Source of the DNA: Roseimaritima multifibrata | Lineage (GTDB): Bacteria; Planctomycetota; Planctomycetia; Pirellulales; Pirellulaceae | DNA length: 64,000 nt | NCBI RefSeq assembly: GCF_007741495.1 | Contig: NZ_CP036262.1 | Span: 2,046,001-2,110,000, forward strand | Direction: 5' to 3' | Shown: piece by piece, positions 1 to 64,000 of the stretch | How the letters are laid out: every line of letters begins with the position of its first letter | Numbering within the stretch: position 1 is the first letter of the stretch | Program-made: the position numbers and the translations under genes | The notes under the pieces: model-generated | Database searches by the model: none | The model's input: only the letters and a program-made list of their open reading frames with translations | What the model was told of the DNA's origin: nothing

Positions 1-342
1 AGCTTTAAGGGAGCGTTCTTTCACGTCTCTGTTCGTTGAAGTGGTGGGTGCTGGAAGCACTTTCCGTATCATCCATGTAGTTGATAGAAACCGACTAATG
101 TGACTTCACGCCCTGAGATGTGAACACGTTTTGCGTGTTGAATCGCAATGCCCCAGTTAAGGACGTCTGGTTGAACCGGAACCTAGGGCGGTTGATTTGT
201 ATATTGGGTTCAAACCTTCTTTTTCGAACATGCGGAGAAGATCAAGTTTTCATTTTGGCAAGGCCTTACTGATAAGAGCGTGCTATTTTTGATGACCGGA
301 TAAGACCGATCATGTTATTGGTAGCCCACTTGTTGGTAAGTC
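1..342. other. Intergenic, no gene recognised
   Basis: No plausible coding sequence is seen before the ATG at 343. The first 24 bases contain a short motif (AGCTTTAAGGGAGCGTTCTTTC) that recurs in related form near 31565-31588 and, reversed, in the hairpin at 49853-49908, so the left edge probably sits in a dispersed repeat. Confidence 0.5.
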
Positions 343-2421
343 ATGAATTTTTTGCGTCAACGTTTATCGATTCTTCCATTTGTAGCAGCGACCCTCTTGG
401 GGGCTTTTCTTGTTTTTCAAGTTCAGCCCGTGATCAGTAAGGCGGTGCTCCCATGGTTTGGTGGTTCGCCGGCAGTCTGGACCACCTGCATGCTGTTTTT
501 TCAGGTGGTATTATTCGCGGGCTATCTGTATGCGCATTGGCTGGTCACCTACGTGCCGCGTCGCTATCAAGGAATCTTGCACGTTGGCGTGTTGATGGCC
601 GCGGTCGCTTGTCTGCCGATCCAGCCCAGCGATGCTTGGAAGCCAAGCGGAGACGCTTCGCCGGTTCTTTACCTGCTGGCTCTGTTGGCCGTGCATGTCG
701 GTTTGCCCTATTTCATCCTGGCAAGCACCGGTCCGTTGGTGCAGGCTTGGTGGGCTCGCCGTAGTTCCAGTCAGCGCGTTTACCGTCTGTATGCGTTTAG
801 CAATATTGGATCTCTGGCAGCACTGGTTAGTTATCCGTTCTTGGTCGAACCGCGATTGTCGGTCGATCATCAATCAACAACTTGGTCGCTGCTGTTCTGC
901 ACCTTTGCCTTGTTTCAAGGTGGGTTGGCGATTTGGCTAGGGAGCCAAGCCCCAGCCGATTCGACATCAAACGCCGGGGATGTACCGCGGACGTTGGCGT
1001 CCGTCGCGCCATCATGGCGTCGCATTCGATTATGGATTTTACTTCCCGCCCTGGCGTCGGCAACTTTGTTGTCGATCACAAATCATGTCTGCCAAGATGT
1101 GGCCGTGATTCCATTCTTGTGGGTGCTGCCACTTAGTTTGTACTTACTTAGTTTTATCATTTGCTTTGATCGTCCCGCTTGGTACCGTCCTCGAATGATT
1201 GCAAGTTCGGTCCTGGTGATCACTGGTCTGTTGTTTGTTCTGTATCGAACTCCCTACTGGGGTTGGGGCGTTACCGAAGTGGTTCTGCAACTGGCGTTGT
1301 TGATGGCGGTTTGTATGCTTTGCCACGGCGAAGTGGCTCGCCTGAAACCGAATCCTGCTCGCTTGACTCAGTACTACTTGTGTCTGTCCGCTGGTGGTGC
1401 CGTGGGTGGACTGGCCGTTGGTTTGCTTTGTCCGCTTATTTTTAACGGGTATTTCGAGCATGCGATCTGTCTTGGAATCGCCGCAACGGTGGCCATGGCC
1501 GTATGGATCGGGTACCGCGCTTCGCCAACGGGAACAACTTTTTCACTTCGTCGAGTCAAAAGTTTGCGTTTCGGCTTGGTCTGTTTCGCCGCGTTGGTTA
1601 TGTGGTTGTCGCACGACCATGGGCCTGCGGATGTCAAAGTCGCAGTGCGAAACTTTTTTGGAGTCCTCCGAGTCGCTCACCTTGGTGAGAATGTCGTCAT
1701 GCTGCATGGCCGAATCATGCATGGAGCTCAGCGTCTTGATGGAGATATGGAACCGACCACGTATTATGGCCGGCAAAGTGGGATTGGATGTGTCTTGACC
1801 GCTTTGGGACGTGACGATGAATCGTTAAACGTTACCGGAGTTGGACTGGGGTGCGGGACATTAGCCACCTATGGCCGTCCCGGTGATCAATATGAATTTG
1901 TTGAAATCAATTCTGAAGTGATCCGGTTGGCACAAAAGTATTTTGGCTTTATCGGCGACTCGAAGGCGGACGTCCAACTGACACAAGGTGATGGTCGGCT
2001 GGTTTTAGAAAACCGTGCGGACGGGCAGGTTGATGTGCTTGCTTTGGATGCCTTTAGCAGCGACAGTGTTCCCGCACACCTGCTAACACTGGAGGCTTTC
2101 CAGTTATACAAAAGCTGTCTGAAGCCTTCTGGCGTTCTTGTGGTTCACGTCTCCAACCGCTACCTGGACTTGCCGCCGGTCGTCCACCGTTTGGCGATTG
2201 AACAAGGTTGGAAGAGTGCTGGCGTCTACTCCAAAGCGGGTGAGGATACCGATACGATCGCAGCCAAGTGGATTGTGATCGCTGCATCCGATCACGCGAT
2301 TTGGGAAGCTCCGGAATTGAGTGATGCGTTGATCCCGACGGATGCCGAACGAAAAGCCGGACTGCTCTGGACCGACCGCTACCATGATCTGCTAAGCCTA
2401 GTGCGATTCAACGCACCGTAA
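343..2421 (+). CDS. Fused membrane / spermidine synthase-like protein
   Basis: This 692-residue protein has a hydrophobic N-terminal half with about ten membrane segments and a C-terminal Rossmann domain. The C-terminal part carries a SAM/decarboxy-SAM-type glycine motif (GVGLGCGTLA), an acidic residue at the end of beta-2 (FVEINSEV), a QGDGR stretch and a DAFSSDSVPAHLLT segment typical of spermidine synthases. The arrangement matches the 'fused MFS/spermidine synthase' family common in planctomycetes. Polyamine synthase activity is unproven for such fusions; the soluble domain may aminopropylate or methylate another substrate at the membrane. The gene is monocistronic, and its downstream neighbour is convergent. 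Confidence 0.85.
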   Translation: MNFLRQRLSILPFVAATLLGAFLVFQVQPVISKAVLPWFGGSPAVWTTCMLFFQVVLFAGYLYAHWLVTYVPRRYQGILHVGVLMAAVACLPIQPSDAWKPSGDASPVLYLLALLAVHVGLPYFILASTGPLVQAWWARRSSSQRVYRLYAFSNIGSLAALVSYPFLVEPRLSVDHQSTTWSLLFCTFALFQGGLAIWLGSQAPADSTSNAGDVPRTLASVAPSWRRIRLWILLPALASATLLSITNHVCQDVAVIPFLWVLPLSLYLLSFIICFDRPAWYRPRMIASSVLVITGLLFVLYRTPYWGWGVTEVVLQLALLMAVCMLCHGEVARLKPNPARLTQYYLCLSAGGAVGGLAVGLLCPLIFNGYFEHAICLGIAATVAMAVWIGYRASPTGTTFSLRRVKSLRFGLVCFAALVMWLSHDHGPADVKVAVRNFFGVLRVAHLGENVVMLHGRIMHGAQRLDGDMEPTTYYGRQSGIGCVLTALGRDDESLNVTGVGLGCGTLATYGRPGDQYEFVEINSEVIRLAQKYFGFIGDSKADVQLTQGDGRLVLENRADGQVDVLALDAFSSDSVPAHLLTLEAFQLYKSCLKPSGVLVVHVSNRYLDLPPVVHRLAIEQGWKSAGVYSKAGEDTDTIAAKWIVIAASDHAIWEAPELSDALIPTDAERKAGLLWTDRYHDLLSLVRFNAP

Positions 2422-2600
2422 TCGCTTCGTGTACAGCCGGTGGATCGCCGGGCATTGCCACGGCACAGGGGGTGCCGTGCGGCGAAGGCGGGCGAGCCAC
2501 TGACGTCGCTGCGGCCAAGCGTTAAGACTTTGCATGCTTAATACTCCCGCGACCTCGCCAACCTTGCACTAGCAACAGGCCGTTCAAGCGATCTTATTCG

Positions 2601-4061
2601 TTACGGTTGCTTTTGCCAGGGAACCGCACCGCCTGCTTGAATGCGGAGCCGCAATCGTGCGGCAAGTCGATGGTAGTCGCTGCGATCTTGATTCTTGCGA
2701 TCGACTTGTTCTTCGGGATCTTCGTCCAGATTAAATAGTTGCATGGGTTCAAACGGCGTGTTTTGCACCAGTTTCCATGGGCCCGATCGCAATCCTTGGA
2801 TGGTCAATCCGCCAAATGCCAGTCCCCCTTCGCGGCGGACGTAATAGACTTCTCGCTGGGGCCAATCCGCATTGGGGTCACTTAGTAGGGGGAGTAAAGA
2901 GACTCCATCGATATCGTCGGGGATCGTGGTTTGGGTTGCCTCGCAAAGGGTTGGCAGAAGGTCAATGGTGGAACCGATACGAGTGGTTGTCGTGCCCGGT
3001 TGCGTATGCCCGGGCCAACGGATTGCTGCGGCGACTCGTAACCCTCCTTCGTACATCATCCCTTTGCCACCACGCAGCGGGCCGTTGTTGGCTCCCACCG
3101 AAACCTGGCCTCCGTTGTCACTGGTGAAAACGACAATCGTGTTATCGGCTTGCCCCGAATCTTCCAGAGCTTGCAGGACTTTTCCGATTCCATCATCCAT
3201 GTGTTCGATTAAGGCAACCAACGCTGCTCGATCGTCGGTGATCCCCGGTTGGCGTTTCTTTACTTTTGCCAGCCAGTCCGCAGGTGGTTGGATCGGAGTA
3301 TGAGGAGCGTTGTAGGCGAGGTAGAGCATCCACGGTTTGTCGGAGGACGATTGTTCACGAATAAAAGTCGATCCCCATTGCGAAAACAGATCGGTCGCAT
3401 GTCCTTCTGGATCGATTTCCGTGCGTCCGTTTCGCATGTAGTTGATCCCGTGACGACGATGGTTGAAATAGTCGTCCATCATGTCTCCCAAGAATCCGTG
3501 GAAAGACTGGAAACCACGTGAGAGTGGATGGTTCTCCGGTTCAAGTCCAAGGTGCCATTTTCCAACAATCGCCGTATGGTATCCGTTGGCAGCAAGGGAT
3601 TGAGGCAACGTTTCTCGGTCCTGCTGTAGATAGCCCCAGTTATTGTCTGTTATTGTGCGGATGACTCCGGGCACGCCGACGCGGTCGGGAGAGCAACCGG
3701 TCAGCAACGCGGCTCGCGTCGGCGAACAGACGCAGCAATCTGCGTAGAATTGCTGTAGGGCTAGCCCCTCGTCAAATAGTTGGTCGATATGTGGCGTCTG
3801 TAAATCGCGGGCGCCATCCGCATGGACGCCTTGGTATCCAAGATCGCCATAACCCAGGTCATCGGCCAGGATCAAGAGGATGTTTGGCCGTTCACCTGAG
3901 TCCGCCTTGAGTGATGGTGGATACAGGGTTTGTGTGAAGAGGACCGTGCAAAATGCGAAGGCGAGTACCGTTGTTCGGTGTTGTAAATGACGCGAGAAAG
4001 CTCGGCGGCAGCCGAATGTTGCTTTACCAATTGCCAGCGATTTGGCAAAGATTTTGGACAC
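2601..4061 (-). CDS. Exported formylglycine sulfatase (arylsulfatase family)
   Basis: The mature part opens with the classic sulfatase strand NILLILADDLGYGDLG, whose two Asp residues bind the metal, and carries the CSPTRAALLTG signature in which the Cys becomes formylglycine. GKWHLG and a second metal-binding stretch (VVFTSDNGG) are also present. I chose the GTG at 4059-4061, giving 486 aa, because AAAGAAGGGG lies 7 nt upstream and a signal peptide with a long basic n-region follows. An ATG at 4182-4184 would add 41 residues with no export logic. The likely role is hydrolysis of sulfate esters on algal or animal polysaccharides outside the cytoplasm; the substrate cannot be read from sequence. 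No sulfatase-modifying enzyme lies nearby. Confidence 0.9.
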   Translation of the reverse strand: MSKIFAKSLAIGKATFGCRRAFSRHLQHRTTVLAFAFCTVLFTQTLYPPSLKADSGERPNILLILADDLGYGDLGYQGVHADGARDLQTPHIDQLFDEGLALQQFYADCCVCSPTRAALLTGCSPDRVGVPGVIRTITDNNWGYLQQDRETLPQSLAANGYHTAIVGKWHLGLEPENHPLSRGFQSFHGFLGDMMDDYFNHRRHGINYMRNGRTEIDPEGHATDLFSQWGSTFIREQSSSDKPWMLYLAYNAPHTPIQPPADWLAKVKKRQPGITDDRAALVALIEHMDDGIGKVLQALEDSGQADNTIVVFTSDNGGQVSVGANNGPLRGGKGMMYEGGLRVAAAIRWPGHTQPGTTTTRIGSTIDLLPTLCEATQTTIPDDIDGVSLLPLLSDPNADWPQREVYYVRREGGLAFGGLTIQGLRSGPWKLVQNTPFEPMQLFNLDEDPEEQVDRKNQDRSDYHRLAARLRLRIQAGGAVPWQKQP

Positions 4062-4321
4062 GTTGAATCCCCTTCTTTGAATGGTAGATGCGGTTGCGCA
4101 TTGAGTAAGTCGTTTCGCCAGCGTAACTGTGGGCCAGCACGAATCAATGCGAAGCAAAAAAATTAGGGACCAGAGCCTACACATGGCGCCCGCCGTGATC
4201 GAGAAACGTGAAAAAATGCGTGAGGAATTTTTGCATGCGTTGATTTAGATCGATCGATTTCGCCTTGCCTTTTCTCAAGCCGCGATTTGAAGAGGATAGG
4301 TCGATTGGCGAACGTGATTTT

Positions 4322-4819
4322 TTACCAATTGATTTCGTTACCCACATGTCGGCGAAACGTAGGGGATACCTGGCCGTCGCCGATATTCCGATTTTCGGGG
4401 TCGTGAACGATCAATTCGATTGTTGGCGAATCACTGGCCAATACAGCTGTCACGATGGAAAGAGTCGACTGCATGTCGAGCGGTTTTGCAATCAATGCGT
4501 TGCCACCAAACTGCTGGATCGTTTCTGCTAGTTGACCATCATGCAAGCTGGTGATGACCAAAACGGGGATTGTCTTTATTTCACTCGAATCGCTTTGACG
4601 AACTCTCTTCAGTAGTTCCAAACCGCAACAGTTCGGCATCGAAATATCCGTGAGGATCAAGTGAGGGGGATTGCTCTGGATTTGTCGCCAAGCTTCGTTG
4701 CCGTCGGCAGCAATCACGCATTCAAAACCTTGTCGCGTCAACCATGTTGAAACTTTTTCGCGTGATGCGCGGACATCGTCGACGATTACGCATCGTTTGC
4801 ACATGTTTATTTTGCCCAT
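4322..4819 (-). CDS. Single-domain response regulator (CheY-like)
   Basis: This 165-residue protein is a receiver domain without an output domain. An acidic pair lies after beta-1 (VIVDD), the phosphoacceptor Asp is in LILTDISMP, a conserved Thr is in LVITS and the conserved Lys in LIAKPL. The roughly 35 residues after the receiver fold look disordered. It has no adjacent histidine kinase, so its partner is encoded elsewhere. The ATG at 4817-4819 is preceded by GGAAAG at a slightly long spacing; an internal ATG at 4802-4804 is an alternative start. Confidence 0.88.
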   Translation of the reverse strand: MGKINMCKRCVIVDDVRASREKVSTWLTRQGFECVIAADGNEAWRQIQSNPPHLILTDISMPNCCGLELLKRVRQSDSSEIKTIPVLVITSLHDGQLAETIQQFGGNALIAKPLDMQSTLSIVTAVLASDSPTIELIVHDPENRNIGDGQVSPTFRRHVGNEINW

Positions 4820-5890
4820 CGAATTAGCTTTCCATTGAACAGGAACGAAGCGGCCGCCATGCTGATTTCTTTGGTGATCGCAAAGTTTAAAAATTAAACA
4901 GCGGCATCAAGACGGACGATTCGCAAGTAGTCGGTTTCTAAAAAGGTCGGTCAGTTTTAACGCTTCGTTGAATCTGTGTCCTATCGCCAAAATACTGAAA
5001 AACTTGACGACTTACGGACTGCCGCTCGAAGGCTTTACCCGCTTGAATTCTCGCGTGAAATCAATCTGTGGTAACGGATAAAACCTCTTGGGCCTCGTGG
5101 TCGTCGTAGCCGGGGGGACGTGAAATCAACTGATGACGGTTTCCGAGGCAGTCACGTGGCTACGCTCGCCAGAGCGTGGACAGACAGAAAAGTACGTCGC
5201 CTATAAATTTCACGTCCCGTCAACGCTACCAGGGAATTTTCTCCAGAAGTCTCTTTCGTGTAAGTTTTACAGGACCGTTCCAGGCAATTTCTATTCGGTA
5301 ACCTGCGTTCCCGGAGGATCCGCTCGTGTGCCAATGCTGTGATAGTTTCGTAGACGCATTGAGTCGCTCAGGCGTACGCACTTCGCAGGCTCGGAGCCGT
5401 GGCCGAACAGCAATGCATCCGTTGATTATGACGTGGTCGTTTGCAACCAAATGATTTCGGAATGAATCACGCATCGTATTGTTTGCTTGGTTTCGAATCA
5501 TGGTTCTTCCTTTATTGCGACGATGGTTGAAATTGTCCCTCGCGGCAGATCTTTCCGAGCCTTCCGTTCCTTCAACAAATCGCAGTTCTTAGGTCTTTCT
5601 GCCTCTTGCTTCCTACTCGATTCGTCCTTGCAATCCTTCCTTCCCGTTTTCCCTTTCCCGTTTTCCCTTTCCTTCCTTGCAATCCCCATGCCGGCGCGGT
5701 TTGGATTTTCAAATAGTCGGTATGATTGCGAAAAGTGACGGGGCTCTTGGAATTGCGTCCCCATCAACGTTCAAATCCTTGCTTGGGGGCTATGGATGCT
5801 ACCTTGGGGTACGGTTGGATGGCGGCCGGTGATTCAAGGCCATCAACTTCGGAATTGCAGGCAATCTTTTCTGGTCGATCGGCGTGAGAC
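4820..5890. other. Gene-poor intergenic stretch
   Basis: Open frames here are short and overlapping, with no recognisable domain or convincing ribosome-binding site. The stretch contains an imperfect hairpin (5155-5186) also found at about 37200-37231, and a pyrimidine-rich run around 5625-5680. Nothing else is supportable. Confidence 0.5.
5155..5186. repeat. Short dispersed palindrome (copy 1)
   Basis: The core CTACGCTCGCCAGAGCGTGG folds as a hairpin with CACGCTC/GAGCGTG-type arms. A near-identical stretch, including the following RCAGAC, occurs at 37200-37231. This is a REP-like short element by appearance. Confidence 0.5.
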
Positions 5891-5899
5891 GTCGGGTTT

Positions 5900-6275
5900 A
5901 TAAGTGAAGTAAATCTGGCTCCCCTCGCCCTCAAAACAAGCTCGCCTAAAACGGGTTTGATACCGGATCAACGGTTCGCCAGCTAATTCAATCGAGTACG
6001 ATTCAAAGGCTTGTTTTGGGGGAGAGGGGCTGGGGGAGAGGGGCCGACAGCGTTGGGAACGGCGTGGCATAATCCCTTGGAATCCGAGGCTTTAACCGCC
6101 TCTTCGCTGTAAAATCGCCGCCTGGAAATCTCCCCCTCTCCTCCAGCCCCTCTCCCCCAAGCAAGCTCCACGAAATCAAGCAAAGAGGCAGAGATCACGC
6201 AACGAGCCAGCAATGATTTCTTCCGCAACAAAGAGCTCGCTTAGGGGCGAGGGGAGCCAGACTTTCTTCATTTAC
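5900..6275. mobile_element. Solitary MITE-like element with terminal inverted repeats
   Basis: An approximately 370-bp non-coding unit is bounded by TCTGGCTCCCCTCGCCC at the left and its reverse complement at the right. The inverted similarity continues outward for about 20 bp. Internal blocks form a second nested inversion: GGGGGAGAGGGGCTGGGGGAG against CTCCCCCTCTCC. The same unit in opposite orientation makes up the tandem array at 40108-41400. It encodes no transposase, so if mobile it depends on an enzyme in trans. Confidence 0.7.
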
Positions 6276-6297
6276 AACTCGCAAGTCTCTAAGCCGA

Positions 6298-6624
6298 TCA
6301 GCAAATTCTGTGTGTCTTCAATACGCTTGCTCGATGTTTTGCTTCGTTCCGCCTTTTGCGTCGTTCTGTTAAGAAAGTAGAACGCATTTGGTGGGGCCTT
6401 TGCATCCACGACTTGAGGTGACGAAGTCCGTCGTTTCGCGGCGTCATCGCGGCGGCCAGACGGGCAAATTGATATTCATTGGAAGTAAATACGATTGCGG
6501 TCGCCAAGGTACTGTCCATCGAGGTCACTTCTAATCCGCTGGGCACTCCCTTGCTGCGCCGTGTGAACCGTCCGGAAATGTAGGCTTGTAGGAAATTGTG
6601 GAAGGAATTGAACCAAGCAATCAA
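6298..6624 (-). CDS. Hypothetical protein, doubtful
   Basis: An open frame of 108 codons starts with TTG just downstream of the DedA gene. The frame continues upstream without a stop into the DedA 3' end, so the true extent is unclear. The product is basic, with a hydrophobic-aromatic start (IAWFNSFHNF) and an RRKRRNEAKHR tail. I recognise no family; it may be a decayed fragment beside the MITE-like element, or not coding at all. Confidence 0.2.
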   Translation of the reverse strand: MIAWFNSFHNFLQAYISGRFTRRSKGVPSGLEVTSMDSTLATAIVFTSNEYQFARLAAAMTPRNDGLRHLKSWMQRPHQMRSTFLTERRKRRNEAKHRASVLKTHRIC

Positions 6625-6640
6625 TAATGGGCGACTATCT

Positions 6641-7243
6641 CTAAGCGTGTCTCCACTGCTTCTGCAAACGCCACAGCCACCAAGTGAACATTCCTAGAAT
6701 GACCGCTGTGCTTACCCAGCTGAGCGGGCCAGAAAGCTGGGCGTAGTTGTCGCCCAGCCAGTAGCCGATTCCTGCCAATAGCGTTGTCCAGAGAACGGTT
6801 CCAATCGCGGTGAAGAAACTGAATCGCCCCAATTGCATTTCAGCGAATCCGGCCGGGACACTGATTAACGTTCTTAGCCCAGGGATCATCCGACAGACAA
6901 GCACGGTGACTGCTCCCCATTTATTGAACCAATCATCGACACGATCTAGGTCACGTGGAGCGATCGTCAGCCAACCGCCATGTTTTTCGATCCAGCCTGA
7001 CAATTTTTCTTTTCCGATCCATCGACCGACGTAGTACCAAAACATGGCTCCAGCAAAGGAACCGGCACTACCCGACGCGACGACCGCCAAGAAGGACGTA
7101 CCCCCTTGGCTGACCGAATAGCCCGCCCAGGGCATGACGATCTCGGATGGAATCGGAGGAAAGACGTTTTCCACCAGCATCAATGCACCAACACCGGCTG
7201 CCCCGAACTGTTCAAGAAAATTTTTGATCCATTCGTCCATCAT
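6641..7243 (-). CDS. DedA family membrane protein
   Basis: This 200-residue integral membrane protein has the two DedA (SNARE-associated/VTT) signatures. One is the N-terminal ENVFPPIPSEIVMPWAG re-entrant loop and the other is CRMIPGLRTLISVPAGFAEM in the second half. Length and layout are those of canonical DedA proteins, which are implicated in lipid-carrier or phospholipid translocation and envelope homeostasis. Two ATGs in tandem begin the gene at 7243/7240. It lies apart from neighbouring genes and is divergent from the gene at 7458. Confidence 0.92.
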   Translation of the reverse strand: MMDEWIKNFLEQFGAAGVGALMLVENVFPPIPSEIVMPWAGYSVSQGGTSFLAVVASGSAGSFAGAMFWYYVGRWIGKEKLSGWIEKHGGWLTIAPRDLDRVDDWFNKWGAVTVLVCRMIPGLRTLISVPAGFAEMQLGRFSFFTAIGTVLWTTLLAGIGYWLGDNYAQLSGPLSWVSTAVILGMFTWWLWRLQKQWRHA

Positions 7244-7457
7244 GTTTTTCTTTTAAAAGAATTTTTTGCGGGCTTGAGTAGGGGGACGCTGCAACCCGCG
7301 TTCCACCCTCGCAATTGATGGACGAAGCGAAATCAATAATGCCAAGCGGCATATGATTTGCATCTTGCTTTTAGCTAGAAAGCGGATGGAAGCAATTTTG
7401 TCCCTAGGACGCGCCGGTCGGTCCGTATGCTTTAAGCCTGTAGATGGAGAGAGAAAG

Positions 7458-7808
7458 ATGAACGACACAAATCCAGAAATTGAAGAGCAGCTTTCCGCGC
7501 TCGCGGAGATTTGTTGTGAGACTCTCAAAGGTGACGATACTGGGTTGGCTGGTCGCAGCGATGCCTTGCTTAAGGCGTTGCTGATGAGCGGCTATGTACG
7601 AAAGCATGGTAAGAACATTACTGCCGAATTGGAGGCGCGAGTCAAAAAAAGGTGCCCCGAGCCTGCGATGCATCGTGGCGGCGCGTTATCCGGAATCACT
7701 GAAAATTTGCAACAGAAGCTGAACAAACTCGCCCAGTGGGAATCGGAGCTTCCGCAGGAGCGGACGCCGCCCAAAGCAGCAAATATCAGTTCCACAAGCA
7801 AAGCCTAG
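7458..7808 (+). CDS. Conserved hypothetical protein, helical
   Basis: The predicted protein has 116 residues from the ATG at 7458, preceded by a GGAGAGA ribosome site (an upstream ATG at 7353 lacks one). It is soluble and mostly helical, with an early cysteine pair (EICCETL) and a variable C-terminal tail rich in Pro, Ser and Lys. No domain is recognised. It begins a run of four small plus-strand genes with stress-protein flavour (7458-9088). Confidence 0.6.
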   Translation: MNDTNPEIEEQLSALAEICCETLKGDDTGLAGRSDALLKALLMSGYVRKHGKNITAELEARVKKRCPEPAMHRGGALSGITENLQQKLNKLAQWESELPQERTPPKAANISSTSKA

Positions 7809-7881
7809 CATGGCGTAATTCCTCCTCCTTGCGATTGCAGGTTAGGCGAGTGAGGGAGTCGCGCGAAATTGGAGCAAAATC

Positions 7882-8376
7882 ATGTCAAACTGTGTGATCG
7901 CAGAATACGAAAATACTGCCGCTGCAAAATTTGGTCTGGAGGTTCTCCGGAAGAGCGGGTTTGCCTTGGACCAGGTATCCGTTGTCGCTAGTGCTGACGA
8001 CCCCGCCGCCAAGCACGTGAGGAATTTGCACGCGGACCCCCAAAGTCAAACGGCTTCCGCAGTCGAAGGGCGTGGTGCCTCGCTGGGGATGCTGATTGGC
8101 GGGACGGTCGCCGCGCCGATCGCAGCAGGGACGCTGATCGGTCCGTTCATCATCGCGGGGCCGCTGGCTGGAATTGCGATTGGGGCTGCGGTAGGCAGCC
8201 TAGTGGGAATGGAAAGTTGGGGCGTTGCCCACGATGTCAGCGCGGACTACGAGGCCCGCGTTAAGTCGGGATCCGTGTTGGTGATCGTTCACGATGCCGA
8301 CAAGCTTGAACTTATCCATGCGGAATCGTCGCTGGAAACGACTAATCCAAAATCACTTAAAAGCATACGTCGATAG
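7882..8376 (+). CDS. Glycine-zipper stress-type protein (GSP17M-like)
   Basis: A 164-residue protein with an N-terminal alpha/beta segment (CVIAEYENTAAAKFGLEVL). A long Gly/Ala-rich hydrophobic hairpin follows at about residues 68-115 (LGMLIGGTVAAPIAAGTLIG and on), then a short C-terminal beta segment (SGSVLVIVHDAD). This resembles the general stress protein 17M / DUF1269-like group, in which a glycine zipper inserts in or associates with membranes. The precise role is unknown. The next gene starts 28 bp downstream. Confidence 0.65.
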   Translation: MSNCVIAEYENTAAAKFGLEVLRKSGFALDQVSVVASADDPAAKHVRNLHADPQSQTASAVEGRGASLGMLIGGTVAAPIAAGTLIGPFIIAGPLAGIAIGAAVGSLVGMESWGVAHDVSADYEARVKSGSVLVIVHDADKLELIHAESSLETTNPKSLKSIRR

Positions 8377-8404
8377 AATTTTCCGAAAGGCGGAGGCAAT
8401 TAAA

Positions 8405-8872
8405 ATGGTTTCAGCGCACGAAGTCCGTGGCACGGTATATGTCGAAAAACTTGCACGTTACGAGCAGCGTTTGGAGATCCCGGTGGTTCCGGGCGAATTG
8501 ATCGATTGGCTTGACGCGGTAAGTCGGGTGGCGACCGATGTTGCAGTCGACTTTCGGCAACGCTTGCGAAAAGCTCATGCAGAACTCTTTGCGGTCATTC
8601 TGGAACGTGATCTTGCACTTGCCGCTCGTGTTGAGGAAATGAAACACGAAGGCGTCAGGCTGGCTCAGCAGGCCCGGAGAATTGCCAATGCATTTGAGCG
8701 ACTTGCCAAAGACTGCAGGGCTGAGGAACCTGATGAAGCGAATTTACTTGAAGAAGTGCAACGCTATTCCGCTGAAGCGTTATCAATGATTATCGGCGTT
8801 CGAAAACTCGATTCCGCTGTTACGACTTGGTACATGGAAGCGTTTGACCGTGACCGAGGAATCGTCGACTAG
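8405..8872 (+). CDS. Conserved hypothetical, all-helical protein
   Basis: I chose the ATG at 8405 (155 aa) because AGGCGGAGG lies 7-8 nt upstream; an upstream start at 8294 would overlap the preceding gene by about 80 bp. The protein is soluble, charged and predicted to be nearly all helix or coiled coil (about residues 40-125). I recognise no family. Its place between a glycine-zipper protein and a Pmp3-type protein suggests an envelope-stress cluster, by context only. Confidence 0.55.
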   Translation: MVSAHEVRGTVYVEKLARYEQRLEIPVVPGELIDWLDAVSRVATDVAVDFRQRLRKAHAELFAVILERDLALAARVEEMKHEGVRLAQQARRIANAFERLAKDCRAEEPDEANLLEEVQRYSAEALSMIIGVRKLDSAVTTWYMEAFDRDRGIVD

Positions 8873-8905
8873 ACGCTACGCAAGTCTACACATGAGGAGA
8901 TCAGT

Positions 8906-9088
8906 ATGAACTTTATCCGGCTTTTAATCGTATTCATTCTACCGCCCGTTTCTGTCTGGATGCAGTTTGGAATCAGTAAGTACTTTTGGATCAATTGCCT
9001 GTTGACGTTGCTAGGGTTCGTGCCAGGGGTATTGCATGCGGCCTATATAATGGCTTCTCGCCCGCCAGGGTTAACGAGATTGAACTGA
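8906..9088 (+). CDS. YqaE/Pmp3 family small membrane protein
   Basis: A 60-residue protein made almost entirely of two transmembrane helices, with the family pattern I-x-x-F-I-L-P-P-V in helix 1 and L-T-L-L-G-F-x-P-G-x-x-H-A-x-Y in helix 2. Pmp3/UPF0057 proteins are small proteolipids linked to membrane potential and salt or cold stress. A GGAG ribosome-binding site lies at 8893-8897. Confidence 0.9.
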   Translation: MNFIRLLIVFILPPVSVWMQFGISKYFWINCLLTLLGFVPGVLHAAYIMASRPPGLTRLN

Positions 9089-9485
9089 TGTTTTTGGCAA
9101 GTCAGGTCGGTTCTCCGGCAGCCCTCCCTTTTTTGATACACCACGTCCAATCTCGATCCGCCGTTGGACACGTTGGTTTTCCAATGGTTAAGTACTGGAA
9201 TGTGGCATCGCGGTTTCTTGATTTGATTTTCGCGAGAACCATTGTGCCTGAAATCCGTGCCACGGCCGTTCCGTGCCACGGCCGTTCCGTGCTACGGTTG
9301 AACGGACGACATCGATGCTTGGAGAGTTGTTTGCCGTTCAGCAAGCGGACATCTAATGGCCGTTCCTTTCCACTGTACTGACCGAAGTGAAAGAATCCCC
9401 GTTTCATCTGCTCCGGGCCTACATCGCGGCTCAGGCAAGTACGAAACTAAAATGACTCGGTCGACCGGCAAGGAAATCGAAATCG
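9089..9485. other. Intergenic between convergent genes
   Basis: No supportable gene is seen. The stretch contains a small tandem repeat at 9255-9297: two perfect copies of CCGTGCCACGGCCGTT and a partial third. Each copy holds a self-complementary CCGTG...CACGG core that could fold as a hairpin between the convergent genes. Confidence 0.5.
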
Positions 9486-10691
9486 CTAGACTTCCTCGTC
9501 CACAAAAATGATGTGGCGGAAGTAGTGTTGTGACTCGAAACTGGCCCCGAGTGCCCCGATCAGTAGCCCCAGCGAACTGCTTAAGATACACATTCGCAGC
9601 TTTAACACGAATCCGACTTCGCCTGCGCTTAATTCCGAAGAAGCTGCCCAGGATTTGATTAACGTTGCCCCGAATAGAGAGCTGCTGATCGTCGTACCAA
9701 TTAGCAGTAGGCACAGCCACATCACAATCATACCGATTAGGACAATACCGTTTGCGGAGGCCATGGTAACGATTGTTTGCTCGCTGGGCCGATGCCCGTG
9801 GTTCAGCAGCAACTGTTGTCGAATGATTACGTAGCCTGTCGTTAGTAACCAAGCCGCAGCGGTCAGCAACGCAAGACTGGACCAGGTTTGCGCTAATGCC
9901 AAATCCCACGCTTCGGCGGTCATCAGTAGGACAACGACGGTTGATACCGATGCGAGCGTCAACCCGCTCAGTCGACGCGGAAATTGCCAAGGGCGTGCGG
10001 CGGCAATCGCTTCGATGATCTCGCGGCGGTTGATCCATCCGGCTCGCATCGCAAAGGCTGGCACACCCATCCGAAGACCGTCCGCATTTGTTTCTTCCAG
10101 CCTTTGGTCGGCGACTTCACTGAGTGAAATTCGTTGCTGTTCGATCTGCTTTTCAGTGAGTGAATCCATCGCATCGAGCCTGTCGGCATCGTCAGGGTGT
10201 GACATCAGGTTCGTCAGGTCATCGCTGCTGTTGAGACCCGACAAATGCGAGAGCGAGTGCAGCATCAACCGGCTGAGCCGATGAGCCACGCGACGCACCC
10301 GCGTTGCTTCATCGGTTGTCTCGCCAAACGCGACCGGATCAATCAACGAGAAAGAAAGCACCGCCGCATCGAGTGGTCGACTGAGTGCAGCCAAACAATG
10401 GGGCGTGTAGTAACTTGCAAGGTCAGCGGCTGTCAGCACAAGGGAGTAGTCCCAATGTCGTGAATCGCGTTCTTTGACGGCTTGTTGCAGCAGGACGCTT
10501 GGCTGCACGACACTTGCATCAACCAATTCAGGTCTCCGGACAATGAACAAGTTGAAATCGAAGTCAGGAAAGTGTTCTTGCAGATACTCTTTTGAAGTCT
10601 TCGTAGCGAAATGGGTTGCCCGCTCGTCGACTTCGTCTAGCAAGCCGGCGATGATGATTCCGATTTCGATTAGCGGCTTGGATTTCGTCAT
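9486..10691 (-). CDS. Membrane protein with degenerate metzincin-like N-terminal domain
   Basis: This 401-residue protein has a soluble N-terminal domain (about 1-215) and four C-terminal membrane helices (about 235-390). The N-terminal domain reads like a metzincin or archaemetzincin fold: a strand-like segment (SLVLTAADL), a VLSFSLID strand, then a helix with H145-S-L-S-H149-L-S-G152-L-N followed by LTNLM as a possible Met-turn. The glutamate of HExxH is Ser146 and the third His position is Asn154, so if the homology is real the enzyme is inactive. It lies 67 bp downstream of the SPW gene in the same direction and may be the last gene of that operon. Confidence 0.7.
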   Translation of the reverse strand: MTKSKPLIEIGIIIAGLLDEVDERATHFATKTSKEYLQEHFPDFDFNLFIVRRPELVDASVVQPSVLLQQAVKERDSRHWDYSLVLTAADLASYYTPHCLAALSRPLDAAVLSFSLIDPVAFGETTDEATRVRRVAHRLSRLMLHSLSHLSGLNSSDDLTNLMSHPDDADRLDAMDSLTEKQIEQQRISLSEVADQRLEETNADGLRMGVPAFAMRAGWINRREIIEAIAAARPWQFPRRLSGLTLASVSTVVVLLMTAEAWDLALAQTWSSLALLTAAAWLLTTGYVIIRQQLLLNHGHRPSEQTIVTMASANGIVLIGMIVMWLCLLLIGTTISSSLFGATLIKSWAASSELSAGEVGFVLKLRMCILSSSLGLLIGALGASFESQHYFRHIIFVDEEV

Positions 10692-10758
10692 GCTGTTTGG
10701 TGGCCATGATTGTCCCGGTCACGAGCGTGTGGAGGGAGCGGGTTTGGTGACAACCTTC

Positions 10759-11097
10759 CTACACTCGCTCACGCCAAGCGATAGGCGGAGTCGATGCTTC
10801 ATTCGGAATCAGTGCGATCATTAATAGAAACAGTCCGACGACGATGTGATTTTGATGCTCAAACGGCGGAGGCGTTCCCGCGAATCGTCCCCAAATGATT
10901 AAGCCAACGGCGACCAACAAGGTCAATAAATGAGCGTTTCGAGTGGGATGCCAGTAGGATAATCCGGCAAGGAGGGCGATCAGGAACGCGACACCCAGAT
11001 CGGCAGCCATCAGTAACTGGTCTGAAGATGCGTGAAAAATCCAAGGGCTCATCGCGAGCCAAACCGCTGTCATGATTTCGACCACTCGTCCCCACAT
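10759..11097 (-). CDS. SPW repeat membrane protein
   Basis: A 112-residue membrane protein with two pairs of helices. The SPW signature sits in the first half (AVWLAMSPWIF), and a degenerate counterpart (FEHQNHIVVGLFLLMIALIP) in the second half. Its ATG shares one base with the stop of the VKOR-like gene; a GTG at 11098-11100 overlapping that stop by 4 bp is equally plausible. Translational coupling to VKOR and the epimerase indicates a common pathway, but the biochemical function of SPW proteins is not established. Confidence 0.85.
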   Translation of the reverse strand: MWGRVVEIMTAVWLAMSPWIFHASSDQLLMAADLGVAFLIALLAGLSYWHPTRNAHLLTLLVAVGLIIWGRFAGTPPPFEHQNHIVVGLFLLMIALIPNEASTPPIAWRERV

Positions 11098-11708
11098 CAC
11101 GCCTCCTCCCTCGCCAACAGCGTTTCCGCTGCTCGCTCAAACGCTTCGTCGCGATATCCCCAAAAAGCGCGCCATAGTAGTCGCCTGTCGTGATTCTGTG
11201 TCCAAACGAGCTTCAGATACATTAAAGATGCTCGGACCTCATCCCAAGCCCAATAGACCAGGATCAGCGAGATAAGAGCAGTGACCAAGCAAAGAAAGCA
11301 CCAATCGCCAACGATGAACGCTTGGCATAACACCAAGATTACGCTGACGATGCCCAGGGGAATCACATCGATACCAAACAAAATTACCAGCCACGGTCGG
11401 TATTGCCATCGCCGGGGCGACCCGGCGAAACCAAGGATCGCGTCGCCGAGGTAGGCGATCACGCCGAGCGCCGCATCATGAATTCCCAAAATTCCGTACA
11501 TCTTTTTCGCTGTATCGGATTTCAGCACGTGATTGCTACCCTCGCCGAAGACCGGGTCCCATGAACTTTCGATTAGGCCCCACTGATACATTGACAGATG
11601 TGTCGAAATCGCCGCCGCGACGAATGCAAGCAGGCAAATCGGAATCCGCTGACTCCAAGCCGATGGATTGTGTTTGTAAGGTGGGACGTGTGCGTTAAGG
11701 TCGGTCAT
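11097..11708 (-). CDS. Vitamin K epoxide reductase (VKOR)-like membrane protein
   Basis: The predicted 203-residue protein starts at the ATG at 11708, overlapping the epimerase stop by 4 bp (ATGA). It has a four-to-five-helix VKOR-type core with a lumenal segment resembling the family's WDPVFGxGSxxVLxSD stretch and a CxxC pair (Cys137, Cys140) in GDWCFLC. The loop cysteines that relay electrons in classical VKORs are not seen; Cys25 in the first helix and Cys128 are the only others. It may therefore act on a different quinone or thiol partner. Confidence 0.82.
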   Translation of the reverse strand: MTDLNAHVPPYKHNPSAWSQRIPICLLAFVAAAISTHLSMYQWGLIESSWDPVFGEGSNHVLKSDTAKKMYGILGIHDAALGVIAYLGDAILGFAGSPRRWQYRPWLVILFGIDVIPLGIVSVILVLCQAFIVGDWCFLCLVTALISLILVYWAWDEVRASLMYLKLVWTQNHDRRLLWRAFWGYRDEAFERAAETLLAREEA

Positions 11709-12763
11709 TTTTCCAGCCCGTTCATCTGGTACCAATGATCGGGGGCATCCATCAGTGATTCGGTGATCTTCGGCAATGTCGTGGCGAGGGCATGCTTTGG
11801 TTCCCAGCCGAGCAACTCTTTCGCCCGCGAGATATTGAGAGCGTAGTGGTCATCGGCCATGTCGACCATGAACGGTTTGATAAATGCTTCGCCACCGGAC
11901 AGCGTGTCGGTGACCGCCGCCCCCGCTTTGGCAACGGGTTTGGGGACATGCAACGTCGTCCACTCGTGTGCGTGTAGCTGTTTCCCGATCAGGTTTTGCA
12001 ACGTTTGATAGGCGATCGGCTCGGCTTCGCCAATTAGAATGGCGGTCTTCGGGGCGATGGCATCACGTCGCTCGACTGTACGGCCGATAGCGTCCACCAC
12101 ATCGTCAAGGTGGACGACCGACTGTCCCGCGTCGGTATTGCCGGGAAAGAAGTGCCCTTGAAAATCGTTTTCGTAAATCCGTTTGACTTGCTGGACAAGC
12201 GTTGGTTGACAGCCGAAGTCCGTATAGATCCCAGCGATCCGCAGAAATACAGAACGGACATTGGGGTGGCCGTCTCGAATCAATCGCTCGGTTTCGATCT
12301 TGCTTTGGGGATAGGGCCATTTAGCCTCTTGTGGATCGTCTTCACGGATATGATCGCCGATTGCACAGGGGGCATGTACCAGCATGGTGCTGGTGAAGAC
12401 AAACTGATCGAATTCAAAATCTTCCAGTTCATTGAGTAACCGGTCGGTTCCATTGATTGTGACTTTTTCGTACAGGTCGCTATCCTCGCCCGAGAAATCA
12501 TAATAAGCCGCCATATGCACGACGCTTGCCAGTTTGCCTCCCGTCAACCGTCGAACCTTTTCCATTGCCGCTCGAACGGAAACCGAATTGGTGACATCAC
12601 ATTCGATGTCGCGAACATGTTCTTGGGCCTTCGGAGGCTCTGGCCAGCCGACGCGATCGAATCCGAAAACTCGGTACCCCAGTTCGGTCAAGCGAGTGCA
12701 GACAGGACGACCAAGCAGACCGGAGCTGCCGGTAACAATTACGGCGGGGCGAGTTTCAGACAT
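11705..12763 (-). CDS. NAD-dependent epimerase/dehydratase (extended SDR)
   Basis: A 352-residue protein from the ATG at 12763, with GGAAGGAAA just upstream. A Rossmann glycine motif (TGSSGLLGRP) at residues 8-17 and the SDR catalytic Tyr-x-x-x-Lys as YPQSK are visible; the Ser-region is FVFTSTMLVHAP. It is the first gene of the coupled epimerase-VKOR-SPW operon. The substrate is probably a nucleotide sugar or related polyol, not deducible from sequence. A longer reading from 12811 adds an improbable basic extension. Confidence 0.88.
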   Translation of the reverse strand: MSETRPAVIVTGSSGLLGRPVCTRLTELGYRVFGFDRVGWPEPPKAQEHVRDIECDVTNSVSVRAAMEKVRRLTGGKLASVVHMAAYYDFSGEDSDLYEKVTINGTDRLLNELEDFEFDQFVFTSTMLVHAPCAIGDHIREDDPQEAKWPYPQSKIETERLIRDGHPNVRSVFLRIAGIYTDFGCQPTLVQQVKRIYENDFQGHFFPGNTDAGQSVVHLDDVVDAIGRTVERRDAIAPKTAILIGEAEPIAYQTLQNLIGKQLHAHEWTTLHVPKPVAKAGAAVTDTLSGGEAFIKPFMVDMADDHYALNISRAKELLGWEPKHALATTLPKITESLMDAPDHWYQMNGLEK

Positions 12764-12990
12764 CGTTTCCTTCCACGTTTTAAAGAATGAACGTATCCGG
12801 TGATTTCGCAAGTTTTATGCCATGTCGTTTCGCTTGCTTCCAGCTTTCGAAACCAGGATTTTCTCAGTCCCGTGCGTTCCGCGTAGATGTCGACGTAGCG
12901 ACTTAGTTTCGTTCCCGCGAACCAAATAGCGGTGGCTGCGATTGCAAAGACGATCGCATTGGTCGCTAACGATTGCTCGGAAAAGTGCAT
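12739..12990 (-). pseudogene. Remnant of a Na+/Ca2+ exchanger-type antiporter N-terminus
   Basis: Reading from the ATG at 12988-12990, a first helix (NAIVFAIAATAIWFAGTKLS) is followed by RYVDIYAERTGL. This is the start-pattern of cation/Ca2+ exchanger family proteins (helix 1, AD-x-IAERTGLG). Similarity ends there; the rest of the about 350-residue protein is absent and the frame runs out inside the epimerase leader. I read this as a truncated pseudogene. The match covers only about 40 residues, so it is tentative. Confidence 0.35.
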
Positions 12991-13209
12991 GGCATTCAAC
13001 GGTTTAATCGTCTTTCGATCCTTTGGTTCCCGGCTGTCGCTACCGCGTCCCTCCCGGCGTCCGTTCCGGTGTCGCCGCAATCCGTTATCGCCGCAATCAG
13101 CGTGCCACACGGCATAGCATTTGCGATGCAGCGATGGCGGTTGCGGTGAAGAACGCCGAAGCGAAGGTTTGCTCTTTGGATATTGAATATTTGCCCTCTG
13201 AATAATGAG

Positions 13210-13428
13210 ATGATGATGATGACGACACTACATCATGTTGCTGTTGCTTCGCTCTGTATTGCGATTGCGACGATAGTCGGCTGCGATGGTTCGGCTGATT
13301 TGACTGAAGACTCGACTCGGTTGGAGGTCGAGGTGCCCAAGGTTGAAATCGGTGAGGAACCGGTCGACATGGATCTTGGTACTGACGACGACGTAGATAT
13401 CGATACGCCCGTCAGTGGCGACTCATAG
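13210..13428 (+). CDS. Small acidic lipoprotein
   Basis: About 72 residues. Four consecutive ATGs at 13210-13221 leave the exact start open. A hydrophobic signal ending in ATIVGC forms a lipobox, after which the mature chain is strongly acidic (LEVEVPKVEIGEEP; GTDDDVDIDTP). No fold is predicted. It sits 126 bp before the cytochrome oxidase operon in the same orientation. Small acidic lipoproteins of this type are common in planctomycetes and their role is unknown. Confidence 0.7.
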   Translation: MMMMTTLHHVAVASLCIAIATIVGCDGSADLTEDSTRLEVEVPKVEIGEEPVDMDLGTDDDVDIDTPVSGDS

Positions 13429-13554
13429 ACGCTGGCATGCTTGCAGCGGCCTCGCGGAAAATTTCAATCTTGCGGAAATCGATGTTTCGAGCCCTCTTGT
13501 TGGCGCGACGATTGACCGCTTACGCACCACGCCGAACGAAAATCAAACAGCGAC

Positions 13555-14538
13555 ATGAATGGTTCGGCGTCTCAGTCAGCACTTGATACTGCGGGGAAGG
13601 GTGCGGAGAAAATTTCCGAACTGTTTTACTGGATGGCCGGTGGCGCGTCGGTGATTTGGATCGTCGTGATCGGATTAGTGATTTACGCGATTTATTCGCG
13701 ACGCGAACATCCCCTGCGGATGACTCGCTGGTTGGTAATCGGCGGCGGTGCTGTCGTGCCGGTAATCGTCTTGACATTGCTGCTGAGTTACGGGCTTGCG
13801 CTGCTGCCAGATCTACAGCGCCCCGCACCGGCAGGAAGTCCAGTCATCGAGGTGGTGGGCGTGCGCTGGTGGTGGCGGGTCATTTACCGTGACGCGGCTG
13901 GCGATCGTATCGAAACCGCGAATGAAATCTACTTGCCGGTCGATCAACCAGTCGAGTTTCAATTGACCAGTGAGGACGTGATTCATTCGTTTTGGATTCC
14001 GACGCTTGGCGGGAAGGTGGATATGATGCCAGGACGCACCACTCGCTTGAAACTCCATCCAACGCAAGAGGGAGTTTTTAGTGGAGTGTGTGCTGAGTAC
14101 TGCGGTACGGCCCATTCGCAAATGCGTTTCCGAGTTGTCGTCACCGATCAGGCAAGTTTCGAAGAGTGGCTCGTTAAGCAAGGAAATGATCTCGCGGTGC
14201 CCCGCGACCGGTCCGGTGGTTCCGGACCAGAGCGTTTGTTGCCTGACGCTACAAGTGCGCCGACGGCCCAGGGCGAGCAAGTTTTCCTGTCGCGGGGCTG
14301 TTCCGCCTGTCATGCCATCCGGGGCACATCCGCCGACGGGAGCGTCGGCCCCGATTTGACCCACTTTGGTTCACGGCTATCTATCGCTGCTGGTGTGCTG
14401 GATAACACGCCGGAGAATCTTGCCTTGTGGCTTGAGGATACACATGGAGTGAAGCCTGGTGTGGAGATGCCTGAGTTCGAAGCCCTTTGCGACACTGAGA
14501 TTGATTTTTTAGTTCAATTCTTAGGATCATTGCAATGA
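13555..14538 (+). CDS. ctaC: Cytochrome c oxidase subunit II with fused cytochrome c domain
   Basis: A 327-residue protein with two N-terminal membrane helices and a periplasmic cupredoxin domain. The CuA site is C179-A-E-Y-C183-G-T-A-H-S-Q-M, and the aromatic electron-entry patch is VRWWWRV. A C-terminal class I cytochrome c domain binds haem through C249-S-A-C252-H253, with Met ligand probably in VEMPEF. This architecture is the caa3-type subunit II, where the fused haem accepts electrons from soluble cytochrome c. The gene overlaps the subunit I gene by 4 bp (ATGA). Confidence 0.95.
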   Translation: MNGSASQSALDTAGKGAEKISELFYWMAGGASVIWIVVIGLVIYAIYSRREHPLRMTRWLVIGGGAVVPVIVLTLLLSYGLALLPDLQRPAPAGSPVIEVVGVRWWWRVIYRDAAGDRIETANEIYLPVDQPVEFQLTSEDVIHSFWIPTLGGKVDMMPGRTTRLKLHPTQEGVFSGVCAEYCGTAHSQMRFRVVVTDQASFEEWLVKQGNDLAVPRDRSGGSGPERLLPDATSAPTAQGEQVFLSRGCSACHAIRGTSADGSVGPDLTHFGSRLSIAAGVLDNTPENLALWLEDTHGVKPGVEMPEFEALCDTEIDFLVQFLGSLQ

Positions 14539-17018
14539 ACGGACAGGCCCAGCGGTTACTGAATGCGTGGCGTAAACCGAAGGGGTGGCGGTACTGGTCT
14601 GCCGTAAATAATTCCGAAGTCGGACTTTGGTACACGATTACCGCGTTTGCCTTTTTTCTGTTCGGCGGTCTGCTCGCGCTAGCCATGCGAATTCAACTTG
14701 CGGTTCCCGGCAACGATTTTCTCACGGCGGAGCAATACAACCAAGTTTTTACGATGCATGGCAGCGTCATGATGTTCCTGTTCGCCGTGCCGATTCTTGA
14801 AGCGATCTCGATCCTATTGCTTCCCCAGATGATGGGAGCAAGAGACCTTCCGTTTCCTCGTTTGTCAGCGTATGGGTTCTGGTCGTTCTTGATCGGCGGT
14901 GTCTTCGTTTGCGGTTCGTTGTTCTTTGGTGCCGGACCACGCGGCGGATGGTTCATGTATCCGCCAATGACGACTCAATATCAAACCGACGTAGGAGCCG
15001 ATATCTGGTTGCTGGGATTGTCGTTCATCGAAATTGCGTCCATTGCGGCGGCAGTCGAACTGATCGTCGGCGTCCTGAAATGTCGCCCACCTGGAATGCG
15101 ATTGAACCTGATTCCACTTTATGCTTGGTACATTCTGGTGGTCGCGGGAATGATTCTGTTCGCCTTTCCTCCGTTGATTGCCGGGGACCTCTTGATGGAG
15201 TTGGAACGGGCACTCGATTGGCCGTTCTTTGACGCATCCCGCGGCGGTGATCCAATGTTGTGGCAGCATCTGTTTTGGATTTTCGGACATCCTGAAGTCT
15301 ATATCGTGTTCCTGCCATCGATCGCATTGGTGGCGATGATCGTGCCGACGTTTGCTCGGACACCGATGGTCGGGTACAGCTGGATTGTGCTGGCGGCGGT
15401 CGGCACGGGGTTCCTGAGTTTTGGGTTGTGGGTTCATCATATGTTCACAACCGGTTTACCGGGGATCACAATCGGGATCTTCTCTGCCGCATCCGAAGCG
15501 GTAGCAATTCCAACCGGGGTGCAAATATTTTGCTTCATCGCTACGCTGCTGGTTGGTCGAGTGACAAAGTCAGTCTGTTTGCTATTCGTATTGGCGGGAC
15601 TTGCGACGTTCATTATCGGCGGTCTGACGGGAGTGATGGTCGCGGTCGCACCGTTTGACTACCAAGCGCATGACACCTATTTCATCGTTGGACATTTACA
15701 CTACGTCTTAGTTGGCGGCACGATCTTTCCGATTGTTGCAGGCTTCTACTACTTTTATCCCCTGATCACAGGGAAGCTGCTTTCTGAGCGACTTGGCACG
15801 ATTGCGTTTTGGCTAATGATGATCGGCTTCAACGTTAGTTTTTTTCCGATGCATCTAACTGGATTGATCGGGATGCCGCGGCGAGTCTATACGTATCCCG
15901 CAGAGATGGGATTCGATAACTTGAATTTGCTCTCGTCAATTGGAGCTTTTGTATTGGCGGGCGGTTTTCTGGTTTTCTTGTGGGACCTCCTGCGGCCCAA
16001 GCGTAAACAACCTGCCGCGCCCAGGAACGTGTGGAATGCCGGAACGCTCGAATGGTTGGCTGAGGTTCCCGACCAACCGTGGGGCGTCCGCAGCATTCCT
16101 GTCATCAAGTCCCGATATCCGCTCTGGGATCAAGAGAACTTCGTTCGTGATGTCGACGAGGGAAAATTCTACCTTCCGGACGCTGAGGAAGGTCTGCGAG
16201 AGACGCTTGTGACCTCAACGGTTGAGGCGACGCCAATCCTGTGCCTACGAGTTCCCGGCCCAACGTTTCTGAGTTTTTGGGCGGCAGTCTTCACCGCAGG
16301 AGTGTTCGTCTTCAGCACGTTTCATTGGTACGTCGCCGCGGGTGTCAGCGGGGTTTTCGCACTCTTTACCATCCTGCGATGGCTTTGGACCGGCACCGCG
16401 ATCATTCCCAAAAAGACCGAGAAGGATGTTGGCTTGGGGCTGACACTGCCGACTTACGTTTCGGGACCCGATGCGGTCGGCTGGTGGGCCATGTTCATTA
16501 CGATGCTTGGCGACATGACCGCGTTTATGTCGCTGGTATTTGGCTATTTTTTCTACTGGACCGTTCACGAAGATTTTCCACCCAAAGGTGTTCAAGGTCC
16601 TGGAATTTTCTGGCCGATGATTTCGCTGGCTGCTGCCTTGGCGGCCTGGGGGCTGATGCTGCTCTCGCGAAAACTTAATCGTCGGAAACAAGCTGGCGGA
16701 TTTTACATCAGTACATTGGCGTCCGTTGCTTTGGCATTTGTGGTTGCCGGTACGCTGGTCGCCGGACCTAGGCTGCACAACATGGACCCCACGCAGCACG
16801 TTTATCAAGCCTCCGTTTGCGTCTTGGTTTTATGGACGGTGGTGCATCTTGCGGTCGGGATTGTGATGCAACTGTACTGCATCGCAAGGCGGGCGGCAGG
16901 GAAGATGACGGACCGATTTGATGCCGACATTGTCAACGTGACACTGTATTGGCATTTCATGATGTTGACCGTAGGTATCACGGGACTGACGATTGCCTTG
17001 TTTCCGCTGGTGGCGTGA
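14535..17018 (+). CDS. ctaD: Cytochrome c oxidase subunit I fused to subunit III-like domain
   Basis: The first approximately 530 of 827 residues are a haem-copper oxidase subunit I. Ligands are His75 (low-spin haem), H252-P-E-V-Y256 (CuB with Tyr cross-link), His301-His302 (CuB) and His387/His389 (haem a3 and haem a). After a hydrophilic linker the last approximately 270 residues form a subunit III-like bundle (GPDAVGWWAMFITMLGDMTAFMSL and following helices). The I-III fusion is known in some caa3-type oxidases. It is the proton-pumping catalytic core, inner membrane, working with the ctaC product. Confidence 0.95.
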   Translation: MNGQAQRLLNAWRKPKGWRYWSAVNNSEVGLWYTITAFAFFLFGGLLALAMRIQLAVPGNDFLTAEQYNQVFTMHGSVMMFLFAVPILEAISILLLPQMMGARDLPFPRLSAYGFWSFLIGGVFVCGSLFFGAGPRGGWFMYPPMTTQYQTDVGADIWLLGLSFIEIASIAAAVELIVGVLKCRPPGMRLNLIPLYAWYILVVAGMILFAFPPLIAGDLLMELERALDWPFFDASRGGDPMLWQHLFWIFGHPEVYIVFLPSIALVAMIVPTFARTPMVGYSWIVLAAVGTGFLSFGLWVHHMFTTGLPGITIGIFSAASEAVAIPTGVQIFCFIATLLVGRVTKSVCLLFVLAGLATFIIGGLTGVMVAVAPFDYQAHDTYFIVGHLHYVLVGGTIFPIVAGFYYFYPLITGKLLSERLGTIAFWLMMIGFNVSFFPMHLTGLIGMPRRVYTYPAEMGFDNLNLLSSIGAFVLAGGFLVFLWDLLRPKRKQPAAPRNVWNAGTLEWLAEVPDQPWGVRSIPVIKSRYPLWDQENFVRDVDEGKFYLPDAEEGLRETLVTSTVEATPILCLRVPGPTFLSFWAAVFTAGVFVFSTFHWYVAAGVSGVFALFTILRWLWTGTAIIPKKTEKDVGLGLTLPTYVSGPDAVGWWAMFITMLGDMTAFMSLVFGYFFYWTVHEDFPPKGVQGPGIFWPMISLAAALAAWGLMLLSRKLNRRKQAGGFYISTLASVALAFVVAGTLVAGPRLHNMDPTQHVYQASVCVLVLWTVVHLAVGIVMQLYCIARRAAGKMTDRFDADIVNVTLYWHFMMLTVGITGLTIALFPLVA

Positions 17019-17023
17019 GGAGT

Positions 17024-17452
17024 ATGAATATCAAAGATTCGGCTGCAGCAGAACGCAAACACTCCGATCGCACGGAGCGGTACGGTTTGCGCTATACCCC
17101 AAATCTATGGTGGCTTACGTACTCGCCACTCTGTTGGGCAGCCCATTTTCTGGCCAGCTATTTGACCGCCGCGATTTACTGCGCCAAGGGTGGTTCGGCG
17201 GATGGCGACGCATTGCCGGTCCGGATCGCCGTTGCAATCTTCACCATCATTGCACTGTCGTTGATCGCGTCGGTAGGCAGAAGAAGTTTGCGAGTGCATT
17301 GTGTGGGACAGGCGACGCTGCCACATGATGATGACACGCTGCTCGATGAGCAGCGTTTCCTCGGATTTGCTGCGTTGCTGTTGTCGTTGCTGAGCGGTAT
17401 CGCAACGCTCTACACAGCACTCGTCTTCGTTTTTATGGAGACTTGTCACTGA
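17024..17452 (+). CDS. Small membrane protein of the oxidase operon
   Basis: A 142-residue protein from the ATG at 17024, only 5 bp after ctaD and with GAGGAG at its ribosome site. It has three or four membrane helices (about 28-50, 66-85, 115-140). A family name is not certain; position and topology suggest an accessory or assembly subunit of the oxidase, comparable to the small subunit IV slot of other cta operons. Its stop overlaps the ctaG start by one base. Confidence 0.7.
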   Translation: MNIKDSAAAERKHSDRTERYGLRYTPNLWWLTYSPLCWAAHFLASYLTAAIYCAKGGSADGDALPVRIAVAIFTIIALSLIASVGRRSLRVHCVGQATLPHDDDTLLDEQRFLGFAALLLSLLSGIATLYTALVFVFMETCH

Positions 17453-18132
17453 TGCGATTGGCGACTTGGAATCTTGGCTGGATTTTGCTCGCGTTGGCGT
17501 GGATGGGGCCACTTCCGCGATGGGCCGAAAGTTCGTTTGCCGCGCACATGACGCTGCATATGTTGATCGTCGCTGTAGTGGCACCGCTCCTCTCCATCGC
17601 GATGGCGGGGCTGCGTTTTGATCCTGTACGCAAAGCTCCTGCCTTGTTTTCGCCAATCCCTGCTTCTGTGGGCGAGTTACTGATCGTGTGGGCGTGGCAC
17701 GCTCCGGGATTACATCACTGGGCACGCCATGACCTGTTCGGACTGATCATCGAGCAGGGAATGTTTCTGGCTTCTGGAATGTGGGTGTGGCTGTCCGCAT
17801 TCGGTGGTAGTCAGCCACGCAGCCGCGCGCGAGCGGCTGCCGGAGTCATTGGCCTATTGCTGACTTCGATGCACATGACTTTCCTGGGGGCGTTGCTTGC
17901 GCTGTCGCCACGTCTGTTGTATCAACACCATCATGCGGCATCAGGACTGACGCCGTTGGTGGATCAACATCTCGGTGGCGCGGTGATGCTGGTGGTCGGT
18001 GGGATTGCCTACCTGGCTGGCGGACTTTGGTTGACGAGAGACTTGGTCCGTGAGGTAAATTTCCAGCCAGCTGCCAGGTCCAAAGTGCCCTCAACACAAG
18101 CTGGAAGCTTACGCCAGGAGGTGGTTCAATGA
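17452..18132 (+). CDS. ctaG: CtaG-like cytochrome c oxidase assembly protein (caa3 type)
   Basis: A 226-residue polytopic protein with the caa3_CtaG pattern: H-M-T-L-H-M-L after the first helix, PxSVGELLIVWAWHAPGLHHWA in the middle and TSMHMTFLGALLALSPRLLY late. Histidine- and methionine-rich membrane edges fit copper handling for oxidase maturation. The ATG at 17452 shares one base with the preceding stop, and its own stop overlaps the next gene by 4 bp. An in-frame TTG at 17443 is a less likely start. Confidence 0.88.
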   Translation: MRLATWNLGWILLALAWMGPLPRWAESSFAAHMTLHMLIVAVVAPLLSIAMAGLRFDPVRKAPALFSPIPASVGELLIVWAWHAPGLHHWARHDLFGLIIEQGMFLASGMWVWLSAFGGSQPRSRARAAAGVIGLLLTSMHMTFLGALLALSPRLLYQHHHAASGLTPLVDQHLGGAVMLVVGGIAYLAGGLWLTRDLVREVNFQPAARSKVPSTQAGSLRQEVVQ

Positions 18133-19220
18133 AACGACGACTAGGAGAGCTGACAATCTTGCTTGCCTCGCTGGGGATACTTGGCGTGATGGTACTGGTG
18201 TCGGGAATCGTGCCGATCAAGGCCAGCAGCGGGCATTGGCCGATGACACGGTTGATATTGGATTTCGCAAGCGATCGATCGGTGGGGTTGCACAGTGCTG
18301 GTATCGAGGTTCCGCCGCTGGATGAACCAGGAATGGTCCAGCTCGGTGCGGCAATCTTCGACAACAATTGTCGTTGGTGTCACGGCGCACCAGGTTTCCC
18401 GTCGCCGCCCGTCGCCGCACAGATGACTCCTCATCCGCCCAAGTTGGCGGAAGCGGTCGAGACCTGGGACGATGCCGAGTTGTTTTACATTCTGAAACAC
18501 GGAATCAAGTTTACTGGGATGCCTGCATGGCCGACACAATCGCATGGTGAAGAAATTTGGCCTGTCGTCGCTTTTTTAAGGGAGTTGCCTGATACCGACG
18601 CCGACACCTACCTTGACTTGATTCAATCCGAGGTTGCCAAAACCGATGCGATCGAAACGCCGATCGCCTATGAAGTTGCAACGTTGTGTGCTGCGTGCCA
18701 TGGGATGGCGGACAGCCGACCAACAAGTGATCGAGTTCCTGTTTTAGCCTCCCAAAACGGGGCGTACCTAAAAAACTCCTTGTTGGCCTATGAAGCTGGC
18801 GAGCGAGGCAGCGGTGCGATGATGCCGATTGCACATCGCTTAACGGACGACCAAATCAGTGAACTTTCTAGCTACTACGCCGAGCAAATTCGCGAACCGG
18901 CGGTGATGAAAGACTCATCTGACGAAGAACTGATTGAAGCAGGTCGTCTACTTGCTGCTAACGGTGATCGGTCCGGCAAAATCCCTTCGTGCGTCGACTG
19001 TCACGGGCCAGGTGAAATAATGCGCAGCAGGGATTACCCAAGACTAGCTGGTCAGCCCGCTCGTTATCTGCAACAACAACTTGTGTTATTCGCCGAAGTG
19101 AAACGTGGCGGCAGTGACAACGCCTCGTTGATGGACTCCATCGCCGACAAACTAAGCGATGCGCAACGGCTTGCACTTTCTGCGTACTACGCTTCGCTAA
19201 ACGTCGACCGAAAGGAATAA
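18129..19220 (+). CDS. Tri-haem cytochrome c
   Basis: A 363-residue protein with one N-terminal membrane anchor followed by three cytochrome c modules. The haem sites are CRWCH (about 79), CAACH (about 183) and CVDCH (about 286). Met axial-ligand candidates are GMPAW, MMPIA and a later SLMDS. Modules 2 and 3 look like the c4/FixP-type pair. Overlap with ctaG shows it belongs to the oxidase operon, where it likely carries electrons to the subunit II haem. Confidence 0.9.
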   Translation: MKRRLGELTILLASLGILGVMVLVSGIVPIKASSGHWPMTRLILDFASDRSVGLHSAGIEVPPLDEPGMVQLGAAIFDNNCRWCHGAPGFPSPPVAAQMTPHPPKLAEAVETWDDAELFYILKHGIKFTGMPAWPTQSHGEEIWPVVAFLRELPDTDADTYLDLIQSEVAKTDAIETPIAYEVATLCAACHGMADSRPTSDRVPVLASQNGAYLKNSLLAYEAGERGSGAMMPIAHRLTDDQISELSSYYAEQIREPAVMKDSSDEELIEAGRLLAANGDRSGKIPSCVDCHGPGEIMRSRDYPRLAGQPARYLQQQLVLFAEVKRGGSDNASLMDSIADKLSDAQRLALSAYYASLNVDRKE

Positions 19221-19222
19221 GC

Positions 19223-19804
19223 ATGCTTTCGTTCACCAAGCCCAACGCTGACAGCATTGCTCGATTCCTGGATCAGCAAGCAAAGCTGGATTTCAACTAT
19301 CCCGATGTCGGCGCGACTGACGGTGAATTGCCAAGTCACTACGACCACAACTCCATTGAAGAAGAAGTCGGACGTCGCGCGACGGATTTTCAAGAAGCAA
19401 AAGCAGCTATGTTGGCGTGGAAACACTTCAACGTTGGATGGGCGGCAGCCTGCCCGACGACCACGCCAATTCGCGAGGGCGAAAATGTTGCAATCCTCGC
19501 TCGCATCTCGGGTTTATGGGCGCTGGCAGCCTGCCGAATCATCGAAGTCTTGCATGAAGAATCGCCAACAAGCAAACGCTTCGGATATTCATTCGGCACA
19601 CTCCCCGGACACCCCGAACAGGGAGAAGAACGATTTGAGGTTCGATGCAGCGCTAACGGTATCGTCACGTACCGCATCACCGCCTTTTTTCGGCCCAATT
19701 GCCTGTCCGCGGAAATTGCCTGGCCTTACTTCCGGTACCGTTTCAATCAGTTTCGACGTCAGTCAGTGGACAGGCTACGCCGTCATGTCCAGGATTCATC
19801 CTAA
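19223..19804 (+). CDS. DUF1990 family protein
   Basis: The 193-residue sequence has the DUF1990 layout. An early FNYPDVGAT stretch, a central AWKHFNVGWA, a VAILARISGLWALAACRIIEV block and GYSFGTLPGHPEQGEERF are visible, with R-I-T-A-F at the C-terminal side. Function is unknown for the family; a lipid- or steroid-binding type fold has been suggested. It starts 2 bp after the cytochrome c stop, so it is probably the last gene of the oxidase operon. Confidence 0.85.
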   Translation: MLSFTKPNADSIARFLDQQAKLDFNYPDVGATDGELPSHYDHNSIEEEVGRRATDFQEAKAAMLAWKHFNVGWAAACPTTTPIREGENVAILARISGLWALAACRIIEVLHEESPTSKRFGYSFGTLPGHPEQGEERFEVRCSANGIVTYRITAFFRPNCLSAEIAWPYFRYRFNQFRRQSVDRLRRHVQDSS

Positions 19805-20081
19805 GCGGAGTTGAGGCAGCGTGATCACGATTTTGATGCATCGACAACCGTCTTGAATCGACGATGAGGTTCCTCTGCAGCGTGGATCTGATTCGGAGGC
19901 CGGAAATCAATGAACCAAATCGAATTGATTGAAGCGCTGCGCCAACACTGATCTGTTGTTTGCATTGCAACGGCACCTTCCTCTTCACATTAACGTCTAT
20001 GAATTTAATCCGATGAACGGAAATTTGAATCTGAGCTCACACGTCACGTCGCGGTCACCGCTTCTAAAAGGAGAACGATAG

Positions 20082-20873
20082 ATGGAAATCACGCTTGAAG
20101 GTAAAGTGGTTTGGGTCACGGGAGGTAGCGAGGGAATTGGTCGTGCGATTGCCGTGAAGGCCGCCGATTGTGGCGCTCGCGTCGTCGTGACTGCAAGAGA
20201 TGCTGACTCGGTTAACGCAGTTGTGTCTCAAATTGAAGCGAAGGGCCGCACTGCATTGGCGGTGACTGCGGATGTAAGCGTCCCAGACGAGATGGAAAAG
20301 GCCGTCAACCAAATCATTGCCGAGTACGGTCGGCTGGATGTCGTTGTGGCGAATGCCGGGACGAACGGAACTTGGGCACCGATTCATGAACTCTCACACG
20401 ATGAGTGGACGAAGACGATTTCGGTCAACCTGACCGGTACCTACTTGGCGATCCATCATGCCGTCCCACATCTGAAAAACGCCGGGGGAGGAAGTATCGT
20501 CATTATGTCTTCGGTCAACGGCACAAGAATGTTCAGCAATGAAGGAGCGTCGGCTTACGCCGCGAGCAAGGCGGGGCAATTCGCTCTTGGACAAATGTTG
20601 GCTCTGGAATTGGCGCCGTCAAACATTCGAGTGAATGTGATTTGTCCGGGGGCTATCGAAAGTAATATTCACGGGAAAACGGAGAAGCAGGACTTAGCGA
20701 CCATCGAAACTCCTGTTGAATTTCCCGCAGGCAAGATTCCCCTGACCGCTGGGAAAAAGGGGAAAGCCGAGGACGTTGCAAAACTAACCATTTTCCTTGC
20801 GAGTGACGCTGCATCGCATATCACTGGGACTCCAGTCTGGATCGATGGGGCTCAGTCACTTTTGCAAGGATGA
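20082..20873 (+). CDS. Short-chain dehydrogenase/reductase
   Basis: A classical 263-residue SDR. The TGGSEGIGRAIA cofactor loop is at residues 13-24, VANAG follows beta-4, the catalytic Ser is in IVIMSSVNG and YAASKAG contains the Tyr-Lys pair, with ICPGAIESN after it and ITGTPVWIDGA near the end. The acidic or basic residue after beta-2 is Arg (VTARD), compatible with NADP(H). An AAAAGGAGAACG ribosome site precedes the ATG. Substrate is unknown. Confidence 0.92.
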   Translation: MEITLEGKVVWVTGGSEGIGRAIAVKAADCGARVVVTARDADSVNAVVSQIEAKGRTALAVTADVSVPDEMEKAVNQIIAEYGRLDVVVANAGTNGTWAPIHELSHDEWTKTISVNLTGTYLAIHHAVPHLKNAGGGSIVIMSSVNGTRMFSNEGASAYAASKAGQFALGQMLALELAPSNIRVNVICPGAIESNIHGKTEKQDLATIETPVEFPAGKIPLTAGKKGKAEDVAKLTIFLASDAASHITGTPVWIDGAQSLLQG

Positions 20874-20970
20874 GGCGGTACGAGGATCGGGGAACTGTCG
20901 ATCCCAAGCGGTTTGCTGGGATGGCATGGATGGGATTTTTTAAAGCGGGAGGCAAGTTGCTGGTAGCGGA

Positions 20971-23900
20971 CTAGGTTCCTTGGTTCACCGAGTCTAGCCA
21001 AGACGCCACTTCGCTCGCTTCGGGTCGTTCGCAGAGACGGAATTTTTTTAGGCTCCCGTCGGCATCGTCGTACATCAGCATGGTGGCTGCGGTTAGGTCG
21101 GAGGCGATCGGCGTGTCGATCAAATTGGCCGAGTCCGCTGAACTCATCCGTCCAAGCAACCGAATTTCAAGATCATGGTGCACCGAACGTGGCAACCACC
21201 GCGTCAGCGTTTCGGCGGTCTGGCAACAGAGGATCGTATAGACCCCTGCTTGCGGACCATCTTTTAGAATGCTTTGGAGGGCATCGGACCCGCTGAGGGT
21301 TTGTTGTTCGTTTAGAGAGAACTGATAGGAATCGGATTGTCGTAGTTCACGGAACCGTTCCAGCGGGGTGATGACGATCACCGTAGGTGGTTGATCTTTG
21401 ATCGCTTCGTCTCCCTCGGCCAAGCGTTTCGCGACCAAGGCGTTCAAGCGATTTAATTCGCTTTCGCAATCCCGCGGCGACACCGATTCGATGGTTAATC
21501 CGGTTGCCTGCAACCAATCGCTTGGGCGTTCTCCTCCTTCTTCGGAGATTCGATTTCCGTCCAATAAAACGATTTCAGGGGATTGAGAGTAGCGGTCTTG
21601 CCAGTCCGCAAACATCGAAGAGAGGGCTACTGTTAGAACCGACAGCGTTGGTTCCGCGGTCGCGACAACAAGTGCGTTGCGACCGGTTTGAGGCTGAAAA
21701 CGAAGAAGCGTTGGCGGCCCGATTTCGATCGATTCTCCCAGCAGTCCTCGTAGTTGACGGGCCCCTTCCGGTTTGGATTGGAAAGCGGCCTGAAGCAATC
21801 GCGGAGTCCACTTGGTTGGTCGATTCCCCTCAAAAATGACCACAGGTTCGTGATCTTGCTCCGCTTCCCATTTGGAATCCCTGGCGGTGATTTCCGCCAA
21901 CATTCGTTGTTGCTCGTCGCCCGAAAGCCAAGCGATTTGGAAAGGTTGATTGCCTTCGGTTAACCCTCCGGCATCGTTGTAAATCGCTTCTCCGGGGCGG
22001 TTGATCACGCGGGCCGCTGGATTGTCGTCGGCCAGGATTAATGCTGCATCGGCTTCGCTGGACTGCAGGGCAATTCGGACAGCCATTTGTCCCAGCGTTG
22101 CCCGTGGCAACGCGTAGGAGCCTGCCAGTGATTGGCTACTGAGGATGACGTGCATGCCAAACGAACGCCCTTGCCGCACCAAGCGGTCGAGGTACATCGC
22201 GCAGTCGGCAGCAATTCGATCGTCATGAAGGAAGATTTCTTGAAATTCATCGATTACCAACAGGATTCGCGGTAGCGACTGATGGGTGGCTTTGCGGTAA
22301 CCGCCAAGATCCTGAACGCGAGCTTCCCGGAATTGTTCGCCGCGTTGTTGTAGTTCGGCGTCCAAACGTTGGAGGACACTGCGTCCGAACTCCCTTTCGC
22401 TTTCGATCCCGATAACGCGAGCATGGGGAAGAGGCCCATCCGCGTAGGCTTTGAATTCAACCCCTTTCTTAAAATCCAGTAAGTACATCTGTAGTTCCGC
22501 GGGCGTGTAAAGCATCGCTCCCGCGGTGATGATCGTATGCAGCAGCGTGCTTTTTCCCGACCCCGTTTTACCGGCGATCAAAACATGTTGGCGAACGCCT
22601 TCCCCTAGTTTCAGTGCAAGGCTGCGGTAGGCGCCTTGGCTGCCGATCGGGATTTCCAAAGTATCGGACGACTCGGACGTTCCCATCGAACCGGCGGGAA
22701 GGATTTTTTGCAGAGGGATTTCGACGCGATTGGCTGCGACCGCCGCTTGCCCGATAACCTCGGTCCAGCCCAGTTGATCGGGAATTGGAGGGGGAGCACA
22801 GGGGAGGAACGCGTGTTTTGAGAACGAATGGTCTAGGTAGCTCCACTCGTTTTCGGAATCGATCCGCATGCGCATCAGGCGGGGGTCCTCCAACGAGGGG
22901 AATTCCTTCGGCCACGGCAGCGTTTCGTCTCGGACAAGAATCAGGAACGTGCCACATCGGCGTGCACTGTCGACCATCGCCCGCAGATGATTCGCCGATT
23001 CGGGGGTGATTCCGCCGGGCAGTCCAACCCCGGCGACGATTCGATAAGGTTCGGCGAGGGATCCCGCGATTTGGTTATAATCTTCGATCGTATCGAATTG
23101 GTCGCGTAAGCAGGATTGCAACACGTCTTCATTGTGCTGCGTCCATTCGGCTAACCGAGTTTCAATCTGTGCGGGAGCCGTCCAGACGCGGTTGTTTACC
23201 AATGTTCCGTCATGATCGGACAGCGCGATCAAACCCGCAAAATGCTGGCCGCGTCCGATGGGGTCAAGCAATGTCGCTTGGCAACGTCCGGGAGTGACGC
23301 CTCGGAAGGCATTCCACAGCAGGGAATGAACCAGTTCGACCGCCTTCTCTGTTTTCTCTGGCGGGCAGTCGATCACGATTCCTGCATGCAGTCTGCGATG
23401 GAGGGCAACGGGTAACCACTGGGGCAGCGCTTCGGATGCGGAATCGGGTGAACCTTGGACCCCGGCGTAGGTTGCCGACTGCCCCATCACTTGGCGAAGC
23501 GGATCGTGGATATCGATCCGTCCGACAGGAAGGTAATCAAGCGTACTGGAACCGGAGCATTGCGGCGGTGTCTGCCAAACGGGAAAACGTTCTTGCCAAA
23601 TGCGTTGATAGTCGCGGATGCGTTGTAGCCCGCGTTCGACGGTGACCGTGAATCGCTGATTGAAATGTTCTATTTCGCTTTGGTTCTTTTCGAGTAGCCG
23701 TTCTTGGCGAACGCTAAAATCTTCTTCAACGCGCTGCAGGCGGGTTTGGATCTGGGCTGTCAGTTCTTCTGCCTGGGTGTGCATCTTTTGATCGACAGCA
23801 TCCATGTTCCGTTGGAATTCCATCCCGATTTCGATCTGTTTTCCTTGCAGTTGCTCCCGTTCGGTCTTCTCATGTGCTGCTAATTTTTCATTGGTTTCGG

Positions 23901-24906
23901 CAATGTGTTCACGCTGCCACCGTTCGGCTGCCTTCAGGTGGAAGTCGCGGGTCTTGAGCAGGTCCTGAGCAAAAGCTTGGGCCTTTTTCTTCGCAATCGC
24001 TCGCCCTGTTTTTGCCGCGCGTTCTCCCATCGCAGCGAAGTGTTCGGCCGCCGGGTAGTCGCGACGCGTCTGTCGCCGCAGTGGAAACTGCAGGATCGCA
24101 AGGACGCTGAAGAACAGAAACAAAGCGGTTCCCAGTCCTGAAAGTAGTGCGATCAGCAGGTGTTCTTCGACAAACAGGAAACAACCGATTGACCAGCAGA
24201 GTACAAAAATGGCCGCTCCTAATGGCAGGATCCAAAAAGTATCGACCAGTTTTGAGGGAGTACTGCTGTAGAGTTTGCGAAGGTTTTCGCGGATCATTCG
24301 GTTGGCGGTTTCGATCGCATCGACCGCTTCTTGAACCGATTCCGGTGCTGCTTCTTGATCGGATTCCGGGATTGGGGGGACCGTCGGCAAACCGCTTAAA
24401 CGCCTAGCCGTCACATCGCGGACCTCGTCCAGCGATTCCACTAAGGGGAGCATCGCTTGATCCAGCCGCGATTCATGCTTTAAGCGTTTCTCGGTGGGTA
24501 GCGGTTTTTGCGTTTCGTATTGATGTTGTACCGCAGCACACCGAGCACGCACTTTATTGGCGATCGCTTGATGTTCTTCTTTCCGCTTCTGTTCGAAACG
24601 GACGGCCAAGCGTTTTAATTCGGTTCGCAGTTCAACGGTTTCTGTTTCGTATTTTGAAATCAACCGTTCGTTTGCGTCGTCCCACGTGCGTAGAAAGTTG
24701 TTTCGTTGTTGACGGCAATCTTGAAGCGTTTGTTGTCGCAGTTGTGCCGCTTGCTCTTGCTCATTTTTCAATTCTGCTGCGTGATCTTCTGCTAGTTTCT
24801 CGCGTAGCTTGTCTGCATTGGCCGCGCGGTCCATCAGACCGCGCAGCAGTCGCTCCTGGCGCTGAGGGGAAAGCAATCCTGTGGGGGCCGGAAGCGTTTT
24901 CGGCAT
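20971..24906 (-). CDS. FtsK/SpoIIIE-type ATPase of a type VII-like module
   Basis: A 1311-residue protein from the ATG at 24906, 4 bp after the upstream stop. In order: a charged coiled coil (about 1-205), two membrane helices (about 220-275), a second long coiled coil (about 310-450), and a domain resembling a degenerate nucleotide-binding fold (TLLDPIGRGQHFAGL). Then comes a full FtsK/SpoIIIE domain with Walker A GKTGSGKST at about 779-787 and Walker B ILLVIDEFQ near 880, and a last degenerate ATPase-like domain (about 1040-1311). Multiple ATPase modules after membrane anchors recall EssC/EccC, but FHA domains are absent. The operon with two WXG100-like proteins supports a secretion or conflict role, not DNA segregation. 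Confidence 0.85.
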   Translation of the reverse strand: MPKTLPAPTGLLSPQRQERLLRGLMDRAANADKLREKLAEDHAAELKNEQEQAAQLRQQTLQDCRQQRNNFLRTWDDANERLISKYETETVELRTELKRLAVRFEQKRKEEHQAIANKVRARCAAVQHQYETQKPLPTEKRLKHESRLDQAMLPLVESLDEVRDVTARRLSGLPTVPPIPESDQEAAPESVQEAVDAIETANRMIRENLRKLYSSTPSKLVDTFWILPLGAAIFVLCWSIGCFLFVEEHLLIALLSGLGTALFLFFSVLAILQFPLRRQTRRDYPAAEHFAAMGERAAKTGRAIAKKKAQAFAQDLLKTRDFHLKAAERWQREHIAETNEKLAAHEKTEREQLQGKQIEIGMEFQRNMDAVDQKMHTQAEELTAQIQTRLQRVEEDFSVRQERLLEKNQSEIEHFNQRFTVTVERGLQRIRDYQRIWQERFPVWQTPPQCSGSSTLDYLPVGRIDIHDPLRQVMGQSATYAGVQGSPDSASEALPQWLPVALHRRLHAGIVIDCPPEKTEKAVELVHSLLWNAFRGVTPGRCQATLLDPIGRGQHFAGLIALSDHDGTLVNNRVWTAPAQIETRLAEWTQHNEDVLQSCLRDQFDTIEDYNQIAGSLAEPYRIVAGVGLPGGITPESANHLRAMVDSARRCGTFLILVRDETLPWPKEFPSLEDPRLMRMRIDSENEWSYLDHSFSKHAFLPCAPPPIPDQLGWTEVIGQAAVAANRVEIPLQKILPAGSMGTSESSDTLEIPIGSQGAYRSLALKLGEGVRQHVLIAGKTGSGKSTLLHTIITAGAMLYTPAELQMYLLDFKKGVEFKAYADGPLPHARVIGIESEREFGRSVLQRLDAELQQRGEQFREARVQDLGGYRKATHQSLPRILLVIDEFQEIFLHDDRIAADCAMYLDRLVRQGRSFGMHVILSSQSLAGSYALPRATLGQMAVRIALQSSEADAALILADDNPAARVINRPGEAIYNDAGGLTEGNQPFQIAWLSGDEQQRMLAEITARDSKWEAEQDHEPVVIFEGNRPTKWTPRLLQAAFQSKPEGARQLRGLLGESIEIGPPTLLRFQPQTGRNALVVATAEPTLSVLTVALSSMFADWQDRYSQSPEIVLLDGNRISEEGGERPSDWLQATGLTIESVSPRDCESELNRLNALVAKRLAEGDEAIKDQPPTVIVITPLERFRELRQSDSYQFSLNEQQTLSGSDALQSILKDGPQAGVYTILCCQTAETLTRWLPRSVHHDLEIRLLGRMSSADSANLIDTPIASDLTAATMLMYDDADGSLKKFRLCERPEASEVASWLDSVNQGT

Positions 24907-24910
24907 GTTG

Positions 24911-25165
24911 TTATTCCTGGTTGCGGTCGCGTAGATCTTGTTCGGCCGTCTGCAGTACATCACGCAATTCTGTTAGTACCGCTGACAGCCGATTCAGCGA
25001 AACAGGAATGGGAGCTAGGTGTTCGTCTTCAAAGCGAGTGCGTCGCTGGTCCTGCCAGTCTTCTTTGATTTCGCTCCATAGGCGGGCGAAATCGCGCCAG
25101 TCGCGGCGACTTCGGTTTTCGCAGTCGGTCAATTGTCCGAGAGTGGTTTGGATGCGGGCGCTCAT
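24911..25165 (-). CDS. WXG100-like small helical protein (copy 2)
   Basis: 84 residues, predicted as a helix-turn-helix hairpin. The central DWQDQRRTRFEDEHL parallels TWRDEQQRKFASEFE in the gene at 25670: in both a Trp-x-Asp takes the place of the WXG turn and is followed by [RK]F five positions after the Asp. Length and topology are those of WXG100 proteins, which form dimers and are recognised by FtsK-type ATPases. Its start overlaps the preceding stop by 4 bp and the ATPase begins 4 bp after its stop. The motif is divergent, so membership is inferred. Confidence 0.65.
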   Translation of the reverse strand: MSARIQTTLGQLTDCENRSRRDWRDFARLWSEIKEDWQDQRRTRFEDEHLAPIPVSLNRLSAVLTELRDVLQTAEQDLRDRNQE

Positions 25166-25662
25166 GGCTCTGGATCGACTGGAGGAAGTTTGGTTTGACT
25201 GTATTGCTGGAGGACGGAGAGCATTTGTTGCAAATCGGAACGGGCTCTTGGAATCCCCGTATCAAGCGTCTGTTGCATGTTGCCGATGGGGCCGGTCGCC
25301 GCATTGAGTGCCGATTCAATTTGCAGGCGATGGTGGCGGCAGCGAAGCTGTTTTTCGCGACAAAACGCCATCCGATTTTTTGCCGTCGCAACCCGCTTTT
25401 TGGCTTCGGTTGCGGGGGCACGATCCCCAGGGCGGGTGGTCGATTGTTTTTGCTGAAGGTCATCGAGCGCGGCGTTTAAGTCCCGCTCGGCTAATGTGGT
25501 TTGTTGTTTCCAGTACGCAGGCTGATCGCTGGTGATCCATTCTTGGGCATGCTGTAGGGCGTGGCGAATTTCCTGGACCGATACATCCATGGCGTGAGCC
25601 CATTTCAGCAGTCCCCCATCAAGACGCTGTAGAACTTCTAAGTCACGGACATTGCTTTGCAT
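25162..25662 (-). CDS. Coiled-coil protein of the type VII-like module
   Basis: A 166-residue protein from the ATG at 25662, 7 bp after the WXG100-like stop. It is essentially all helix with heptad-like stretches (ERDLNAALDDLQQKQ; KKRVATAKNRMAF) and no membrane segment or signal peptide. I do not recognise a family. Tight packing between the two WXG100-like genes suggests a third structural or adaptor component. The C-terminus (YSQTKLPPVDPEP) is flexible. Confidence 0.65.
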   Translation of the reverse strand: MQSNVRDLEVLQRLDGGLLKWAHAMDVSVQEIRHALQHAQEWITSDQPAYWKQQTTLAERDLNAALDDLQQKQSTTRPGDRAPATEAKKRVATAKNRMAFCREKQLRCRHHRLQIESALNAATGPIGNMQQTLDTGIPRARSDLQQMLSVLQQYSQTKLPPVDPEP

Positions 25663-25669
25663 AAGGATC

Positions 25670-25939
25670 TCAACCGCGCAAATAGGATTCGATCTGATCG
25701 GCTTTCCGTACCAGATAGGGAAGGTGTTGCTCGGTGGCCGCAAGCAAACGGTTCATCTGCCGAAGTTGCTGTTCAAATTCAGAGGCAAATTTTCGTTGCT
25801 GTTCGTCACGCCAAGTCTGCTCTAATTCGTGCATGTGACTGGCCAAGGCAGCGTGGCGTTGCTTCATATCTTCCGCATAATCGCGCAGATGGCTGGCGAA
25901 ACGACGCAGTTCGTCGGGGTCGGCAATGGCTTGGTTCAT
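25670..25939 (-). CDS. WXG100-like small helical protein (copy 1)
   Basis: 89 residues from the ATG at 25939, overlapping the TPR gene stop by 4 bp. Two helices flank a central TWRDEQQRKF turn at about residues 44-53, i.e. W-x-D in place of the canonical W-x-G, with conserved Phe after it. N-terminal DPDELRRFASHLRDYAEDM resembles the first helix of WXG100 proteins. It probably pairs with the product at 24911 as an EsxA/EsxB-like heterodimer; this is inference from length, motif and operon. Confidence 0.7.
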   Translation of the reverse strand: MNQAIADPDELRRFASHLRDYAEDMKQRHAALASHMHELEQTWRDEQQRKFASEFEQQLRQMNRLLAATEQHLPYLVRKADQIESYLRG

Positions 25940-26799
25940 GAACGTGCTGGGGAGTTGGAGTTGGCTGCAAGGTCTCGTTCGGCGAGCGCCATTTTGAGAA
26001 AACGTTCGTATCGCTTCAATGAGGCTGGCAGACCGACATGGGACGCTAGGTCGACTGCCGCCTGAAGGGCGGTGATCCGCGTAGGAAGGTCCGCCGGAAC
26101 CGCACGTCGCATCGCTGCCGCCCGGTATTCGGGGAGGGCTTTCATCGGCTTGCCAAGGGCTTGGTAACATTGTCCCCGCAGCAAATAAGCAGCCGGGGCA
26201 AGGGCATCGATTCGGGTAGCCGTTGCCACTGCATCGATCGCTTCTTTGAATTTTTCCAGATCGCGGAGGGCTTCGCCTAGCACAACCCGCAATGCCGTAT
26301 CTTCTGGCGATCTTGCCAGTCTTCCGCGGCAGACCTCGACCCGTCGCGCCGCCCAATTGACTTTGGCTCGTTCCAGTTCCAGTTCCGAATCGACCGTCTG
26401 GTACCGGATCGCAAGTTCACGTGCGGAGCGGAGGTGTTGTAGCGATTGTGCTAATTTGGCTTCTTCGAATTCCCACAATAGCCTGCGATCGTCGGGCTGG
26501 ACCTGCAGGCCTCGCTGAAGCGTTTTGCGAGCCTCGATGGGGCGATTTTCGGTTCGATAGATTTGTGCCAATTCTAAATAGGCGTCGACGTCCGCAGGAT
26601 TGGGCTGTAGGAAGCGTTCTAGTTCTTGCCGACGTTGAAGCTGGACCGCTGAATCGACAGGTTGAGGAGATTCATCACTGGGATCCTCGGCAACGACGCC
26701 ACGGCGGAGCAATTCTTCCGGTTGAACGGGTCGCCACGGTCCACCCTCCAATGGGCTTAATTGGATGGAAGGATTGTTATCAGGGGCGTCTTCAGACAT
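25936..26799 (-). CDS. TPR-repeat protein heading the type VII-like operon
   Basis: A 287-residue cytoplasmic protein. After a disordered acidic-Pro N-terminus (1-55), TPR-like units are visible: NPADVDAYLELAQIYRTENR, EDTALRVVLGEALRDLEKFK and APAAYLLRGQCYQALGKPMK, with a charged helical insert between the first and second. It is first in the operon and coupled to the WXG100-like gene, so it may act as a chaperone or adaptor for the small proteins. No catalytic motif is seen. Confidence 0.8.
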   Translation of the reverse strand: MSEDAPDNNPSIQLSPLEGGPWRPVQPEELLRRGVVAEDPSDESPQPVDSAVQLQRRQELERFLQPNPADVDAYLELAQIYRTENRPIEARKTLQRGLQVQPDDRRLLWEFEEAKLAQSLQHLRSARELAIRYQTVDSELELERAKVNWAARRVEVCRGRLARSPEDTALRVVLGEALRDLEKFKEAIDAVATATRIDALAPAAYLLRGQCYQALGKPMKALPEYRAAAMRRAVPADLPTRITALQAAVDLASHVGLPASLKRYERFLKMALAERDLAANSNSPARS

Positions 26800-27279
26800 G
26801 GCACGCCTCGATTCTGCTAATAAGACTGAAAGAAAAGAGTCAATAATTAAGTGTAACTCGTTTTCCCCAACGGTGTCGAAACAACGTTCGGGAAAACGTC
26901 AGGTACCGGTGCCAAATAAAGCCCGCTGCGGATGGCGTCTTGGGGGGCGTTTCACATTGATGGAACTGACGCTGGTCCTGATGATTCCGCCGGTTTGCTG
27001 GTTGGAATGCAACAGGGTCGCTGAATGCGAGCAACGCAAAACGGGTTGAAAACCGTTCGCTAACCAGCTGTTTGGGCTATGCCGTTTATAGCGGCATAAC
27101 GGCAGCGCTGTTTGGTTCGCGTTGCGTGCGTGAAACGGAACCCTCTCGCCGCGTGAATCTTTATTTCGTCTGTTGACTCGTCTCGACGCCCAGAATGCCA
27201 TCGTCGCCATTTACTGCCGCCCATCGGTTGCTGGGCGGGAGAGTGATCGCGGGGCATTCGAATCAGAGAAACCGACCGG
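26800..27279. other. Intergenic between TPR operon promoter side and adh gene
   Basis: No gene is supported. The stretch must hold the promoter of the five-gene operon at its left end. A perfect 7-bp stem hairpin, TATGCCG-(7 nt)-CGGCATA, lies at 27078-27098, and a looser GTTCGGGAAAACG-type stretch near 26884. Neither is followed by a clear T-run. Confidence 0.4.
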
Positions 27280-28320
27280 TTACTGTTGTGGGCGGATGAC
27301 CACTTTCATCTGGCCGGGGTCTCCTGCGTACAGTCGTTCAAACCACTGCGGCCCGTCGGCAAGAGAGATTTGCTGGGTGATCAGGGGGGCAACCTGGATC
27401 GCTCCGCTGCTCATCAATGCGATGCAGGCTGGGTATTCGCCGTTGCAGCCACACGTTCCTTTTATCGTTAGTTCGCGCGTGACCACGGACTGGAGAGGCA
27501 GATCGATGGTGGGGCTGACATTCCCAACCAAAGTGACATGCCCTCCTTTGCGGACCGATGCGATTGCGGACTGCACGGTGGCGGTGGTCCCCACGACTTC
27601 CAAAGCGATATCCGCACCACGGCCGTTGGTTAGTTCTGCGACTCGGTTTGCCACATCTTCATCGTTGGCGTTGATGGTGTATGTGGCTCCCAGTTGTTTG
27701 GCGACGGCCAATCGTTTGTCGTTGACGTCAACGGCAATCACGCAGCTCGCGCCCGCCGCTTTAATCGCTTGCACGGTAAGCAGTCCGATCATTCCGGTGC
27801 CGACGACAACCGCGGTGTCGCCCAGTTCCACATCCGTCACATTGGCGGCATGGACGGCGACCGATACCGCTTCGACCAAGGCTGCGTGTTCGAAAGGGAG
27901 GTCATCAGGAAGGGAGTAAACGATATGCTGAGGAACCGCAATCCGTTCGGCGAATGCCCCGTGCTGCCGGTATTCGCCACAAGAGACGCCAAGGACGCGT
28001 CGGTTATCGCAAAGGTTCGCATGACCCTTCCGGCAAAAGTGGCAATTGCCGCAGGAGACCATCGAATCAAACGTGACCCGGTCCCCGATGGCAACTCCGG
28101 AATCGACTTGGTCGCCGATCGCAACCACGATCCCCGCCGCCTCGTGTCCCATGACCAGGGGGGGGATGCGGCGGCCGGTACTGCCATCGTATCCATGGAT
28201 GTCACTGCCACAGATCCCGCATGCTTCGACCTGGATAAGGACATCGTGAGACCCGACTTCTGGCTCTGGAACTTCCGACAATTCCATCTTCTTGTATTCA
28301 GTTAGCAGTAACGCTTTCAT
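27280..28320 (-). CDS. Zinc-dependent alcohol/polyol dehydrogenase (MDR family)
   Basis: A 346-residue medium-chain dehydrogenase starting at the ATG at 28320. The catalytic zinc motif is GICGSDIHG with GHEAAG, the structural zinc Cys cluster is CGNCHFCRKGHANLCDN, and the NAD domain carries VVGTGMIGLL with an acidic residue at VIAVDVN. This fits the sorbitol / galactitol-phosphate / threonine dehydrogenase branch. It is monocistronic. A reading from 28479 would add an improbable basic leader. The exact substrate is unknown. Confidence 0.9.
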   Translation of the reverse strand: MKALLLTEYKKMELSEVPEPEVGSHDVLIQVEACGICGSDIHGYDGSTGRRIPPLVMGHEAAGIVVAIGDQVDSGVAIGDRVTFDSMVSCGNCHFCRKGHANLCDNRRVLGVSCGEYRQHGAFAERIAVPQHIVYSLPDDLPFEHAALVEAVSVAVHAANVTDVELGDTAVVVGTGMIGLLTVQAIKAAGASCVIAVDVNDKRLAVAKQLGATYTINANDEDVANRVAELTNGRGADIALEVVGTTATVQSAIASVRKGGHVTLVGNVSPTIDLPLQSVVTRELTIKGTCGCNGEYPACIALMSSGAIQVAPLITQQISLADGPQWFERLYAGDPGQMKVVIRPQQ

Positions 28321-28567
28321 AGTGTTTTGGTTGGGGCAAGGAGGTGAGGAAGAGGAAGTGTCCTGCAGGTGCCGATCGGTGGCAAAATATATTTGCGACA
28401 TTCTAGCACTGCGATCACGCGTCTGACGATCCCCGCGTTGCCCGATCGGCTTTGCAGGTTCCGCCAATTTCTGCCGCATTTTGCGTGAGAGTGAATTCCA
28501 TTTGCCGCTGCTAAGGGCCTAGAATAGAACCCGAAAGTAAAAACCCACCCTTCCGGAGATCCTCTGC

Positions 28568-30076
28568 ATGTCGAAGTATCGTAGTTTTGGCCTCACCATC
28601 CTCCTTGCCTTGGCAGCGACCAGCGGGTTTTCAGCGGAGCCGCTAAAAGTGTTGCTGGTCGACGGACAAAATAATCACAACTGGAAGGAAACAAGCCCTC
28701 TTATTGTCCAGGTTCTTGAAGGAACGGGACAATTTGCTGTGGATGTTGCGACCAGCCCAGCGAAAGGAGGGGACATGACTTCCTTCCAGCCAGCTTTTAG
28801 TGACTACGACGTTGTGGTCTCTAACTACAACGGACAGCCATGGAGCGAGGCGACTCGTAAAGCCTTTGAGGAATATGTCTCCGGCGGCGGCGGGTTCGTT
28901 TCCGTTCATGCCGCGGATAACGCCTTCCCGGGATGGGAAGCTTACAACCGGATGATCGGCCTAGGCGGCTGGGGCGGACGAAATGAAGAGAGTGGTCCCT
29001 ACGTGCGTTGGCAAAATGGAAAAATTGTCCGCCAAGCTGACAAAGGCCGAGGCGGTAGCCACGGACGCCGGCATCCGTTCTTGGTTGTCGTCCGTGACAC
29101 CAACCATCCAATTACTAAGGGGCTGCCCTCTTCTTGGATGCAGGCGGCTGATGAACTGTACGCGGAACTTCGCGGACCTGCTGAAAATATGCATGTTCTG
29201 GCAACCGCTTTCAGCAGTCCCGACACGGGCGGGACCGATAAGCATGAACCGATTCTAATGAGTGTCGCTTATGGCGATGGCCGCGTGTTCCACACAACGC
29301 TGGGACACGACAACGAAGCGATGAAAGGGGTTGCGTTTCAGGTCACGTTGCAGCGAGGTACCGAATGGGCCGCCACAGGAAAAGTCACCACGCCACCTGT
29401 TAGTGAACAGACTCTCACCAGCGAAAAAGCTGCGTTGCGGGATCCTGCTGAAATCGGGGGCAAAGACACCGCGGCGATCGATTTTGATGCGCCTCCCGCC
29501 TTGGATGCCCCGGGCTGGGTAAAAATCTTTAACGGTAAGGACCTGACCGGTTGGTCACAAAAGAATGGCACGGCAACCTATCGCGTTACAGACGGTATGA
29601 TCATCGGCAAAACCGCTGTCGGTAGTCCGAACTCGTTTATGTGTACCGACAAAGAATACGAGGACTTTGAATTGACGTTCGAAGTCAACGTGGACCACGG
29701 CCTAAACTCGGGCGTCCAGATCCGCTCACGCAGTTTGCCTGATTATAAGTCGGGCCGAGTTCATGGGCCTCAGGTCGAAATCGAATCAAGTCCCGGTGAA
29801 TCCGCTTACATTTACAGCGAAGGAACCGGTCGTGGTTGGATCAGTCCCGAACAACCGATCAAGAACTCTTACAACAAAGACAAGTGGAATCGCTTTCGCG
29901 TAAGGGCCGTCGGGGACCGGATTCAGACCTGGGTCAACGACAAGAAAATCGAAGACCTTGAGGATGAGAAATCGTCTCACAAAGGTTTCTTCGGGCTTCA
30001 AGTTCACGGTATCGGAAAGGAGCAGGGGCCTTACGAAGTTCGCTGGCGTGACGTCCAGGTTCGTGAACTGAAGTAA
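28568..30076 (+). CDS. Exported ThuA-like + DUF1080 (3-keto-disaccharide hydrolase) protein
   Basis: A 502-residue protein with a Sec signal peptide cleaved near ATSGFSA. An N-terminal ThuA-like (class I glutamine amidotransferase-like) domain spans about 25-260 ([36 protein letters not shown]). The C-terminal DUF1080 beta-sandwich (about 320-500) opens with [14 protein letters not shown] and contains NSGVQIRS and [14 protein letters not shown]. The family hydrolyses 3-keto-glycosides in planctomycete and Bacteroidetes-type sugar breakdown. Single gene with a GGAG ribosome site. Confidence 0.92.
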
Positions 30077-30120
30077 CGAACGCTTGCTGTCGGGCCTCCG
30101 GTCCTATCGCCCCCATTTAA

Positions 30121-30164
30121 CCGTTCCGAGTCCTCTGCCTTATTCAGGCGGATGCTCGGAACGG
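30121..30164. terminator. Possible bidirectional terminator between convergent genes
   Basis: CCGTTCCGAG and CTCGGAACGG form a 10-bp perfect stem around a 24-nt loop that can itself pair (GCCT/AGGC). It lies between the convergent ends at 30076 and 30189. No strong T-run follows, so intrinsic termination is uncertain. Confidence 0.4.
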
Positions 30165-30188
30165 ATTGCGAATTGGGGAGCCTCTTTT

Positions 30189-31109
30189 TTACGCTGACGC
30201 ATCCAGGTCGAGCAACGATTTGGCGATCGGTTGCAGGATCTGCTCCTGTTCGGGCGTCAATTCGCTCAGCAGCGGCAGCATCGGGCCCGTTTCTGCGATT
30301 CCTGCTAAATCGAGAGCTCGGTGTAGGACGCGAATCGGATGGATCGAATTGCGTTGGTCTTCCAAGCCCTCGAATTCTTGGCGAATCGACTCCGCAGTGT
30401 CGTAATCCTTCGCTTGGATCGCCCGGAGCATCGCCATGCTCTTCTTGGGGGCGACGCAAACGCAACCGCTGGTAAAGCTGCCGACTCCGAAGTCACGCAT
30501 GTGGATGATCGCTGGTTGTTCGCCAATCCCGCTAACCACACGATCGCCGGGAACCGCGTCCAGCAATTCCTGCAAGTATTCGTCTTCGGACGGATCGTCG
30601 CGGACGACCGCATATTTGATCCAGGAAACCAAACCGTCGTCCAGCAGGGAGGCGACGGTTTGTGGAGCCAACCAGCGGTCAAATTTCAGGTAGACGACAA
30701 CCGGTTTGCCCAACGCCTCGGCAGCTTTACGAATTCCTGTTGCGATCCCTTCGGCGTCCGCGACATCGCGGGAGGGAAGGACCATCACGGTTGGAAAATC
30801 GAAATCTTTAAGGACTTCGACTTGGTCCATCATGGTTCCGAAGGCTGGTCCGATCGAAGGGACCACGCCGGTTTGAGGACCGGCGATGTCGGTCAGCATT
30901 GCCAACGTCTGAGCATATTCCTGCATCCGGATATGGTAGAAAACCGCATTTCCACCATAAAGCAACAGGTTAACCCCACCTGCTTCCAAGTGTGAGACGA
31001 TCTTCTGATTCTGCGTAGGGCATACCTGAAGCTCGGAATTTCGAGCCATCGGAGGGACGGCAAAGACACTGGCAGCAAGTCGTTCGGGGGTCTGAGGCGA
31101 GGTATCCAT
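30189..31109 (-). CDS. Dihydrodipicolinate synthase family protein
   Basis: 306 residues from the ATG at 31109. The TIM-barrel pattern of the DHDPS/NAL family is visible: GGVNLLLYGGNAVFYH near the start in place of GTTGE, a VVVYLKFDRW strand, and a presumed Schiff-base Lys in SWIKYAVVRDD. The canonical GTTGE motif is altered, so lysine-pathway activity is unlikely; an aldolase or dehydratase acting on a sugar acid is more probable. It is paralogous to the hydroxyproline-operon gene at 34037. Confidence 0.8.
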   Translation of the reverse strand: MDTSPQTPERLAASVFAVPPMARNSELQVCPTQNQKIVSHLEAGGVNLLLYGGNAVFYHIRMQEYAQTLAMLTDIAGPQTGVVPSIGPAFGTMMDQVEVLKDFDFPTVMVLPSRDVADAEGIATGIRKAAEALGKPVVVYLKFDRWLAPQTVASLLDDGLVSWIKYAVVRDDPSEDEYLQELLDAVPGDRVVSGIGEQPAIIHMRDFGVGSFTSGCVCVAPKKSMAMLRAIQAKDYDTAESIRQEFEGLEDQRNSIHPIRVLHRALDLAGIAETGPMLPLLSELTPEQEQILQPIAKSLLDLDASA

Positions 31110-31272
31110 CAAGCGAATCCGGCGGGAGTAAAAGAGTGCGAAAAAGGACCGTCCACAAATAAGTTATCCATATTCAATTGTAGCGGAAGGGCGTAGGCAC
31201 GCTGGTGGTTGGTTTGCGGTTTTGTCGATGAGCTGGGGAGGCTGGATGCGGGCTCGAGATTGTACTAGCTGT

Positions 31273-31328
31273 GTGAGAAGTGAGAAGTGAGAAGTGAGAA
31301 GTGAGAAGTGAGAAGTGAGAAGTGAGAA
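31273..31328. repeat. GTGAGAA heptamer microsatellite
   Basis: Eight perfect head-to-tail copies of the 7-mer GTGAGAA followed by GTG. It lies in the non-coding gap 31110-31700. The gap also contains a GTTAAGGGAGCGTACTTTC motif (31565-31588) resembling the window's first bases; no gene is supported in it. Confidence 0.9.
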
Positions 31329-31700
31329 GTGCTTAGCAGGGACAGCCATTTTGTATTTTGCAATTTTCGCTTCTCATTTTGCATTCCCCCCCACACACCC
31401 GCCAGCCATCTTCGTGGCGGGCACCTCGTCGTCGCCTGCTCAGCTAGTCAAGGTGGAGTGGTTCTCGCCAGGCCAAGTTGGCGACGGGACCTCTCAGCAG
31501 GACTTGTTCGGGTGCCTTTGCTGTTTCGGAGGCTCGGGCGCCAGCGCCCTTTTACGCTAGATCGTGTTAAGGGAGCGTACTTTCTCGCACCGGAGGACGA
31601 GGGCATTTACTCGAATACGTTTGCATCGATCATTGCTACAATGGCAGTCGCATGTTTGTTCTTTTTCACTGAGCATTATCGACGCTGAACTGTTCTACTT

Positions 31701-32696
31701 ATGCGATTAATCGACTGCGTTGATACCCATACCGGAGGCGAACCGACTCGCGTCGTCTTTTCCGGGGGCCCCGATTTAGGGACAGGGACCATGGCGGAAC
31801 GGGTGGTGCGATTTCGCCAGGATTTCGACCATCTGCGCACCGCCTTAATCCATGAACCGCGAGGCTGCGACTGGGTCGTTGGCGCTTTGTTGGTCCCTCC
31901 GCGAGAACCCGAATCGGCGACAGGCGTTCTCTTTTTTAATAACCGCGGCTACTTGGGAATGTGCGGCCATGGACTGATTGGCGTGGTTCGTGCGTTGGCC
32001 CACCGCGGTTCGCTTGTCGCGGGAAAACATGTCTTTGAAACTCCTGCAGGTATGGTTTCCGCAACCTTGCATGATGACGGTGCGATTTCTATCGAGAACG
32101 TGATTAGTTATCGGTCAGCGAAGCAGGTTCTTGTGTCGCTTCCTTCCGGAGAAACCGTCCTCGGAGATATCGCTTATGGGGGAAACTGGTTTTTTCTCGT
32201 CTCGTCGCCGCCACTCGACTACGCGACTCGCGATGTTCATCTCGCCCGCTGCAAGGAAATCAAACAAGCTTTGCAGCAGCACGGGGTGACCGGCGATGAG
32301 GGGGCTGAAATTGACCATGTTGAACTGTGTGCCCCCTGGCCTGGTTCCCAAGGTCCCGGCAGTCCGCACAGCCAGAATTTTGTGTTGTGCCCCGGCGGAG
32401 AGTATGACCGCTCGCCATGCGGTACCGGTACGAGTGCGAAATTGGCATGCTTGGCTGCCGACGGCCATTTGCTGCCTGGAGAAATTTGGCGACAGGCTTC
32501 CATCGTGGGAAGTCTGTTTGAGGGGACCTATCGACCGGCAGAGAATGGGATTCGCCCCACGATCACAGGGCGGGCCTACGTGACCGCAGAGATTCGGTTT
32601 GTCCTTGGCGAGGACGACCCGTTTCGGCATGGCATTGTTTCGCAGTCTGGCATGCCAGCCAGCCTGCCTGCCGATAACTCCTCAAGAATGCCATGA
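31701..32696 (+). CDS. 4-hydroxyproline 2-epimerase (proline racemase family)
   Basis: 331 residues with the proline racemase fold. The two catalytic cysteines are in MC88GHG and SPC240GTGT, and DTHTGGEPTRVV starts the protein as in hydroxyproline epimerases. Cys at both positions marks an epimerase rather than the Thr/Cys trans-3-hydroxyproline dehydratase branch. It converts trans-4-hydroxy-L-proline to cis-4-hydroxy-D-proline. The stop overlaps the FAD oxidase gene by 4 bp, and a DHDPS-type gene follows, giving the full front half of the pathway. Confidence 0.92.
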   Translation: MRLIDCVDTHTGGEPTRVVFSGGPDLGTGTMAERVVRFRQDFDHLRTALIHEPRGCDWVVGALLVPPREPESATGVLFFNNRGYLGMCGHGLIGVVRALAHRGSLVAGKHVFETPAGMVSATLHDDGAISIENVISYRSAKQVLVSLPSGETVLGDIAYGGNWFFLVSSPPLDYATRDVHLARCKEIKQALQQHGVTGDEGAEIDHVELCAPWPGSQGPGSPHSQNFVLCPGGEYDRSPCGTGTSAKLACLAADGHLLPGEIWRQASIVGSLFEGTYRPAENGIRPTITGRAYVTAEIRFVLGEDDPFRHGIVSQSGMPASLPADNSSRMP

Positions 32697-33985
32697 ATTT
32701 GGATCGATCCGCGAATCTTGAAAACGCTACGGCTTCCCGCCGAACGGCCATTGTCGTTGGCGGAGGCTTGGTTGGCGGTTGGAGTGCCTTTTACCTGCAG
32801 CAGGCAGGCTGGCAGGTTCGCGTCTTCGAGCGTGATACGTTTGGCAGTGGAGCCTCTCATGGAAATTGCGGCTACATCTGCCCCAGCCATGTGCTGCCAC
32901 TTTCGGGACCTGGAGTGATCGCAAAAACGCTCCCTGCGTTGTTGACCCCGGGGGGCGCATTGTCGATTCCCCCGCGGCTGGATCCCACTTTGTGGAAGTG
33001 GCTATATCGGTTTGCCAGAGAATGCACCGAAGCGAAACAAAGCATCGCGGCGGCTGGCCGGCATGCTCTTCTGGTTTCGTCCGGCGATCTTTACAGGCAG
33101 TTCCTTGCCGCGACCGACTGCGATTGTGAGTGGCAAGAGAACGGGCTGATGCTGGTCTATAAATCATCGCACGAATTTCAAGCGTACACCACGACGGCTG
33201 ATTTGCTGCGGGAGAAATTTGGCTTGCGGATCGACGCTTATCCAGCAGAGGCTTTGTCGGAATTGGAGCCCGCTCTGAAAAAAGGGTTGGGAGGAGGTTG
33301 GCACTTTCCTGATGATGCCCACGTTCGACCCGACAAATTGCTGAAGGGCCTGCGGCAACAAATCGAAAACGCTGGGGGGCATATTCATGAACACTGCACG
33401 GTTCAGTCGTTGCGGATTGAGAACGGAAAACTGCTGGCGATACAGACCAATCAAGGTACGTTCGATTCCGAGGTGATGGTATTGGCGACCGGTGCAGAGG
33501 CTCCGGAGTTTGCGAAACCGCTCGGGTGTCAGATCCCGATCCAGCCTGGCAAAGGGTATTCGTTTACGATGCCCGCGTTTGCAGAACAGCCAAGAATACC
33601 GATGATTTTTGAAGAAAGCCACGTCGCCGTTACTCCGATGCAGTCCGGATTTCGGGTTGGTTCGACGATGCAGTTCACCGGTTACGATCGGTCCTTAAAT
33701 CGCAAGCGATTACAACTGCTGCGACGATCGGCTGAAAGCCATTTGGCCAAGCCGCTGCCGACCGAAGTGAGTGAAGAGTGGAGTGGGTGGCGGCCAATGG
33801 TTTACGATGGCCTCCCCTGTATTGACCGTGCTCCGGCTGCTTCTAATGTGATTGTCGCCGCTGGCAACGGGATGATCGGTTTAGCCAGTTCGCCAGCGAC
33901 GGGAAAACTGGTCGCTGAAATCGCTTCGGAAGTGACGCCACACATTGACCCCTATCCTTATTCTCTTTCGCGATTTAATGGCTAG
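32693..33985 (+). CDS. FAD-dependent D-amino acid oxidoreductase (D-hydroxyproline dehydrogenase type)
   Basis: 430 residues of the DAO/DadA family. The FAD-binding GGGLVGGWSAFYL motif is near residue 23, GNCGYICPSH follows, and a C-terminal GNGMIGLASSPATGKLVAEI closes the FAD site. Coupling to the epimerase gene points to cis-4-hydroxy-D-proline as substrate, yielding 1-pyrroline-4-hydroxy-2-carboxylate. Membrane association is not predicted. General D-amino acid dehydrogenase activity cannot be ruled out from sequence. Confidence 0.88.
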   Translation: MNLDRSANLENATASRRTAIVVGGGLVGGWSAFYLQQAGWQVRVFERDTFGSGASHGNCGYICPSHVLPLSGPGVIAKTLPALLTPGGALSIPPRLDPTLWKWLYRFARECTEAKQSIAAAGRHALLVSSGDLYRQFLAATDCDCEWQENGLMLVYKSSHEFQAYTTTADLLREKFGLRIDAYPAEALSELEPALKKGLGGGWHFPDDAHVRPDKLLKGLRQQIENAGGHIHEHCTVQSLRIENGKLLAIQTNQGTFDSEVMVLATGAEAPEFAKPLGCQIPIQPGKGYSFTMPAFAEQPRIPMIFEESHVAVTPMQSGFRVGSTMQFTGYDRSLNRKRLQLLRRSAESHLAKPLPTEVSEEWSGWRPMVYDGLPCIDRAPAASNVIVAAGNGMIGLASSPATGKLVAEIASEVTPHIDPYPYSLSRFNG

Positions 33986-34036
33986 CAATCCATAAGTTGC
34001 GTGTTCCTGTTTCTACTCTTTTATTGGTTGTCGCTG

Positions 34037-34996
34037 ATGGATACCACGATCTTTCAAGGCTGTATTCCAGCCATCATGACCCCTTGCCACGAAGATCGTT
34101 CGCTGAATTTCCCGGCGATGATTGCGACTGCCCAACGTCTGATGGCGACTGGAATGCAGGCGGTAATCTATTGTGGATCGATGGGGGATTGGCCGTTGTT
34201 GACCGATGCGCAGCGACAGCAAGGTGTGCAGGAATTGGCGTCGGCGGGAATTCCCGTGATCGTGGGAACGGGGGCTCAGAACACTGCATTAGCAGCTGCC
34301 CACGCTGCCCACGCGCAGCAGGTTGGAGCAAGAGGGTTGATGGTCATTCCGCGTGTTCTGTCTCGCGGTACTTCACCCGCCGCCCAACGAAACCATTTTG
34401 CCGAGGTTCTGGGCGCAGCCCCCCGGCTTCCTGCGGTGATCTACAACAGCCCCTATTACGGGTTTGAAACCAAAGCGGATCTATTCTTCGACCTTCGTGC
34501 TGAATTTCCAAATCTGGTTGGATTTAAAGAATTTGGTGGGGCACAATCGCTCAGTTATGCCGCGGAACACATCACTAGCGGGGATGATGATCTGTTGCTG
34601 ATGGTTGGGGTCGATACGCAGGTCTATCATGGCTTCCTTCACTGCGGAGCAAAGGGAGCGATTACGGGAATTGGGAATTGTCTGCCCAACGAAGTTTTGC
34701 AGTTTGTCAGACTGTGCCAAGCGGCCGCCGCAGGGGACGCTCAAGCCAAACAATACGCCCAAGAACTGAGCGAGGCTTTAACCGTTCTGTCCAAGTTTGA
34801 TGATGGCCCTGATTTGGTCCTCTACTACAAACGCTTGATGGTCTTGGAAGGAGATTCCGCGTACGAACGGAATTTGAATCCCACGGACGCCCTCAGTCCA
34901 AGCCAACTTGGTTTTGTGATGGCCCAGTACCAGCAATTTAAAACATGGTGGAGCCACTGGGCGGGAAAAGCGTATCGTTCAAGTACAATGGGCTAA
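34037..34996 (+). CDS. DHDPS-family pyrroline-hydroxy-carboxylate deaminase (inferred)
   Basis: 319 residues from the ATG at 34037, 51 bp after the oxidase stop. DHDPS/NAL fold: YCGSMGDWPLL replaces the GTTGE loop, the Tyr is in YNSPYYG and the Schiff-base Lys in VGFKEFGG. In hydroxyproline operons such a protein deaminates 1-pyrroline-4-hydroxy-2-carboxylate to 2-oxoglutarate semialdehyde. The assignment rests on operon context. The semialdehyde dehydrogenase of the last step is not in this window. Confidence 0.85.
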   Translation: MDTTIFQGCIPAIMTPCHEDRSLNFPAMIATAQRLMATGMQAVIYCGSMGDWPLLTDAQRQQGVQELASAGIPVIVGTGAQNTALAAAHAAHAQQVGARGLMVIPRVLSRGTSPAAQRNHFAEVLGAAPRLPAVIYNSPYYGFETKADLFFDLRAEFPNLVGFKEFGGAQSLSYAAEHITSGDDDLLLMVGVDTQVYHGFLHCGAKGAITGIGNCLPNEVLQFVRLCQAAAAGDAQAKQYAQELSEALTVLSKFDDGPDLVLYYKRLMVLEGDSAYERNLNPTDALSPSQLGFVMAQYQQFKTWWSHWAGKAYRSSTMG

Positions 34997-35095
34997 CGAA
35001 GATCGCAAGCAACCGTTCGCGAGGCAGAAGTCCAAGACACTCAACCCTTAAATCCTTTTTTTGCTCGTCGTCCCTCCTTAACCATTGGAAACTTG

Positions 35096-37021
35096 ATGGA
35101 TTCTCGAATCAGGCGTACCACTTTGATTGATCTCGCGAGCAGCCGAAAAGGGCTTTCCCTTCACTTCTTGTTGGTACCGATAGCGATCGTAGCGAGCGTC
35201 TGTTTGCCAGGAGGGCTCCATGCTGAAGAGAGCGAGGCTGCTGCGGTGCCCGTTTTCAAAGATGGCGAAGCTCAAGTCGTCCCAGCGTTCGAGGATCCTG
35301 ATCGCTGGATCCGCCACGATCTTTGGGTGGAAACCGAGTTCGATTCCGACAAGGACGGGAAACTGGACCGAGTTCACGTCGCTGTCACACGCCCTCAAGA
35401 AACCGAAATCGACGGTCTGAAATTGCCCGTTGTCTATGTCACCAGCCCCTACTTTGCGGGTACCGCTGGCAATGACCTTGAGTATTTCTGGGACCCCAAG
35501 CATGAGCTGGGCGAAACGCCACCGGAGCATAAAAAGGGGCCTCGATTTGAACGCAAAGGGCTCCGCCCGATCATCGCGAAAACGCACTTGAAAGAATGGG
35601 TTCCACGCGGCTATATCGTGGTCCATTCGTCTTCTCCTGGAACGGGGCTATCGCAGGGGTGTCCCACTGTAGGTGGTTCGAATGAATCGCTGGCGCCTAA
35701 GGCCGTGATCGATTGGCTGAATGGTCGCGCTAAAGGATTTACGGCTCCTGACGGGGGCGAGCCGGTACTTGCCTACTGGACGACCGGCAAAGTTGGGATG
35801 ACAGGCACGTCGTATAACGGAACGCTACCCTTGGCGGCTGCCACAACGGGAGTGGAAGGACTGGAAGCAATTATCCCGATCGCTCCCAATACGTCGTACT
35901 ATCACTACTATCGCTCGAATGGATTGGTGCGCCATCCCGGTGGATATTTGGGAGAAGATATCGATGTCCTGTATGACTTCATTCACAGCGGCAACCCGGA
36001 GTTCTGGGAAGCCTGTAACTGCGATGTTCGGGACGAAGAAATGGGCCCTGGGATGGACCGCGAAACCGGAGACTACAACGATTTTTGGGCCGGTCGCGAT
36101 TACCTGAACCAGTTGGAAAAACTGCGTGCCCCCGTCTTAATGGCTCACGGGTTTAATGACTGGAACGTGGTTCCCGAGCACAGTTACCGGATCACCGCTG
36201 CGTTGAAGAAGAAGGGGAATGTTCCCGTGCAGATTTATTATCATCAGGGCGGCCACGGAGGCCCTCCACCAATGAAGATGATGAACCGCTGGTTCACGCG
36301 GTACCTACACGGAATCGAAAACAAAGTGGAAGAGGATGCCAAGGCATGGATCGTTCGTGAGGCTGATGAAAAAGGGGAACCGACCGCTTATCCCGATTAT
36401 CCACATCCCGATGCGCAACCTGTCGAGCTGAAGTTGCAGGGGAATGCACCGGAACAAGGGGCTTTGACGCTTGGATCGGTTTCACCCTCTAGTCCGGCGA
36501 CGGAAATGTTGGTCGACAATGTTTCATTCGATGGAAAGACGCTTGCCAAGGCTGAATCGACGAACCATCGCTTGATTTACGTCACACCGAAACTAGCAGA
36601 GCCTGTTCATCTGTCAGGCGTTGCCCGTATCTCGGTCCGCGTGGCGAGCAGTAAACCGGCAGCCAATCTATCGGTCTGGCTGGTTTCGCTTCCCTGGAAC
36701 GATGATCCCCAAGCAAAGATCACCGACAACATCATCACCCGTGGTTGGGCCGATCCTCAAAACCAAGAATCGATGCGGAGCAGCCAGCCTCTGCAGCCAG
36801 GTCAGTTCTATGACGTCTCCTTTGATCTGCAGCCCGACGATCAAATCATTCCTGCCGGTCAACAGATCGGATTGCTGATTATGTCCAGCGACCGGGAATT
36901 TACGCTTTGGCCTAAGCCGGGCACGGAGCTAACGTTTGACCTGCGAGCAACAAAACTGATGCTCCCAGTCGTCGGAGGCGAAGCCGCGATCAAATTCGAG
37001 AGCGCCGCCGCGACCGAGTAA
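35096..37021 (+). CDS. Exported Xaa-Pro dipeptidyl-peptidase-like hydrolase (CocE/S15 family)
   Basis: 641 residues with a Sec signal peptide (hydrophobic LLVPIAIVASVCL, cleavage near LHAEE). An alpha/beta-hydrolase domain has nucleophile Ser239 in GTSYNG, Asp355 in GFNDWNV and His387 in QGGHGG; a C-terminal galactose-binding-like jelly roll follows. This is the S15/CocE family, which includes Xaa-Pro dipeptidyl-peptidases. Position just behind the hydroxyproline operon suggests it frees proline or hydroxyproline dipeptides from collagen-like peptides outside the cytoplasm. Esterase activity is the alternative. Confidence 0.87.
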   Translation: MDSRIRRTTLIDLASSRKGLSLHFLLVPIAIVASVCLPGGLHAEESEAAAVPVFKDGEAQVVPAFEDPDRWIRHDLWVETEFDSDKDGKLDRVHVAVTRPQETEIDGLKLPVVYVTSPYFAGTAGNDLEYFWDPKHELGETPPEHKKGPRFERKGLRPIIAKTHLKEWVPRGYIVVHSSSPGTGLSQGCPTVGGSNESLAPKAVIDWLNGRAKGFTAPDGGEPVLAYWTTGKVGMTGTSYNGTLPLAAATTGVEGLEAIIPIAPNTSYYHYYRSNGLVRHPGGYLGEDIDVLYDFIHSGNPEFWEACNCDVRDEEMGPGMDRETGDYNDFWAGRDYLNQLEKLRAPVLMAHGFNDWNVVPEHSYRITAALKKKGNVPVQIYYHQGGHGGPPPMKMMNRWFTRYLHGIENKVEEDAKAWIVREADEKGEPTAYPDYPHPDAQPVELKLQGNAPEQGALTLGSVSPSSPATEMLVDNVSFDGKTLAKAESTNHRLIYVTPKLAEPVHLSGVARISVRVASSKPAANLSVWLVSLPWNDDPQAKITDNIITRGWADPQNQESMRSSQPLQPGQFYDVSFDLQPDDQIIPAGQQIGLLIMSSDREFTLWPKPGTELTFDLRATKLMLPVVGGEAAIKFESAAATE

Positions 37022-37263
37022 AGGCGACAATCACTAAATCAACAAGCCGTCACGCAGCGGGTTGTGAACCTGCCAGGGCCAGCCCGGAAACGGACCTTTT
37101 GCTGCGGGCTTGTGCGCTTGGAGTGTCGACGCAACGAGTGTTGTCGTGGCGGTCATGCAGTCGGGCCCACCGGCTGGCGACGGTAGCTACGGCAATGACG
37201 GAGCTACGCTCGGCAGAGCGTGGGCAGACCGGCAATGCGTCCCTTATGAACTTACCACTCCAG
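37022..37263. repeat. Intergenic with short dispersed palindrome (copy 2)
   Basis: No gene is supported. The hairpin core GCTACGCTCGGCAGAGCGTG at about 37200-37231 matches the element at 5155-5186 and lies between convergent genes, where it could act in 3' end formation. Confidence 0.45.
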
Positions 37264-37791
37264 TCAGTTTTCTATCGGTTCCAGCATTTCGGCCGAGTCT
37301 TCCGTGGGGGCGAGCGGACCGATTTCCTCCAGCAGCACTTCCTCCTCTTCAAATTGGTGGACCGGTGGAGGGAGATCAATGATGCGGCCGTCGTCCATCA
37401 CCAGCTGCACGTTCTCCGTGCCGTCTTCGTCGGTGCCAATGATCAGGGTCCCCTTTCCTTTGGTCCCGATAACCCTGACTTCAAGCGAAGCGTTCTCCTC
37501 GTCCGAGGACATCGAATCGAAGTCGATTTCGGTCGATACGACTTCGCCAAGTGCTTCTCGCGATTCGGCGTTTTCGAGATAGCGATCGGCAAGCGAGCCC
37601 GACATTGCTTCGGAAATGGTCTCCGATGCCTTCTGAAAGACAAAGTACCCTGCTGTCATGATTCCGCCACATACCAGCATTACCATCAGCAGCAGACCCC
37701 CGACAATGATCAGTACGATCTTAAGCGTGTTGTCCGGGCGAGGGGGGGCCGGGGGAATGGAGCCCGGTTCGGAATAAGGGGAATTGGACAT
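37264..37791 (-). CDS. Single-pass membrane protein, Coa1-like
   Basis: 175 residues from the ATG at 37791. A Pro-rich cytoplasmic N-terminus (about 1-22) is followed by one membrane helix (IVLIIVGGLLLMVMLVCGG) and a periplasmic domain with acidic residues and two short beta segments (ASLEVRVIGTKGKGTLIIG, then NVQLVMDDGRIIDLP). The shape resembles the cytochrome-oxidase-assembly Coa1/Tim21-type small domain, but the match is only suggestive. The C-terminus is highly acidic. Confidence 0.6.
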   Translation of the reverse strand: MSNSPYSEPGSIPPAPPRPDNTLKIVLIIVGGLLLMVMLVCGGIMTAGYFVFQKASETISEAMSGSLADRYLENAESREALGEVVSTEIDFDSMSSDEENASLEVRVIGTKGKGTLIIGTDEDGTENVQLVMDDGRIIDLPPPVHQFEEEEVLLEEIGPLAPTEDSAEMLEPIEN

Positions 37792-37970
37792 AGCGATTGA
37801 TATTGAAAAGCGGTACAGGTGGGCGACGTACAAGCGAATGGTCAGTCCACAGTCTACCGCTGTCGGTGGGCTAAATCGACCAGATGCAAGTGGAGGGTTC
37901 TATCCAGTTTTCGTGATTGAAGCGGACAAAAATCGATTTCCAGCAGAGCCCGAGCGCGGTTGGACCATTA

Positions 37971-38005
37971 AAAAAACGCCACGCGAAGGTTCGCGTGGCG
38001 TTTTT
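37971..38005 (-). terminator. Intrinsic terminator downstream of gap
   Basis: A perfect 14-bp stem (AAACGCCACGCGAA / TTCGCGTGGCGTTT) with a 2-nt loop, flanked by A- and T-runs on both sides, so it can work in both directions. It ends the minus-strand gap transcript. Confidence 0.9.
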
Positions 38006-38087
38006 GTTCAGCTTTGAAGGATTCCCCAAAGGGTTCTTTGGGCATCCTATTTTGATTCTAGGAATCGCAACGCTTGTTCAGCGTTTT

Positions 38088-39137
<1,050 letters not shown>

Positions 39138-39288
39138 CTAAAAAATGTCTTGGCGCCGGTGCGCCGACTGGATTGGCAGAGATTAGGCTGTGGACGGATC
39201 GACCGCAGCGGTCTGAATGCGGAGCAGATTATAGCGGCCCGTTTTCCCGCCTAGCCAGCCCCCGACTTTTTGAACTCGAGTTTCCCCT

Positions 39289-40077
39289 TTGTCGCGTCCA
39301 CCCCTTTGGCAATTGCCCCCCGGTGTTTCCCCTGGTATCTGGGATTACACCCATAGCGAATCGATCGCGGATAACTATCAACAATTCCTCGCGGAAACTC
39401 CGCTGGTTCGCTTAGATTTGGAATTGCTCCCATCGGTCCTGCCGGCTCCAGTGCCGGGTAAGAGGACCTCTGTGGTCGATCTAGGGTGTGGAAATGGCCG
39501 TACGGCGATCCCGTTGGCTGGCTTGGGATATCAGGTTTTGGGAGTCGATCTCAGTCAACCGATGTTGGAAAACCTGGCGGCTGAGGCTGCCAAAGCGGCC
39601 CTTTCCGTGGCTGCCGTCCGTGCCAATCTGGTCCAACTGGACTGTTTCGCGGACGAGTCTGTGGACCATGCGATCTGCCTTTTCAGCACTCTCGGGATGG
39701 TCCAAGGGAAAAAGTATCGTAAAAAATTCTTGACGCATGTCTGCCGAATCCTTCGACCAGGGGGGATTTTTCTGGTCCATGCGCACAATCGGGGGGCTTG
39801 GCTGCGACATCCCGGTGGCTGGCGAAGGCTGATGCGGAGCCGTTGGCTTGGCTGGACGACCGCCGATCATGATTTCGGAGACCATGTCTACGGGTACCGA
39901 AACCTAGCCGACATGTTCCTGCACTCTTTCTCGCGGCGAGAATTGTTGTCGGCCCTTCGCGGCGCGGGATTCAAGATTGAACAGGTCGAGCGAATCGACA
40001 TTCGAGGCACACGTTTGTTGTCGCCGTTCGTTCCGACCATCCCCGGTGGCTTCTTCGTGATCGCAAAGAAGGGGTAA
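39289..40077 (+). CDS. Class I SAM-dependent methyltransferase
   Basis: 262 residues. Motif I is VVDLGCGNGRTAIPLA (about residues 64-79), motif II is VLGVDLS, and the later motifs are DHAICLFSTLGM and LRPGGIFLVHAHN. The first usable start is a TTG at 39289, directly after an in-frame stop; no good ribosome site is visible and a second TTG lies nine codons on, so the start is uncertain. Substrate unknown; the FSTLG segment resembles small-molecule methyltransferases. Confidence 0.82.
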   Translation: MSRPPLWQLPPGVSPGIWDYTHSESIADNYQQFLAETPLVRLDLELLPSVLPAPVPGKRTSVVDLGCGNGRTAIPLAGLGYQVLGVDLSQPMLENLAAEAAKAALSVAAVRANLVQLDCFADESVDHAICLFSTLGMVQGKKYRKKFLTHVCRILRPGGIFLVHAHNRGAWLRHPGGWRRLMRSRWLGWTTADHDFGDHVYGYRNLADMFLHSFSRRELLSALRGAGFKIEQVERIDIRGTRLLSPFVPTIPGGFFVIAKKG

Positions 40078-40107
40078 CGCATGGGCGATTTCCGCGAGAC
40101 GATTTTG

Positions 40108-41400
40108 CAGCGCAGATGCGGTGAACGCCCCGTATTTTAAGCGGTTATGTCACGCCTTGCTTGCCTCTGTCAGCCCCCTCTCCCCCAGCCCCTCTCCCCC
40201 AAAACAAGCCTTTGAGTCACGGTCAATTGAACTAGCTGGCGAACCGTTGATTCAATATCCAACCTGTTTTAAGAAAGCTTGTTTTGAGGGCGAGGGGAGC
40301 GAGATTTTGTTTGCTGACGCAAGTCTGGCTCCCCTCGCCCCTAAGCAAGCTCTTTGTTGCGGAAGAAATCTGAGCTAGCTCATTCCGGGATCTCTGCCTT
40401 TCTGCTTGGTTTGGCGGAGCTTGCTTGGGGGAGAGGGGGTATTTCCAGGCGGCGATTTTGCAGCGCAAGCCCAGTGAACGCCCCGTATTTCAAGCGGTTA
40501 TGTCACGCCTTGCTTGCCTCTGTCGGCCCCCTCTCCCCCAGCCCCTCTCCCCCAAAACAAGCCTTTGATTCACGGTCAATTGAACTAGCTAGCGAACCGT
40601 TGATTCAATATCCAACCTGTTTTAATCAAGCTTGTTTTGAGGGCGAGGGGAGCGAGATTTTGTTTGCTGACGCAAGTCTGGCTCCCCTCGCCCCTAAGCA
40701 AGCTCTTTGTTGCGGAAGAAATCTGAGCTAGCTCATTCCGTGATCTCTGCCTTTCTGTTTGGTTTGGCGGAGCTTGCTTGGGGGAGAGGGGCTGGGGGAG
40801 AGGGGGTATTTCCAGGCGGCGATTTTGCAGCGCAAGCCCAGTGAACGCCCCGTATTTCAAGCGGTTATGTCACGCCTTGCTTGCCTCTGTCGGCCCCCTC
40901 TCCCCCAGCCCCTCTCCCCCCAAAACAAGCCTTTGAGTCTCGGTCAATTGAACTAGCTAGCGAACCGTTGATTCAATATCCAACCTGTTTTAATCAAGCT
41001 TGTTTTGAGGGCGAGGGGAGCGAGATTTTGTTTGCTGACGCAAGTCTGGCTCCCCTCGCCCCTAAGCAAGCTCTTTGTTGCGGAAGAAATCTGAGCTAGC
41101 TCATTCCGGGATCTCTGCCTTTCTGTTTGGTTTGGCGGAGCTTGCTTGGGGGAGAGGGGCTGGGGGAGAGGGGATATTTCCAGGCGGCGATTTTGCAGCG
41201 CAAGCCCAGTGAACGCCCCGTATTTCAAGCGGTTATGTCACGCCTTGCTTGCCTCTGTCAGCCCCCTCTCCCCCAGCCCCTCTCCCCCAAAACAAGCCTT
41301 TGAGTCTCGGTCAATTGAACTAGCTGGCGAACCGTTGATTCAATATCCAACCTGTTTTAAGAAAGCTTGTTTTGAGGGCGAGGGGAGCCAGGTTTTCGCC
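40108..41400. mobile_element. Tandem array of MITE-like elements (three full, one partial copy)
   Basis: Units begin with GCAGCGCA at 40108, 40461, 40828 and 41196 (lengths 353, 367, 368 and a partial about 205). Each contains the inverted blocks TCTGGCTCCCCTCGCCC / GGGCGAGGGGAGC, plus C- and G-rich inverted segments. The unit is the same family as the solitary inverse copy at 5900-6275. Copy-to-copy identity is very high, indicating recent amplification. Overlapping frames in it are by-products of the repeat. Confidence 0.85.
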
Positions 41401-41424
41401 CCGCCCCGCCCCAACCTCGCATCC

Positions 41425-41670
41425 CAACTCCAACTCCAACTCCAACTCCAACTCCAACTCCAACTCCAACTCCAACTCCCACTCCCACTCCCACTCCCAC
41501 TCCCACTCCCACTCCCACTCCCACTCCCACTCCCACTCCCCACTCCCCACTCCCCACTCCCCACTCCCCACTCCCCACTCCCCACTCCCCACTCCCCACT
41601 CCCCACTCCCCACTCCCCACTCCCAACTCCCAACTCCCCACTCCCCACTCCCAACTCCCAACTCCCAACT
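41425..41670. repeat. Compound microsatellite, hexamer turning to heptamer
   Basis: Nine copies of CAACTC (41425-41478) are followed by ten of CCACTC (41479-41538), then about nineteen heptamers: CCCACTC and, near the end, CCAACTC (41539-41670). The tract abuts the truncated end of the fourth MITE-like copy. It is purely pyrimidine-rich with C-runs on this strand and has no coding logic. Confidence 0.95.
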
Positions 41671-41713
41671 TCACGTCCCAAATCTCTGTCGTCGCGGCGT
41701 CGCTGGATGCGCA

Positions 41714-41762
41714 ATAAAAAACTGCACGGTCTCTTCGCAAGAAGAGTTTCGTGCAGTCTTTC
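41714..41762 (-). terminator. Intrinsic terminator downstream of gltD
   Basis: ACTGCACG and CGTGCAGT arms extend with CTCTT/AAGAG around a CGCA loop, then a T-run in the minus-strand direction (A-run at 41715-41720). It sits about 50 bp after the gltD stop. Confidence 0.85.
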
Positions 41763-41808
41763 CATTGGGGGAATCACTGGCAAAGAATTCCTCACGCATC
41801 GATCGTGA

Positions 41809-43311
41809 TTAGTTCGCGACCAGTTGGCTTCCCATGGTGATTCCAGGGGCTGGCAGGCTGCTGTGCCCACGCAGGTAGATATCGATTGCCCTGGCGGCAC
41901 CACGACCTTCGTTGATCGCCCAGACAACCAAGCTTTGCCCTCGACGGCAGTCACCTGCTGCGAAGATTCCTGGAATGCTGGTAGTGAATTCGCCGTGTTT
42001 GGCTTCGAAATTACTTCGTGGGTCGGTGGAGATACCAAGCGCTTCGGCGATCGGTTGCTCAGGACCTAAGAAGCCCATCGCCAGGAGGATGACTTGGGCT
42101 GGCCATTCCTTCTCGCTTCCTTCGACTTCCTTCATGTTCCAGCCGCCTTCTTCCGTTTTGGTCCACTCGACCTGGACGGTTCGGATCCCTGTTAGGTTTC
42201 CGTTTTCGTCACCGAGGAACTCTTTGGAGAGAATTTGGTAGGTGCGAGGGTCCGAACCGAATTTGGCTTCGGCTTCTTCGTGACCGTAATCGACTCGGAA
42301 GGTACGCGGCCATTCGGGCCACGGATTGTCGCCGGCTCGTTCGGCCGGTGGCTGTGGCAGCAATTCAAAGTTGACCATGCTTCGGCAACCGTGGCGGATG
42401 CTTGTTCCGATGCAGTCGGTACCGGTGTCACCGCCACCGATGACGATCACATCTTTGCCTTCGGCGCTGATGAACTGATCGGTCAGGGCGTCGCCGTGGA
42501 CTTTGTGCTTGGTATTCGCGGTGAGGAAATCCATCGCATAAGAAACCCCTTTGAGGTCTCTGCCGGGGATCGGCAAATCGCGAGGTTTTGTAGCTCCGCA
42601 AGCCAGCAATACAGCGTCGTTCGCTTCGACCAATTCTTTTGCATCGACATCTTGGCCGACGTTTGCGTTGGTGACAAAGCGAATCCCTTCGGCGGTCATT
42701 TTGTCCAGCCGCCGCTGCAGGACATCCTTATCCAATTTCATGTTGGGGATGCCGTACTGCAGGAGGCCGCCGATGCGGTCGGCCCGTTCGTACACGGTGA
42801 CCTCGTGGCCGACTTTGTTCAGCTGGTCCGCGGCCGCTAGGCCGGCAGGTCCGCTACCAATAATCGCGACCTTTTTCCCGGTCCGTTCTTTGGGGGCCGA
42901 GGGGACGATCCAGCCTTCTTTCCAGGCCCGGTCGACGATCGCGTTTTCGATGTTCTTGATCGTAACCGGTGGGTTGGTGATTCCCAACACGCAAGAACCT
43001 TCACACGGAGCCGGACAGACTCGACCGGTGAATTCCGGGAAGTTGTTGGTTTTGTGCAATCGTTCAATCGCTTCTTTCCAGCGATTGTTGTAGACCAGAT
43101 CGTTCCATTCGGGGATCAGGTTGTCGATTGGGCAACCGGTTCCGGACTGGCAGAACGGGACGCCACAGTCCATGCACCGTGCGCCCTGCTCACGCAGTTG
43201 GTCATTTTCTGGTTCGGTATAAATTTCGCCGTAATCTTCCATGCGAACGACGGGCAATCGCCAAGCGACCTTCTTGCGATCAAATTCTTTGAATCCTGTG
43301 GGCTTTCCCAT
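41809..43311 (-). CDS. gltD: Glutamate synthase [NADPH] small subunit
   Basis: 500 residues from the ATG at 43311. N-terminal cysteine clusters for two 4Fe-4S centres are visible ([16 protein letters not shown] and [12 protein letters not shown]). FAD-binding [15 protein letters not shown] and NADPH-binding [11 protein letters not shown] follow, and [16 protein letters not shown] closes the FAD site. It delivers electrons from NADPH to the large subunit. It lies 52 bp after gltB, co-oriented, and ends in a terminator at 41714. Confidence 0.97.
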
Positions 43312-43363
43312 GTCAGGGGCTCCGGGCTGTAAGTAAATGTGGGAATGAAATGGCGGGAGCGAG

Positions 43364-46300
43364 TTAAACCGAAGCGGTTTCACCTGCAGCTTCTTCAGCC
43401 ATTTGTTCTAGGACTCGTTTGTAGTCGGTCGGCATAACTTTGACGCATTGCTTGAGGAACGTGTCCCAGTTCCCCAGCGCTTCGGCAGCAACCGTACTGT
43501 TGGTCAGAGTTTGGTGTTTCTGGATCAGTTCCTTGACTTCGTTTTCTTCTTCGGGGGTACTGATCGATTCCAGGATGACCGTTGCCAGATTGCAATTCAG
43601 GTTGAAGTCCCCGTCGCGATCCCAAACGTATGCGATCCCCCCCGACATCCCGGCAGCAAAGTTGCGTCCGGTTCGTCCCAGGATGACCACGCGGCCACCG
43701 GTCATGTATTCACAGCCATGCTGCCCGACACCTTCGATAACGGTCCGTGCACCACTGTTACGAACGCAGAATCGTTCGGCCGCCATTCCTCGCAGGAAGG
43801 CTTCACCGCCGGTCGCTCCGTACAAACAGACGTTTCCGACCAGGATGTTGTCTTCCGCGGCGTAGGTCGCTTCGGTTGGTGGATAGATCACAATGCGACC
43901 ACCGGAAAGGCCTTTTCCGACGTAATCGTTTGCGTCGCCTTCCAGTTCGATCGTGACACCATGAGCCAGGAAGGCACCGATGCTTTGTCCGGCTGAACCC
44001 GAAAATTTCAGACGAATCGTATCGTCCGGAAGGCCTGCCTGACCGTGACGTTTGGCGATTTCGTGACTGAGGATCGTCCCGACGGTACGGTTGATATTGA
44101 CGATCGGGGATTCGATGGTGATCGGCGTCTTGTTCTCGATCGCCTCTTTTGCCTGTGGCACCAAGACGGTGACGTCCAGCGATTTTTCCAGTCCGTGATC
44201 CTGAGCCTGGGTGCAGCGGATGCCAACGTTGTCGTGAGCTCGTCGCGCCGGTGCAAGGATTGCGGACAGGTCCAGCCCGTCTTTTTTCCAGTGCTTCTCA
44301 GCCGCTTCGGTTCGCAGCACATCGGTCCGTCCGACCATTTCGTCGATCGTGCGGAAACCCAGTTTGGCCATGATATGCCGTGCTTCCTCGGCGACCATGA
44401 ACAGGTAGTTCACAACATGTTCCGGTTTCCCCGAAAACTTCTTGCGAAGTTCAGGGTCCTGGGTCGCGATTCCGACAGGGCAGGTGTTCAGATGACACTT
44501 CCGCATCATGATGCACCCCATGGTGATCAGCGGTGCGGTTGCAAACCCAAATTCTTCAGCGCCCAGCAAGGCGGCGATGACGACGTCGCGGCCTGTTTTC
44601 AGACCGCCGTCGGTCTGCAGGACCACGCGGCTGCGGAGGTCATTCAGTACCAAGACCTGGTGGGCTTCAGCGATCCCAAGTTCCCAAGGCAGGCCAGCAT
44701 GTTTGATGCTGGTCAGCGGTGAGGCACCCGTTCCGCCAGTGTCCCCTGCGATCAGGATGTGATCGGCGTGGGCTTTGGCAACCCCGGAGGCAACAACCCC
44801 GACGCCAACTTCACTCACCAATTTGACACTGATCCGAGCTGCTGGATTGGCGTTTTTAAGGTCGTGGATTAATTGGGCAAGGTCTTCGATCGAATAGATG
44901 TCGTGATGCGGCGGAGGGCTGATCAAGCCGACGCCCGGGGTGCTGTAGCGGATTCGAGCGATCGTCTGGTCGACTTTGCGTCCAGGCAGTTCGCCCCCTT
45001 CACCCGGTTTCGCACCTTGCGAAATCTTGATTTGGATTTCGTCGGCGTTGGAAAGGTACTCGATCGTCACACCAAAACGTCCACTAGCGACCTGCTTGAT
45101 AGCCGATCGTTTGCTGTCGCCGTTGGGCATGGTCTTGAAGCGTTCGGGATCTTCGCCACCTTCACCCGTATTGCTTTTTCCACCTAGGCGGTTCATTGCA
45201 ATCGCGAGTGCTTCATGCGATTCCGCACTGATGCTGCCGAAGCTCATCGCTCCGGTGCAAAAGCGTTTCACGATCTCTTCACGCGGTTGAACTTCTGATA
45301 GTGGGATCGCAGGTCCTGCAACACCTTCGTTGAATTCAAGCAGTCCTCGCAGAGTGCAGCGAACCTGATTGTCATGATTCATCGTCTGGGCGAACTTCCA
45401 GTACGCATCCTCATCATTGGTCCGAGCGGCGATCTGCAGGCTGGAGATCGCTTGGGGGCTCCAGGTGTGGTTTTCGCCTTCGGCACGCCAGTGGTACTCG
45501 CCCATGTTGGGCAATTCGGCAAGCTTTTCGTCTTGGCGATCGGGGTACCCAAGGGAGTGACGACGCAGTGCTTCTTCGGCCAGGATGTCGAAGTCGACAC
45601 CGGCGATTCGGCTTGCCGTCCCTACAAAGCACTTGTCAATGACATCACTCTTCAAGCCCAAGGCTTCGAAGATCTGAGCACCTTTGTAGCTTTGCAGGGT
45701 GCTGATGCCCATCTTGGCCATGACTTTCAGCATTCCCTTGGCAACGCCCTTGCGATAGGCGGAGACGACTTTGTCGTCCGTCATGGTGTCAGGCAGTAGG
45801 CCGTCTTCATGAGCTTGCCAAAGGGCTTCGAAAGCCAGATACGGATTGATCGCATCGGCTCCATAACCAATCAGCAGGCAGTGGTGATGGACTTCGCGTG
45901 CTTCGCCCGTTTCGATCACCAAGCCAACTCGCGTTCGTTTGGCTTGCTTCACCAGGTGATGGTGCACGGCGCCAACGGCCAACAAAGCGCTAACGGGAAC
46001 ACGTTCGGCAGAGCATTTGCGATCCGATAGAACGATGATTTGAATCCCGTCGTCCGCTGCCGCTTCGGCTTCGGCTGCAATGCGGTCCAAAGTCTTTTGT
46101 AGGCCAGCTTTGCCTTCGCTGCGATCGAACGTGATGTCGATCACACGGCTTTGCCAACCCTGGTAGTTGATGTGTTCTAGAGCGGCCACTTCTTCGTTGG
46201 TTAGGATCGGATGTTCGAGCAATAGTCGATGGCAATGCTCCGGAGTCGCTTCCAGAAGGTTTTGCTCTGGGCCGATGTAACACTCCAGCGACATGATCAC

Positions 46301-47953
46301 TTCTTCCCGAATCGAATCGATTGCGGGGTTCGTCACCTGGGCGAACAGTTGCTTGAAGTAGTCATAGATCATCCGTGGTTTGTCGCTCAGGCAAGCCAAG
46401 GCACTGTCGTTGCCCATCGAACCGACGGGGTCACGTCCCTGTTCGACCAAGGGGCGAAGCATGAAGGACATCGTTTCCAGTGAATATCCGAACGCCTGCA
46501 TCCGCTCGATCAATGAATCCGGATCAAAACCGTGCGGTTCTCCATCCGGGTTTAGATCGGAAAGTCGAATGCGTTGATCGCGAAGCCACTGGCCGTACGG
46601 TTTGCGTTTGGCAAAGCCCAGTTTCAGTTCATCATCGGGGATTAAGCGACCTTGCGCAAAATCGACCAAGAACATACGACCTGGTTCCAGGCGTCCTTTT
46701 TCTTTCACGAGGCCTGGGTCAACAGGCAAGACGCCAACTTCACTGGCCATGATCACGCGGTCATCATGGGTGATGTAATAACGACTGGGGCGAAGACCGT
46801 TGCGGTCAAGCGTTGCACCGATGCAGTGACCGTCGGTAAAGGCGATCGAAGCGGGCCCGTCCCACGGTTCCATCAGGGACGAGAAGTACTCGTAGAAGGC
46901 TCGCTTCTCTTCCGGCATGGTTTCATGTTTTTGCCATGCTTCGGGAACCATCATCATCATCGCCTCTTGCAATGTCCGACCGTTCATCAGAAGGAATTCC
47001 AGGACGTTGTCAAACGTTCCGGAATCGCTCAAGGCAGGTTCGACGACGGGGAACAGCTTTTTCAGGTCTTCACCGTAAAGCTCGCTGGCGGCGGACCCTT
47101 CACGAGCCTGCATCCAGTTCTTGTTGCCGCGGAGTGTATTGATTTCTCCGTTGTGGCTCATGAAGCGGAGCGGTTGTGCACGGTCCCAGGAAGGGAAGGT
47201 GTTCGTGGAAAACCGGCTGTGGACCATCGCCAGGTGGGTTTTAAAGTCCTCGTCCCGCAGGTCGGGATAGTAGGGAAGGACCTGAGCTGGGGTGAGCATC
47301 CCCTTGTAGATGATCACTCGTGTGCTGAGCGAACAGACATAGAACATCAGCGCTTGCTTCAGCGAATCCGAACCACGCAGTTGGTGGCTTGCCTGCTTGC
47401 GAATCAAGTACAGCTTGCGTTCGAATTCGGCAGAATCGATCCCGTCAGCGGCAGCGACAAACAGCTGCTCGACGAAAGGTTCGCTGCGTCGAGCTGTCGG
47501 ACCGATGTCGGCTAGGTCGGTCTCTTGAGGGACGTCTCGCCAGCCCAGCAGAGTCTGTCCTGTTTCGACGATCAGTTTTTCGACCGCTTCTTTACAGATC
47601 GCGCGTTCTTTGACATCGGTCGGCAGGAAAACCAGACCGGCAGCGTAGCGATTCTCTTCGGGCAGTTCGATTCCTAGATCACTTTTGGCGACCTTGCGAA
47701 GGAAAGGATGTGGCAAACCACACATGATCCCCGATCCGTCGCCCGTATTCGCTTCACAGCCACAGGCACCGCGGTGATCCATGTTCTGCAGGATGACGTC
47801 TGCATCCAGGACGATTTGATGGCTCGGTTTCCCTTTGATGTGGGCAATAAATCCAACGCCACAGGCATCTTTTTCGTGCTCAGGGTCATACAAACCGTAA
47901 GCCTCTGGAAAGTGGTGGTTCAACACCCTTGGGTCTGGTTGGTTCATCGACAT
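43364..47953 (-). CDS. gltB: Glutamate synthase large subunit
   Basis: 1529 residues, the normal size for bacterial GltB. A propeptide of about 30 residues precedes the N-terminal nucleophile Cys31 (DACGVGF) of the class II glutaminase domain. The central and FMN-binding domains follow, with the synthase motifs [20 protein letters not shown] and [14 protein letters not shown], and the 3Fe-4S Cys cluster is in [11 protein letters not shown]-terminal glutamate-synthase beta-helix domain is rich in G-x-x-G-G repeats. It makes glutamate from glutamine and 2-oxoglutarate. Confidence 0.98.
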
Positions 47954-48001
47954 TGCCTCTTCTGAAGTCGCTTGTGGTAGTGATTTCGTTGTGTTCGTTT
48001 T

Positions 48002-48019
48002 GGAATCGGATTCGATTCC
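48002..48019. promoter_or_regulatory. Dyad upstream of gltB, possible operator
   Basis: GGAATCG-GATT-CGATTCC is a perfect 7-bp dyad located 49-66 bp before the gltB start, between gltB and the LysR-type gene. It could be a regulator-binding site; LysR sites more often follow T-N11-A, so this is tentative. Confidence 0.3.
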
Positions 48020-48104
48020 TATGGAAGTCGGCAGCGGTGGCGCTGACTTTTTTGCGGTGGAAACCGCAGTACCTGTTGATGGATAAGCCTGCCCGGAGGG
48101 ACGG

Positions 48105-49010
48105 CTAAGTCACCGATTTGGGAGGTTCTAGCGGTTTGCCGAGCAGCATTTCTGCAAACTCCGCTGCCGCCAAACTGACCTTCCCGGATCGTCGCCAGAC
48201 GATCCCTAAAGGTCGCTGTAAAGATAATTCGCTACACGGTACCACTTTTAAGGTACCGCTAGCGGTCTCGCGACGCACCGAGGCTTCCGGGAGGATCCCG
48301 ATTCCGGCGTTTGCCTGGATCGCACGAATAATGGAATCAAGGTTGTCGTATTCAAGACAGTATCGAGCTCGGACATCCTGTCGCGACAGAAATAGATCGA
48401 TTTCCCTGCGTACCTTCAAAGTCGTTTCGAAGCCGATCATTGCTAAATTGTGCAAATCGGTTAAATCCACTTCGCCTTTGCCAGCGAGCGGATGTTCGGG
48501 GGCAGCAATCAGGCACATCGGCTCTTTCTGCCAGTGGGCACTCCGGATCGATCGAGTCCCTTTGCAGTAACTCATCAAACCGAGGTCGGCTTCCCCTGAG
48601 GCGGCCAGTTCTAAGACTCGAGTTGGCGAAGCCGGTTCGATCCGGACTTCGACGTCTGGGTGCAGTTGTTGGAAGGCGGCGGTTGCTTCGGGCATGTAAC
48701 TTGCCCCGACCGAGTAAATCGCGGCAATTCGCACGATGCCTTGCAATCGACTGGCTAGATACCGAACCTCTTGCTCAAGGGCTCGGTAATCCCCCAGTAC
48801 TTTACGCAAACCGGTGTGGTAGACGGTGCCGGCGTCGGTAAGACGCAGTGGGCGTTTGCTGCGGTCGACAAGGCGGACACCCAGGTTCTGTTCAAGCTGC
48901 AGGACGGCTTGGCTGGCGGCACTTTGCGTCACGGCATGCGCGTCCGCTGCCCGCGAAAATGAGCGGAGCTGAGCGACTGAACAGAAAAGTTCGAGGGAGC
49001 GCAGGTGCAT
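48105..49010 (-). CDS. LysR family transcriptional regulator
   Basis: 301 residues. An N-terminal winged helix-turn-helix (LELFCSVAQLRSFSRAADAH to QSAASQAVLQLEQNLGVRLVDR) is followed by the periplasmic-binding-like effector domain (RIAAIYSVGASYMPEATAAF). It is encoded on the same strand as gltB and 151 bp upstream. This is not the divergent geometry usual for gltC-gltB, so control of gltBD is only suggested. Start at 49010 is in the usual place relative to the HTH. Confidence 0.93.
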   Translation of the reverse strand: MHLRSLELFCSVAQLRSFSRAADAHAVTQSAASQAVLQLEQNLGVRLVDRSKRPLRLTDAGTVYHTGLRKVLGDYRALEQEVRYLASRLQGIVRIAAIYSVGASYMPEATAAFQQLHPDVEVRIEPASPTRVLELAASGEADLGLMSYCKGTRSIRSAHWQKEPMCLIAAPEHPLAGKGEVDLTDLHNLAMIGFETTLKVRREIDLFLSRQDVRARYCLEYDNLDSIIRAIQANAGIGILPEASVRRETASGTLKVVPCSELSLQRPLGIVWRRSGKVSLAAAEFAEMLLGKPLEPPKSVT

Positions 49011-49409
49011 GCAAAACCATAAAGAAAACTAATCCTGGGGCGGCCATAAATCGCCGTTCTTGAGAGCTGAGAATAGAAGGCGATCAGCCTCCCGTCAATA
49101 AGCAGGATTACGATTCCAATTGAGAGTTATATTTTCGTGTCGGGACGGGTGGAAACAACGCTTTCACCATTGTTGGCCCAGGTTCACTGAGGGTGATTGC
49201 AGAAATGCCGTGTTTTGCAGGGTTTCTTGGGTCGTCATTTTCGCGGTAAGCGGTGTTGCGGTGTGTTGTTGTCCCTTGGTGGTGTCTTTGTGTCCGCGAG
49301 GCGGCGTTGGTGGCATTAAGATTCCTAATACCAAAACTGTTTTAAAATTTGATGAAGAGTGGGGTGCAGCGGCCGTTTTTAGAGGTGGCTGGGAGCCGCT
49401 TTGAATCGC
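49011..49409. other. Intergenic, no gene recognised
   Basis: A 400-bp stretch holding the LysR-gene promoter side and the 3' flank of the small membrane protein at 49410. Short open frames are seen but none has a domain, signal or ribosome site. Confidence 0.4.
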
Positions 49410-49673
49410 TTACTCAGCCGGGCTCTGGCCCCAGCGCTTCGGCAGGTTGACCGCATACAGGACGACGACGGTTCCGCCGCTAAGCAATCCCCAGGGAAGC
49501 CACTCGGCAGGTTGCCAGATTTTGATTTGAGCGGCCTGCGGCATCGTCGAGTCAGCAAACGCGGCCGAGGAGGCCTTGCCCGCTTTGTAAACGGCGGCAC
49601 TGTCGATTAATAGGCATTCGACCCCCAGGATGATCATCATGATCCCGACAGCCAAGAAAAGTGAACGCCACAT
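49410..49673 (-). CDS. Small two-helix membrane protein
   Basis: 87 residues. The first membrane helix follows the start directly (SLFLAVGIMMIILGVECLLI), a 35-residue periplasmic or cytoplasmic loop rich in Ala comes next, and WLPWGLLSGGTVVVLYAV is the second helix. The ribosome-site region upstream reads AAAGGAAACC. I recognise only a general resemblance to small conserved planctomycete membrane proteins; the function is unknown. Confidence 0.65.
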   Translation of the reverse strand: MWRSLFLAVGIMMIILGVECLLIDSAAVYKAGKASSAAFADSTMPQAAQIKIWQPAEWLPWGLLSGGTVVVLYAVNLPKRWGQSPAE

Positions 49674-49852
49674 GATCGGTTTCCTTTAAGGTCGAATAGC
49701 AGACAAGAAGAGCCGCTTCCCTTGCTAGGCTCCTTCTTCATCTTGTATCGACCAGCCCCTGGGATGAACTTCAAAACCGCTGGTCGCCCTATCGTAAACC
49801 GCACGCTAAGCACATCCGGAACCAGCAGCGAGGCAAGGATTGGGGGATTGTC

Positions 49853-49908
49853 GCCTTTCGCTCCACGAAAGAACGCTCCCTCAAAGCTCCTTTCGCGGAG
49901 TGAAAGGC
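49853..49908. repeat. Long-armed hairpin element
   Basis: Two 19-nt arms (GCCTTTCGCTCCACGAAAG and CTTTCGCGGAGTGAAAGGC) pair with two mismatches around an 18-nt loop containing the reverse complement of GAGGGAGCGTT, the motif also present at 1-24 and 31565-31588. It lies in the 49674-50049 gap, in which no gene is seen. Confidence 0.6.
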
Positions 49909-50049
49909 TGAAATCTCTCTCCGCTTCCGATTAAAATGGCCAGCCCGATAAGCGGCAAAAGTTTGAGTTTCAAAAGGGATTTTGGTAAGCTTTTCTCTTC
50001 CTGCTTCTCTCTCTAGAAGCCTCTGTTGTCTCTTCGAAAGCCATATGCA

Positions 50050-51573
50050 ATGACCGGAAGTCCTACTCCAGAAAATACGAACGTTAACGTGACCTCCGGT
50101 CCAACTGGCTCGGGGCCTAGGAGGGAGTTCTTGAAGACATCGGCAACGGTGGCGACCGGGGCCGCGATCACGGGGCTTTCGGCTCGCCAAGCCGCTGCGG
50201 CCGAGGGGAGTAATTCCCGGTTGCGAATCGGATTTATCGGGCCTGGGGGCCGTGGTTTTGGGGCTCATGTGAAATCGTTGGCAAACCTTCACAAGGCGGG
50301 CCGGAAGATCGATTTGGTCGCCGTCGCTGAAGTTTACGAATTGCGGCGTGACCAGGTCGCGGAATACATCGAAAAAGAAACGGGGACGAAGCCGGCCAAG
50401 TACGTCGATTATCGTGACATGCTGGAAAAGGAAAATTTGGACGCCGTATGCATCGGGACGCCCGATCATTGGCATCACAAGCAAACCGTCGATGCGCTGA
50501 ATGCAGGGCTGGCGGTCTACTGCGAAAAACCGATGTGTAAAACGGTTGAAGAAGCCTTCGATGTTGAAGCGACATGGAAGAAGACCGGGATGGTCATGCA
50601 GGTCGGTGTGCAGTCGACCAGTTTGCCGGTTTGGGATCAGGTCCGCGAGATGTTGCAGGAGGGCAAGATCGGCAAGGTCCTCGGGTACCAAACCGAATAC
50701 TTCCGCAATTCATCGATGGGGCAGTGGCGCTATTACAAGATTGAAAAAGAGATGACCCCCAAGACGATCGATTGGGATCGCTGGTTGGGTGTGGAGGAAG
50801 GTTTAGCCGAATCGGTTCCGTTTGACCGTGAAGTCTATCGGCAATGGCGTCGTTTCTGGCCCTTTGGTTCAGGGATGTATACCGACCTGTTTGTCCATCG
50901 GACTACCGCCATGTTGAAGGCAACGGGGCTTCGCTTGCCAGGACGCGTGGTTGGGGCTGGCGGTCTGTATATGGAATACGACGGGCGCGATGTGCCGGAC
51001 GTCGCAACCGTCGCAGCCGATTTTTATGAAGGGGCACAGGGGTTGGTAACCGCGACGATGTGCAATGAAGAGTCCCGGATTCAGCAGCTGATCCGCGGAC
51101 ACAACGGGACCATTGTGTTCGGCAATAACGAGAACTTTGATGGGTTTGATTTCATCCCCGAACGCCCGCAGGTGACTCGGATCCGCGATCAAAAAGAAGA
51201 GCGGATCGCCGTTGGAAAAGTCGGAAACACAACGCTGGCTCACTTTGAAAATTGGTTAGACGCGATCGAAGCCGATGACCCCATGATGTGTAACAATCCG
51301 CCCGACTTGGGAGCCGCAGCGATCGCCATCGTGAACCTGGGAGCCAAAAGTTATCGGGACGGAGTCGTCTACTTCATCGACAAAAATACTCGCGAGATTA
51401 GCACGACCGATCCAGGTTGGGCCAAGCATTGGGAAAAACGAAGCCATGAGCGAGGCGAAGTCTCTCATATTCCGGGCTGGAAAGCTGGGGATACGGGAAG
51501 TGTCTTGGAAGAGCCTGAGTACATGAGCCTCGGTGGCCCGTGGATCGATGGCAAGGATCCGGCAAACGGATAG
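50050..51573 (+). CDS. Tat-exported Gfo/Idh/MocA family oxidoreductase
   Basis: 507 residues from the ATG at 50050. A twin-arginine signal (RREFLKTSATVATGAAITGL) ends near ARQAAAAE. The Rossmann motif is IGFIGPGGRGFG, the dehydrogenase motif CEKPMCKTVEEA follows IGTPDHWHHKQT, and the planctomycete-type C-terminal domain runs to GGPWIDGKDPANG. Such exported NAD(P)-binding proteins are abundant in planctomycetes and act on sugars or cyclitols; the substrate is unknown. The last 14 codons are part of the 127-bp unit repeated downstream. Confidence 0.9.
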   Translation: MTGSPTPENTNVNVTSGPTGSGPRREFLKTSATVATGAAITGLSARQAAAAEGSNSRLRIGFIGPGGRGFGAHVKSLANLHKAGRKIDLVAVAEVYELRRDQVAEYIEKETGTKPAKYVDYRDMLEKENLDAVCIGTPDHWHHKQTVDALNAGLAVYCEKPMCKTVEEAFDVEATWKKTGMVMQVGVQSTSLPVWDQVREMLQEGKIGKVLGYQTEYFRNSSMGQWRYYKIEKEMTPKTIDWDRWLGVEEGLAESVPFDREVYRQWRRFWPFGSGMYTDLFVHRTTAMLKATGLRLPGRVVGAGGLYMEYDGRDVPDVATVAADFYEGAQGLVTATMCNEESRIQQLIRGHNGTIVFGNNENFDGFDFIPERPQVTRIRDQKEERIAVGKVGNTTLAHFENWLDAIEADDPMMCNNPPDLGAAAIAIVNLGAKSYRDGVVYFIDKNTREISTTDPGWAKHWEKRSHERGEVSHIPGWKAGDTGSVLEEPEYMSLGGPWIDGKDPANG

Positions 51574-52036
51574 GGAAAGAAGCGGCCGCCAGCGTTACTT
51601 CGCCCCAGCAAAAGTAGGCCGGACCAAAGAGCGATAGCGATGCCGTTCCGGCGAACTCGGTGGCCATTGGATCGATGGCAAGGATCCGGCAAACGGATAG
51701 GGAAAGAAGCGGCTGCCAGCGTTACTTCGCCTCAGCAAAAGTAGGCCGGACCAAAGAGCGATAGCGATGCCGTTCCGGCGAACTCGGTGGCCCATGGATC
51801 GATGGCAAGGATCCGGCAAACGGATAGGGAAAGGAGCGGCTGCCAGCGTTACTTCGCCTCAGCAAAAGTAGGCCGGACCAAAGAGCGATAGCGATGCCGT
51901 TCCGGCGAACTCGGTGGCCCGTGGATCGATGGCAAGGATCCGGCAAACGGATAGGGAAAGGAGCGGCTGCCAGCGTTACTTCGCCCCAGCAGAAGTAGGC
52001 CGGACCAAAGAGCGATAGCGATGCCGTTCCGGCGAA
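51531..52036. repeat. Four tandem copies of a 127-bp unit including the gene 3' end
   Basis: Copies start at 51531, 51658, 51785 and 51912, each opening CGGTGGCC. The first copy contains the last 14 codons and stop of the oxidoreductase; the other three are non-coding replicas with few substitutions. The fourth stops at GGCGAAC just before the transposase-side REP hairpin. Confidence 0.95.
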
Positions 52037-52061
52037 CGCTTCAGTATGTTCATTTCACGTC

Positions 52062-52085
52062 GCGAAGCGACAGCTTCGCGATAGC
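52062..52085. repeat. REP-like hairpin at the transposase 3' end
   Basis: GTCGCGAAGCGAC followed by AGCTTCGCGATAGCC sits directly after the transposase stop side. It uses the same stem as the large array at 52690-54560, linking element and enzyme. Confidence 0.75.
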
Positions 52086-52550
52086 CTAGGTAACGATCTC
52101 CATATCAAAAACATATCGCGGATCATATTCGATTTCGTGTTTCTTTAAACATTCGAGATATTCTGTCTCGAATGTTTGCTGTTGGTGATGTTCTTTCTGA
52201 TTGGCAATATATTTCCGGACGGTATCCGCCATTGACTGGCTAACGGAGAACGCGCCGTACCCGCGTTGCCAATGGAATTTTCCCCGAATCTTCCGTTGTT
52301 CGTTGATCCATTTGGAGGAATTCGTTTTGATCAGCTGCAGGGTTTTGGAAATCGCAAATTCGGGGTGAATCCGCAGCAGCAAATGAACGTGGTCTTCAAT
52401 TCCGCCCGCTTTCAACAGGGATCCTTTGTGATCCTTAACGGCTCCACCGATGTAGCCGAACAGTTCGTCTTGCCAGTGTTCTGCAAGGTAGCGTTTGCGA
52501 TATTTCGTCGAAAAAATAACATGCAGTAATATGCCATGATGGGTAGACAT
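52086..52550 (-). CDS. REP-associated tyrosine transposase (RAYT, IS200/IS605-like)
   Basis: 154 residues from the ATG at 52550. Y1_Tnp fold with the HUH pair in DHVHLLL and the nucleophile Tyr in RKYIANQKEHH. LLHVIFSTKYRK and FHWQRGYGAFSVSQ are family segments. RAYTs are single-copy relatives of IS200 TnpA that recognise REP hairpins. Here dense REP-like repeats lie on both sides. A reading from 52691 would add 47 unlikely residues running through repeat DNA. The gene looks intact. Confidence 0.92.
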   Translation of the reverse strand: MSTHHGILLHVIFSTKYRKRYLAEHWQDELFGYIGGAVKDHKGSLLKAGGIEDHVHLLLRIHPEFAISKTLQLIKTNSSKWINEQRKIRGKFHWQRGYGAFSVSQSMADTVRKYIANQKEHHQQQTFETEYLECLKKHEIEYDPRYVFDMEIVT

Positions 52551-52689
52551 CGGGCAATCTCCTGTTGTCGCTTTGCGACTCTGGTGGAACGGGTAAATCC
52601 AGCAACCGCACAGAAGCTCCCCGGCTTTGCGGTTACCTTCATTGTATGCCCTGGCCGGGTGGTATGGTCCTACCGGTCGAGCCCTGCCC

Positions 52690-54560
52690 ATTTCAATCGC
52701 GAAGCGACGACATGCGATAGCCTGGGACGCAAGTCCCAGGTCAAGCGGACCGTTTTAGTCGCGAAGCGACGGCATGCGATAGCCTGGGACGCAAGTCCCA
52801 GGTCAAGCAAAGAAGTTCCCCGTTCAGTCGCGAAGCGACGACATGAATGGAACGCGCGGGCAATCGATCACGCGGGTTCCGGTTTGACGGTTTGACGGTT
52901 TGACGGTTTGACGGTTTGACGGTTTGACGGTTTGACGGTTTGACGGTTTGATTGCGGTTTGATTGCGGTTTGATTGCGGTTTCACGGTTTGATTGCGGTT
53001 TTGCGTTCGTCGAATGTCATGCCGTCGCTTCGCGACTTTGCGGTTGTGTGGTGCATGTACCTGGGACTTGCGTCCCAGGCTATCGCATGCCGTCGCTTCG
53101 CGACTGTTGTGTCGGTACCTTTTGTGTTTGCTTCCAACCGTCTGCGATGGCCGGATGGTTCGGTCCTTCCGGCCGAGCGCTGTCCGTTTTAATCGCGAAG
53201 CGATGGCATGTGAAAGCCTGGGACGCGAGTCCCAGGTCAAGCAAAGAAGTTCCCCGTTCAGTCGCGAAGCGACGACATGAATGGATCACGCGGGCGGTCA
53301 CGCAGTTTTCCGGTTTGATTGCGGTTTGCGTTCGTCGAATGGCATGCCGTCGCTTCGCGACTTTGCGGTTGTGTGGTGCATGTACCTGGGACTTGCGTCC
53401 CAGGCTATCGCATGCCGTCGCTTCGCGACTGTTGTGGTCGGTACCTTTCGCGTTTGCTTCCAACCGTATGCGATGGCCGGATGGTTCGGTCCTTCCGGTC
53501 GAGCCCTGTCCGTTTTAATCGCGAAGCGATGGCATGTGAAAGCCTGGGACGCGAGTCCCAGGTCAAGCAGAGGAATTCGCCGTTCAGTCGCGAAGCGACG
53601 ACATGAATGGAGCGCGCGGGCAATCGATCACCCGGTTTTCGTTTATCGGTTTGATTGCGGTTTGGGTTCGTCGAATGTCATGCCGTCGCTTCGCGACTTT
53701 ACGGTTGTGTGGGGGATGTACCTGGGACTTGCGTCCCAGGCTATCACATGCCGTCGCTTCGCGACTGTTGTGAACGGTACCTTTTGCGTTTGCCTCCAAC
53801 CGTATGCGATGGCCGGGTGGTTTGGTCCTACCGGTCGAACGCTGTCCGTTTTAATCGCGAAGCGATGGCATGTGAAAGCCTGGGACGCGAGTCCCAGGTC
53901 AAGCAAAGAAGTTCGCCGTTCAGTCGCGAAGCGACGACATGAATGGAACGCGGGCAATCGATCACCCGGTTTTCGTTTTCCGGTTTGCGTTTGTCGAATG
54001 TCATGCCGTCGCTTCGCGACTTTGCGGTTGTGTGGTGCATGTACCTGGGACTTGCGTCCCAGGCTATCGCATGCCGTCGCTTCGCGACTGTTGTGGTCGG
54101 TACCTTTTGTGTTTGCGTCCAACCGTATGCGATGGCCGGGTGGTTTGGGCCTTCCGGTCGAGCCCTGTCCGTTTTAATCGCGAAGTCGAATGTCATGTGA
54201 AAGCCTGGGACGCGAGTCCCAGGTCAAGCAGAGAAGTTCCCCGTTCAGTCGCGAAGCGACGACATGAATGGAGCGCGCGGGCGGTCACGCAGTTTTCCGG
54301 TTTGATTGCGGTTTGCGTTCGTCGAATGTCATGCCGTCGCTTCGCGACTTTGCGGTTGTGTGGGGCATGCACCTGGGACTTGCGTCCCAGGCTATCACAT
54401 GCCGTCGCTTCGCGACTTTGCGGTTGTGTGGGGCATGCACCTGGGACTTGCGTCCCGGGCTTTCGCATGCCGTCGCTTCGCGACTGTTGTGTTGTGGGGG
54501 AACGATATCTGGGTTTTGCGTCCTGGGTTATCGTCTGTCGTTGCTTCGCGATTTTTTGTC
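52690..54560. repeat. Nested REP-like hairpin array, about 330-bp higher-order unit
   Basis: Two hairpins alternate throughout: GTCGCTTCGCGAC and CCTGGGACTTGCGTCCCAGG (or complements), joined by TATCGCATGCC. A larger unit repeats four times, judged from the marker GACATGAATGGA at 52841, 53275, 53601, 53937 and 54262 (spacings 434, 326, 336, 325). Its third hairpin is the CCGGATGGTTCGGTCCTTCCGG type. All frames inside are repeat artefacts. Confidence 0.92.
52881..52999. repeat. GGTTTGAC octamer tract and derived 11-mers
   Basis: Eight perfect copies of GGTTTGAC (52881-52944) pass into 11-mers GGTTTGATTGC (three in a row), then GGTTTCAC and another 11-mer. The tract lies inside the first, longer unit of the REP-like array and explains why that unit is about 100 bp longer than the others. 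Confidence 0.9.
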
Positions 54561-56786
54561 TTTGTCTTTCAAGTGCTGTTCTAGGAAGCGGGTGACCATT
54601 TGCATCATGTGGTGCTCTTGATGCCGTTCGCGAATGGCGTGGGCGGCGCCGGGGTAGATCATTAGGTCAAATGTTTTGCCTGCCATTTGCAGGGCTTTGC
54701 TCAGCTGCAATGTGTTGGCGGGGTGGACGTTGTCGTCTAGTTCGCCGTGAATCAATAACAGCTTTCCCTTCAGGTGTTGGGCTGCTGCATTGACCGACGT
54801 TGCTTCGTATCCTTCCCGATTCTCGTCAGGTAAGTCCATGTATCGCTCGGTATAGATCGCGTCGTAATTGCGCCAGTCGGTCGGGGAGCCGCCTGCGACT
54901 CCGGCTGCGAACGCGTCGCTATGCGTCATCGCGTAGGCGGTCAGGAATCCTCCGAATGACCAGCCTCGGAGCCCGATTCGTTCTTTTTCAACCCAGTCTT
55001 GTTTCCGAAGCCAATCGACAGCCGCAAGCGTGTCTTCAAGTTCGATCTCCCCTACCCTGCGATAGATCTGCCATGTGTCGGCAATCCCTTGGCCGGCGCT
55101 GGAGCGATTGTCGACGACCAGCACCGCGATCCCGCGGTGCGCAAGCATCTGACGGAATAGGTAGCGTGACCCCTGCCAGCGGTCGACCGCTGCTGGTGCT
55201 TGAGGTCCCCCGTAGGTTTCAACCAGGACTGGCAGTCCGGTTGCAGGAGTCTTCGTTGGTCGGATCAGGTAGGCGGGCAGAGGCTGTCCCGCCGCCGACG
55301 GTATTGTCAGCCATTTCACGGGAATCTGGGAAGCCGTAAGTTCGTATCCTTTCTGGAGGGTGCGGGGCGAAGGGTTGGGGTTTGCGGCAACGTCAAGGGA
55401 AACCAAGTCCAGTCGTGGTGGCTGCGAGACGGTGCTGAATCGATCGACCATCCACAATCCATCGGGTGAAATTTCCGCGTCGTGCCAGCCCTTTTCAGTC
55501 GTGATCGGTTCCATCAGGCTGCTTGGCGGTTCGCCCGCTAGATCGTCAAATTTCAATTGGATTCGATAGATCTGTTGACCGACGGAGCCCCTCTCGGCAT
55601 CTCCGTTTACGTACACCGTTTTTCCGTCGGAGGTCATTCCGATGATGTCGCGAACGTCCATGTCGGCGGGGCTGACGGCGCTGCGCAGGTCACCATTCGC
55701 CGAGACCCACCAGACTCGACGACGCCCGACCGGTTGATCGCTCAGCCATAAGAAACTGCCGTCGGGTAGCCAGCGTGGTTCGCCAAGGACTTCGACCCAT
55801 GCCGCCGATTCGTCACGCAACAAATCTTTGCTGGTTGTGCCGACGGATGATGTTGGGTCGGTCAGGTCGCTGCTTTGACGCAGTTCGATCCAGTTCTGGA
55901 TTCGGTTGGTTACTTGGTAGACGACATGTCGGCTGTCGGGGTGCCAGCCGACGCGGACAATCAAAGGTTCCTGCTGCTCGATATCCTCCAGTTCAGCGGC
56001 GGGATCTGCGATCAGGGTGCGATTTCCAGTCAGGTCGGTTACCCACAACTGTGCGAGAGGAACCGGGTCACCGACTTTGGGGTACCGAGCGGTTAGGACT
56101 TTGCCTCGTGGGGTGTCGCTGTCGGCCAAGGTGTAGGTGTGAAGCCGCGAAATGTCCAATCGCAAGAAAGCAACCCGTTGGCTATCGGGGCTCCACCAAA
56201 GCGACCGGAAGTTACCGCGGCCGTAGATCTCTTCTTGGTAGGACCAGTCCAGGATTCCATTCAGGGTGGTCGCGGAGCCGTCATCGGTGATCCGTCTTCG
56301 CTGTCCGGTTTGAACTTCAAAAAGGTATAGGTCGTTTCCTTCGACGAATGCAATTTTCTGGCCGTCAGGGCTGAGGGTCGGATGGTTCCACTGGGAAGCA
56401 TCACGAGTGATCCACTTCGCTTCGGCATCGGGGTGAAAAAGGACCAGACCCTTGTCGACCCGTTGCAAACCGTTCGGAATCGATGCTTCACCGCTCCAAA
56501 GGGTTTCTTTGCCTGATGCTGGGTTTAGCAGTTGCCAGCCAGTTGGTCGTTGGATCGCTAGTTTGGTCTGGCCGTCGATTTTCACCCACTTGGTTGCCGC
56601 AAGGTCGGGCCCGTCGTAATCAAATCGATCGGTCGGGTGGAAGAGGGAGCGCACTGTCAGCGGAGGGGCGGTTGCTGATTGGCGGTTCGGGGGGGGAGCC
56701 GGATTGGCATCTTGCGCCACGATCATCGAACAGCAGACTGAGCAGGCAAACGCTCCGATCGCGATGCGCAGTTGGTTCGATTTCAT
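54528..56786 (-). CDS. Exported S9 prolyl oligopeptidase (DPP-IV-like)
   Basis: 752 residues from the ATG at 56786 with a Sec signal (LRIAIGAFACSVCCSMIVAQ). A DPP-IV N-terminal beta-propeller (to about 500) is followed by the alpha/beta-hydrolase domain with nucleophile Ser610 in GWSFGGF, Asp in GELDDNVH and His in PGAAHAIRER. The family removes Xaa-Pro dipeptides. The last 12 residues (KDKDKKSRSNDRR) are encoded by degenerate REP-array DNA, so the array has reached into the gene or donated its stop codon. Confidence 0.92.
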   Translation of the reverse strand: MKSNQLRIAIGAFACSVCCSMIVAQDANPAPPPNRQSATAPPLTVRSLFHPTDRFDYDGPDLAATKWVKIDGQTKLAIQRPTGWQLLNPASGKETLWSGEASIPNGLQRVDKGLVLFHPDAEAKWITRDASQWNHPTLSPDGQKIAFVEGNDLYLFEVQTGQRRRITDDGSATTLNGILDWSYQEEIYGRGNFRSLWWSPDSQRVAFLRLDISRLHTYTLADSDTPRGKVLTARYPKVGDPVPLAQLWVTDLTGNRTLIADPAAELEDIEQQEPLIVRVGWHPDSRHVVYQVTNRIQNWIELRQSSDLTDPTSSVGTTSKDLLRDESAAWVEVLGEPRWLPDGSFLWLSDQPVGRRRVWWVSANGDLRSAVSPADMDVRDIIGMTSDGKTVYVNGDAERGSVGQQIYRIQLKFDDLAGEPPSSLMEPITTEKGWHDAEISPDGLWMVDRFSTVSQPPRLDLVSLDVAANPNPSPRTLQKGYELTASQIPVKWLTIPSAAGQPLPAYLIRPTKTPATGLPVLVETYGGPQAPAAVDRWQGSRYLFRQMLAHRGIAVLVVDNRSSAGQGIADTWQIYRRVGEIELEDTLAAVDWLRKQDWVEKERIGLRGWSFGGFLTAYAMTHSDAFAAGVAGGSPTDWRNYDAIYTERYMDLPDENREGYEATSVNAAAQHLKGKLLLIHGELDDNVHPANTLQLSKALQMAGKTFDLMIYPGAAHAIRERHQEHHMMQMVTRFLEQHLKDKDKKSRSNDRR

Positions 56787-56838
56787 CGGTTTCCGCCTTG
56801 GTTGAGAATGGTAGCGCGTCGAACGGCAGTCCGGCGAC

Positions 56839-56873
56839 AAAAAAAAGCCAGCAACGAATCATCGTTGCTGGCT
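56839..56873 (-). terminator. Intrinsic terminator after the DUF1559 / lipoprotein pair
   Basis: A 12-bp perfect stem AGCCAGCAACGA / TCGTTGCTGGCT with a 4-nt loop and an eight-base T-run in the minus-strand direction. Confidence 0.92.
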
Positions 56874-56926
56874 AATCTATTTGGAGCAATGCCGTTAGGC
56901 AAATCTGTGTTCCGCAGTAGGCGAAC

Positions 56927-57109
56927 CTAGTTGCCTCGCATCATTTCTTTTTCGCCTGCAACATACTCAGGTTCTTCCAGGGCGGCAGGGTCGTCGTTGC
57001 TTTCAACCCCAAGTGGTTCGGTCTCAACGCCACATCCGGCGAATGGCAGAACCAGCAGGCATGCGACAAATGGAGCGGCAATCAAACGGGCAAATTTCGA
57101 AATGGACAT
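56927..57109 (-). CDS. Small lipoprotein paired with DUF1559 protein (module 1)
   Basis: 60 residues from the ATG at 57109. A signal with lipobox LPFAGC, then a short acidic chain GVETEPLGVESNDDPAALEEPEY. It lies about 135 bp downstream of the DUF1559 gene at 57245 on the same strand and ends in a terminator. A close relative follows the second DUF1559 gene (59005). The partner arrangement suggests joint function at the cell envelope; the role is unknown. Confidence 0.82.
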   Translation of the reverse strand: MSISKFARLIAAPFVACLLVLPFAGCGVETEPLGVESNDDPAALEEPEYVAGEKEMMRGN

Positions 57110-57244
57110 GTCACACAAGTAAAATCAAGGAAGGCCACTCGCGGAGGCAAGTGGCTGAAACACAATTTTCTAAAACGTATTCGCGACCGGGGATGTCAGG
57201 CAAGTTTGCTTGCTTGCCTGACTTTAATCGCAGGCTGTAGAGGC

Positions 57245-58294
57245 TTACTCGAACTGAGCAGGCACTCCGTCGAAGCTACCACCAAGGGCACGGTAAGTGT
57301 CCAGGTTGACGGTTTCCGACATGAAGCGAACGCCACCGTCGCCGACACCGATCAGGACACCACTTGGGTGCTGCGAACGAGCTGCGTACATGGCCCAGCC
57401 GGTGTTGCTATGGCAATCCCATTGCTTGGAGTTTGGAGCCATCAGGGTGGTGAATGACATGTCCGATGGGTCATAGCCTTTCATCCAGCTGTTCCCGCGA
57501 CCGCGTCCGGTGCTGCTGCTTTGGGACCCGGCACAGGTGTTGTCAGTACCAGTGTAGGCAGCCAATTGGGCTGCGTAGGTTCCGGTCCCTGATCCGGTTG
57601 GGTTCGCATCGATCCGAGGGAAACCAATCACACCTTCGGAAAGGGCGATCGTGTTGGATAGGCCGTCGGTGATGTTGGCGAAGGAGCCAGTCGAACCGCG
57701 GTCGCTGAGGCTTCCTGCACTCATGCCATTGAAGAACCCGAGGCTAGCGCCGTTCCAGCGAGTCTGCGAATCGGGGCCGGTCGAGGCAAAGTAGTTGGTC
57801 GCTGCATAGCCAGCATCGGTTGGACGACCTGTGTACCGGGTGCCTGTCGAATCCGTCCAGTTTACGTTCCCGTTGCCACCGTCGCTGGGGCAGCGGAAAG
57901 CTGCTAGGACGACGCGAGCTGCGGTACGGTTGGGGGTTTCGCTGTTCCACCAGAGGTAGTTGGAGTAATCGATCTGGTCGTGCAGCGCGTTCTGTTCAAT
58001 GTAAGGAAGCAATCGTGGACGCCAGCTGAGGGACTGGGTGTTCCAGGATGCTGACGGGTTGGCTGGAACAGTCCGGTCGCGCAGTGGCGGTAGGGCATTC
58101 ATCGTGTCGTGGTAGTTGTGAATGGCAAGCCCCAATTGTTTGAGGTTGTTGCTGCACTGCATACGGCGAGCGGCTTCACGTGCTGCTTGGACGGCTGGCA
58201 AAAGCAGCCCGACAAGAACTCCGATGATGGCGATTACCACCAATAATTCCACCAATGTGAAGCCTCCGCGGCTTCGAAGTGACGAGTTTTTCAT
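57245..58294 (-). CDS. DUF1559 prepilin-like exported protein (module 1)
   Basis: 349 residues from the ATG at 58294. A type IV prepilin-type N-terminus (RGGFTLVELLVVIAIIGVL) with cleavage after the Gly is followed by the planctomycete signature AVQAAREAARRMQCSNNLKQLGLAIHNYHD. The H-x-G-DGGVRFMSE C-terminal DUF1559 motif region reads HPSGVLIGVGDGGVRFMSE. DUF1559 proteins are hugely expanded in planctomycetes and thought to be pseudopilin-like surface components. Clearly paralogous to the gene at 59279. Confidence 0.95.
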   Translation of the reverse strand: MKNSSLRSRGGFTLVELLVVIAIIGVLVGLLLPAVQAAREAARRMQCSNNLKQLGLAIHNYHDTMNALPPLRDRTVPANPSASWNTQSLSWRPRLLPYIEQNALHDQIDYSNYLWWNSETPNRTAARVVLAAFRCPSDGGNGNVNWTDSTGTRYTGRPTDAGYAATNYFASTGPDSQTRWNGASLGFFNGMSAGSLSDRGSTGSFANITDGLSNTIALSEGVIGFPRIDANPTGSGTGTYAAQLAAYTGTDNTCAGSQSSSTGRGRGNSWMKGYDPSDMSFTTLMAPNSKQWDCHSNTGWAMYAARSQHPSGVLIGVGDGGVRFMSETVNLDTYRALGGSFDGVPAQFE

Positions 58295-58929
58295 GGAACA
58301 TCCTGGGCGATATGAAAAGAAAGAGAACACTGCAATACATTAGACCATCCGATGCCACCATTCGTTCCAGTCAATCCCCTCAAGGCAAACGAGGTATTGG
58401 CGGTTAGGTGTTAAGGACGGCCCCTTATCCGGCTCACAAGGATAGATGTGGCCTACCTTAAGTCAATATCCTAAACACCGTTTCATCCGTCGCGGTTTCG
58501 ATGATTGGGAAGTGCTGTGCTCTGTTTTCTTGCTTTCTCTCTGCAATCGATGGTGGTTTGAATCGCCTTTGGTTAAGGTGACGTTAAGGCTTGGTTAACG
58601 GCGCAATGTGCCCCTCAGTTGGTGATTGAGGCTTGGTGAACGCCCTTTGGTGGCCCAGGTTGGTGGTGGTCATGGCTTAGAGGAGGGGGCTTTTTTGTGC
58701 GGCCATGGTGGGGGACGTAAGAGGTTCAGATGCAATGGGTTAGGCCTGTTTTGCTGGCTTGGCGAAGACATCCGCCGTTGAAGCTTGGGTTGTTTGGCCC
58801 TGTGGGACGCAAGCGAATGCTAGGCCGTCGGTTTGCAAGACTTTTGCCGGCTGTGCAACCTTAGGACGCTATGAACCGGTCGGCAGTTGAGGCGGTTTAC
58901 GGTGCCTTATCCACCATCACGCTAGCACG
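58295..58929. other. Intergenic leader of DUF1559 module 1
   Basis: No gene is supported. The DUF1559 promoter is expected near 58300-58480, a region of short direct TTAAGG-type repeats (GTTAAGG at 58409 and 58572, 58582). Confidence 0.4.
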
Positions 58930-58968
58930 AAAAAACCTCCTGTTCTCCGTGGAGGGAGGCAGGAGGTT
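58930..58968 (-). terminator. Intrinsic terminator after lipoprotein of module 2
   Basis: AACCTCCTG and CAGGAGGTT pair (9 bp); the interior holds a second CTCC/GGAG stem. An A-run (58930-58935) gives a T-run on the minus strand. Confidence 0.82.
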
Positions 58969-59004
58969 CGCAAAATTATTTTCGTGGCAGTTTAGGAAAC
59001 TGGG

Positions 59005-59172
59005 TTAGATTCCCTCTTCACCTTCAATGTACTCGGGGTCTTCAAGCATCTCCTCGTCATTGCTCTCGATGCCTATTGGCTCGGATTCAACGCCGCAGCC
59101 AACAAAAGGAATTGTCAAAAAGGTGGCCAAAAGAGCAAACATTAACGTCTGGGGTAAATTCGTAAGTTTCAT
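59005..59172 (-). CDS. Small lipoprotein paired with DUF1559 protein (module 2)
   Basis: A 55-residue gene. The start is the ATG at 59170-59172 and TAA ends it at 59005-59007. A signal peptide (LPQTLMFALLATFLTIPF) ends in lipobox FVGC, followed by GVESEPIGIESNDEEMLEDPEY. The mature chain is clearly homologous to the product at 56927 (CGVE-EP-G-ESND...EPEY). It follows the second DUF1559 gene by about 107 bp. A terminator lies just downstream. Confidence 0.8.
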   Translation of the reverse strand: MKLTNLPQTLMFALLATFLTIPFVGCGVESEPIGIESNDEEMLEDPEYIEGEEGI

Positions 59173-59278
59173 TGCCTGGGAATCTTAAAAGGAAACGAGC
59201 TAAAAGCCTCGTGCTCTTCACAAAGACGGTCCCGCCGAAAAGAGTCGGCGGAACGTCGAACTGGTTTTGGACGTTCGA

Positions 59279-60355
59279 TCAATCGAACTGAGCTGGTATA
59301 CCGTCAAAGCTACCACCAAGGGCTCGGTATGTGTCGTAGTTGACCGTTTCCGACATAAACCGGACTCCGCCATCGCCAACTCCGATTAAAACTCCACTTG
59401 GATGCTGCGATCGAGCAGCGTACATGGCTCTGTCGCTGTTTGCGTGACAATCCCAAAGTTTGGAGTTGGGGGACATGTGCGTTGAGAACGAAAGGTCGTT
59501 CGAACTATATCCTCGCAACCAGCTATTTCCCCGAGCGTTGCCCGTGCTTGTGCTTGAGCTCGTGCCGGAGCCGGGATTGGGGTCAACGCACAGGTTATCT
59601 GTTGATGAAAACAATGCAAGTTGAGCTGTATAGTTCCCGCTGCCGCTGGAGGTAGCATTCACGTTCAGGCGAGGGTGACCGATCACACCTTCGGAAAGGG
59701 CGATTGTATTTGACAAACCGTCAGTGATCGCTCCGAAGTCTCTGGTTGCTCCCCTGATCGTTGCACTCTGGCGACGGATCGAATCAAAGAAACCTAGTCC
59801 TGTACCGTTCCATCGCAATACGGAGTCAGGTCCAATGCAAGCAAAGTAATTGGTTGTTGCATAGCTTGAACTTGTTGGGTGCCCGGTATTTCTTGCTCCC
59901 GAAATATCTGTCCAATTCACGTTTCCGTTTCCGCCATCGCTAGGGCAGCGGAAAGAAGAAATGACAATGGGGGCGATGTCCCAGTTTGAATTAGGGCGGT
60001 TACCCGACGACCACCAATTTGGGATCGAATAGTTGACCTGGTCGTAAATCGCCTGCTGTTCCATGTACGGCAGAATTCGGGCACGCCAGCTAATGATTTG
60101 CGAGTTCCAAGAATCACCTGGAATCGTGTCATCACGGTCTCGCAGCGGCGGGATCGCATTCATCGTGTCGTGGTAGTTGTGGACCGCAAGTCCCAACTGT
60201 TTGATGTTGTTGCTGCACTGCATGCGGCGAGCTGCTTCGCGGGCTGCTTGGACAGCGGGAAGCAAAAGTCCAACTAGGACTCCGATGATGGCAATCACCA
60301 CCAATAATTCAACCAGGGTGAAGCCTTCGTGGCTCCGTCGTTTCATGACTTTCAT
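59279..60355 (-). CDS. DUF1559 prepilin-like exported protein (module 2)
   Basis: 358 residues from the ATG at 60355, which has GGAGG six nt upstream; an ATG at 60346 is an alternative. The prepilin N-terminus (HEGFTLVELLVVIAIIG) and the DUF1559 core AVQAAREAARRMQCSNN are nearly identical to the gene at 57245, and the C-terminus again has GVGDGGVRFMSETVN. The two genes have most of their length in common, diverging mainly in the middle (around 160-270). Tandem duplication is evident. Confidence 0.95.
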   Translation of the reverse strand: MKVMKRRSHEGFTLVELLVVIAIIGVLVGLLLPAVQAAREAARRMQCSNNIKQLGLAVHNYHDTMNAIPPLRDRDDTIPGDSWNSQIISWRARILPYMEQQAIYDQVNYSIPNWWSSGNRPNSNWDIAPIVISSFRCPSDGGNGNVNWTDISGARNTGHPTSSSYATTNYFACIGPDSVLRWNGTGLGFFDSIRRQSATIRGATRDFGAITDGLSNTIALSEGVIGHPRLNVNATSSGSGNYTAQLALFSSTDNLCVDPNPGSGTSSSTSTGNARGNSWLRGYSSNDLSFSTHMSPNSKLWDCHANSDRAMYAARSQHPSGVLIGVGDGGVRFMSETVNYDTYRALGGSFDGIPAQFD

Positions 60356-60728
60356 ATAAAGCCTCCGACAAAAAGAAAATAAGAATAGAAAAGCGGCATC
60401 TGCGTTAAGCAGGTGCTTGGGCGGCGGAGTTTTTTGATGTCCGCCATCGACCACTAATTGGCCAAATCCTCTGATAAGGTTTAACGCCTATGGGTACGCC
60501 ATCAGTCGTTAAGTCCCGGTCATGGTAGGGGAGTCAGGCTTTAAGTCAACAGAAATTTGTTTTGTTAAGTTCTTGTTTAGTTGCTCGGTCAGGAATTTGG
60601 CAAACAAGGGCGTCGTGCCCGTTTTGTGTTTTTCCCTTGTTTTTGCAGGGTTTTAGGGCCCGGGGGGTGGCTCCTCCACAGTGCGGTAAGCCGGTGGTGC
60701 GCGGGGGGGATTTTTTTGCTGATCTAGC
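60356..60728. other. Intergenic leader of DUF1559 module 2
   Basis: Holds the promoter side of the second DUF1559 gene; no coding sequence is supported. The left end contains poly-T tracts and no clear repeat relation to the module 1 leader beyond TTAAG motifs. Confidence 0.35.
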
Positions 60729-60765
60729 AAAAAAAAGCCAAATCTTGGCAAAGATTTGGCTTTTT
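60729..60765. terminator. Bidirectional intrinsic terminator
   Basis: A perfect 15-nt inverted repeat (AAAAAGCCAAATCTT / AAGATTTGGCTTTTT) with loop GGCA, flanked by A- and T-runs. It serves the minus-strand cytochrome operon ending at 60875. Confidence 0.92.
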
Positions 60766-60874
60766 GCGAAACTTTTCGGCGGCGTTGAGGTTTGCCGTCC
60801 CGCAATTGCAAATGGAGGCGGTCTGCTTTCAAGCTGAGGAACTGCGAAAGCAAATGATTCGCAACGACGGCCAG

Positions 60875-62017
60875 CTATTCGTGGGACCGTCGGATCCAGT
60901 GGTCGGTGAATTCCAGCCCTTCACCGGCTGCTTTTTTCGGCATGTGGCAGTCGATGCATGACGACGAAAGAGGTTGTTCGGAGCAAGGAATCCGCGGGCT
61001 TAGCGAATCTTCATCCTGTCCCAGCTGGGGTTCGTGGGGCGTGTGGCATTCACGGCACGTGACGTTGAAGGATTCGGGATCGGAGCGAGTCGGTAAATGA
61101 GGATCGTGGCAGGAAATGCAATCGAATCGCGGGTAGTGTTTCTGTCCCTCGGCTGAATTGGATTCAAGGAAACATGGACTGAGGGCCAGACCAACGGGCG
61201 CAAAGCGGACGAGGTGGGAATGCTGTGGAGTCAATTCTTCTTCGGTCATCTCGTCGGCTCGGCGGTGGCATTCTCCGCAGCGATTGATCGATTCGAGTGC
61301 GGTCAGATCTGCCCAGGAAAAATCGAGCGGTTCGGATCCATCCGATGCGGCGTGCGCCGCCGCTCCGCTGTGGCACCGCGAGCAATCAAGGTTGGGGACC
61401 ATGTTTTCAAAATCAATCCCACCATGGCCAAAACCATCAGGGCCTGTCACTTCTCGCTGAGGCAGCCAGCTGACGTGGCATCCGAAGCAGCGTTCGGTTT
61501 CGTCGGCGTTCTCCGTTCTTCCCAGTCGTAGTGGGGTGGTTCGGATGCGATCGCTGCCGGGCGTCAGATGGATCTGGTTATCGGAATACCAGGAAAGATG
61601 CAGTTGGGTTAAGCGGTCGATCCCGTCGGGATCTTTGTCAAGCGAAACCGGAGTCATGGCGTGTTCACCAGAGCCGAACACCCAGTCAACGCGACGGGCG
61701 TAGTCCAGGTCGTCTGCTGCGAACCAAAGTTCCTTATCCCGTTGGAAGAAACGGAAGGTCCTCCCGTCAATTTCGGTTTCAGTGTCGACGAACCGGGATT
61801 GGACCGTGGGGTCGGTCCCCGGTCGAAGCGTCCTTGAATGGGGGGCGGATTGGAATTTTTCGGCGATTTCCGAGTGGCATTCGTTGCAGGTTTGGGTTTG
61901 AACTCGCAGCGTGCCAGCGGTGACGACCGATTCGGCGGGGTAATTCTTTGCGGTGATTGCATACAAAACAGCGCAGACAAGGATCAAACAGACGCAGGCA
62001 AAGAGCGATTTCTTCAT
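60875..62017 (-). CDS. Heptahaem cytochrome c
   Basis: 380 residues from the ATG at 62017. An N-terminal signal anchor (LFACVCLILVCAVLYAI) is followed by seven CxxCH sites: CNECH, CFGCH, CSRCH, CGECH, CISCH, CRECH and CIDCH. Spacing and paired clustering resemble the multihaem cytochromes with doubled cytochrome c554/NapC-like modules, located in the periplasm. The start codon follows the preceding stop by one base, so it is translationally tied to the upstream membrane/TPR-like gene. Electron partner unknown. Confidence 0.9.
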   Translation of the reverse strand: MKKSLFACVCLILVCAVLYAITAKNYPAESVVTAGTLRVQTQTCNECHSEIAEKFQSAPHSRTLRPGTDPTVQSRFVDTETEIDGRTFRFFQRDKELWFAADDLDYARRVDWVFGSGEHAMTPVSLDKDPDGIDRLTQLHLSWYSDNQIHLTPGSDRIRTTPLRLGRTENADETERCFGCHVSWLPQREVTGPDGFGHGGIDFENMVPNLDCSRCHSGAAAHAASDGSEPLDFSWADLTALESINRCGECHRRADEMTEEELTPQHSHLVRFAPVGLALSPCFLESNSAEGQKHYPRFDCISCHDPHLPTRSDPESFNVTCRECHTPHEPQLGQDEDSLSPRIPCSEQPLSSSCIDCHMPKKAAGEGLEFTDHWIRRSHE

Positions 62018-62018
62018 G

Positions 62019-64000
62019 CTACTTTTCTCCTTCTTTACCTGAGGTATCGACCGCTGGGGATTCGTTAAATCTTTCCGGTCGGTATTCAATCTCTCTAGCA
62101 AGTACCAGTTCCCGGATCGGACTGGCGAGCGGTTGCTGTTTCAGTTGGAGCACCAATTGATCGGCTAGGTCGTATGCCCCGCTTTCTAAGGCGGCACACA
62201 AGCAGCCGTAGAGAAACTGCGGTGATGCTTCATTGTAGGCTTCTTCGGCATAGTCGCTCAGCATCGCGGTCGCCCCCGATTGGATGTAGGTGTCGACCAA
62301 GATTTGCAGTGGTTCTGCCGCTGCTGGGATGTCATCCGACGTGATTGGTGGATCCGATCCTTCCATGAGTAAAAACGACGAATCGTCCGATGTGGAATTA
62401 GGCTGGTCGGTGGTGTCTGCCGCCAGGGACCGAAACCAACTGGCGGATCCGGCATCGATTCTTTCTTGGTCTGCCAGTTCCCGTTGACAGCGAAAGAAAG
62501 AAGCTAACAAGAATGGATCGCCAGGAAAACGTGCGCGGCCAACGGTCAGGACTCGGAGGGCCGCATAGTGCAAATCCATTGCCCGGAAGACTTCGGCCTG
62601 TTCAAAAATCGCTTGCGGCGAAATGGAATCGAGGGCCCCTCCAAATCGATCCCGGTCGAAAGCGGAGCCGGTCGAAGTCGGCGGTTCATACTGCCAGTAC
62701 CGGTGTTCAATCGTTTCTCGATTCTGAAGGATTTGGATCATACGGCGGACGTAGCCTTCGTCGCCAGCAAACGCAAAAGGAAGTGTTGCCGAGTCGAGCG
62801 AGAGCGGTTTCCAGGGGGTTTCCTCTAGGCCTCGGATCAGATCTAGGTTGTGGTTGGATATGCAGAGAAGCGAGGTGTCTCTTTCGGCAAACGTCAGCCA
62901 GTACCCGCCCGCCGATCCGTCGGTGCGCCAGTATCGCATCAGTCGATTGCGTTTCAGATCGCTCAGCAAACGAATGTGTTGCTCAAGGCGTCCTCGGCGG
63001 ACGGCTCGCAGCGGTATGTCTTGCAGTTGCAGTTTCTCTTGGCCTGCTAGAGGTGATGGAAGTTCGGGAAGGACCCACGCCAACATTGCCGCACTGCGGG
63101 TGGTGTCCGCAAACGCAGTCCCATGCGGATGCGTCTCCTGCAGGCTGTTGCGCAGGAGGCGGTAGTCCTGACGTTGATCGACACCCCAGCCAAACGTCGC
63201 AAAAAGCCCGCTGCTCCAGGCTGCAGCGAACAGGAGGAGTATCGGGATTCCCATACGCTTTATCACAGACCCGTCCGGCGATAAGTCGCCTGTGCATTGC
63301 ACGTCCCCAGGCGACGCAGCGACCGTCTCGATCCCGGCGATTGGGCGACGCCAGCGGAAAGCCAGGTTCCCCGTCATCCAGAGAATGGCCAAAGGGAGGT
63401 TTTGTAGCGAGGCCCAGGCAAACCACTGGGCGACTGCAAACGAGAGCAGGTCGAAGCGGTTCGTCCGCCGATTATCTGTTGTGTTGATGAAGAGGTCGAC
63501 GATCCAGGTTGCGGTCAGCGCCAAGAAGTAAAATTCTTGCCATCCCCAAGCGTTTTGCAGCATCGATCCCCACTCAGTGCCCGCAAGGACATACGTTGGG
63601 TTTGGGATGAACGGAAGCAGGGCCTGCAGTGAGTCGTTCCAGGCGAAAATTCCGCGAGGATTACAGCAGCCCCCGATGGTGATCGCGGCTAAACACGCGA
63701 CGAACCATTTGCTGGAGATCACTGTCTGCTTCCATGCATCGAACAACGCCAAAACGCAGAGGATTCCACCGAACGCGATGCCCGCTGCGAGGTTGCTCCA
63801 GACCGCGAATGCCAGCAGTAATCCCACAAACAAACTTTGTGGTGGAACATCGGCCGCTGGTTCGTCCGCGGAATCTTTTGGGGCCGTTGTGCGAAATCGA
63901 TAGAGGATCCAGAGCGGTAAACCTGCGATTCCGATTAAGTCATAAACCACCGGCTGAAGGCTTAGCGATTCGGAGAGCGTGATCGTCGTCAGTCCCAGCA
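62019..64000 (-). CDS. Large membrane protein with C-terminal helical repeats (5' end cut)
   Basis: At least 660 codons. Without a stop the frame stays open to the right window edge, so the true start is outside. About eight hydrophobic segments occupy the first third (for example LFVGLLLAFAVWSNLAAGIA), then a soluble part (about 300-640) of TPR-like helices (PQAIFEQAEVFRAMDLHYAALRVL). The first part resembles glycosyltransferase/oligosaccharyltransferase-type membrane proteins in general shape only. The cytochrome gene at 60875 follows directly. Confidence 0.75.
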   Translation of the reverse strand, partial: LGLTTITLSESLSLQPVVYDLIGIAGLPLWILYRFRTTAPKDSADEPAADVPPQSLFVGLLLAFAVWSNLAAGIAFGGILCVLALFDAWKQTVISSKWFVACLAAITIGGCCNPRGIFAWNDSLQALLPFIPNPTYVLAGTEWGSMLQNAWGWQEFYFLALTATWIVDLFINTTDNRRTNRFDLLSFAVAQWFAWASLQNLPLAILWMTGNLAFRWRRPIAGIETVAASPGDVQCTGDLSPDGSVIKRMGIPILLLFAAAWSSGLFATFGWGVDQRQDYRLLRNSLQETHPHGTAFADTTRSAAMLAWVLPELPSPLAGQEKLQLQDIPLRAVRRGRLEQHIRLLSDLKRNRLMRYWRTDGSAGGYWLTFAERDTSLLCISNHNLDLIRGLEETPWKPLSLDSATLPFAFAGDEGYVRRMIQILQNRETIEHRYWQYEPPTSTGSAFDRDRFGGALDSISPQAIFEQAEVFRAMDLHYAALRVLTVGRARFPGDPFLLASFFRCQRELADQERIDAGSASWFRSLAADTTDQPNSTSDDSSFLLMEGSDPPITSDDIPAAAEPLQILVDTYIQSGATAMLSDYAEEAYNEASPQFLYGCLCAALESGAYDLADQLVLQLKQQPLASPIRELVLAREIEYRPERFNESPAVDTSGKEGEK

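Follow-up and report, generated by a model that had tools for sequence, protein, structure and literature searches.

A WXG100/EssC-like four-gene cassette co-inherited across Planctomycetota, a candidate diderm export module

A five-gene operon with two W-x-D hairpins and an EccC/EssC-like ATPase

The 64,000-nt stretch of DNA analysed here (the window) carries five genes on its minus strand in the order TPR-A-CC-B-ATPase (Table 1). ORF translations place them in the head-to-tail arrangement described in a first-pass annotation made from the sequence alone, with 4-bp overlaps at the TPR/A and CC/B junctions, a 7-bp gap between A and CC, and a 4-bp gap between B and the ATPase gene. The same annotation had reported that no toxin gene is adjacent, which is correct for the window. 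Among the ORF translations, no vWA, PP2C, kinase, or McrBC-like genes were recognised beside the operon, and no mobility genes were seen in the cassette. On the plus strand, the translations of positions 13555-19220 read as a cytochrome c oxidase cluster that includes a subunit II fused to cytochrome c, an 827-aa ORF resembling a subunit I-III fusion, a CtaG-like protein, and a multi-heme cytochrome c.

Table 1. Features of the operon, in window coordinates
Feature	Coordinates	Strand	Evidence
TPR protein, 287 aa, heads the operon; subclade-specific accessory	25936..26799	-	
A: WXG100-type helical hairpin, 89 aa	25670..25939	-	PF06013 above cut-off; HP0062 and EsxA/EsxB profile matches
A turn motif W43-R44-D45	25805..25813	-	W-x-D invariant in 31/31 homologues
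CC: long two-helix hairpin, 166 aa, third conserved component	25162..25662	-	AlphaFold2; conserved family
B: diverged WXG100-like hairpin, 84 aa	24911..25165	-	Weak TIGR03930/PF06013 matches, EsxA profile match, cross-matches with A
B turn motif W37-Q38-D39	25049..25057	-	W and D invariant in 42 aligned homologues; W-x-D in 33/33
EccC/EssC-like ATPase, 1311 aa: coiled coil, two TM helices, coiled coil, three RecA-like domains	20971..24906	-	
ATPase, two predicted TM helices, residues 226-268	24103..24231	-	Hydropathy; hydrophobic stretch in 69/74 full-length homologues
ATPase, first motor-like domain, P-loop absent; resembles EccC5 'DUF' domain	22732..23418	-	8rin, Z 15.0
ATPase, second motor domain, sole bearer of Walker A and B	21907..22659	-	PF01580 2.7e-25; invariant GKTGSGKS and DEF
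Walker A GKTGSGKS, ATPase residues 779-786	22549..22572	-	
Walker B end DEF, ATPase residues 886-888	22243..22251	-	
ATPase, third motor-like domain, P-loop absent; matches EccC/EssC D3 structures	20974..21834	-	6jd5, 6tv1

Protein A matches the WXG100 family of Pfam (PF06013) at 3.3e-10, with 40.5 bits against a cut-off of 27.3. When its profile was searched against the PDB, HP0062 of Helicobacter pylori (3fx7) was the nearest solved structure (2e-11) and EsxB/EsxA structures were also matched; A aligns over its full length to the HP0062 hairpin dimer and to EsxA/EsxB, and is by these matches a WXG100 protein. B lies under the same Pfam cut-off (0.023, 15.4 bits) and matches TIGR03930 of NCBIfam at 0.004. 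The B family profile aligns to EsxA (2vs0) across nearly the whole length of B (3.8e-4) and retrieves A homologues (down to 8.2e-8), the A profile retrieves B homologues (down to 4e-5), and the profile-profile comparison of the two families gives an E-value of 3.3e-5 at a probability of 72%. Taken together, these reciprocal matches indicate that B is most likely a diverged paralogue of A, which bears out the earlier proposal that both small proteins are relatives of WXG100.

Both hairpins carry the turn W-[RQ]-D-x4-[RK]-F that the first-pass annotation had noticed (WRDEQQRKF in A, WQDQRRTRF in B). The sharing is not due to chance, because in order-level relatives none of the 31 A or 33 B homologues departs from W-x-D. 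In this set W-x-G was found in 0/31 and 0/33 sequences, respectively, the longer pattern W-x-D-x5-F extends to all 31 A homologues and to 23 of the 33 B homologues, and the C-terminal signal YxxxD/E was found in neither family (0/31 and 0/33). The W and the D are also invariant across 42 aligned homologues of B. The altered signature had been attributed to a planctomycete version of the system, an attribution that did not hold up. HP0062 (PDB 3fx7, 2gts) is characterised in passages of PMC3397514 as an antiparallel hairpin dimer that has WRD instead of WXG and that clusters with an FtsK/SpoIIIE protein, and plasmid homologues from Caballeronia, Helicobacter, Rhodococcus, and Deinococcus likewise read W-x-D; judged from these sequences, the signature is neither planctomycete-specific nor a planctomycete invention. 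Those passages describe HP0062 as a single-protein dimer and report no B or CC partner.

The ATPase is nearest to EccC/EssC in both sequence and fold, as had been supposed. Its best NCBIfam match is EssC (3.1e-34, 117.9 bits against an equivalog cut-off of 778.4), followed by EccCa (4.8e-31, 108.2 bits against an equivalog cut-off of 509.15). In the AlphaFold2 model, which spans residues 440-1311 (pLDDT 85.2), the several ATPase-like domains of the earlier description are three RecA-like domains, with Walker A and B in the middle one only. The top Foldseek match was the cytoplasmic domain of Thermomonospora EccC (4nh0, E 2.6e-27), and EccC/EssC D2-D3 structures came next. VIA-align paired the first domain with the EccC5 'DUF' domain over 219 residues at 4.1 A (Z 15.0), the third with EccC/EssC D3 structures (Z 18-21), and the middle domain best with FtsK motors (Z 24-26); by sequence profile, the first motor domain of EccC outscores the second as a match to the active domain. 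Pfam searches found no FHA domain in the protein, the N-terminus of which is a coiled coil instead. Hydropathy places the two membrane helices, already part of the first-pass description, at residues 226-244 and 250-268.

This hydrophobic stretch is kept in 69 of 74 full-length ATPase homologues, with five planctomycete-type proteins lacking it; among the plasmid/CoCoNuT-type relatives, three of five lack it and the other two have one borderline stretch each. Homologues without the TM region (L115, L127, L143, L148, and L149) keep A, CC, and B where the available sequence allows. Genes at L127, L143, and L149 that appeared to be split proved to be single open frames minus the TM region; the L148 gene, of the same appearance, may be split. 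What looked like ATPase fragments in G028 and G036 reflects the ends of contigs. On a Deinococcus plasmid (L157), the gene for a TM-less ATPase is immediately preceded by one for a separate 142-aa protein with one TM helix (5165-5593), as though anchor and motor were encoded apart.

Co-inheritance of A, CC, B, and the ATPase in Planctomycetota

Gene order is conserved well outside the window: in loci collected from 60 relatives, A-CC-B-ATPase is kept in 30 Pirellulales loci, and no other conserved neighbour was found. The TPR gene, which had been counted as part of the module, is linked to the cassette in four of these loci, the window included. It heads the A-CC operon in same-genus genomes and is absent beside A in most other families, and its homologues come first at L152 and L153, where A-CC has been relocated (phmmer 3e-69 and 6.5e-58). 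On this distribution, TPR is a subclade addition that lies outside the core unit. In the 61 named loci that have enough sequence upstream of the ATPase gene, A, CC, and B precede it at 40, B only at 12 (mostly Rhodopirellula/Rubripirellula-like), CC and B at 2, and none of them at 7; no convincing hairpin ORF was seen upstream of the ATPase at L094, L116, L117, L123, L133, or L144.

An even sample of 392 Planctomycetota genomes contained A in 61, B in 63, CC in 63, and the ATPase in 62, with all four in 58 and any of them in 68; several of the partial cases are weak matches or incomplete genomes. Pairwise Fisher tests of co-occurrence, which ignore shared ancestry, gave values of about 1e-61 to 1e-63. 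Rather than occurring consistently without the small proteins, a possibility that the first-pass annotation had raised against its own proposal, the ATPase thus co-occurs with them near-perfectly across the phylum, even if 7 of the 61 loci have none adjacent. The neighbours of the cassette are not conserved and its genes scatter: TPR-A-CC lies at a separate locus from B-ATPase in G009 and G016, two genomes of the B-only group, and the four genes occupy four sites each in G164 and G146. Homologues are also found on plasmids. Because the genes are kept together even when scattered, the four proteins are expected to work together; this is the strongest evidence for the point, and it is independent of the shared-ancestry issue in the Fisher tests. 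The real unit is the four genes A-CC-B-ATPase, inherited together across many Planctomycetota. A tree in which the plasmid branches are long and the MAG labels uncertain was used for the window's nearest kin only.

The set is present in about 16% of the sampled genomes and absent from the sampled members of genera g63 and g58, so it is dispensable. This patchy presence argues against a domesticated housekeeping machine, that is, an ancient toxin-export module that lost its toxin and whose ATPase and hairpins now have a role, specific to Planctomycetota, in the envelope or in cell organisation; the Imm33-like domain borne by some CC proteins (see below) argues against it as well. Such a machine would fit the copy number of one per component in almost every positive genome, the retention of the set across many families with scattered genes still co-retained, and the largely toxin-free CC proteins, which in the window clade have no immunity gene alongside and are accompanied by an accessory TPR gene. 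On balance we consider it unlikely.

CC and the proteins that occupy its slot in relatives

In the AlphaFold2 model (pLDDT 92.4), CC is a long hairpin of two helices, residues 5-74 and 85-156, with no additional domain. In fold searches against the PDB it matched coiled coils of no particular kind (Foldseek E no better than 0.023, VIA Z about 10-11.5), and as such searches are uninformative for these shapes, we make no fold claim for CC. MHC class I helices, matched at 0.004 in the PDB profile search, were rejected as an effect of composition. The profile-profile comparison of CC with A is weak (probability 12%, E 0.0025) and offers a hint of LXG-like kinship between the first helix of CC and A; CC itself has no match to the LXG family (PF04740) in Pfam. 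What had been called an extra coiled-coil partner is indeed a constant component, better described as a long helical hairpin whose slot holds a nuclease in relatives.

One such relative is on the Helicobacter plasmid pNHP190012_1 (L154, 4125-8527), where the order is A, WHH nuclease protein, SMI1/KNR4, 77-aa protein, and FtsK ATPase. The protein in the CC slot has 340 aa and a C-terminal WHH nuclease domain (PF14414, 44.6 bits against a cut-off of 25.1), and the SMI1/KNR4 immunity-type protein (29.1 bits against a cut-off of 25.4) is encoded directly after it, so that the WXG/FtsK cassette seems to enclose a toxin-immunity pair. In three planctomycete genomes of a distant group, CC carries a fused Imm33-like domain (PF24719, above cut-off), which belongs to an immunity family; the fusions are at L168 2320-3450, L170 2225-3298, and L171 2120-3259. 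A Caballeronia plasmid has the order A, 436-aa coiled-coil protein, 113 aa, 76 aa, and FtsK ATPase within a vWA/PP2C/kinase operon with CARF, and the planctomycete locus L060 (G024:C3:500-17000, 2941-12233) reads vWA-vWA-A-436 aa coiled-coil-110 aa-ATPase-vWA-PP2C-kinase. Both 436-aa proteins fit the description of a CoCoNuT coiled coil fused to a D-ExK nuclease (PMC11090510). L060 is a CoCoNuT/TerY-P-type copy in a planctomycete genome, has a TM-less ATPase, and adjoins transposase-like fragments.

Direct similarity between CC and the slot proteins is weak, and coiled-coil bias may add to it; the values are 4.1e-8 for Deinococcus, 1.9e-6 for Rhodococcus, and 0.024 for L060, with nothing significant for the Caballeronia and Helicobacter proteins. 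The argument rests on position and on a shared C-x(1-2)-E-type motif before the second helix, recognised by eye in several copies; the cysteine of this motif is absent from the window CC. The plasmid relatives with a nuclease toxin in the CC slot suggest a protein-export or conflict machine.

An alternative is a cytoplasmic or membrane-tethered conflict or defence device that exports nothing, like the WXG100-FtsK cassette of TerY-P/CoCoNuT Type III-A, in which an FtsK-type motor would pump or sense nucleic acid and the hairpins and CC would regulate or tether effectors. Both that cassette and the window set have two WXG100-type proteins, a coiled-coil protein, and an ATPase in which the central domain alone is active (PMC11090510), the nearest described relatives lie in restriction/defence operons (PMC11090510), and the active domain resembles the FtsK DNA motor. 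TM-less ATPases, moreover, characterise the L060 and Caballeronia cassettes, which are flanked by vWA/PP2C/kinase genes, as well as five planctomycete-type homologues. However, the TerY-P/CoCoNuT ATPase has no TM helices, its coiled coil is fused to the D-ExK nuclease, and its neighbours are vWA/PP2C/kinase genes, whereas the window ATPase has two TM helices, a hydrophobic stretch retained in most full-length homologues, its CC has no nuclease, and the cassette has none of these neighbours. Across the loci from 60 relatives, the planctomycete cassette has no linked nuclease, vWA, kinase, or restriction gene, and the wide single-copy inheritance at scattered loci is unlike that of a defence island. 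PADLOC matched the generic FtsK domain only. A defence device is a somewhat improbable reading of the planctomycete set.

A candidate export module and its relation to known systems

The reading that we favour, at a probability of roughly one half, is an export module of the WXG100/EssC-like kind in a diderm, built from four core parts. We infer that hairpins A and B would pair and, alone or bound to CC, would attach to the third, degenerate motor domain of a hexameric ATPase anchored in the membrane, where ATP hydrolysis in the single active domain would drive the hairpins and the CC cargo across the inner membrane and out of the cytoplasm. The hairpins would serve as both substrates and adaptors of the membrane-anchored motor, and CC may be a cargo-carrier domain comparable to the LXG domain, most planctomycete copies having retained the carrier alone. 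Several findings count against export: ATPase homologues without TM helices, from which it follows that membrane translocation may not be needed, A and B proteins without the YxxxD/E signal, no recognised envelope partner, and no toxin at the locus.

Searches of the complete genome returned no match to EssB/YukC, YukD/EsaB, or EccB and no LXG protein above the PF04740 cut-off (all matches fell under it); no outer-membrane or other envelope component was recognised when EssB, YukD, and EccB were sought. With no FHA, EssB, YukD, or EccB, the set is not T7SSa/b. The export module would resemble T7SSa/b in its working without being one. A WXG100 protein and an EccC/EssC-type ATPase are likewise found in T7SSa/b and T7SSc-j, and T7SSa, e, and g also have paired hairpins (PMC11217815). 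Compared with T7SSa/b, the window set has no WXG motif, YxxxD/E, EssB, YukD, EccB, or FHA, its ATPase has three NTPase modules rather than the four of T7SS ATPases (PMC11217815), and its host is diderm; the main T7SS survey covers Bacillota and Actinomycetota only (PMC11217815). LXG toxins, which combine a long helical N-terminal domain, a C-terminal toxin, and small WXG100-like partners, are analogous to the plasmid CC slot, but the window CC has no PF04740 match and no toxin.

The type of system had already been noted in 2012 and 2024. In footnote 6 of Zhang et al. 2012 (PMC3482391), solo WXG domains of planctomycetes and others are described with a YueA-like ATPase of three HerA/FtsK domains, the middle alone active, and are regarded as seemingly mobile versions of T7SS. 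The Planctomycetes, the WXG protein, and the ATPase architecture agree with our set, which differs in that its genes are inherited together and in single copy; the passages concerned do not describe CC, B, TPR, W-x-D, or distribution. Bell et al. 2024 describe the CoCoNuT-linked form (PMC11090510), where the relevant passage cites Anantharaman 2012 for stand-alone copies, and a Helicobacter pan-genome study describes WxG plus FtsK as a minimal set (PMC4978471). Given these accounts, the kind is already known and the detailed planctomycete form is an addition, the new elements being the broad inheritance of the set as a unit, the constant presence of CC as the third hairpin, and the nuclease in the CC slot of relatives. 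The main text of a Planctopirus essentiality screen makes no mention of WXG or the ATPase.

Going further, we entertain as a tentative possibility that the set is a distinct, vertically kept diderm secretion system, comprising A, B, a double-length CC, and a three-module EssC-like motor with no known T7SS envelope part. Its ancestor would have exported CC-fused nucleases, and in Planctomycetota it would have become a standing machine that carries no toxin.

WXG100/EssC machinery is regarded as a trait of Gram-positive bacteria. A four-part set co-inherited across a diderm phylum makes the question of diderm WXG100 export testable in cultivable organisms, among them Rhodopirellula baltica, which carries the set (B-ATPase locus L085), with partners that can be recognised even when the genes are scattered. 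The CC slot provides a rule for finding cargo, namely whatever is fused to or inserted after CC, and the set suggests partners to seek beside the orphan H. pylori structure HP0062. More broadly, the cassette suggests a protein-export or conflict machine in bacteria seldom credited with one.
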